Assembly (NCBI GenBank): GCA_947452785.1
Contig: CANGDZ010000043.1
Span: forward strand, 1 to 32,344
Origin: Comamonadaceae bacterium
GTDB lineage: Bacteria > Pseudomonadota > Gammaproteobacteria > Burkholderiales > Burkholderiaceae_C
DNA: 32,344 nt
Direction: 5' to 3'
Shown here: positions 1 through 32,344 of the stretch, piece by piece
How positions within the stretch are numbered: the stretch's first letter is position 1
Layout: every line of letters starts with the position of its first letter
The notes under the pieces: model-generated
What the model saw: only the letters and a program-made list of their open reading frames with translations
Told to the model about the DNA's origin: nothing
Databases searched by the model: none
Translations under genes and position numbers: made by a program

Positions 1-91
1 CTTTGATGCCCTTCTTGTGCAACCGAATGACTTGCTTGCGCCGCTCGTGCAGTTGCTCAAGTGTTTGGTATCTTGCGTCTTCTTTTTCCAT
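1..91 (-). pseudogene. IS630-like transposase, N-terminal part only (runs off the window)
   Basis: Read on the minus strand, an ATG at position 91 opens a frame of 30 codons that continues past the window edge. It begins MEKEDARYQTLEQLHERRKQ and goes on with VIRLHKKGIK. This charged, helical start resembles the N-terminal helix-turn-helix leader of IS630/Tc1-mariner-type transposases found in Burkholderiales. The DDE catalytic domain would lie outside the window, so whether the gene is intact cannot be judged here; I typed it as a partial gene. Its neighbourhood of low-GC, gene-poor DNA, with another mobile-element relic 2.7 kb away, fits an insertion hotspot. The family call rests on remembered similarity over only 30 residues. 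Confidence 0.5.
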
Positions 92-628
92 GAACTAAAC
101 ATGGGGGCAGTTACCAGGAATTCAAGACTTCAATGGGCCGAATCTATAGTGCTGACACAAATAGGGTATAAAAGAGCTCTAAATCAGCTGCACAGCGTAC
201 ACCTAGAGATCTGACAAGCCGTCTCAGTTACGGACGAAAAAACAATAGCGTATAGGGCTGGGCTAGCGCTGGAAATCTTAAAGTCGCTAACTCCTTGTGA
301 AACTTGCGACAAAGAATTTACCGAATTTCAACTCGTAGAAATGTCTGGTCAACTCGTCCGTCCAAGTTGTGGCGAACCGCGGGCCTTCATGAAACCCTAA
401 AAATCTTGAGCTTGACCATGTTTGAAACAACCCCAATAAATCAACTACTTACACCAACCGACCCCAACAAACATTCGGAATTTGAGCCTCAACAGCTCTC
501 TCTCCTCTGAAAAACGTTGGGACACGACTGTAATCAAATAATTTAATCCGAGCCATAAACCTTGAGAACACATGTTGGCTGCGGTGTTCAATTTATATAT
601 GACAGGGAATACACTTACACAAAATTAT
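92..628. other. Gene-poor AT-richer stretch
   Basis: No convincing coding region is present. Two short plus-strand open frames (17-214 and 304-510) have no recognisable domain, no good ribosome-binding site and unbalanced composition, and the first overlaps the transposase start on the other strand. Base composition is clearly more AT-rich than the housekeeping genes further on, in line with acquired or decaying DNA next to an insertion sequence. I looked for but did not find clean terminal inverted repeats of the insertion sequence within this stretch. Confidence 0.5.
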
Positions 629-656
629 TTGGACGATATGCGAATCGTCATATAAG
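629..656 (+). promoter_or_regulatory. Promoter candidate with a palindrome in the -35/-10 spacer
   Basis: TTGGAC (629-634) and TATAAG (651-656) are separated by 16 bases, which fits a sigma-70 promoter with a weak -35. The spacer is almost filled by an inverted repeat, GACGAT (632-637) and ATCGTC (644-649), around a 6-base centre. A repressor bound there would occlude RNA polymerase. The first gene downstream starts at 717. The promoter call is inference from spacing and motif quality. Confidence 0.42.
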
Positions 657-716
657 TGGCACACAATGAACTTGCATGCATCGTTTTGACGTGTGCGACC
701 GAAAAAAGGAACTTCC

Positions 717-1028
717 ATGAGCCAAGTGATTTCACAAACAGTCTTCAAACCCAACCCTGGTGCTGATATGTCAAAGTTAATGGCGTTGGTTGCCGAGAGC
801 GCTGCGATTTGGCGTAAGCACGGTGCCGAAGTCGCAGTTTGGACAGTTTCCTCCGGTGAAATTGGAAACATGATTTTTTCTGCACGTTACGAGAGCTATG
901 AAGCGTACGGCAAATGTACTGATGCCGTGGTCGCCGATCCAGCCTATCAGTCGTGGACAGCTAAAGGCGTCGCAAGTGGCCTCAGCACTTGGGTTCGAAG
1001 TGGCCTTGCTCGTCAAATTGCCATCTGA
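717..1028 (+). CDS. Small hypothetical protein (103 aa), possible alpha/beta-barrel fold
   Basis: I chose the ATG at 717 because a purine-rich AAGGA lies about six bases upstream; the frame is open upstream to 693, but those codons have no ribosome-binding site. The protein begins MSQVISQTVFKPNPGADMSK, has no signal peptide or membrane segment, and alternates amphipathic strand and helix: a strand near residues 4-11, a helix at 15-34, and the strand EVAVWTVSSGE near 38-48. That pattern resembles small ferredoxin-like dimeric alpha/beta-barrel proteins, but I do not recognise a named family. The gene is monocistronic, with its own promoter candidate upstream and a terminator candidate directly after its stop. 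Function unknown. Confidence 0.72.
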   Translation: MSQVISQTVFKPNPGADMSKLMALVAESAAIWRKHGAEVAVWTVSSGEIGNMIFSARYESYEAYGKCTDAVVADPAYQSWTAKGVASGLSTWVRSGLARQIAI

Positions 1029-1042
1029 TAGCCGTATCACTT

Positions 1043-1074
1043 AACCCCCTTGCTTTTTCGAAGGCGGGGTTTTC
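1043..1074 (+). terminator. Rho-independent terminator candidate
   Basis: AACCCC (1043-1048) pairs with GGGGTT (1066-1071), with a partial inner CTT/AAG pairing, and the stem is followed by a short T run. It begins 14 bases after the stop of the 103-aa gene. The U tract is short, so efficiency is uncertain. Confidence 0.6.
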
Positions 1075-1218
1075 AAATGAAACGTGCTTGATTCAATTTT
1101 TATTCACACACCCATAGTGTGATCATGCCAACATTACCGTCCTGAGCCTGCTACTTCATGGTTGTTGCCGAGTAGCAAACGAATTAAAAAAAATCGAAAA
1201 ATGAAAGCGTAATTCGTT

Positions 1219-1869
1219 ATGAAATGGCCTGAAATATCGCAAGTTGAAGAGCTTATGCCTTTGCCAGAGGGCTTAACAGCGCAACGACTGCGTCGAAGCG
1301 ACATACCGATGCTTATTAACTTTATTGAGAAGTGGTACCCCGACGTGTCTGTCGGCGGAGCAAGTTGCTACCTGACCCCTGAGTTTTATGAAAGCGATGC
1401 CACGCTGGAGGGGGGAGAAGACAAACCGCTTTTCGTGATGCTAATCTGGAAATCGCAAGATCTGGCAGGGTTCGTTTCGTGGGACTGGGAAGCTGCTCCA
1501 CAGGCCCTTTACGCACGTTTTGGCGTGATAAACCCATCGCATAGATCAGCCGGACTCGGAACTTACGGTATGAAATTCGGAGAAGCATTAGGTCGACTGA
1601 TGGGGGCTGGATTTATATATTCCATGTGCACTTTGAAAACTCCCCACATGCAGGCGGCGTTTGAGCGGTCTGGATACAAATTGCTTGGGTTCGCCCCTGG
1701 CTATGACAAAGAAATCGTAAGCCCTGGAGTAGTCAAGCGTGTGTTTGAGGCCTATTACGCCAAAATTTTGGTCGCAGAGAGCGAACTGCAAGTACCTGAT
1801 CCGGCCAATTTGACGCCAAAAACGATGGCTCTGTTCCAGTCCATGTTTCCAGAATTTGTAACCAAATAA
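1219..1869 (+). CDS. GNAT-family acetyltransferase-like protein (216 aa)
   Basis: The central part carries a GNAT-type acetyl-CoA pyrophosphate-binding signature, with the strand LYARFGVINP followed by HRSAGLGT (about residues 108-115), which fits the family's R/Q-x-x-G-x-G/A loop. Further on, AAFERSGYKLLGF matches the usual helix-strand end of the fold, where a side-chain change is often seen. The N-terminal third starts with a short PLPEGLTAQRLRRSDIP leader typical of GNAT proteins. The substrate cannot be told from sequence. The gene lies 32 bases ahead of a second GNAT gene on the same strand, so the two are probably co-transcribed. The start codon has only a weak ribosome-binding site. 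Confidence 0.75.
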   Translation: MKWPEISQVEELMPLPEGLTAQRLRRSDIPMLINFIEKWYPDVSVGGASCYLTPEFYESDATLEGGEDKPLFVMLIWKSQDLAGFVSWDWEAAPQALYARFGVINPSHRSAGLGTYGMKFGEALGRLMGAGFIYSMCTLKTPHMQAAFERSGYKLLGFAPGYDKEIVSPGVVKRVFEAYYAKILVAESELQVPDPANLTPKTMALFQSMFPEFVTK

Positions 1870-1901
1870 TAGGGCTTGAAAATTAAGGAAAGCTTTTGTT
1901 T

Positions 1902-2483
1902 ATGGCAATCTCGATTCGTACCGCAACCGATGCTCAATCAGAGCTCGTACTCGCAACAACAGTCCTCGCTTTCTGCACTGACCCCTTTGTACGATGGGCA
2001 GCAACCGACCCGCATCAATACTTAACGCGCTATCCGAGTCTGTTCAAGGCGTTCATCAGTAAGGCATTGAAAAATAACACAGCCTACTATGCAGAAGGAT
2101 TTTCAGGTGTGGCAGTTTGGATTCCACCGGAAGCGAGCATTGATGAAGAAGAAATAGCCTTGGCAATACAAAATCTAGGTGAATCGCCACTTCAAAATAT
2201 GGCTGAAAATTTATTCGAGCAAGTCAGTAAATTTCACCCGAATCAACCGTATTGGTACTTGCCTTTAATGGGTGTTGAGCCAAGTCACCAACGCAAAGGC
2301 GTGGGGTCGGCCTTGCTTAAGCACGGTTTGATGGCGTGTGACCGTGATCAGAAGCTTGCCTACCTTGAGGCGTCAAGTGAGCAGAATCTTGCGCTCTACG
2401 AGCGATATGGATTTGAAGTTGTCGGCACTATTCAGGCGGGCAGTTCGCCATCGATTTTTCCAATGGTGCGCGAACCAAGGTAA
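1902..2483 (+). CDS. GNAT-family N-acetyltransferase (193 aa)
   Basis: A clear GNAT enzyme. The strand YWYLPLMGVEP leads into SHQRKGVGSALL, giving the Q-R-K-G-V-G acetyl-CoA loop at residues 130-135. Then LAYLEASSEQNLALYERYGFEVVGTI gives the C-terminal beta-helix-beta unit. The layout resembles the many small GNATs annotated as acting on small molecules or peptides; the substrate is unknown. I place the start at ATG 1902, with AAGGAA at 1885-1890; an in-frame TTG two codons upstream is an alternative. It follows the previous GNAT gene by 32 bases on the same strand. The two proteins are not obvious copies of each other, so this is not a simple tandem duplication. Confidence 0.85.
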   Translation: MAISIRTATDAQSELVLATTVLAFCTDPFVRWAATDPHQYLTRYPSLFKAFISKALKNNTAYYAEGFSGVAVWIPPEASIDEEEIALAIQNLGESPLQNMAENLFEQVSKFHPNQPYWYLPLMGVEPSHQRKGVGSALLKHGLMACDRDQKLAYLEASSEQNLALYERYGFEVVGTIQAGSSPSIFPMVREPR

Positions 2484-2702
2484 AGGGTTGTCAGAGCAAC
2501 TAATTTAAGTGAAATTGGTTGGCCGCTTTTAAGATTTAGCAGGGCCTGTAGCCTACTCACCGAAAGTCCCCTTCGGGTCCTCAAGCACGGGTTGAAGGAA
2601 CAACCGCATCGTCCGCGAAAAATCCATCACTGCCCCGACAGGTTCAACGGCCGCAATGGGTCGGCTGCTACCGGTTACTGACCGCGGTCGGATAGCAGCT
2701 TT
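2484..2702. other. Intergenic region with short palindromes, left of the recombinase-element remnant
   Basis: No gene is visible. There is a short hairpin (CCGAA at 2560-2564 with TTCGG at 2572-2576) and a perfect 10-base palindrome GACCGCGGTC at 2680-2689. The sequence up to the element's left repeat shares no direct flanking duplication that I can see with the DNA right of position 3203. Confidence 0.4.
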
Positions 2703-2738
2703 CAGCCTCTATGCTTAGGTAACAACTATGCGCAGATG
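2703..2738 (+). repeat. Left 36-bp terminal inverted repeat (outer recombinase site)
   Basis: Begins CAGCCTCTATGCTTAGG and ends with the core AACTATGCGCAGAT (2724-2737). It matches the reverse complement of 3168-3203 at 34 of 36 positions. Similarity stops abruptly at both outer boundaries, so these are good estimates of the element ends. Confidence 0.85.
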
Positions 2739-2792
2739 TTGGTTTGTGAATGACACTGGCCGCTCTGTCGGTGAGACTTCGGGGCCAGCGAA

Positions 2793-2806
2793 ATCTGCAC
2801 ATAGTT
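2793..2806 (-). repeat. Left inner recombinase-site core
   Basis: ATCTGCACATAGTT is the inverse of the outer core at 2724-2737, differing at one position. It sits 7 bases beyond the stop codon of the recombinase remnant, so the left end has an outer and an inner site facing each other over about 55 bases. Confidence 0.65.
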
Positions 2807-2813
2807 TCAGTGT

Positions 2814-3083
2814 CTAAAGGAATTGCATAAGCGAGTCTGGAGCTTTGTATCGGCTCATCTTGGTATTGGGCTCCTCTAGCCTCGCAAAGGCCCGCTCTTT
2901 CGTCGCAAGGTCAGCCTCGACGTAGCGGTGGGTGGTTGTCAATTTTTCGTGACCCAGCCAGAGAGTGATCGTGTTGAATGGAACGCCTGACTGCAGCATT
3001 TGCATTGCGCAGGTGTGCCTCAGGGTATGGGGGGAGATGCGTTTCCCATAGTGATCTCCTGAAGTGGGATCACCAGTGAAACT
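2814..3083 (-). pseudogene. Tyrosine recombinase, C-terminal fragment (possibly third recombinase of a RIT element)
   Basis: The open frame runs from a TAG at 3084-3086 to the stop at 2814-2816 and reads through the catalytic core of the tyrosine recombinase family. It has HTLRHTCAMQML (box II His-x-x-Arg-His), then LWLGHEKLTTTHRYVEADL, with the late histidine/tryptophan region and the nucleophilic tyrosine in THRYVEADL. The end, RYKAPDSLMQFL, is like that of recombinases encoded in tandem trios. About two thirds of the protein, including the N-terminal core-binding domain and the first catalytic arginine, is missing. No start codon with a ribosome-binding site is left; the ATG at 3005 lies inside box II. 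It is therefore not expected to be active. Confidence 0.8.
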
Positions 3084-3092
3084 CTAGGGAAT

Positions 3093-3106
3093 AACTATGT
3101 CCAGAT
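3093..3106 (+). repeat. Right inner recombinase-site core
   Basis: AACTATGTCCAGAT differs from the inverse of the left inner core (2793-2806) at one of 14 positions. It faces the right terminal repeat over about 62 bases, mirroring the arrangement at the left end. A GTGATC/GATCAC hairpin (3051-3056, 3068-3073) lies just inside it, near the presumed deletion junction. Confidence 0.62.
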
Positions 3107-3167
3107 ATTCAGTTGGCCACCCAGCCGTGACCCGCATCCTGCGGGCCTGAGAGCATCACAGGAAAAC

Positions 3168-3203
3168 CATCTGCGCATAGTTGTCACCTGAGCATAGAGG
3201 CTG
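3168..3203 (-). repeat. Right 36-bp terminal inverted repeat (outer recombinase site)
   Basis: Reverse complement of the left terminal repeat with two mismatches. The core ATCTGCGCATAGTT is at 3169-3182, a perfect inverse of the left outer core. Confidence 0.85.
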
Positions 3204-3495
3204 GTTACTGTCATACACGGCTGGTTGACTGGCCGGAAGCATCCGACCCATAGCGGACGTTGGACTTATCAGTGCAGTGATGGGTTTGTCGCGATAGCCG
3301 ACGTTTCCGCCAAGCTAAAAAATCTTAAAGATTGCTCAACTCAACACCAGTCATCTAGGCGTTTGTCTACTGCCTTAGGGGAATGCCAATGTTCACAGTT
3401 TTAAATGTCGCATCCATAAGTGACTTCGGCGCGACACCATCGAGGTATTTGCAATGAGTCGGACCTGATTGAGTTTTTGGCTACCAGCAAAGTCA
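3204..3495. other. Non-coding DNA between the recombinase element and the toxin-antitoxin genes
   Basis: I see no open frame with protein-like composition. A 13-base palindrome AATCTT-A-AAGATT at 3321-3333 has an A run on its left, so read on the minus strand it could act as a weak terminator. GC content is lower than in the housekeeping genes to the right. Confidence 0.4.
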
Positions 3496-3527
3496 AAAGA
3501 ACAGGTTCTTTGTTTTTGGCGTATAAA
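3496..3527 (+). promoter_or_regulatory. Promoter and palindromic operator candidate of the toxin-antitoxin operon
   Basis: AAAGAAC (3496-3502) and GTTCTTT (3505-3511) form a perfect 16-base palindrome with a 2-base centre. A good -10 hexamer TATAAA (3522-3527) follows, so the palindrome covers the expected -35 region. Ribbon-helix-helix antitoxins usually repress their own operon by binding such palindromes; that this one does so is inference. The antitoxin ATG is 40 bases further on. Confidence 0.5.
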
Positions 3528-3566
3528 CACTTACACACCTACACACCCAAACACTAGAGAGAGATT

Positions 3567-3806
3567 ATGGACACAGTTCGCTGGAACATCGCCGTGTCGC
3601 CTGACACGGACCAATCCGTTCGCATGTTCATTGCCGCACAGGGCGGTGGCCGTAAGGGCGACTTGTCACGCTTCATTGAGGAGGCCGTGCGCTCATACCT
3701 TCTTGAAAAGGCAGTTGAGCAAGCCAAGTCTGCCTCGAGTAGCATGGGCGCGTCCGAATTGAGCGACCTTATTGACGAGGCGGTGCAACGGGCGCGTAAG
3801 CACTAA
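3567..3806 (+). CDS. Ribbon-helix-helix antitoxin (79 aa)
   Basis: The protein opens with the strand VRWNIAVSP (residues 4-12), then the helix DQSVRMFIAAQ, a glycine-rich turn (GGGRKG) and a second helix DLSRFIEEAVRSYLLEKAV. This is the ribbon-helix-helix DNA-binding pattern of CopG/MetJ-like antitoxins. The acidic and helical C-terminus (residues 50-79) would be the part that wraps the toxin. The start is supported by a GAGAGAG sequence just upstream. The TAA stop overlaps the ATG of the PIN toxin by one base, which couples translation of the two genes, as is common in type II toxin-antitoxin operons. Size and order (antitoxin first) also fit. Confidence 0.85.
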   Translation: MDTVRWNIAVSPDTDQSVRMFIAAQGGGRKGDLSRFIEEAVRSYLLEKAVEQAKSASSSMGASELSDLIDEAVQRARKH

Positions 3807-4225
3807 TGCGGGTCATTTTGGACACCAATATGCTGCTTGGTGCACTGATCTCGCCTTACGGTCCACCCGACATCATTTATCGCGCTTGGCGAGCGGCCAG
3901 ATTCGAGCTAGTTACCTCAGTCGCTCAGCTTGAAGAAATGCGACGAGTGAGCCGGTACCCAAAACTCAAGACTATCCTGCCAGCCCACCGTGTCGGCACC
4001 ATGGTCAACAACATGCAACGCGCCATTGTTCTGGACAATTTGCCACAGCCCCCTAATGGCATGGACCTGAACGATCCGAACGATGTTTTTCTGCTTTCAA
4101 TGGCATTGGCTAGCGAGGCTGACTACTTGGTTACCGGAGACCGTCGCGCCGGACTTCTTCAACTGGGTAGCGCTGGGCGTACTCGCATCGTTTCCCCAGC
4201 CACATTCTGCGTCGAGGTCCTTTGA
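3806..4225 (+). CDS. PIN-domain toxin of a type II toxin-antitoxin system (139 aa)
   Basis: A PIN-fold ribonuclease of the 'putative toxin-antitoxin component, PIN family' group (VapC-like). The four acidic positions expected to bind Mg2+ are present: D6 in VILDTN, E43/E44 in SVAQLEEM, D93 in LNDPNDVFLL, and D112 in YLVTGDR. The known role of such toxins is site-specific cleavage of RNA, often tRNA or rRNA, held in check by the antitoxin; the target here is unknown. The gene overlaps its antitoxin by one base. Length is normal for the family and no damaging change is visible, so the pair is likely functional and may help retain this accessory region. Confidence 0.88.
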   Translation: MRVILDTNMLLGALISPYGPPDIIYRAWRAARFELVTSVAQLEEMRRVSRYPKLKTILPAHRVGTMVNNMQRAIVLDNLPQPPNGMDLNDPNDVFLLSMALASEADYLVTGDRRAGLLQLGSAGRTRIVSPATFCVEVL

Positions 4226-4353
4226 GGACTTCTTCGAAGACTTTCTGTGTTGGTCACCAGGGGCCGCCGTACATAAGTATTGACCTATGACTGCTTCTCA
4301 ATATTCACTGGGCATGGTTCCATTTCGGCTAAAGACCGCTTAGGGCCTGAAGC

Positions 4354-4446
4354 ACGGTTTGGTGCCAAAACCGCATTGTCCTTTGGCCGACTGCAGTCCG
4401 TCAAAACGTCTGATCCGGTGATCAGCAAACGCGAGACAACTGTCTC
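4354..4446 (-). other. Three hairpins beyond the hemY stop
   Basis: Between the PIN toxin and hemY there is no gene but three inverted repeats: CGGTTTGG/CCAAAACCG (4354-4372, one bulge), TGATC/GATCA (4411-4424) and GAGACA/TGTCTC (4433-4446). They lie downstream of hemY, where termination of the hem operon is expected. None is followed by a T run in the minus direction, so they are not classical intrinsic terminators; they could protect the 3' end or assist Rho-dependent stopping. Confidence 0.4.
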
Positions 4447-4484
4447 AGAAACGACCAAATCGAACCACTGCAAAGCTCTCGCAT

Positions 4485-5771
4485 TCAAGCCGTTGCGGCA
4501 CGCTTCCAAGCCGCAGCGGCTGCGCCAGCGTCGTCGCGCTGCTCGGCCAATTGCGCCAAGGCCGTCCAGGCTTGGCGTCGCAAACCAACATCGTCCAGGA
4601 GCTTGGCCGCCTGGCTGAGCAAGGCCTGCGCCTTGCCCCAGAGTTGACGCTTCATGCACGTCATGCCGGCCAAATACAGTAGCGCAGCGTCTTGCGGCTG
4701 GGCCAGTTGGGCCGATTCAATGCGTGCCAACCATTCCCGCTCGCCAGGCGCCTCGGCGTGACCCAGACTTTGATCGAGTACGCGAACCAATTGCACTTTT
4801 TGCGTCGAAGACAGGGACGTAGGCGACTTCAAAAACCGGTCCCAAATCGGCAACAGCCAAGACCGTGCCACCGAGGCTTCGCCCTTCAAAGCAAACCAGC
4901 GTTGAGCGGCTTTCACCGCCAACTCGGGCGTTAAGCGTTGGGCCGAACCCAGACTTTGCCAAACGCGCAGCAACTGATCTGTTTCGTGGGTATGCGCCAA
5001 TAAGTCCAGCACCAAGCCACGCACAATGCTGTCAGCCGCAGCAGGTGAAAACGCACGGTGTTTGGCCAGCAGCAAGGCCGTGTCCAGCGCCTGCGCAGGC
5101 TGATCGGCCAAGCGGGAGGCTTTCAATCGCAAGCGCATAGCCACCGTACGGCGGGACACGCCCTGCGGCAACTGATCTAGCCACTGCAAGCTGGCCTGCG
5201 CATCCCGATCGTCCAGCGACCAACGCGCTGCGCGCAGCAAACCGCCTTCTTTGAGAATTTGACGCACCGTGGTCGAACCCCCGTCGGCCTCTTGCAAAGC
5301 CCTCTGCAAATGGGCTTGGCGGGTGGCCTTGTCTTGCAAAGCATGCGCCGCTTCAGCAACCATCACATGGGCCAAGGCTTTCAACGAGGGAGCATGGGCC
5401 AAAGCACCGCCCGTCAGAGCCAAGGCCTGTTCGCGCTCGATCACCAACTCCGCCGCTTTGCGCGCGCGCAAAAACCGCCCCGCCATGAAGTTCGCACTGG
5501 CGTCCAGCAAAGCGCCATAAGCGGCGCGTTCTTTTTGCAGCAAGCGCCAGCGTTTGGCTTGTTGGGGCAAGGCCACCATGGCCGACAAGGCACGCTGTGC
5601 GAAATGCGTCACCACCAGCACCAAGACCAACACCAAGAGCACCAGATTCAAAGACAAGTCCACTCGGTACGGCGGCCAGAACACCGTCACGGTGCCCACA
5701 TTGCTGCCGGCCAGCAAGGCACCGGCCACCGCAATGGCAAACAGACTGATCAACCACAAAGCGATGCGCAT
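4485..5771 (-). CDS. hemY: HemY-like inner-membrane TPR protein
   Basis: HemY of proteobacteria is an inner-membrane protein with tetratricopeptide repeats, encoded at the end of the hemCDXY operon. Its exact role in late tetrapyrrole synthesis is unsettled, and it is not the protoporphyrinogen oxidase also called HemY in Gram-positives. Seen here: two membrane segments at about residues 3-22 and 41-56, typical of the family, a short WPPYRVDLS loop between them, then a long alanine- and leucine-rich helical region with degenerate TPR units. At 428 aa the length is usual. Five bases separate it from hemX, and GGAAGG eight bases or so before the ATG supports the start. No sign of damage. Confidence 0.88.
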   Translation of the reverse strand: MRIALWLISLFAIAVAGALLAGSNVGTVTVFWPPYRVDLSLNLVLLVLVLVLVVTHFAQRALSAMVALPQQAKRWRLLQKERAAYGALLDASANFMAGRFLRARKAAELVIEREQALALTGGALAHAPSLKALAHVMVAEAAHALQDKATRQAHLQRALQEADGGSTTVRQILKEGGLLRAARWSLDDRDAQASLQWLDQLPQGVSRRTVAMRLRLKASRLADQPAQALDTALLLAKHRAFSPAAADSIVRGLVLDLLAHTHETDQLLRVWQSLGSAQRLTPELAVKAAQRWFALKGEASVARSWLLPIWDRFLKSPTSLSSTQKVQLVRVLDQSLGHAEAPGEREWLARIESAQLAQPQDAALLYLAGMTCMKRQLWGKAQALLSQAAKLLDDVGLRRQAWTALAQLAEQRDDAGAAAAAWKRAATA

Positions 5772-5776
5772 GGGGT

Positions 5777-6802
5777 TTACCTTCCTGCCGCGGCAGTGGC
5801 CAGCGCAGACAAGGTGCTGTCCATACGGGGCATCTCCCCTTTGCGCAATTGGGCTTGTGACTGCTCGATTAATTGCAAAGCCTGTTGCGACTTGCGTGCG
5901 TTCATGTCGACATATTTACGCATCAAAGCGGCGCACGAAGTCAGGTCCGCTTGCAAGGACTCGTTTTGTCGCGCCAACAAACCCATGCGCGCATTGAGCA
6001 GTTTGAGCTTGAGGTTTTCGCGCAAGAAAAAACTTTGGTCGGGCGACAACAAAGCAGCCTCGGGCGCGTCGATGCGGCTGACCCGCAGCAAACCGCGCAC
6101 TTCTTGCCAAAAGCGCAACACGCCTACTTGCCACCAACTGGGGTTCGTTGGCGTGGCTGCGACGGAGTTAACCTGCAGTGCCGCAGCGGCGACCGCCTGG
6201 TTGGCCAAGGGCAACTCGTCAACCAAAGCCACCAACTCATCGAGTTTGATCAGCAAGCCGGGCACATCGGTCACTTGGGCCGACTTGACCTGCTCCAAGT
6301 CTTTTGCAATCGCCCGTTGCACGGCGGTCAGGCGCGGCTGGCCGACTCGCTGCACACGTTGCTGCGCCGACTTGAGCGCGGCCAGCATGGGCTCCATGCT
6401 GCCTGTCAGTTGCGATTGCTGCTGGGCCATACGCAAGGCCGCTTCAATGTCGACCACCAAATTTTCATCGCGCGAGCGCGACAGGCTTTGCATCAACTCG
6501 TCCAGTTGGCCGCGCTGCAAAGCCACCTCGCCCACACGCGACTCCAGCAGCCCCAAACGCGCCGCACTGTCCTTCACGGATTCTTGCGCTTGCTTGGCCC
6601 AGGCTTTGGCTTCCAGGGACTGTTGCCCCGCATCAGCGCTTTGGCGTGCCAGCTGGCTTTGAATGCGCGAGAGCTTTTCCCACAGCATCGCGCTGCCCAC
6701 CAAAGCCAGCACCGCCAACAGGGTGGGCACGGCGACCGACCATCGCCATGGCGAAGCCTTAGGGACGGGGTGCTGCTGAGTTGCGGGGTGTTCTGAATTC
6801 AT
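5777..6802 (-). CDS. hemX: HemX, membrane-anchored uroporphyrinogen operon protein
   Basis: The cytoplasmic N-terminus is short and proline-rich. One membrane anchor lies at about residues 21-41 (WSVAVPTLLAVLALVGSAML), followed by a coiled-coil of some 70 residues rich in Gln, Ala and Glu. Then comes the conserved HemX domain, with DIEAALRMAQQQSQL and, near the end, FFLRENLKLKLLNARMGLLARQ. This is the single-pass protein of hemCDXY operons, often labelled uroporphyrinogen-III C-methyltransferase although it lacks the SAM-binding methylase fold; its role is not settled. Its start overlaps the end of hemD by 44 bases and has no good ribosome-binding site, suggesting translational coupling to hemD. 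Confidence 0.88.
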   Translation of the reverse strand: MNSEHPATQQHPVPKASPWRWSVAVPTLLAVLALVGSAMLWEKLSRIQSQLARQSADAGQQSLEAKAWAKQAQESVKDSAARLGLLESRVGEVALQRGQLDELMQSLSRSRDENLVVDIEAALRMAQQQSQLTGSMEPMLAALKSAQQRVQRVGQPRLTAVQRAIAKDLEQVKSAQVTDVPGLLIKLDELVALVDELPLANQAVAAAALQVNSVAATPTNPSWWQVGVLRFWQEVRGLLRVSRIDAPEAALLSPDQSFFLRENLKLKLLNARMGLLARQNESLQADLTSCAALMRKYVDMNARKSQQALQLIEQSQAQLRKGEMPRMDSTLSALATAAAGR

Positions 6803-7604
6803 GGAGGGATTTTATAGAGGTCGCCACGGCAAAAAGCGAAGGTTGCGCAATAGCCACACTGCCCCAGCCCGCCAGTCGGGCGTGTTGCGCAATGCGCGGA
6901 TGGGTGGCCACGGCCAGGGCCTGCGACCAACCCTGATTGGGCAAAGCGGCTTTCAAATGGGCAATGGCCTCGGAGTTGCTGAACAACCAGACCGAGCCAT
7001 CGGCCGCCGCTTGCACAGCCGATGCGCGTTGTTCGTTGCTGAACACCGGTGTTTGCCGCTGGTAGGCCGCCACCGGGTCTACCTGAACGCCTGCAGCTTG
7101 CAACTGGGTGCTGAGCCAGTCGCGCCCCGCCACTCGGCCTTGCGCATCGGCTCCCCGCACCATCAGCACCCTCTGGCCTGCGTGCGCCTGAGGGGCAATT
7201 ACCGCCCACAAAGCTTCAGAGTCCCATTGGGGCGCATCTGCGCCAGGGGCATCGATCTGGCTTTCTGGAACACCGACCGCCAGCAAAGCGGCTCGGCTGC
7301 CCATGCCCGTGACCCAGGCCCTTGTCTGGCCCAAAGGCGAAGCAGGCTGCGCTGCCGCTTGAAAAAAGTAACGCACCGCGTTGGCGCTGACGAACATCAC
7401 AGCGTGATACTGAGCGATGTCTTGCCAGGCCACATGCACCGGACGCAGATCCGCAACCGGGCTAATGGCCATCAATGGCAATGACTGTGCATCCAGCCCC
7501 AAATCGTTCAGGCCTTGGATCCAGGGCGCAGCGTCTTGGGGCGCGCGTGTCACCCAGACGCGCGTGGGCGGGTTCAGGGGCGGCGCGGGGTGGGAACTAG
7601 ACAC
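6759..7604 (-). CDS. hemD: Uroporphyrinogen-III synthase
   Basis: HemD closes and inverts ring D of hydroxymethylbilane to give uroporphyrinogen III in the cytoplasm. The family is poorly conserved, but RVWVTRAPQDAAPWIQGLNDLG at the start, MFVSANAVRYFFQ in the middle, and SVWLFSNSEAIAHL followed by ATHPRIAQHARLAGW near the end match its two-lobed pattern. The start codon is GTG at 7604; GAGGGGG eight bases upstream overlaps the hemC stop codon, so the two genes are tightly coupled. At 281 aa the protein is slightly longer than the usual 250-270. The last 15 codons overlap the start of hemX. Confidence 0.9.
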   Translation of the reverse strand: MSSSHPAPPLNPPTRVWVTRAPQDAAPWIQGLNDLGLDAQSLPLMAISPVADLRPVHVAWQDIAQYHAVMFVSANAVRYFFQAAAQPASPLGQTRAWVTGMGSRAALLAVGVPESQIDAPGADAPQWDSEALWAVIAPQAHAGQRVLMVRGADAQGRVAGRDWLSTQLQAAGVQVDPVAAYQRQTPVFSNEQRASAVQAAADGSVWLFSNSEAIAHLKAALPNQGWSQALAVATHPRIAQHARLAGWGSVAIAQPSLFAVATSIKSLHEFRTPRNSAAPRP

Positions 7605-7617
7605 AGAACAGGCCCCC

Positions 7618-8559
7618 TCAATGGGCGCCGGCCTGTTTCAAGCGCTGGGCAATCTGCGCGCCCAGTTGCTCGGCACCGGCATGATCAGGCTGACTGAAGG
7701 TGGCTTGGGCCGTGATCAAACGGGCCTCGCCTTCGGGGTCGCCCCAGGCGGCTTGCAGGGTCAACACATCCGCGGCCAAGGTGGCGTGCGCGGCCAGGGG
7801 CATAGAGCAGCTGCCCCCCATGGCGCGGCTGACCGCACGCTCTGCGGCCACACGCAACCAGGAGGCAGAGTGGGCCAAAGGGGCCAGGGCGTCGCGCAAA
7901 TCTTGCCGGTCGGCGCAAATTTCAATGCCCAAGGCGCCCTGCCCTGCGGCGGGCAACATCTCGGCTTCGTCAAAAATATGGCGGATGCGTGCGCTCAAAT
8001 TCAAACGCTTGAGCCCCGCCGCCGCCAGCACAATGCCGGCGTACTGACCTTCGTCGAGTTTGCGCAAGCGGGTGTCCAAGTTGCCGCGCAAAGGCTCAAT
8101 CTTCAGGTCGGGGCGCAAGGCGCGCAGCAACACGGTGCGGCGCAGACTGGAGGTGCCCACCACCGCGCCTGCCGGCAAATCGGCCAAGGTCGCGTACTGC
8201 GATGAGACCCAGGCGTCACGCGGGTCTTCGCGCTCCATGACGCAGGCCAGATCAAAACCTTCGGGCAAGTCCATGGGCACGTCTTTGAGCGAATGCACGG
8301 CAATGTCGGCGCGGCCTTCTTGCAAAGCCTGCTCCAGCTCTTTCACAAACAAGCCTTTGCCGCCCACTTTGCTCAGACTGCGGTCCAAAATTTGGTCGCC
8401 TTGCGTGGTCATGCCCAGCAATGTCACGGTGTGTCCACGGGCGCGCAGCAAGGCTTGTACATGCTCGGCTTGCCACAGGGCCAAACGGCTTTCGCGGGTG
8501 GCAATGACGATGGACAAGGGCGAAACCAAGTGCGAAGAATTAGAAACAGGTGCGGTCAA
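7618..8559 (-). CDS. hemC: Porphobilinogen deaminase (hydroxymethylbilane synthase)
   Basis: Joins four porphobilinogen molecules into hydroxymethylbilane. Landmarks visible: [12 protein letters not shown] near the start, [11 protein letters not shown] with the catalytic aspartate at D93, TSSLRR at 136-141, and [13 protein letters not shown] with C251, the cysteine that carries the dipyrromethane cofactor. At 313 aa it is full length for the family. It is the first gene of the minus-strand hemCDXY run and is divergent from ppc, with about 85 bases between the two starts; the shared region contains a 10-base palindrome ATGCTAGCAT at 8596-8605. Confidence 0.97.
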
Positions 8560-8644
8560 AGCGGTAACTCATTGGTAATTTTGAGGGTGTGGTCAATGCT
8601 AGCATGGGCATTCTTCATTCACCTTGCACGGCACCAGCCACTCC

Positions 8645-11479
8645 ATGACCCACTCCATGAAACCGGCTCCAGCAGAATCACCCTCGCGTCATACCCGGGA
8701 CAACGAACGCCCCTTGGTCGAGGACATCCGCTTGCTGGGCCGTTTATTGGGCGATGTAATTCGCGAGCAAGAAGGCGCGCCTGCTTTTGAATTGGTCGAA
8801 AAAATTCGCAAACTCTCGGTGGCATTCCGCCGCGATGCCGACCACGAAGCCGACAAAGCCCTGAAGAAACTGCTCAAAAGCCTGAGCGGCGAGCAAGCAG
8901 TCAGTGTGATCCGTGCTTTCACCTACTTCAGCCATTTGGCCAATTTGGCCGAAGACCGGCACCACATTCGCCGCCGTGCGGTGCATGAGCGCGCCGGCCA
9001 CACCCAAGAAGGCAGCATCGAAGTGGCGCTGCAGCGTATGCGCTGGGCCGGCATCACCCCGAAAACCATTGCCCACACCCTGGCGCACAGTTATGTGGCC
9101 CCGGTGTTGACCGCGCACCCAACCGAGGTGCAGCGCCAAAGCATTTTGAGCGCCGAGCGCGATATTGCGCGCCTGCTCACCGCACGCGACGAGATCAAAG
9201 ACCGCGCTGCCGCCGTCAACGCGGCCAAAGATGCCCTGAGCCCACGCGAGCTGGCCGCCAACGAACAGCAGCTTCGCGCCCGTGTGATGCAGCTGTGGCA
9301 AACCCGTTTGCTGCGATTTTCTAAATTGACGGTGGCCGACGAAATTGAAAACGCGCTGAGCTATTACGAAGCCACCTTCTTGCGCGAAATTCCCAAAATT
9401 TACGCGGAGCTCGAACGCGAACTCGACCACCAACCCGTGGCCAGCTTTTTGCGCATGGGCCAATGGATTGGCGGCGATCGCGATGGCAACCCCAATGTCA
9501 CCGCCGAAACCTTGGAATATGCGCTGCGGCGCCAGTCCGAGGTGGCGCTGCGCCATTATTTGACCGAGGTGCATTACCTGGGCGGCGAGCTGTCGCTGTC
9601 GGCCATGCTGGTGGACTTCCCCGCCGAGATGCAGGCCCTGGCCGCACGCTCGCCCGACACCAACGCACACCGCATGGACGAGCCCTACCGCCGGGCGCTG
9701 ACGGGCATCTACGCGCGCCTGGCCGCAACGCTCAAGACATTGACCGGTGGCGACGCCGCACGCCATGCGGTGGCGCCGCAAAACCCGTACGACAACGCGC
9801 AAGAATTTCTGGTCGATTTGCGCACCATTGAAACTTCGCTGCGCAGCCAGCACGCCCAAGCCCTGGCCGACCAGCGCTTGCACCCGCTGATTCGTGCGGT
9901 GGAGGTGTTTGGCTTTCACCTGGCCACGGTGGACTTGCGCCAAAGCTCAGACAAGCATGAAGAAGTCGTGGCCGAGCTGCTGGCCACCGCCCGCGTGCAC
10001 ACGGGCTACCCCCAGTTGGACGAAGCCGCCAAGCGCGCCTTGTTGATGCAACTGCTGAATGACGCCAGACCGCTACGCGTCCCGGGCGCGGACTACTCGG
10101 CACACACGCGCTCCGAATTGGCCATTTTTGAGTCGGCCAAACGCATGCGCGAACTCTATGGCGGTGAGGCCATTCGCCACTACATCATCAGCCACACCGA
10201 AACTGTGAGCGACTTGCTGGAAGTGCTGTTGCTGCAAAAAGAAGTGGGACTGATGCACCACACGCTGGACAGCAAAGCCACCAACGACCTGATCGTGGTG
10301 CCGCTGTTTGAAACCATTGAAGACCTGCGTAACGCCGCACCCATCATGCGTGAGTTTTATGCGTTGCCCGGCGTGGCCAACTTGGTGCAAAGTTCCGGTG
10401 CGGAGCAAGACATCATGCTGGGTTACTCCGACAGCAACAAAGACGGTGGCATTTTCACCAGCAACTGGGAGCTGTACCGCGCCGAGATTGCGCTGGTCGA
10501 ACTGTTTGACACCTTGGCACAAAGCCATCACATCCAGCTGCGCATGTTCCACGGCCGGGGTGGCACCGTGGGGCGTGGCGGCGGCCCCAGCTACCAAGCC
10601 ATCTTGGCGCAACCGCCCGGCACGGTGCGCGGGCAAATTCGCCTGACCGAACAGGGCGAAGTCATCGGATCCAAATACGCCAACCCCGAAATCGGCCGGC
10701 GCAACTTAGAAACTCTGGTCGCCGCCACGCTGGAAGCCACCTTGCTGCAGCCCACCAAACCCGCCATCAAGCAGTTTTTGGAGACGGCCGCCAAGCTGTC
10801 GCAAGCCAGCATGACCGCCTACCGCGCGCTGGTGTACGAAACCCCGGGCTTCAACGACTACTTTTTCAGCGCCACGCCGATCCGCGAAATTGCCGAGCTG
10901 AACATCGGCTCGCGCCCCGCCTCGCGCAAAGCCAATCAACAAATAGAAGACCTGCGCGCCATCCCCTGGGGCTTTAGCTGGGGCCAATGCCGCTTGACGC
11001 TGCCCGGTTGGTTCGGCTTTGGCTCGGCGGTGAGCCAGCTCTTGGACCAACCCACGCCCACCGAGCGCAAAGCCGCCCTGGCCTTGCTACAGAAGATGTA
11101 CCGCCAGTGGCCGTTCTTTCGCACCCTGCTGTCGAACATGGACATGGTGCTGGCCAAGAGCGACATGGCCCTGGCCTCGCGCTACGCCGAGCTGGTCAGC
11201 GATACGCGCTTACGCAAAAAAGTCTTCAACGCCATCGATGCCGAATGGCACCGCACGGTAGACGCCTTGGCACAAATCACCGGCGAGAAAAACCGCCTGG
11301 CCAACAACCCGGCACTGGCCCGGTCGATTCGCCACCGCTTTCCGTACATCGACCCGTTGCACCATTTGCAGGTCGAACTGGTGCGCCGCTACCGCGAAGG
11401 CAAAGCCGACGAACGCGTGCAACGCGGGATTCACATCAGCATCAACGGGATTGCGGCGGGGCTCAGAAATACCGGCTGA
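8645..11479 (+). CDS. ppc: Phosphoenolpyruvate carboxylase
   Basis: Carboxylates phosphoenolpyruvate with bicarbonate to oxaloacetate, refilling the TCA cycle. Family landmarks, numbered from this start: [13 protein letters not shown] with the catalytic histidine at H158, [10 protein letters not shown] with K599, [14 protein letters not shown] at 635-648, and a C-terminus ending in NTG, the conserved end that reaches the allosteric site. At 944 aa the length is normal for a bacterial enzyme. The start is uncertain: TTG 8624, ATG 8645 and ATG 8657 are all in frame and none has a strong ribosome-binding site; I prefer 8645. It is divergent from hemC, a gene order I know from Comamonadaceae. Confidence 0.97.
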
Positions 11480-11506
11480 TTGATTCCACTGCGGCAGAGC
11501 AAGCAA

Positions 11507-11764
11507 TCATGGCTGCGCGCGGGCCAACAACGGAAAATCCTGTGGCCGACGAATCGAATCGACCGACAAATCGATATCCAGATGAGGCCAATACAAATGG
11601 TCAGGGGTTGGCCAGGTCACCTCAGTGATTTGCGCCACCGTGGCCTGCTTGAACCAGGGGAACGGATCAAAAGGCACCAACAACTCCTCGTTGCCAAGCA
11701 GCAACCAAAAGCCGTTCTTGGAAATGTTGGTCACTTCAGCGACCAAAGTGATGGTTCCAGGCAT
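11507..11764 (-). CDS. DUF2442 domain protein (85 aa)
   Basis: Matches the DUF2442 pattern: EVTNISKNGFWLLLGNEELLVPFDPFPWFKQATVAQI, then WPTPDHLYWPHLDIDLSVDSIRRP near the end. The family's biochemical role is unknown; its genes commonly sit directly behind DUF4160 genes, as here, and some such pairs are annotated as toxin-antitoxin-like without firm evidence. I place the start at ATG 11764 because AAGGAA lies seven bases upstream; the frame is open to 11794, but that part lies inside the DUF4160 reading region. The gene appears intact, while its upstream partner carries a premature stop. It converges on ppc with only 27 bases between the stops. Confidence 0.85.
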   Translation of the reverse strand: MPGTITLVAEVTNISKNGFWLLLGNEELLVPFDPFPWFKQATVAQITEVTWPTPDHLYWPHLDIDLSVDSIRRPQDFPLLARAQP

Positions 11765-11975
11765 TGTTGATTTCCTTGATATGCGCTTGAACAACCGCTT
11801 GCGCTTAGGTTATTTGACGAGGTGTCAGTCCAGTCGATGTGGCCAGATGCACGATCGGTGTCCGCCAAAATTTGGCCTCCCCGTCTGGATGTGCAACATG
11901 AACGTGAATGCGTGACTCCTCTCGCGAGAAGAAGAACAAACGAAATGGGCCATCACGAACGACAGTTAGTGCCAT
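11736..11975 (-). pseudogene. DUF4160 domain protein with in-frame stop at codon 57
   Basis: From ATG 11975 the minus strand encodes MALTVVRDGPFRLFFFSREE and then SRIHVHVAHPDGEAKFWRTP, the hallmark of DUF4160 (the IHVHV and AKFW motifs). The frame meets TAA at 11805-11807 after 56 codons. The same frame then continues AQAVVQAHIKEINNAWNHHFGR to a stop at 11736-11738, which is exactly how DUF4160 proteins end. A single G-to-T change of a GAA codon to TAA would explain this. With readthrough the gene would be 79 codons and overlap DUF2442 by 29 bases. An upstream in-frame TAA fixes the start at 11975. The 56-aa product might be made but would lack the C-terminal helix. Confidence 0.8.
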
Positions 11976-12131
11976 GCCCTCACTTTAGCCTATAGCCGAG
12001 GCGAATACACCCGCAATCCGGTGGCATACGAGCGCAACACGGGTTAATTCGCATTCCCACGCCGCACAGCGTTGCCCATAATGCACAGGGGCCCACCATG
12101 GCGGCGGGCCCTGTTTTATGGAAAGCCCCGC

Positions 12132-13385
12132 ATGTCCAACGCCCCCGCCTTGCCTGTTCACCCTGCAGCCAAAGACTGCGATCCGCTCACTTTGGGATGG
12201 ATGCAAGGCTCACCGCCGCCGGCCGACAAGATGATCCGCTTTCAAGACGGTAGCGGCTACCACTTTCCGCAACTGCGCTGGAGCTTTGCGCATTACCGGC
12301 AGATGGTGGCCACGGTGGCGGTACCCAAGGGCCTGAAGGCCATCACGCCTTTGCCCCAAGCCGCACAAAACCTGCCTGACATTCGCTACACGCCCATGAC
12401 CGGCGCGGGCACCTGCTCTTGGGCCGACATGATGGAGGCAACCTACACCGACGCCTTGCTGGTGATGCACCAAGGCAAGGTGCTGTTCGAGCACTTTGGC
12501 GGCGTGATGTCGCCGCTGCAGCCGCACATTGCCATGTCGGTGTCCAAGTCGTTCATGGGTTTGATGGCCGCGTGCTTGGTGGCGGATGGCGTTTTGGACG
12601 AGTCGCAACGCGTTGATCATTACCTGCCTGAACTTGCGGGCAGCGGTTTTGCCGATGCCACCGTGCGCCAGGTCATGGACATGACCACCGGCATTGACTA
12701 CACCGAAAACTACGCCGACCCGCAAGCCGAGATCTGGAACCACATGCGCGCCGGCGGCGTGATGCCCTGCCCGCCGGGCTACAACGGCCCGAGCAATTTT
12801 TACGACTACCTAAAAACCGTGCACAAACTGGGCACGCATGGCGAGCGCTTCACCTACCGCACCGCCAACACCGACGCCCTGGGCTGGATCGTGGCCCGTG
12901 CCAGCGGCCAGAGCACGGCGCAAATGCTGTCGCAGCGCATTTGGCAGCCCATGGGCGCCGAGCTGGACGCTTATTACACCGTCGACCCTATCGGCACCGC
13001 GTTTGCCGGCGGCGGCCTGAACACCGGCCTGCGCGACTTGGCCCGTTTTGGCGAGCTGGTGCGCAACCAGGGGCGCGTGGGTGACCAACAGGTGCTGCCC
13101 GAAGCTGCCTTGGCCAACACCTTTGCCGGCGCCGACCCGGCCCGCTTTGCCGCCAACGGTCCCGTCACCCTGCCGGGCTGGAGCTACCGCAATATGTGGT
13201 GGGTGTCGCACAACGCGCACGGCGCCATCATGGCGCGCGGCGTGCATGGACAAAACATTTACATCGACCCCAAGGCCGAAATGGTGATTGCCCGCTACGC
13301 CTCGCACCCGGTGGCTGCCAACGTGGCCAACGATGTGCACACCCTACCCGCCTACCACGCCATGGCGCTGGCTTTGCTCGGGTAA
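12132..13385 (+). CDS. Serine hydrolase, class C beta-lactamase / 6-aminohexanoate-dimer hydrolase-like
   Basis: A penicillin-recognising-fold serine hydrolase. The three active-site motifs are present: S136-V-S-K139 (S-x-x-K, within MSVSKSFMGL), Y242 in FTYRTANTDALGW (Y-x-x-x-N), and H372-G-Q in GVHGQNIYIDPK, in place of the K-T-G triad. This set is that of NylB-type amide hydrolases and esterases rather than true beta-lactamases. No signal peptide is seen, so it probably acts in the cytoplasm. I chose ATG 12132 because GGAAAG lies about seven bases upstream; the frame is open to 12072. Length 417 aa. It stands alone, 60 bases before argH. The substrate is unknown. Confidence 0.85.
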   Translation: MSNAPALPVHPAAKDCDPLTLGWMQGSPPPADKMIRFQDGSGYHFPQLRWSFAHYRQMVATVAVPKGLKAITPLPQAAQNLPDIRYTPMTGAGTCSWADMMEATYTDALLVMHQGKVLFEHFGGVMSPLQPHIAMSVSKSFMGLMAACLVADGVLDESQRVDHYLPELAGSGFADATVRQVMDMTTGIDYTENYADPQAEIWNHMRAGGVMPCPPGYNGPSNFYDYLKTVHKLGTHGERFTYRTANTDALGWIVARASGQSTAQMLSQRIWQPMGAELDAYYTVDPIGTAFAGGGLNTGLRDLARFGELVRNQGRVGDQQVLPEAALANTFAGADPARFAANGPVTLPGWSYRNMWWVSHNAHGAIMARGVHGQNIYIDPKAEMVIARYASHPVAANVANDVHTLPAYHAMALALLG

Positions 13386-13395
13386 ATGGCAGATT

Positions 13396-13436
13396 CAGGC
13401 CTCTCGGGCCTGGGGCCCCTCGAAGCCCGATAAAAT
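13396..13436 (+). promoter_or_regulatory. argH: Hairpin and -10 candidate ahead of argH
   Basis: CAGGCC (13396-13401) and GGCCTG (13407-13412) form a perfect 6-bp stem with a 5-base loop, 10 bases after the previous stop. It lacks a T run. A -10-like TAAAAT at 13431-13436 ends only nine bases before the argH ATG, so a transcript starting from it would have almost no leader. No convincing -35 is visible at the right distance. Confidence 0.4.
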
Positions 13437-13445
13437 CAGGGGCTT

Positions 13446-14894
13446 ATGACAAACCAACTCGACAAAAAATCCCAAGCCTGGTCCGCGCTCTTTTCTGAAC
13501 CCATGAGCGAGTTGGTCAAGCGCTACACGGCCAGCGTGTTCTTTGACAAGCGCCTGTGGCAAGCCGACATCAGCGGCAGCTTGGCCCACGCCGAGATGCT
13601 GGCAGCGCAAAAGATCATTGGCGCCAGCGACCTGGCCGACATTAAGCGCGGCATGGCTCAGATCACGCAAGAAATCGAGTCAGGTGCCTTTGAATGGAAG
13701 CTGGACCTGGAAGACGTGCACCTGAACATTGAAGCGCGTCTGACCCAACTGGTGGGCGACGCCGGCAAGCGCCTTCACACCGGCCGCAGCCGCAACGACC
13801 AAGTTGCCACCGACGTGCGGCTGTGGCTGCGCAGCGAGATGGACCTGATCATCGAGCTGCTGGTGGACCTGCAAAAGTCGCTGGTCGATGTGGCCGAGCA
13901 CAACGTCGAAGTTATCCTGCCCGGCTTCACCCATTTGCAAGTGGCTCAGCCCGTGAGCTTTGCGCACCACCTCTTGGCTTATGTGGAAATGTTTGCGCGC
14001 GACGCCGAGCGCATGGTCGATGTGCGCCGCCGAACCAACCGCCTGCCACTGGGCTCTGCAGCACTCGCCGGCACCACTTACCCGCTAGACCGTGAGCGCG
14101 TGGCCCGCAGCCTGGGCATGGTCGATGCCGATGGTCATGCACAGGTCTGCCAAAACAGCCTAGACGGCGTGAGCGACCGCGACTTTGCGATTGAATTCAC
14201 CGCCGCCGCCAGCCTGTGCATGATGCACATCAGCCGCATGTCTGAAGAACTGATTTTGTGGATGAGCCAAAACTTTGGCTTCGTCAAGATCGCAGACCGT
14301 TTCACCACTGGCAGCTCCATCATGCCGCAAAAGAAAAACCCCGACGTACCCGAGCTGGCACGTGGCAAAACAGGCCGTGTGTTTGGCCACCTGATGGGCC
14401 TGCTCACGCTGATGAAGGGCCAGCCCCTGGCCTACAACAAAGACAACCAAGAAGACAAAGAGCCGCTGTTTGACACCGTGGACACGCTCAAAGACACCTT
14501 GCGCATTTTCAGCGAAATGATCGGTGGCCAGCTCAATCCGGCCACCGGCCAAAAAGAAGGTGGCATCACCGTGAATGCCGACGCCATGCAAGCCGCGGTG
14601 AAAAAAGGCTACGCCACGGCCACCGACTTGGCCGACTACCTGGTGAAAAAAGGTCAGCCCTTTCGCGATGCGCACGAGACCGTGGCCCACGCCGTCAAAG
14701 CCGCCACCAGCCACAACTGTGATCTTTCAGAGTTGCCACTGGCCGTGCTGCAGGGCTTTCATGCGTCCATCGAAAAAGACGTCTACGAAGTCCTGAGTCT
14801 GCGCGGCTCGCTGAACGCCCGTAACACCTTGGGTGGCACTGCGCCCGCACAGGTCAAGCTGCAGATTGCACGGCACCGCGCCCGATTCAACTAA
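13446..14894 (+). CDS. argH: Argininosuccinate lyase
   Basis: Cleaves argininosuccinate to arginine and fumarate, the last step of arginine synthesis. It belongs to the fumarase/aspartase superfamily. The signature [12 protein letters not shown] (residues 289-300), with the catalytic serine on the mobile loop, is perfect, as are the [12 protein letters not shown] and [16 protein letters not shown] regions. At 482 aa the length is normal. It seems to have its own short promoter. Its last eight bases overlap the 3' end of the MFS transporter gene on the other strand. Confidence 0.97.
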
Positions 14895-16119
14895 CCTCGG
14901 CTGAGGGGGACTTGGATAAGCGCAAAGCCAAGGGACCGAGCAGAACACCGACGGCCAGCACACCGAAGGCGGCCATCCATGCTTCGGGCACTTGGCCGCC
15001 GCCTTGAGAATCCAAAGCCAGCCCCATGGCCCACCCTGACAGCGCCGAAAGTCCAAAACCCACCGTGGAGTGCATGGCCAAGGTCAGGCCTTTGAATTGG
15101 GGTTGCGCGCACGACATCATGCCGGCCGTGAGTGAGCCCGAGTCTGCAGTCACGGTGACCGCATACATCAAGATCAAGGCCAGCAATACCCACGCAGAAC
15201 CACCCGCCCAAAAGCCAACCGACAAGGCGGTCACGCCGGAGGCCACCTGAATCCAGGTGATGGCGCGAATTCTGCCAAAGCGCAATGACATTTCGTTGCC
15301 CAGGATGCTGGCCGGCATGGCCAGCAAGGAAGCCAGAAAACTCACCACCACAGGCTCAGGCAAGGCTGCGCCCTGATGGCGAGCCACCACAAAGGTCCAA
15401 AATGCCACCACCCAGGTTCTGAAACCATACAACTCAAAGCAGTGCGCGCCATAACTCAAGATGTAGGCCATCGCCGGGCGATTGCGCAAAACCGGACGAA
15501 CATCCAGCAAATGACCGCCCACCGAAACAGGCGTCATGGGCTGCATACGCCAAGCCACAAAGGCCATGACCAAGGGCCCCATGGCGGTGAGGCCGAAGGA
15601 CCAGCGCCAACCCCAGGCATCGGCCACGAGTTGGGAAATCAAAAATGAAAAGCCAACCCCCATGGAATAACTGGAGGTGTACAAGGTGATGCTGCGTGAA
15701 GCGTTGGCATTGCCCAAGCGATCGATCAACGCGCGCAAGCCGGGCATATAGGCACCGGCAAAACTGGCGCCGGCCAAGGCCCAACACAGCATGCCGGTGA
15801 ACCAACTGTCTGCCATGAATGCAAAGGCCAAGGTACTGAGGGCGCTGCACAAAGAACCGCGCAGCAAGATGCGCCGCGCATCGAAACGGTCGGTCAATGC
15901 GCTCAACAAAGGGACGGCAAGCATATAACCTGCGGCATAGCTGGCCGCCAGCAAGCCTGCTTGAGAGTGGGTCATGCCCCACAAGGGCATCAGGTGCTGA
16001 ACCATCACCGCCGGCACAACCACATGGGGCAACAGATTGCCCACTTGGCCTATACACATGGCCCACACCAGGGCTTGACCTTGCAAGGGTTTCACCACTG
16101 GCGCCCTACCAAGCGGCAT
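14887..16119 (-). CDS. Major facilitator superfamily transporter
   Basis: An inner-membrane secondary transporter with about 12 hydrophobic segments in 410 aa. The loop between segments 2 and 3, [20 protein letters not shown], is the MFS motif A region. Substrate class cannot be read from sequence. The start is uncertain: ATG 16119 overlaps the upstream dehydrogenase gene by 14 bases, a GTG at 16098 has AGGG five bases or so upstream, and an ATG at 16149 is also in frame. The overlap means it is co-transcribed with the iron-ADH-like gene, which suggests uptake of that enzyme's substrate or a related carboxylate, or export of a product. It converges with argH with an 8-base overlap. Confidence 0.85.
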
Positions 16120-17275
16120 CCAGAATGCGGCGCACATCCTCGGGGCCATGGATTTTGCGGGGGTTGGTGTGAATCAAACGATCGTGCATTGCGTTGTGCG
16201 CAATCAGATCAAGCATCTGCGCTTGAACCCCCACTTCACGCAAAGTACGGGGCAAACCCAATTGCGCCACCAACTCTGCCACGACCTCACAGGCAGGTTT
16301 GTCGGGATCCCCCAGCGCTTCGCTGACACGCTGCTGCTGCGCGGCATTGACACTTTGGTTGAAGCGCAAGACATGCGGCAACATGACACAAGAGGTATAG
16401 CCATGCGGCACGCCCGCTGTGCCGCCCAACACATGGCCAATCCCGTGGCTGGCGCCTTTGTGAACGCCCGCACTGGAGCCGATGATGGACATCCAAGCAC
16501 CCAGCTGGCAATCGAGCCGCGCCTCCAGATCGGCAGGATCTTTTTTGACGGCACGCAGCCCACGCCCCAGTAAGCGCAGGGCTTGAAATGAAGTGGCTTC
16601 AGAAAGGGGTTGCGTGTTGATCGAGCACAAATCTTCCACCGCGTGATCCACCGCGCGAATCCCCGTGGACAGCCACAACCATTCGGGCGTGTGTAAGGTC
16701 AATGCAGGATCCAGAATCACAGAACGCGGCGAGGCCTGGGGATGTAAGAAGTTTTCTTTCATTCCCTTGACCGTGTCTGTACAGCCCGCCAAAGCGCTGA
16801 ATTCACCGGCTGAAAGCGTGGTGGAAATCACCGTGCAAGGCACCGTGGGCGCATGAAACTCAGGGCGTTCAATCCGACCATCGGCATGGACGCGGGTGGC
16901 CAATCGGTCCAGATCCTCGGCGGACTCGATCGCATTGCTCATGCACAGAGTGACCATTTTTCCGGCATCGGTGATCGAGCCGCCGCCCAGCGTCAAGATC
17001 AAGTCGGCCTTCGCCTTCGTGGCCTCTTGGGCTGCCTGGACCACAGCAAAGCGCGGCGTGTGCGCCGGCATCGCTTTGAACAAGCCCACGCAGCGTGCGC
17101 CCAGCACCGCCTGGAGCTCTTGCACGGCTTGTGTTTGACTCGCCAGGCTGGCACTGGCCAACACGTAAACACGTTGGGCACCCACGGCTTCCAACTCGAT
17201 GGCGAGGGCCTGTGCAAAGGGGCTGCCGTAGATGATTCTCTGGGTATGGGGATAACTGTAAATACCAGAACGCAT
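16106..17275 (-). CDS. Iron-containing alcohol dehydrogenase / maleylacetate reductase-like
   Basis: An NAD(P)-dependent dehydrogenase of the group III (iron) ADH fold. GGGSITDAGK (97-106) is the dinucleotide-binding loop. By alignment with the FucO metal site I can place H211 (RAVDHAVE), H277 (ASHGIGH) and H291 (VPHGYT) as three ligands; the position of the fourth, an aspartate in FucO, is R207 here. Loss of that aspartate is also seen in maleylacetate reductases, which reduce maleylacetate to 3-oxoadipate in aromatic breakdown. AAGGA six or so bases before the ATG supports the start. It leads the MFS gene and is divergent from the acyl-CoA dehydrogenase operon across 146 bases. A plain alcohol dehydrogenase remains possible. 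Confidence 0.85.
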   Translation of the reverse strand: MRSGIYSYPHTQRIIYGSPFAQALAIELEAVGAQRVYVLASASLASQTQAVQELQAVLGARCVGLFKAMPAHTPRFAVVQAAQEATKAKADLILTLGGGSITDAGKMVTLCMSNAIESAEDLDRLATRVHADGRIERPEFHAPTVPCTVISTTLSAGEFSALAGCTDTVKGMKENFLHPQASPRSVILDPALTLHTPEWLWLSTGIRAVDHAVEDLCSINTQPLSEATSFQALRLLGRGLRAVKKDPADLEARLDCQLGAWMSIIGSSAGVHKGASHGIGHVLGGTAGVPHGYTSCVMLPHVLRFNQSVNAAQQQRVSEALGDPDKPACEVVAELVAQLGLPRTLREVGVQAQMLDLIAHNAMHDRLIHTNPRKIHGPEDVRRILDAAW

Positions 17276-17358
17276 GGCGGTCCTTGTTGAGCCAGTGAGC
17301 AGGGGTCATCATCGCGGATTCACGACTTTCACGAGTCGCCCACTTGTCTGCTGCGGCC

Positions 17359-17386
17359 TTGACATCCAAAGTGAACGTATCAAGAT
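17359..17386 (+). promoter_or_regulatory. Promoter candidate for the catabolic operon
   Basis: A consensus -35 TTGACA (17359-17364) is followed 16 bases later by CAAGAT (17381-17386), a fair -10, about 35 bases before the first acyl-CoA dehydrogenase ATG. An imperfect inverted repeat, GTGAAC (17371-17376) and GCTCAC (17389-17394), overlaps the -10, and a second one, CGACT-N6-AGTCG (17323-17338), lies upstream. Both could be operators. No regulator gene is in the window. Confidence 0.45.
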
Positions 17387-17421
17387 GAGCTCACTTCAAT
17401 TTCTTCGGCGAAGGTCTTTTC

Positions 17422-18573
17422 ATGCATGATTTTGCATTTCCCGCAGTCGCGCTGCCTGAGAGTGCGCAGCTGCTGCGGCAACAAGTTCGCGACTTTCTGC
17501 AACGCGAAATGGATGCCGGCACGTTCACCCCGCGCCAAAATTCATGGTCCGATGGCGATGCAGAATTCAGCCGCAAATGCGGGCAAGCCGGCTACATCGG
17601 CATGGTCTGGCCCAAGGCCTATGGCGGCCATGAACGCACAGCGCTGGAACGCTATGTGATGACCGAAGAAATGCTGGCCGGCGGCGCACCCGTTGGCGCC
17701 CACTGGGTGGCCGATCGGCAAAGTGGCAACCAGATCCTGCGCCATGGCAGCGAGCGGGCCCGTCAATTGATCTTGCCGAAAATTGCAGCGGGCGAATGCT
17801 TTTTTTCGATCGGCATGAGCGAACCCGATTCGGGCTCCGACCTGGCCGCCGTCACAACCAAAGCTGTGAAGACAGAGGGCGGCTGGAAAATTTCTGGCAC
17901 CAAAGTCTGGACCAGCAGTGCGCATCGCGCCCACTACCTGATTGCTTTGGTGCGCACCGCGCCGAAAGAAGAAGATCGCCATTTGGGCATGACGCAGTTC
18001 ATTGTGGATTTGAAATCTCCCGGTTTGAAATTGAGCCCCATCCTGAACATCTACGGCGCACACGACTGGAATGAAGTCGTTTTTGATGAGTGCTTTGTGC
18101 CCGATGACATGGTCATGGGGGAAGTCGGCGGCGGCTGGAACATGGTCACCGGGGAGTTGGCGTTTGAGCGTTCCGGCCCCGACCGTTTTTTGAGTACTTA
18201 CCAACTCTTGCTGGCGGCCATGGCGCAATTGGGCGATCAACCCGATGCCCGCGCGGTGAATGAAATTGGCCGCTTTGTGGCCCACCTGACCACCTTGCGA
18301 CGCATGTCCACCTCGGTCGCCGGCATGCTCACTCGAGGCGAAAAACCCATTCTTGAAGCCGCCTTGGTCAAAGACATCGGCACCGCATTTGAGCGGGAAA
18401 TTCCAGAGATTTTTCGCCAACTGATCCCCTGTGAACCGGTGATGGACAGTGACAGCGTCGACTTTGAAGCCCTGCTGGGTATGGGCATGTTGAAGGCACC
18501 CGGCTTCACCATCCGCGGCGGCACACGTGAGATTTTGCGCGGCATGATTGCCAAAGGATTGGGACTGCGATGA
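17422..18573 (+). CDS. Acyl-CoA dehydrogenase, large-type subunit (383 aa)
   Basis: A flavoprotein of the acyl-CoA dehydrogenase family, which introduces a double bond alpha-beta to a CoA thioester. FSIGMSEPDSGSDLA (128-141) is the family signature 1 region and the C-terminus TIRGGTREILRGMIA is signature 2. In signature 2 the glutamate that is the base in medium-chain enzymes is glycine. A glutamate in AFERSGPDRF (E249) lies where another subgroup places its base. Its stop overlaps the start of a second, smaller dehydrogenase by four bases. That pairing recalls the alpha2-beta2 heterotetramers known from steroid side-chain breakdown (FadE28-FadE29 type). First gene of a long plus-strand operon. 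Confidence 0.93.
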   Translation: MHDFAFPAVALPESAQLLRQQVRDFLQREMDAGTFTPRQNSWSDGDAEFSRKCGQAGYIGMVWPKAYGGHERTALERYVMTEEMLAGGAPVGAHWVADRQSGNQILRHGSERARQLILPKIAAGECFFSIGMSEPDSGSDLAAVTTKAVKTEGGWKISGTKVWTSSAHRAHYLIALVRTAPKEEDRHLGMTQFIVDLKSPGLKLSPILNIYGAHDWNEVVFDECFVPDDMVMGEVGGGWNMVTGELAFERSGPDRFLSTYQLLLAAMAQLGDQPDARAVNEIGRFVAHLTTLRRMSTSVAGMLTRGEKPILEAALVKDIGTAFEREIPEIFRQLIPCEPVMDSDSVDFEALLGMGMLKAPGFTIRGGTREILRGMIAKGLGLR

Positions 18574-19631
18574 GCGATATTCGTGATGATCTGGAAAAAA
18601 CGGTGGATCGCATCTGTGAAGCGCATTGCACCAAAAATGTCTTCATGTCGAGCGAGTCAGGTACCTGGCCGCAAGCGCTGTGGCAGGCGCTCGAAGAAGT
18701 CGGACTGCCCCAAGCCTGCCTGAGTGAAGCACAAGGCGGCAGCGGCCTGAGCTATGAAGACGCGCTGTATGTCTTACGGCGCACGGCCTACCATGCCGCG
18801 CCGGTGCCACTGGCCGAGACTTTCCTGGCCGGCCGACTGCTTTGTGCCGCAGGGATGGAGGTGCCTGCAGGGGTTTTGTCAGTCAGCGGGTCCCACCTCA
18901 AAGACCGTTTGAAACTGACGGGGGATGCGGCTTCGCCGACCCTGTCGGGTCATGCGCACCGCGTGCCTTGGGGTTTGTCTTGCGATCATCTGGTGCTGGT
19001 GGCCGAGCGCGATGGCGCGCCCTGCGTGGTGCGGGTGGAGCGCAAAGACTTGGCGCAAACAATTCATGCCATGACACCCAATTTGGCTGGCGAACCTCGT
19101 GTCCAGTTTGAGTTTGCAAACACCCCTGTTCAAGCGGTGGGCTTGTTGGCCGACGCGCGTGAGCGGCTAGGTTGCGAAGGCGCCTTGATGCGTTCTGTGC
19201 AAATGGCCGGCGCCTTACAGCGCGCATTGGCTTACTCCCTGCAATATGCCAATGACCGCGTGCAGTTTGGCCGCCCGATTGGTAAGTTCCAGGCGGTGCA
19301 GCACATGCTGGCCGTGTTAGCAGGGCATGTGGCCGCGACCACGGCGGCCGCAGACGCGGCCATTGAAGTGTCCAGCGCAGCACCCGAACTTTTTGCCGTG
19401 GCCGTTGCGAAATCCAGAGCGGGAGAAGCCGCCGGCAAAGGCGCAGAAATTGCCCACCAAGTGCATGGGGCCATGGGCTTTACCCGTGAACATAATTTGC
19501 ATCACTTGACGCGGCGACTGTGGTCGTGGCGCGATGAGTTTGGCAACGAAACCCATTGGCAGACTCGCATTGGCGAGATGGCTTTAAAGCAAGGGGCCGA
19601 CAAATTGTGGCCATTCCTCACAAGTTTGTGA
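18570..19631 (+). CDS. Acyl-CoA dehydrogenase, small-type partner subunit (353 aa)
   Basis: It has the acyl-CoA dehydrogenase helical domain at the C-terminus, with RVQFGRPIGKFQAVQH (about 229-244) and QVHGAMGFTREHNLHHLTRR, both associated with FAD contact. The N-terminal and middle domains are shortened and diverged, and the serine/threonine-rich signature 1 (as in SEPDSGSD) is absent. A diverged, shorter partner made from an overlapping ATGA start is the mark of heteromeric acyl-CoA dehydrogenases, where FAD and substrate sites are shared between unlike subunits. I infer that it works with the preceding gene product and is probably inactive alone. Confidence 0.88.
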   Translation: MSDIRDDLEKTVDRICEAHCTKNVFMSSESGTWPQALWQALEEVGLPQACLSEAQGGSGLSYEDALYVLRRTAYHAAPVPLAETFLAGRLLCAAGMEVPAGVLSVSGSHLKDRLKLTGDAASPTLSGHAHRVPWGLSCDHLVLVAERDGAPCVVRVERKDLAQTIHAMTPNLAGEPRVQFEFANTPVQAVGLLADARERLGCEGALMRSVQMAGALQRALAYSLQYANDRVQFGRPIGKFQAVQHMLAVLAGHVAATTAAADAAIEVSSAAPELFAVAVAKSRAGEAAGKGAEIAHQVHGAMGFTREHNLHHLTRRLWSWRDEFGNETHWQTRIGEMALKQGADKLWPFLTSL

Positions 19632-19657
19632 ATTCCAACCGATTCAGGACACCGATC

Positions 19658-20635
19658 ATGCTCAAGCGAAATCTCATTTTTGGCGCTGCTTTGTCCATCG
19701 CCATGGCCATCTCTGTCGGGGCGCTGGCCCAGGAGAAAGAATTTCCATCGCGACCGCTGCGCATCTTTGTGCCCTTTACCGCAGGCAGTGGCTCGGACAC
19801 CACGGCGCGATTTTTTGGCGATCGCTTGGCCAAACAACTGGGCCAAAATGCGGTGATCGAAAACAAACCCGGCGCCAGCGGCATTATTTCTGTGCAGGCC
19901 TTGTTGGCGCTGCCAGCCGATGGGCACACCATTTTGTTGGCCAGTAATTCGCCCATTTCGGTCAATCCGGTGAGCATCAAAAACCTGCCCTACAACCCCA
20001 TGACCGACCTGACCCCGTTGGCGGGCTTGTCGCGCAATATGAACGTTTGGGTCGTCTCCGCCAACTCCAAATTGAACAGCTTGAAGGACGTGGTGGAGTA
20101 CGCCAAACACAACCCGACCAAGCCTTTGAGTTTGGCCAACTATTCGGCCGGCTACCGTTTGTCTGGCGAATGGTTTTCGAATATGGCGGGCATTAAATTC
20201 AACCACATCACCTACAAAGGCGGTGCGCAAATTTTCACCGACCTGATGGGGGATCAACTCGATGTCGGCATTGCCGACCTGGGCGGTGCGGCCTCCTTGA
20301 TCAAGGCAGGAAAACTCAAGGCCATCGCCGTGTCGGGTGAAAAAAGACATCCTGATTTCCCCACTGTCCCCACCTTCATCGACAGCGGATTTCCAGATTT
20401 CGTGAATTACTCTTGGACCTCGTTTTACGTCAAAGCGGGTACCCCCGAAGCCATAAAGAAGAAACTCACCGAGGCCCTGGTGAAAGTGCGTGATACTCGT
20501 GAAGGCAATGACTACAACCGGGCCTCAGGCGCAGAAAGCATGCCCTACTTTGGCGAGAGCATGCAAAAATTCCAGCAAGACGAATTGGAGCGCTTTACAC
20601 GCATTGCCAAGCTGGCGGGAATTCAACCCGAATGA
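19658..20635 (+). CDS. Bug-type tripartite tricarboxylate transporter solute-binding protein (325 aa)
   Basis: The N-terminus has a typical signal peptide ending in VGALAQ (cleavage near residue 24), so the protein is periplasmic. FPSRPLRIFVPFTAGSGSDTTARFF and QLGQNAVIENKPGASG are standard TctC/Bug family motifs, and the bilobed binding fold continues to the end (PTVPTFIDSGFPDFVN). These proteins bind carboxylates or related ligands. No TctA/TctB membrane genes are in the window, which is common, as Bug proteins greatly outnumber transporters in these bacteria. I place the start at ATG 19658, with AGGA eight bases or so upstream; the frame is open to 19556 inside the previous gene. It overlaps the next gene by four bases. 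Confidence 0.93.
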   Translation: MLKRNLIFGAALSIAMAISVGALAQEKEFPSRPLRIFVPFTAGSGSDTTARFFGDRLAKQLGQNAVIENKPGASGIISVQALLALPADGHTILLASNSPISVNPVSIKNLPYNPMTDLTPLAGLSRNMNVWVVSANSKLNSLKDVVEYAKHNPTKPLSLANYSAGYRLSGEWFSNMAGIKFNHITYKGGAQIFTDLMGDQLDVGIADLGGAASLIKAGKLKAIAVSGEKRHPDFPTVPTFIDSGFPDFVNYSWTSFYVKAGTPEAIKKKLTEALVKVRDTREGNDYNRASGAESMPYFGESMQKFQQDELERFTRIAKLAGIQPE

Positions 20636-21507
20636 CGGGCGTTCGCGTGTCGATGTACCGACCCGACCTCCTGCGCGGTCAACGCATTTTGATCACGGGC
20701 GGCGGCACGGGCTTGGGTAAAAGCATTGGCCAGCGCTATGTGGCCTTGGGTGCGGACTTGGTGATCTGTGGCCGCCGGGCAGAGGTACTGGCGCAAACCG
20801 CCCAAGAGTTCAAGGACACCCTGGGGGTGAGCATCGAGACTCATGTCTGCGATGTGCGCGATGCGCAGGCGGTCACCTCGATGATGGATGCCATCTGGGC
20901 TAACGGCCCCCTGGATGTTTTACTCAACAATGCGGCCGGTAATTTTTTGGCCCGCACCGAGCGTTTGTCGCCGCGCGCCTTTGATGCCGTCGTGGACATT
21001 GTGCTCAAAGGATCCGCTTATTGCACGATGGACGTTGGGCGTCGCTGGATCGCCGCTGGCCGCAAAGGCACGGTCATGTCGATCCTGACCCAGTCGGCTA
21101 TGACCGGCATGCCCTACACCGTTCCTTCTGCGATGGCCAAGGCCGGCGCGTTGGCCATGATCCGAAGTCTGGCCGTCGAATGGGGACCTTATGGGATTCG
21201 CACGGTGGGGGTGGTCCCAGGGCCATTTCCCACGGAAGGTGCCTGGTCCCGATTGATGCCGCAAGAGCGGATCGGCGAAGCGCCGATTGAGCAAGGTGTG
21301 GCCCTGCGCCGCTTGGGCGAGCACCATGAGTTGGCCGACTTGTGCGTGTATTTGATTTCGGAAAGCGCCGCGTTCATCACCGGCGAAGCCGTGGTCATCG
21401 ACGGTGGCCGCTGGCTCCAGGGCGCGGCAGGGGCTTCGGCGTACCACATGCAGCAGTGGCCCGACAGCACCTGGGACAGCCTCAAACCCAAGAAAACCGC
21501 CGCATGA
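20632..21507 (+). CDS. SDR oxidoreductase, 2,4-dienoyl-CoA reductase-like (291 aa)
   Basis: A short-chain dehydrogenase with TGGGTGLG (22-29) for NADP(H), NNAAGNF (99-105), and DIVLKGSAY. PSAMAKAGALAMIRSLAVEWGPYGIR, with lysine K170, and PGPFPTEGAWSRL match mitochondrial-type 2,4-dienoyl-CoA reductases closely. These reduce conjugated dienoyl-CoA with NADPH. That family uses a tyrosine about 15 residues before the lysine instead of the classical Y-x-x-x-K; here the aligned residue is S155 and a tyrosine, Y162, sits eight residues before the lysine. The start ATG overlaps the previous stop (ATGA); a second ATG at 20653 is possible. Its stop overlaps the CoA-transferase start in the same way. 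Confidence 0.9.
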   Translation: MTGVRVSMYRPDLLRGQRILITGGGTGLGKSIGQRYVALGADLVICGRRAEVLAQTAQEFKDTLGVSIETHVCDVRDAQAVTSMMDAIWANGPLDVLLNNAAGNFLARTERLSPRAFDAVVDIVLKGSAYCTMDVGRRWIAAGRKGTVMSILTQSAMTGMPYTVPSAMAKAGALAMIRSLAVEWGPYGIRTVGVVPGPFPTEGAWSRLMPQERIGEAPIEQGVALRRLGEHHELADLCVYLISESAAFITGEAVVIDGGRWLQGAAGASAYHMQQWPDSTWDSLKPKKTAA

Positions 21508-22721
21508 ACCCCAATTTGGATTTGTCGCAAGGTCCCCTGACCGGGATTCGCATACTGGATTTGACCTCCGTGGTGTTAGGCCCCTTGGCCACGCAGATTC
21601 TGGGCGATTACGGCGCCGACGTGATCAAGGTGGAGAGCCTTGAAGGCGATTTGATGCGCTCCAATGGCGTCCATCTGGCACCGGGCATGAGCTCCATTTA
21701 CCTGACCATCAACCGCAACAAACAGTCGATCGCACTGGACCTCAAGAGCGAATCGGGCAAAGAAATTTTGCGCCAACTCATTCCCCGGGTGGATGCGGTG
21801 GTGCACAACATGCGCGTGTCTGCCATCGAAAAACTCGGCTTTGGTTACGACGAAGTGGTGAAGTTGAATCCGCAGATCGTGTATTGCGCGGCCACCGGTT
21901 TTGACCAAGACGGTCCTGACAAAGACCGCCCTGCATTTGACGACATCATTCAAGCGGCCTGCGGTCTGGCCAGTGTCAACAGTCTGGGCCATTCAAGGCC
22001 GGACTACATCGCCACCTTGGTGGCCGACAAAACCACCGGTATGGCCTTGGTCAATGCGGTGCTGGCTGCTTTGTTGGCCAAAGAGCGCAGCGGTCAAGGG
22101 CAGTATGTGGAAGTGCCGATGCTCGAGACCATGGTGGCGTTCACCTTGGTCGAGCACATGGGTGGCTTGACACACAACCCGGCCACCCTGAATGCCGGCT
22201 ACAGCCGCATCTTGTCCGGCGGGCGCCAGCCCAGTCCTACGCGCGATGGTTTCATCGCCATGCTGCCCTACACCAACCACCACTGGGAAAGCTTTTTCAA
22301 GGACGCGGATCAAGAAGCCCTGGGCAAATCGTTGGGCGTCACCAACCGCGTCCAACGCAACGCCAACATCAAAGCGCTGTATGCGGCTTTGCATCAAATC
22401 ACCCTCGGCAAAACCACCGCAGAATGGCTCGTGATTTGCGACCGCTTGGACATACCAGCCACGCCCATCTACGCCATGGAAGACTTGCCTGCCCATCCGC
22501 AGTTGCAAGCCGTGAAGTTATTTACAGACGATGTGCATCCCGATGTCGGCGCCATCCGTTATGTGCGCCCACCGGTCAAATTTTCCAAAACTCCCGCCAA
22601 AGTGCGCCACCAGGCCCGCCGATTAGGGCAGGATACCCGCGCCATCTTGTCCGAATTGGGCTACAGCGCCAGCCAGGTCGATGCGCTTGAGCAGCAAGGG
22701 GCCATCTTGAATGGCGACTGA
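21504..22721 (+). CDS. CaiB/BaiF class III CoA-transferase (405 aa)
   Basis: A family III CoA-transferase, which moves CoA between carboxylic acids through an aspartyl-CoA thioester. GIRILDLTSVVLGPLATQILGDYGADVIKVE is the standard N-terminus, and the catalytic aspartate is D146 in DRPAFDDIIQ. ERSGQGQYVEVPMLETM is another family motif. I infer that it activates the carboxylic acid that the downstream dehydrogenases and crotonase-fold protein handle as a CoA ester. The ATG overlaps the preceding TGA by four bases, so translation is coupled. The frame is open upstream to 21342 but only inside the SDR gene. A second, distinct class III transferase lies at 26288-27487. Confidence 0.94.
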   Translation: MNPNLDLSQGPLTGIRILDLTSVVLGPLATQILGDYGADVIKVESLEGDLMRSNGVHLAPGMSSIYLTINRNKQSIALDLKSESGKEILRQLIPRVDAVVHNMRVSAIEKLGFGYDEVVKLNPQIVYCAATGFDQDGPDKDRPAFDDIIQAACGLASVNSLGHSRPDYIATLVADKTTGMALVNAVLAALLAKERSGQGQYVEVPMLETMVAFTLVEHMGGLTHNPATLNAGYSRILSGGRQPSPTRDGFIAMLPYTNHHWESFFKDADQEALGKSLGVTNRVQRNANIKALYAALHQITLGKTTAEWLVICDRLDIPATPIYAMEDLPAHPQLQAVKLFTDDVHPDVGAIRYVRPPVKFSKTPAKVRHQARRLGQDTRAILSELGYSASQVDALEQQGAILNGD

Positions 22722-22755
22722 ATTTTTTGAAGACTTTTAAACACAGGACCACGCC

Positions 22756-23535
22756 ATGAGCCCAACCCCCGAACTAAAAATCACCCACGACGGCCATGTC
22801 ACCTTGGTTGAAATTTGCCGTCCACCGCACAACTTTTTTGACTTTGAGTTGATCCAACAAATTGCCCAAACCTTCGAGGAATTGGATTTAAACCCGCAAT
22901 GCCGCGCGATCGTTCTGGCCTCTGAAGGCACGGCATTTTGTGCGGGCGCCAACTTCAACAGCTCGAACGACAAAATCAGTCGCCCCGAAAATCCAGGCAC
23001 CAACCCCTTGTATTTTGAAGCGATTCGAATTTTTGCCTGCAAAAAACCCATCGTGGCCGCGATTCACGGACCCGCCGTGGGCGGTGGCCTGGGCCTGGCC
23101 TTGGTGGCGGATTTCCGTGTCACCTGCCCTGAAGGACGCTTCTCAGCGAACTTCAACCGACTGGGATTCCACCCCGGGTTTGGTTTATCGGTCACGCTGC
23201 CGCGTTTGGTCGGCATCCAGCAAGCCAATCTGTTGTTTTTCACAGGACGACGCATCAACGGCGAGGAGGCCGTGGAGATCGGCCTGGCCGATCTGCTGGT
23301 GCCGCAAGCGGATGTCCGCGCGCAAGCCCTGAAACTGGCCCACGAAATCGCCGTCTCCGCACCGCTGTCACTTCAGTCCACGCGCGCCACGCTACGCCAA
23401 GGTCTGGTGGCGCAATTGGAGCAAGCCGTGGCGCATGAAAGTCTGGAACAGAACTGGCAGTTCAAATCGGCAGACTTCAAGGAAGGCGTCAAAGCCATGA
23501 CGGAGCGCCGAGAGCCTCAATTCCAAGGTCGTTAA
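22756..23535 (+). CDS. Enoyl-CoA hydratase/isomerase (crotonase) family protein without canonical glutamates
   Basis: A crotonase fold of normal length (259 aa). The oxyanion-hole segments are present: FCAGANFNSS (61-70) and GPAVGGGLGLAL (105-116). Aligned with rat enoyl-CoA hydratase, the two catalytic glutamates (E144 and E164) correspond to F133, in FSANFNRLG, and L159, in QQANLLFFTG. Without them ordinary syn-hydration of a trans-enoyl-CoA is unlikely. Crotonase-fold enzymes can instead isomerise, decarboxylate, open rings or hydrolyse thioesters using other residues. The gene follows the CoA-transferase by 34 bases and shares its operon. My alignment was done by eye, so register errors of one residue are possible. 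Confidence 0.88.
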   Translation: MSPTPELKITHDGHVTLVEICRPPHNFFDFELIQQIAQTFEELDLNPQCRAIVLASEGTAFCAGANFNSSNDKISRPENPGTNPLYFEAIRIFACKKPIVAAIHGPAVGGGLGLALVADFRVTCPEGRFSANFNRLGFHPGFGLSVTLPRLVGIQQANLLFFTGRRINGEEAVEIGLADLLVPQADVRAQALKLAHEIAVSAPLSLQSTRATLRQGLVAQLEQAVAHESLEQNWQFKSADFKEGVKAMTERREPQFQGR

Positions 23536-23573
23536 ACCCGGCCTTTGGCGTTCATCACCGGGTGAATTTTTTC
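23536..23573 (+). terminator. Possible attenuating hairpin inside the operon
   Basis: ACCCGG (23536-23541) can pair with CCGGGT (23558-23563) around a 16-base loop, followed by GAATTTTTTC. It begins right after the crotonase stop codon and ends before the amidohydrolase start at 23591. It may reduce expression of the downstream genes; the long loop makes strong termination doubtful. Confidence 0.42.
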
Positions 23574-23590
23574 AAGAAAAGATTTTGAAT

Positions 23591-25279
23591 ATGCACGACT
23601 TGATCATTCGCAACGCGCAGGTTTTTGACGGCACAGGACTGCCCGCGGTGCTGGCCGATGTGGCGGTGTCACAAGGGCGCATTGTGCAGATCGGCAAGGT
23701 CAACGGGCCAACCCATGAAACCATCGACGCCCAAGGCCTGGCCTTGATGCCCGGCATCGTGGACTTGCATACGCACTATGACGCGCAAGTCACCTGGGAC
23801 CGCACCCTGTCCCCCTCACCCGCTTTGGGGGTGACCACCGCAGTGATCGGCAATTGTGGTTTTGGCATTGCGCCTTGCCCCGCCCCACTGCGCGAAACCA
23901 TGTTGAAAAATCTCTCTGTCGTAGAAGGCATGGATTTGCAATCCCTGTTGACCGGCGTGAATTGGGAGTTTGAGACCTTTGGCCAGTACATGGACCAGTT
24001 GCGGCGCATTGGCCCCTACGTCAACACCGCGGTGTTTGCGGGGCACTCGGTCATCCGAACGTCCGTGATGGGGGCACAAGGTTCGACCCAAGCAGAACCC
24101 AGCCCGGAGCAATTGCAGGCCATGCAGACCCTGGTACGTGAGGCCATGGCGCAAGGCGCGATTGGTTTTGCGTCCTCCTTCTCGCCCAATCACAGTGGCT
24201 TTGGCGGCATTCCCATGCCCTCGACCATTGCCAGCGAAGACGAGTTGCGTGCCCTGACCTCGGTCTTGGGCGAGCTGCACAAAGGTGTCTTCATGATGGC
24301 CACGGGCTCGCGCGCCAGTCCCGACGTGATGGAGTCCATCGTGGAGGCGACAGGGCGACCCGGCTACATCTCCACCGTTTTGACCATGTACAACGAGGGC
24401 AATCCGACTTTAGGCCCCACGTACTATGAGCGCTGCGCACAGGCCTTGGCCAGAGGCCATGAGTTGTACATCCTGACCAGTTGCCAACCGCTGTCGTTTG
24501 ACTTCACCTTGACTGACCCGTATGTGATGCTCAGTCACTCCGCTTTCAATCCCATCAAAAACGCAGACGTTTCCGCCTACGCCGACATCTACCGCTCGGC
24601 CAGTTTTCGCCAAGCGTTCCGCAAGAACTTGCTTCAACCCGAGGCCGGCATTCTTTTTCTGGGCAACTGGCGGCACATCGAAGTGGGTCAAACCAGCCAC
24701 CCCGAAAACGCGGCCCTGGAAGGCATAAGCATTCAAGATCTGGCCGATCAGCGCGGGCTGGACCCGGTGGATGTCTTTTTGGATCTGGCGCTGGCCGAAG
24801 ATCTGGGCACCCATTTCGTGGGTAAGTTTTTCAACAACAATGACGAAGGCGTCGCCCCGTCCCTGAAACACCCGGCCAGTGTGATCACCTTGTCCGACGC
24901 GGGTGCGCACTTGACCTACATGTGTGACGCAGGCTTTGGCCTTTACTTCCTGTCCCATTGGGTGCGCGAGACGGGGCATTTCACTTTAAGCGAAGGCATT
25001 CGCCGACTCACCAGCGAGCCTGCAGACCGCTTTCGCATTCCAGACCGTGGCCGCTTGCATGTGGGCTTGCCAGCCGACCTGTTGTTGTTCGACCCCGACA
25101 CGGTGGGCATTTCCAAACCTGTGCCGCAGCAGGACTTGCCAGGGGGCGGCACCCGCATGGTGCGCACGGCCACGGGGGTCCATGGGGTTTGGGTCAATGG
25201 CGTCAAAGTCCATGACGGGCAAAACTACGTCGAACACGAACACGGGCCCGGCCACGTTCTGGATCACTTCAATTCCTAA
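23591..25279 (+). CDS. Amidohydrolase, N-acyl-D-amino-acid deacylase family (562 aa)
   Basis: An amidohydrolase-superfamily TIM barrel. MHDLIIRNAQVFDGTG and MPGIVDLHTHYDAQVTWD carry the HxH metal motif (H60, H62). GNCGFGIAPC supplies cysteines C89 and C96 in the region where D-aminoacylase uses a cysteine ligand, and SDAGAHLTYM gives D436, the catalytic aspartate position. Where D-aminoacylase has its H220 and H250 regions (ATHxR and ISHH-like), this protein reads MATGSRAS and ISTVLTMYNEG, with no histidine, so the metal site must differ. A co-transcribed role with acyl-CoA chemistry suggests hydrolysis of an amide or lactam-like ring, but this is a guess. I use ATG 23591; an in-frame TTG at 23585 exists. 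Confidence 0.85.
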   Translation: MHDLIIRNAQVFDGTGLPAVLADVAVSQGRIVQIGKVNGPTHETIDAQGLALMPGIVDLHTHYDAQVTWDRTLSPSPALGVTTAVIGNCGFGIAPCPAPLRETMLKNLSVVEGMDLQSLLTGVNWEFETFGQYMDQLRRIGPYVNTAVFAGHSVIRTSVMGAQGSTQAEPSPEQLQAMQTLVREAMAQGAIGFASSFSPNHSGFGGIPMPSTIASEDELRALTSVLGELHKGVFMMATGSRASPDVMESIVEATGRPGYISTVLTMYNEGNPTLGPTYYERCAQALARGHELYILTSCQPLSFDFTLTDPYVMLSHSAFNPIKNADVSAYADIYRSASFRQAFRKNLLQPEAGILFLGNWRHIEVGQTSHPENAALEGISIQDLADQRGLDPVDVFLDLALAEDLGTHFVGKFFNNNDEGVAPSLKHPASVITLSDAGAHLTYMCDAGFGLYFLSHWVRETGHFTLSEGIRRLTSEPADRFRIPDRGRLHVGLPADLLLFDPDTVGISKPVPQQDLPGGGTRMVRTATGVHGVWVNGVKVHDGQNYVEHEHGPGHVLDHFNS

Positions 25280-25288
25280 GGGACGTGT

Positions 25289-26254
25289 ATGAAACTGCTT
25301 TTTCGCTGCGTGGCCACTCTGTTGCTGCTGGGGATGTCCGGCGCGCTGTGGGCGCAAAACTGGCCGACCAAACCGATTCGCATGATCATTGCCTTTCCGC
25401 CCGGAGGGCCCACCGACCTGGTCTCACGCGTGCTAGCGCAGCGCCTGTCGGAACAACTGGGTCAACAAGTCATCGTCGACAACAAGCCCGGCGCTGGCGG
25501 TAACATCGCGGCCGAATTGTCGGCCAAGGCTGCGCCCGATGGCTACACCGTGTTCTACAACACATCGGCCATCGTGATCGGACCGGCCTTGTATGGCAAG
25601 GTGAATTACGACCCCTTGAAAGATTTTGCCCCTGTGGCGTTGACGGCCAGCGTGCCCCTCGTGCTGGTGGTGAACCCGCAACTGCCGGCCCGCTCGGTCA
25701 AAGAGTTTTTGGATCTGGCCAAGTCGCGTGCCGGTGCGCTCAACTACAGCTCATCCGGCACGGGAACGATCACCCATCTGGCCAGCGCCATGATGTCCAC
25801 GCAGATGGGCCTTCAAACCCAGCACATTCCCTACAAAGGCAGCGCCCCGGGTTTGGTTGATCTGGTGGCGGGTCAAACGCAGTTCATGATCGACACCATG
25901 AACACGGTGCTGCCGTATGCGCGTGACAACCGCTTGCGGGGATTGGCCGTGACGGGCAGCAAGCGCTCGGCGCTTATGCCCGAGCTGCCGACCCTGGCCG
26001 AATCAGGCATGCCCGGCTTTGAAGCGGCGGCCTGGCAAGGCATTGTGGTTCCCACAGGCACACCGGCAGACATCATTCAAAAACTCAATGTAGAAGTGAA
26101 CAAAGCCTTGGCCAATCCTGATGTGCGCTCGCGCCTGGCCGCACAAGGGGCGGACATTTTGGGTGGCTCTCCCGCAGAATATGCGGCTTACCTGCGCACG
26201 GAAATTCCGCGTTGGACCAAGGCCGTCAAGGACTCGGGCGCCAAAGCAGAATAA
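25289..26254 (+). CDS. Bug-type tripartite tricarboxylate transporter solute-binding protein (321 aa)
   Basis: Signal peptide at residues 1-22 (ending GALWAQ), then NWPTKPIRMIIAFPPGGPTDLVSRVLA and QVIVDNKPGAGGNIAAE, the most typical Bug/TctC motifs, and MPELPTLAESGMPGFEAAAWQG in the second half. It is a periplasmic binding protein for a small carboxylate or similar solute. It differs from the other Bug protein at 19658-20635, so the two probably bind different ligands or came by separate routes. It starts nine bases after the amidohydrolase stop and appears to be the last gene of the operon; the next gene converges on it with 33 bases between stops. Confidence 0.95.
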   Translation: MKLLFRCVATLLLLGMSGALWAQNWPTKPIRMIIAFPPGGPTDLVSRVLAQRLSEQLGQQVIVDNKPGAGGNIAAELSAKAAPDGYTVFYNTSAIVIGPALYGKVNYDPLKDFAPVALTASVPLVLVVNPQLPARSVKEFLDLAKSRAGALNYSSSGTGTITHLASAMMSTQMGLQTQHIPYKGSAPGLVDLVAGQTQFMIDTMNTVLPYARDNRLRGLAVTGSKRSALMPELPTLAESGMPGFEAAAWQGIVVPTGTPADIIQKLNVEVNKALANPDVRSRLAAQGADILGGSPAEYAAYLRTEIPRWTKAVKDSGAKAE

Positions 26255-26287
26255 TCAGCTTTTCGGTCCGAACAGGCCCTGGCCGGC

Positions 26288-27487
26288 TCAACGGTTGGTT
26301 GCGCCCGCAAGCTGAAGCGCTTGTATGGCCTGCGCATCCCAACCCGCTTCGCGCAAGACCTGCTCACTGTGTTGGCCCAAGCGGGGGGCCGGTTTTTGCT
26401 GAGGCAAATTGGGTGTTCCTGAAAAACGAACGGGCACACCAATTTCAAGCATCTTGCCCTCGCTGGGGTGCTCCACCTGTTGCAACATACCGACCGCATG
26501 AAGATGAGGGTCTTGGATCAAACTGTCGATATCGTGCATGGGCATGCAAGGGATATCGGCCTGATTCAAGCGCTCCATCCAAGCCTCGGTGGTGTCCGTG
26601 GCCATGGCGGTGGCGACCATGCCGTACAAATCGTTGATGTGCAAGGTGCGTGCCCCGATCGAGGCAAACCGCGGGTCCTGTTGAAACAACGCTCCCTGCC
26701 CGATCAACTCCAAAAACTTTTTCCAATGGCGGTCGGTGTAGATCAAGACACAGATATAGCCGTTGTGTGTTTGGTAAGGGCGTCGCTCTTTGACCAGCAA
26801 GCGAGAATAACCCGTGGGCCCCATGGGCGGCTCATAGGACGCGCCGGCCATGTGCTCGCCCAACACGTATTGCGCTAAGGTTTCAAACATGGGCACTTCC
26901 ACCGCTTGGCCCAGGCCCGTTTGGTAGCGGGACACCACCGCGGCCAAGATGGCGTTGCAAGCCATCAACCCGACCGTGCGGTCAGCCAGGGTCAAGGGGA
27001 CATAACGAGGCTCGCCCCCACTGGCTTGACTCATCAAACTGGGGACGGCGCAAATGCCTTGAATCAAGTCGTCATAAGCCGGTTTGCCCGCGTAAGGGCC
27101 GTTTTCGCCATAGCCGTAAAGCCCCGCGTAAATGATTCGGGGGTTGATGGCTTTCAGGCCTTCGTACGCAATGCCCAGTCGCAGCATGGCCTGAGGCCTG
27201 ATGTTGTAGACCACCACATCGGCTGTTTCCACCAATTTGAAAAACGCGTTCAGTCCCTCTGGCTTTTTCAAGTCCAGCACCAAGCTGCGTTTGTTGCGGT
27301 TCACATGCAAAAAGTTCGACCCCATGCGCTCATGGCGCATCGGGCCAATGCCTCTGACGGTGTCGCCAGAAGGCGACTCGATCTTGATCACATCAGCGCC
27401 CATGTCCGCCATCAGCTGTGTGGCATAGGGGCCCATCAACACACTGGACAGATCCAGAATTCGCAATCCACTTAAAGCACCACTCAT
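26288..27487 (-). CDS. CaiB/BaiF class III CoA-transferase (399 aa)
   Basis: A second family III CoA-transferase. GLRILDLSSVLMGPYATQLMADMGADVIKIE opens the protein, the catalytic aspartate is D139 in KPAYDDLIQG, and QAVEVPMFETLAQYVLGEH is conserved. It is a clear relative of, but not a recent copy of, the transferase at 21504-22721; the motif regions agree but the rest diverges. It faces the Bug gene and is divergent from the molybdenum-hydroxylase genes, across an intergenic region of 247 bases that could hold promoters for both. By position it may activate the product of, or the substrate for, the Mo-hydroxylase, which is inference. Confidence 0.94.
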   Translation of the reverse strand: MSGALSGLRILDLSSVLMGPYATQLMADMGADVIKIESPSGDTVRGIGPMRHERMGSNFLHVNRNKRSLVLDLKKPEGLNAFFKLVETADVVVYNIRPQAMLRLGIAYEGLKAINPRIIYAGLYGYGENGPYAGKPAYDDLIQGICAVPSLMSQASGGEPRYVPLTLADRTVGLMACNAILAAVVSRYQTGLGQAVEVPMFETLAQYVLGEHMAGASYEPPMGPTGYSRLLVKERRPYQTHNGYICVLIYTDRHWKKFLELIGQGALFQQDPRFASIGARTLHINDLYGMVATAMATDTTEAWMERLNQADIPCMPMHDIDSLIQDPHLHAVGMLQQVEHPSEGKMLEIGVPVRFSGTPNLPQQKPAPRLGQHSEQVLREAGWDAQAIQALQLAGATNR

Positions 27488-27734
27488 ATTGCTCTCACTT
27501 GTTGGGATGAATGGCCCGGGCCAGAGGGCTTGCGCACCGAACTGGTTTGACTCAGACAGCCCAGTCTAGGTCTGAAAGCCCGTCGCGGCTGCAACATAGA
27601 TGACGCGCAAAGGTTGCTGTTGTCACAGTCTCTGGGTTACCCTGAGGTTTGACCATGCTGGCTTTCTCAGCGCCTTCCCATCACCTGCGACATCACGGCG
27701 CAAGGGACTTGGGGATTTTTTTGAACGGGTGTCC
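27488..27734. other. Divergent control region between CoA-transferase and Mo-hydroxylase genes
   Basis: No gene is visible; the plus-strand frame open from 27600 belongs to the next gene but that part has no start with a ribosome-binding site and no conserved sequence. Promoters for both directions should lie here. I could not pick out a convincing -35/-10 pair or a strong palindrome. Confidence 0.4.
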
Positions 27735-28517
27735 ATGTATCCATTCCATTACCAAAAAGCCAGTTCTGTGGCGCAGGCCAGTGCGGCTCTGGCCCGCAGT
27801 GGGGAGTCTCGGCTGTTGTCGGGCGGCATGACCCTGATCCCCTCCCTCAAACACCGTTTGATCCAGGTCGATGAACTGATTGACATCAAAGGCATTCCGG
27901 GTCTGTCAGACATCCGCATGCAAGGCGATCAGTTATGGATCGGCGCGGGCGCCACCCACAAACAAGTGGCGCAGCACGCGCAGGTGCGCGCCTTCAGTGC
28001 CGGATTGGCCGACCTGGCGGGCCTGATTGGCGACCCGCAAGTGCGCGCCCGTGGCACGCTGGGGGGCTCTGTGGCCAACAACGACCCTGCAGCCGACTAC
28101 CCAGCCGCCGTGCTGGGCTTGGCCGCGAGCATCGTGACCTCGCACCGCGAGATCGCCGCTGACGACTTCTTCAAAGGCATGTTTGCCACCGCCTTGGCGC
28201 CAGACGAAGTGATTCAGGGCTTGCGTTTTGCGCGCCCCTTGAAAAGTGCTTACGCCAAATTTCGCCACCCAGCCACGGGCTATGCCATGGCCGGCGTGTT
28301 TGTGGCGCAAACCGACGCAGGCGCTTGGCGCGTGGCCGTGACCGGCGCGACCGACGGCGTTTGCCGCTGGCCTGAAGCCGAAGCTGCGGCAGGCCATTCG
28401 CCCGCTGACTTGCGCTTTGTGCATGACGGTGTGCTCGACGACATTCACGCCCCTGCTGCCTACCGTACGCACTTGGTCAGCCTTTTGTATGCCCAAGCTG
28501 TGACCCGCCTGTCTTGA
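27735..28517 (+). CDS. Molybdenum hydroxylase, FAD-binding (medium, CoxM-like) subunit
   Basis: FAD-binding subunit of the xanthine oxidase/CO dehydrogenase family, passing electrons from the Fe-S subunit to an acceptor. [10 protein letters not shown] (27-36) and [18 protein letters not shown] (107-124) are the two FAD-contact motifs. The end includes [14 protein letters not shown], typical of the C-terminal domain. I use ATG 27735, which gives 260 aa beginning [14 protein letters not shown], the normal family start; the frame is open to 27600. Four bases separate it from the 2Fe-2S subunit gene. Order here is medium, small, large. Confidence 0.93.
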
Positions 28518-28521
28518 TCTG

Positions 28522-29016
28522 ATGATGGAACCCCACCCCATGCGCCCAATCTCACTGACCGTCAACGGCCACACCCACGCAGTCGCAGTCGAAGACCGCA
28601 CCCTGCTGGCCGACCTCTTGCGCGACCAACTGCACCTCACCGGCACCCATGTGGGTTGCGACACCAGCCAATGCGGTTGTTGCACGGTGTTGATGGACGG
28701 TGACGCGATCAAGTCTTGCACCGTGCTGGCGGTGCAAGCCGAGGGCGCCCACATCACCACCATTGAGGGTTTGGCCAAAGGCCCAGACTTGCACCCGATT
28801 CAAGCCGCTTTTTCGCAGTGCCACGGACTGCAATGCGGGTTTTGCACGCCAGGCATGATCATGGCCACAGCCAGTTTGCTCTCCCACACGCCACAGCCCA
28901 CCGAGGCGCAAATCTTTGAGGGTTTGGCGGGCAATTTGTGCCGCTGCACCGGCTACATCCATATCGTGGAATCCGTCAAGCTGGCGGCAAAGACGCTTCA
29001 GGAGAAGACGGTATGA
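28522..29016 (+). CDS. Molybdenum hydroxylase, 2Fe-2S (small, CoxS-like) subunit
   Basis: The iron-sulfur subunit with two [2Fe-2S] clusters. All eight cysteines are visible: C46, C51, C54 and C66 for the plant-ferredoxin-type cluster ([16 protein letters not shown]), and C105, C108, C140 and C142 for the four-helix domain cluster ([10 protein letters not shown] and NLCRCTGY). At 164 aa it is the usual size. The start is uncertain: ATG 28522, 28525 or 28540 are in frame, and [10 protein letters not shown] at 28540 looks like the conserved beginning. Its TGA overlaps the ATG of the large subunit by four bases, so translation is coupled. Confidence 0.96.
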
Positions 29017-31301
29017 ACGCCCGTTTCACGCCCTCACGGCAAGAAGATCTGCCCTTGATCACAGGCCAAGGGCGCTTCACGGCAGACCACCATTACCCGG
29101 GCACGCTGCACGCGTTTGTGATCCGCTCCATGCATGCACATGCACGCATCACTTCAATCGATTTGGCTGCCGTTCGCGCCTACCCCGGCGTGCGGTGGGT
29201 GGTCACGGCGAAAGAGGTGAAGGCCTTGGGCGCAGGGCATATCCCCCACCCCATCACCGCCAAAGGGCCTGCCGGTGAAGATCAAAAAATAGCCCTCATG
29301 CCCTTGTTGGCCGAAGGCACGGTGCGTTTCGTCGGGCAACCGGTGGCCATGGTGTTTGCCGATTCGGCCCTGGTGGCGCAGGATGCGGCGGAAATGGCGG
29401 TGATTGAATACGAGGTGCTCGACGCCGTCACCGACCCCGAAACCGCCACACAGGCGTCGGCCCTGCAATTGCACGACCATGTGCCGCGCAACCTGTCGGT
29501 GCATTTTTCTTCTGGCGATGCCGCTCTGGTCGAGGCCGCCTTTCAAAAGGCAAGCCACACCAGTCAACTGCGCGTGGTGAGCCAGCGCTTGATGGGCGTG
29601 CCCATGGAGCCGCGCGCGGTGGTGGCAAGGCACGATGCGGCCACCGGCGTGACCACCGTGCACACGCCGCACCAAGGCGTTTTAGGCATGCGCAATTTCT
29701 TGGCCATTGCCGCAGGCGTGCCGCCTGAGTCTTTGTGCATCGATGCCAACGATGTCGGTGGCTCTTTCGGCTTGCGCGGTGGGGCGTATACCGAACATGG
29801 CGTGCTGGTGCTGGCCGCCCGCCATCTGGGCTGCGCTGTGGCATGGACAGGTTCGCGAAGTGAAATTTTCTTGAGCGACTGGCATGGCCGGGCATTGATT
29901 CTGAATGGCGACATTGCACTGGATGCTGCAGGCCATATATTGGCCATCCGCTTCAAAGACTGCGTGGACGCGGGCGCCTACAACTGCATGATGAGCACGT
30001 TCATTGGCACGCGCAACCTGTCGATCACCATGGGCGGGGTCTACCAAGTGCCGGCCCTGTACATGGAGTCTGAAGTGGTCTACACCAACACCACCCCCGT
30101 CTCCGCCTACCGTGGTGCGGGTCGCCCGGACATTGCTTACGCGATCGAGAGACTGGTTGACTTTGCCGCGCATCAGCATGGCTTTGACCCGATCGCATTG
30201 CGCCGCCAAAATTTCATTGAAGAATCAGCATTCCCCTACAAAACGGCCAACGGCAGCACCATTGACACCTGTTTGAGTGGCAAGTTGTTGGACCGTGCCT
30301 TGGCCATGTCGGACTATGCCGGTTTTGAACAACGCCGCGCCCAAGCCCTGACACGCGGCAAATACCGCGGCATCGGTCTGTCCACCTTTCTTGAAGCCTC
30401 TGGAGCAGGCACCGCGCCCAAGGATCAGGCCTTGGGTGAATTCCAAGCCGATGGCTGCTTGCACGTATATGGCGTGACCGGCCCCTCAGGACAAGGGCAC
30501 TCGACCTCGTTTGCCAGCATCATCGAAAACGCCTTGGGCTGGCCGGCTGACCGGGTGCGCTACGAAGCAGGCAACGCCAAACACAAGCTGCTGGGCAATG
30601 GCACGGGCGGTTCACGCTCCCTGTATGGGGCCGGCAGTGCCATTGTGGCCATGTGCCACAAGATGATTGAGTCACTCCAACCCCTGGCCGCACAGGCCCT
30701 GGGGGTGAGCGCTGACGAGGTTCATTTTGACAAAGGACTTTGGACGGGACCGCAGCACAGCATCAGCACCGCACAGCTGATTGACGCCTTGCCGCAGGCG
30801 GCGCAATGCGCACTCAGTGTGATGGGCGAAGCCACCTCGGGTTCGACTTACCCCAACGGTTGCCATGTCGCCGAGGTTGAAATTGATCCCGCCACAGGGA
30901 CCACGGAATTGATTCACTACTATGCCGTCGACGATTTGGGCCAAGTGATCTCGCCCCAACTGGTGCGTGGCCAAGTCCACGGCGGCGTGGTGCAAGGCTG
31001 GGGCCAAGCCTTTTGTGAGCAAGTGGTGTACGACGCCCAAGGCCAATTGCTGACCGGCAGCTTCATGGACTACGCCATGCCCCGTGCAGGCTGCGTGCCG
31101 CACCTGAGCAACGAAACCTACGAGGTGCGAACCCAGCTCAACCTGCTCGGCTCCAAAGGGGTAGGCGAATCGGGCTGCACAGGTTCATTGCCGGCGCTGG
31201 CCAATGCCGTCATGAGTGCCTTGCGCCCCTATGGCATCGATCAAATGGACATGCCTTTCACAGCCCCCAAAATTTGGATGGCTTTGCAAGAGCGTATGTG
31301 A
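29013..31301 (+). CDS. Molybdenum hydroxylase, molybdopterin-binding (large) subunit, aldehyde oxidase / form II CoxL type
   Basis: The 762-aa catalytic subunit. It binds the molybdopterin-cytosine-dinucleotide-type cofactor and would hydroxylate a carbon centre using water. AYRGAGR (365-371) is the active-site loop; true CO dehydrogenase (form I CoxL) has a serine-cysteine-containing loop, AYRCSFR, with the Mo-Cu cysteine, so this is not one. The base glutamate is E719 in [19 protein letters not shown] and [11 protein letters not shown] are cofactor-binding regions. AGGAG about eight bases before ATG 29013 and a 4-base overlap with the small subunit gene fix the start. Substrate unknown; relatives act on aldehydes, N-heterocycles, or CoA esters. 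Confidence 0.94.
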
Positions 31302-31334
31302 GGAAAGACGAGGAGCGTCGGTTCACAGGGCCCA

Positions 31335-31745
31335 TCAAGGACGCAAGTACACAAAGCCTTCTTGGGCTTGCAAGCGCGCCACCTCGGCCACGCCCGAGGG
31401 TACGATCTTGGCTTCTAACAGCACTTTGTCAGCCGAGATCTGGCGCGTCACCAAGGTGTTGTTGCACACCCTGAACTCCACGCCTTTGGCGGCCAAGTCG
31501 CTCACGCTGCCTGAAAATGGTTGGCCTGCGGCATTGTTGGCGCCATCGAGCAAAAAGTCGATACCCTGGCCGTGCGCCACCACTACAATTTTCGCGCTCG
31601 GGTCCGCCGCCAAATGGTTGCGGATATTGCCGATCGCCCGCGTCGATTGCGCCACACCGTCCACCAAGTGGTAGACCACCTTGATCTGCGACCAAGAAAG
31701 ACTGCAGGCCAACAAGCCTGCGATCAAGAACAAAAACCGTTTCAC
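31335..31745 (-). CDS. DsrE-family protein with signal peptide (136 aa)
   Basis: A likely signal peptide (residues 1-19, MKRFLFLIAGLLACSLSWSQ) precedes a DsrE/DsrF-like alpha-beta domain: IKVVYHLVDGVAQSTRAIGNIRNHLAADPSAKIVVVAHGQGIDFLL, then GVEFRVCNNTLVTRQIS with a single cysteine at the position typical of the family. Such secreted DsrE proteins are common beside sulfur or detoxification genes; the activity is not known. The start codon is GTG at 31745 with GAGGAG six bases upstream. It lies after, but on the opposite strand to, the Mo-hydroxylase genes, and 61 bases downstream of the CysA-like gene on the same strand. Confidence 0.85.
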   Translation of the reverse strand: MKRFLFLIAGLLACSLSWSQIKVVYHLVDGVAQSTRAIGNIRNHLAADPSAKIVVVAHGQGIDFLLDGANNAAGQPFSGSVSDLAAKGVEFRVCNNTLVTRQISADKVLLEAKIVPSGVAEVARLQAQEGFVYLRP

Positions 31746-31806
31746 GCATCACTCCTCAATTGTTCTGATGTTACTGGCGATCGTACCGGCTTGTGGGCCT
31801 AGGCGT

Positions 31807-32344
31807 TCAGCCCTCGACAAACACCCGCGCCTTGCGCGGTGTCAGCACCAAGGTTTCGCCTTCTTTGAAGTCTTGCTGGCGGTATTGCGAGGCCGACAAC
31901 TGCGCCTCTATGATGGCGTCTTTGCCAAAGTGGCTTTCCACCGGCTCCAGCTCCAGCCGGGCCACCGGTCCCACCACAATGGCGCGCGTGAGCTTGGCCA
32001 CAATGCCTACGTTGCTTGCACCCGAGGTGTAGCGGGCCACATCCAGGTCATGCGGGCGCACATAGGCAAAGGCCTTGGCGTCTTGCACCTGGCCATGCTC
32101 AGGCGTATCCAGACGCACGGCGTGTTGGTCTGAGCCAATCAGCATTTCGCCTTCGTGGGCGCGGCCGTGGAACAAATTCACGTCGCCCAAAAAGCCATAG
32201 ACGAACGGGCTGGCAGGGTTGTCCCACACATCTTGTGGTGAGCCGATTTGCTCGATCTGGCCCTTGTTCATCAGCACCACGCGGTCGGCCACTTCCAAGG
32301 CTTCTTCTTGGTCGTGGGTCACAAAAATACTGGTCACATGCAAC
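31807..32344 (-). CDS. cysA: Sulfate/thiosulfate ABC transporter ATP-binding subunit, C-terminal part (window edge)
   Basis: The 5' end is outside the window. What is visible begins inside the ATPase domain with [23 protein letters not shown], which holds the H-loop histidine. It is followed by [32 protein letters not shown], diagnostic of CysA, and a C-terminal TOBE-like regulatory domain to FVEG. CysA energises sulfate and thiosulfate import with CysT, CysW and a binding protein. The Walker A and B motifs cannot be seen. That CysA lies next to a DsrE-like protein hints at a sulfur theme, but the two need not be related. Confidence 0.9.

Follow-up and report, generated by a model that had tools for sequence, protein, structure and literature searches.

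A Comamonadaceae gene cluster suggests two gene sets for CoA-dependent carboxylate catabolism lying side by side

The gene content and gene order of the cluster analysed here suggest two gene sets side by side, not one pathway. On balance, we read the region as two separable modules of CoA-dependent carboxylate catabolism, each with its own Bug protein and class III CoA-transferase and each working as proposed below. The window, the whole 32,344-nt stretch of DNA that was analysed, comes from the Burkholderiales MAG of a lake bacterium, and the closest matches of this MAG are Limnohabitans-type Comamonadaceae. Cross-genome synteny defines module A as acdA-acdB-bug1-sdr-frc1-ech plus a divergent feADH; module B consists of ahy-bug2 and the convergent frc2. 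The features are as follows.

14887–16149, minus strand: MFS transporter (PF07690), overlapping the end of feADH
16106–17275, minus strand: feADH, group III alcohol dehydrogenase, maleylacetate-reductase-like, divergent member of module A (PF00465, PF25137, synteny)
17276–17421, no strand: divergent intergenic region with a promoter-like block (13-sequence alignment)
17422–18573, plus strand: acdA, putative acyl-CoA dehydrogenase subunit (Pfam Acyl-CoA_dh N and M)
18570–19631, plus strand: acdB, putative partner subunit of a heteromeric acyl-CoA dehydrogenase (Pfam Acyl-CoA_dh N and C)
19658–20635, plus strand: bug1, TctC/Bug periplasmic binding protein of module A (PF03401, synteny)
20632–21507, plus strand: sdr, 2,4-dienoyl-CoA-reductase-like SDR (adh_short_C2, PDB 1w6u match)
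21504–22721, plus strand: frc1, class III CoA-transferase of module A (PF02515, CoA_transf_3)
22756–23535, plus strand: ech, atypical crotonase (ECH_1, PF00378)
23585 (TTG) or 23591 (ATG)–25279, plus strand: ahy, Amidohydro_3 protein of module B (Pfam)
25289–26254, plus strand: bug2, TctC/Bug binding protein of module B (PF03401)
26288–27487, minus strand: frc2, class III CoA-transferase, convergent with bug2, third gene of module B (PF02515)
27732–31301, plus strand: xdhBCA, molybdenum hydroxylase, glyceraldehyde/CO-dehydrogenase-like, counted in neither module

ORF calling placed eight ORFs in the span 17422–26254, all on the plus strand, with 4-base ATGA overlaps at three of the seven junctions and gaps of 26, 34, 55 and 9 bases at the rest. 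The original prediction had described eight co-directional genes with several such overlaps, and this was borne out, as were its gene families by Pfam (TctC twice, adh_short_C2, CoA_transf_3, ECH_1 and Amidohydro_3). The boundary of its unit was not: the unit also takes in feADH at 16106–17275 and, with ahy-bug2, frc2 at 26288–27487. Both Bug proteins score over the PF03401 cut-off. Each NCBIfam match listed for the core enzymes falls under its curated cut-off. The intergenic region 17276–17421 has a conserved TTGACA or TTGACT, about 17 nt and AAGAT, with a TGTCT element upstream, in the 13 aligned sequences, and the distant L078 row deviates from this block. At ≥70% identity, the MFS gene adjoins module A in 9 of 15 Limnohabitans-type loci; xdhBCA is a variable neighbour, with xdhB in 4 of the 15 at the same identity, contig ends not being allowed for.

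Conservation of gene order in other genomes had been named as a check on the original prediction. The order of module A is kept in Limnohabitans-type loci at 77–100% protein identity, far above chance. Three other records (L100, L103 and L104) carry all seven genes rearranged, L084 and L099 carry six, and reduced versions occur elsewhere, Cupriavidus metallidurans CH34 among them, with acdA-acdB-bug1 and ech-frc1 on its megaplasmid; the genes of the CH34 and C. campinensis records, which have no gene table for the stretch, are our own ORF calls. At the thresholds used, acdA was found in 74 and acdB in 79 of 80 loci recruited by acdB. Recruitment by ech instead of acdB led to the same partner genes, with frc1 in 10, acdB in 9, acdA in 7, bug1 in 6 and sdr in 4 of 35 loci. 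feADH was found in none of these 35, and in 21 of them all five remaining partners were missing, judged by the thresholds applied.

Module B genes were found together apart from module A, as ahy-bug2-frc2 in L160 and L161 and as ahy-frc2 in L164 and L165, and ahy-bug2 pairs occur in other families without the module A core. In L067, L069 and L070 ahy lies apart from the core, and bug2 adjoins ahy also where ahy is unlinked from module A. Limnohabitans strain WS1 is a cultured example in which modules A and B are unlinked. Core subsets of module A without ahy are present in Cupriavidus and other Burkholderiales. One operon for one substrate, as originally predicted, was not upheld because only subsets travel together, an outcome which that prediction had itself named as evidence against it.

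The two modules could nevertheless form one pathway, in which ahy frees or ring-opens a precursor, module A degrades its acid, and the two Bug proteins import precursor and acid; we consider this doubtful, though worth weighing. ahy at ≥50% identity was found in 17 of 20 core genomes, including three where it is unlinked, against 4 of 16 acdAB genomes without the full core (Fisher p 0.0005, the lineages not being independent), and A and B may therefore serve one pathway after all. An ahy-family match (E ≤1e-100, 37–72% identity) was also found in 11 of 17 other ech genomes of the order sample and in 44 of 299 others, genome size being uncontrolled, and ahy-bug2 adjoins a different acdAB pair in L040. 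However, ahy at ≥50% identity was present in 2 of those 17 ech genomes, where about 1.3 are expected from 23 of 299, and in the family sample none of 17 other ech genomes was among the 9 others with an ahy match (E ≤1e-150; best identity 48%). Module B also has its own CoA-transferase, and ahy lacks two His motifs. We rejected ahy as an obligatory partner of module A: the association is strong among acdB-recruited genomes, but it did not show up for close ahy orthologues in the random family and order samples.

The PDB matches of ahy include D-aminoacylase. The metal ligands of D-aminoacylases comprise HxH, Cys, Asp and two further core His. In an alignment of 42 rows ahy keeps the HTH, NCG and SDAG motifs. 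THMRDE of a canonical D-aminoacylase-like paralogue is missing in ahy and four relatives, and SHHK in ahy and three of these four, while L171, the relative at 48%, has a single His at that place; ahy thus falls outside D-aminoacylases as defined by the two core His. The amidohydrolase had been taken to imply an amide bond, which is weakly founded because ahy is without the two His motifs kept by the paralogue. A single distant match (34.5% identity) to ahy was found in plasmid records.

In a PDB sequence search, acdA matched 4x28_A and Tcur3483 chains and acdB matched 4x28_D and Tcur3481 chains, so that each of the two adjacent genes corresponds to a different chain of a heteromer of solved structure. 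Judged by sequence, AcdA and AcdB are the predicted two subunits of a heteromer-type (α2β2) acyl-CoA dehydrogenase and not one split enzyme, as had been proposed. A stretch EL..ER.GP.R is conserved in acdA over 72 rows, and acdB has an NCBIfam IpdE2 match under cut-off. frc1 scores over the PF02515 cut-off, and its L.ADKT motif is conserved in 21 rows; the Asp of this motif, which we take to be the catalytic one of class III CoA-transferases, places frc1 in that class. Its best solved relative is 9br7, named succinate-hydroxymethylglutarate CoA-transferase.

ech has the crotonase fold, as indicated by PF00378 and by the 50 Foldseek rows listed for its model, all of which are crotonases. The original prediction had noted a crotonase without catalytic glutamates; indeed, Gly113 and Phe133 align with the two catalytic Glu of a solved 3HP-CoA dehydratase (144 and 164 in rat numbering), and both are kept in 19 of 19 rows and in 11 of 11 rows of another alignment. 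ech, with the motif ANFxRLGFHPGFGL, thus lacks the two residues that define an enoyl-CoA hydratase. The model has a mean pLDDT of 73.8, with values below 50 at residues 134–140, adjoining the second Glu position, and the Foldseek fold match gave no functional assignment. As a conserved crotonase family without these Glu, it would offer a new activity for assignment.

The best solved relative of sdr is the mitochondrial 2,4-dienoyl-CoA reductase (PDB 1w6u), and NCBIfam PRK07677 matches it under cut-off. sdr keeps SxxxK and has no catalytic Tyr, the position being Ser in at least 23 of 24 rows, and the Asn position is Lys or His among the 10 rows shown. It therefore does not have the DECR1-type set of SxxxK, Asn148 and Tyr199, the last two being, as we understand it, the DECR active-site positions. 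Because active-site residues are lost, sdr and ech could be inactive or catalyse another chemistry. The metal site of Fe-dependent alcohol dehydrogenases is Asp-His-His-His. In feADH, the best PDB sequence matches of which are 3jzd and 9ph0 (MAR1), with 3w5s among further ones, Arg replaces this Asp in at least 19 of 20 rows, as it does in the 9 rows shown, the window included, so this metal site is incomplete. We tried this Fe-ADH subfamily as a marker of CoA-transferase clusters and rejected it; this was seen on two plasmids, but the Azospirillum Az39 stretch has ABC transporter, thiolase and MaoC genes around its copy and no CoA-transferase.

Our best reading of module A is CoA-dependent peripheral catabolism of a small acid, probably dicarboxylic, activated by Frc1 and desaturated by AcdAB. 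Both the gene families present and the conserved synteny lend good support to the original prediction that a carboxylate is taken up and activated with CoA. The order of steps, CoA donor and substrate class that we infer are these. Bug1 would capture the small acid, and a TctAB pore encoded elsewhere would import it (three TctA genes lie elsewhere in the genome). Frc1 would transfer CoA onto the acid from succinyl-CoA or a similar donor, and AcdAB would introduce an α,β double bond. The SDR and the Glu-less crotonase may act next on the unsaturated CoA ester, by reducing, isomerising or opening it, and feADH may handle an oxo/enoate or semialdehyde product. The cluster encodes no thiolase, and this product would therefore pass into central metabolism. 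Module B would process a related acid or precursor. The best solved relative of Frc1, named succinate-hydroxymethylglutarate CoA-transferase, and the maleylacetate reductases among those of feADH are dicarboxylate enzymes, and our guess at the substrate is a small unsaturated, cyclic or oxo dicarboxylate. It is conceivable, if unlikely, that this is a widespread undescribed route for the catabolism of a common natural dicarboxylate. In it, heteromeric AcdAB would feed enzymes whose active sites are rebuilt and conserved as such (a crotonase with Gly and Phe, an SDR without Tyr, an Fe-ADH with Arg at its metal site and, among lake Burkholderiales, an amidohydrolase without two His) for a new ring opening or carbon-heteroatom cleavage.

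The likeness of sdr to the mitochondrial reductase would also fit auxiliary β-oxidation of unsaturated fatty acids by AcdAB, a 2,4-dienoyl-CoA reductase and an enoyl-CoA isomerase. We regard this as quite improbable: the conserved Bug proteins together with the class III CoA-transferases suggest that the acids are small and come from outside, the Asn148 and Tyr199 positions of DECR are not kept in sdr, and feADH is left unexplained. A thioether acid such as 3,3'-thiodipropionate might instead be degraded, with CoA activation and desaturation beside sulfur followed by hydration and cleavage, the route proposed for Variovorax paradoxus TBEA6. This reading is the least credible and was not supported, since 14 flanking stretches of 3-sulfinopropionyl-CoA desulfinase genes (seven genomes other than TBEA6, each with one gene that scores above the curated cut-off and both its flanks covered) had no acdA, acdB or ech homologues of this type and gave only weak acdA or acdB matches of 52 to 67 bits.

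The genome encodes 96 Bug proteins, a hugely amplified family, and to our knowledge few of these proteins have known ligands. Module A, which is also present in C. metallidurans CH34, links a single Bug protein with a single CoA-transferase and a single set of enzymes. The substrate of an orphan binding protein thereby becomes a question that can be tested.

Among known systems, the heteromeric acyl-CoA dehydrogenases 4x28 and Tcur3481/Tcur3483 (6wy8/6wy9), which we take to act in steroid catabolism, resemble AcdAB in having two unequal subunits. However, the similarity of acdB to them is weak (best E 5.5e-16), and the other seven span genes have no steroid-specific family match in Pfam or NCBIfam. 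Maleylacetate reductases (3w5s, 3hl0; MAR1, 9ph0) are among the best solved relatives of feADH, which has RAVDHAVE and a SHGxGHxLG-like stretch in common with MAR1, but its neighbours in the window are CoA-ester genes, and Pfam found no ring-cleavage dioxygenase among the span genes. ahy is of the same sequence family as D-aminoacylase and N-acyl-D-glutamate deacylase (1m7j, 3gip), likewise with HTH and NCG near the N-terminus, and differs in the two His motifs described above. CaiA, CaiB and CaiD form the carnitine-type gene set. The window differs from such sets in its heteromeric dehydrogenase, Glu-less crotonase, Bug, SDR and Fe-ADH, and NCBIfam carnitine models match its genes far under cut-off. 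No named pathway or description of the gene set was found in the openly licensed PMC literature, PMC6370202 included, absence there being no proof; within the literature searched, the original statement that no named pathway has this set stands. As far as the accessible text of the two papers describes them, the methylsuccinate/itaconate cluster (PMC12290011) and the thn operon (PMC11659651) were rejected as matches because their gene sets differ. The thn operon of anaerobic naphthalene degradation also uses a CoA-transferase and an acyl-CoA dehydrogenase on a cyclic dicarboxylate; in that text, however, ThnP belongs to family I of the CoA-transferases and ThnO is homotetrameric, unlike the predicted enzymes of the window.

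The eight ORFs at 17422-26254 on the plus strand, originally predicted to form a single operon for carboxylic-acid catabolism via CoA esters, were confirmed by ORF calls, and Pfam and NCBIfam profile searches bore out the family given for each gene. ATGA overlaps were present at three junctions; gaps of 9 to 55 bases separate the remaining genes. The span joins two modules, here named A and B. The contig belongs to a MAG of 3.5 Mb, 98% complete, and its features are as follows.

12072-13385: serine hydrolase of beta-lactamase fold that weakly matches 3-succinylated cholic acid synthase; argH stands between it and the cluster
16106-17275, minus strand: divergent Fe-ADH gene (module A)
17276-17421: promoter-like block, conserved across Limnohabitans-type loci, in which a TGTCT element lies upstream of TTGACA or TTGACT; possibly an operator
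17422-26254, plus strand: acdA and acdB (acyl-CoA dehydrogenase), bug1 (binding protein), sdr, frc1 (CoA-transferase) and ech (crotonase) of module A; ahy (Amidohydro_3) and bug2 (binding protein) of module B
26288-27487, minus strand: convergent CoA-transferase gene frc2 (module B)
27732-31301: molybdenum hydroxylase xdhBCA, variably present next to module B; its nearest models, those of glyceraldehyde and CO dehydrogenase, score below their cut-offs

Using acdB as query, GTDB genome contigs were scanned and 80 loci were obtained. The nearest copies of the region came from records of Limnohabitans, Comamonadaceae or Burkholderiales, the best (L060) having an acdB 97% identical. In 15 Limnohabitans-type loci, Fe-ADH was found in 12, acdA in 12, acdB in 15, bug1 in 15, sdr in 14, frc1 in 13 and ech in 12, and every shortfall was a contig ending ahead of the gene. 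The divergent Fe-ADH, a member of this conserved set, had been omitted from the original prediction. Five more distant loci (43-69% identity) keep all seven module A genes together in altered orientations (L100, L103, L104) or six of the seven (L084, L099). The majority of the remaining loci carry acdA-acdB with different partners, commonly CoA-transferases and other crotonases, and TRAP or ABC uptake genes identified by eye.

The crotonase gene served as an independent probe in 300 genomes of the order and 299 of the family, with 18 genomes matched in each sample, our own included. Among 35 neighbourhoods read out of 41 other hits, frc1 was found in 10, acdB in 9, acdA in 7, bug1 in 6 and sdr in 4, while neither Fe-ADH nor ahy occurred. 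By our own count 14 loci had at least one of these five partners; the 21 loci without any show that the wider ech family extends beyond module A. A compact arrangement occurs in L222 and L228, where bug1 and frc1 are opposed to acdA-acdB-ech-sdr and a TetR-like gene (by eye) lies close by. In Cupriavidus metallidurans CH34 and C. campinensis, acdA-acdB-bug1 is followed by a reverse-strand LysR-like gene (by eye) and then ech-frc1.

Module B can also occur apart from module A. In L067, L069 and L070 the core stops at ech, and ahy lies elsewhere in those genomes (84-86% identity). On L160 and L161 the unlinked ahy is followed by bug2 and convergent frc2, with neither module A nor xdh in the 20 kb read around it; a third such contig, L162, stops past bug2. 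Other families of the order also have ahy-bug2 pairs (L040, L041, L043, L044, L057), and ahy and frc2 stand together in L164 and L165. This unlinking and recurrence argue against a single unit: each module has its own binding protein and its own CoA-transferase, that of module B lying just beyond the predicted span. Adjoining the unlinked module B, L161:11149-19337 holds a CoA-transferase, a MaoC-like gene (by eye), two Bug proteins, a CoA-transferase, a further acdA-acdB pair and a crotonase. At L040:4751-10659 an acdA-acdB-crotonase set distinct from that of module A comes after ahy-bug2; here ahy has been paired independently with a heteromeric dehydrogenase.

That A and B are nevertheless linked in function, serving one pathway, seems rather unlikely. 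At 50% identity or more, ahy was found in 17/20 core genomes (the 15 Limnohabitans-type plus the five more distant ones; L061, L064 and L103 lack it) versus 4/16 acdAB genomes without the full core (Fisher p 0.0005, the lineages not being independent), and in the order sample an ahy-family match at E 1e-100 or better occurred in 11/17 other ech genomes versus 44/299 others. However, at 50% identity or more only 2/17 of these ech genomes had ahy, about the expectation from 23/299, and the family sample showed no overlap between the 17 other ech genomes and the 9 others that matched ahy at E 1e-150 or better. Neither ahy nor ech was seen in three sampled congeners at the thresholds used, which indicates that the region is accessory.

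The enzymes of the two modules were compared with their relatives at functional residues. AcdA finds its match in one chain and AcdB in the other of solved heteromeric steroid enzymes, namely 4x28 and the Tcur3481/Tcur3483 pair; "split" dehydrogenase was therefore the wrong word. The crotonase does lack both Glu, with Gly113 and Phe133 at these positions in 19/19 aligned rows, within a strongly conserved ANF.RLGFHPGFGL stretch. As predicted, mitochondrial 2,4-dienoyl-CoA reductase (DECR1) is the nearest solved relative of the SDR. SxxxK is kept, whereas Ser replaces the DECR1 Tyr in at least 23/24 rows and Lys or His its Asn in the 10/10 rows shown. Maleylacetate reductases and MAR1 are among the solved relatives of Fe-ADH, which has Arg (at least 19/20 rows) where metal-dependent members carry Asp. 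On plasmids of Rhizorhabdus wittichii DC-6 and C. oxalaticus, members of the Fe-ADH subfamily have genes for a CoA-transferase and an acyl-CoA dehydrogenase as neighbours; the Azospirillum Az39 copy has no such neighbourhood. Ahy retains HTH, NCG and SDAG, whereas THMRDE and SHHK, both kept by a D-aminoacylase-like paralogue, are missing from it, so the amide bond originally read from it should not be assumed.

From the gene families, a carboxylate would be taken up via Bug1 with TctAB encoded at a distance and activated by Frc1, much as predicted, and then desaturated by AcdAB; we infer the order of the later steps. The genome has 96 TctC/Bug matches versus only three TctA membrane proteins. 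Pfam found no thiolase among the genes of the span. The best solved relative of Frc1 is named for hydroxymethylglutarate and succinate, and because this and the Fe-ADH relatives (maleylacetate, by name) are dicarboxylate enzymes, our guess is that the substrate may be a small unsaturated, cyclic or oxo dicarboxylate.

Judged on titles and abstracts, no cluster described in the literature searched has this set, in line with the original statement that no named pathway fits. The nearest mechanistic proposal is thiodipropionate degradation in V. paradoxus TBEA6 with its downstream desulfinase (PMC6370202); the module's genes were absent from the 14 stretches flanking the desulfinase gene in seven genomes. 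We file the cluster as a CoA-dependent peripheral catabolic module, of a known general kind and with a gene set new to the literature searched, for which a tractable host exists.
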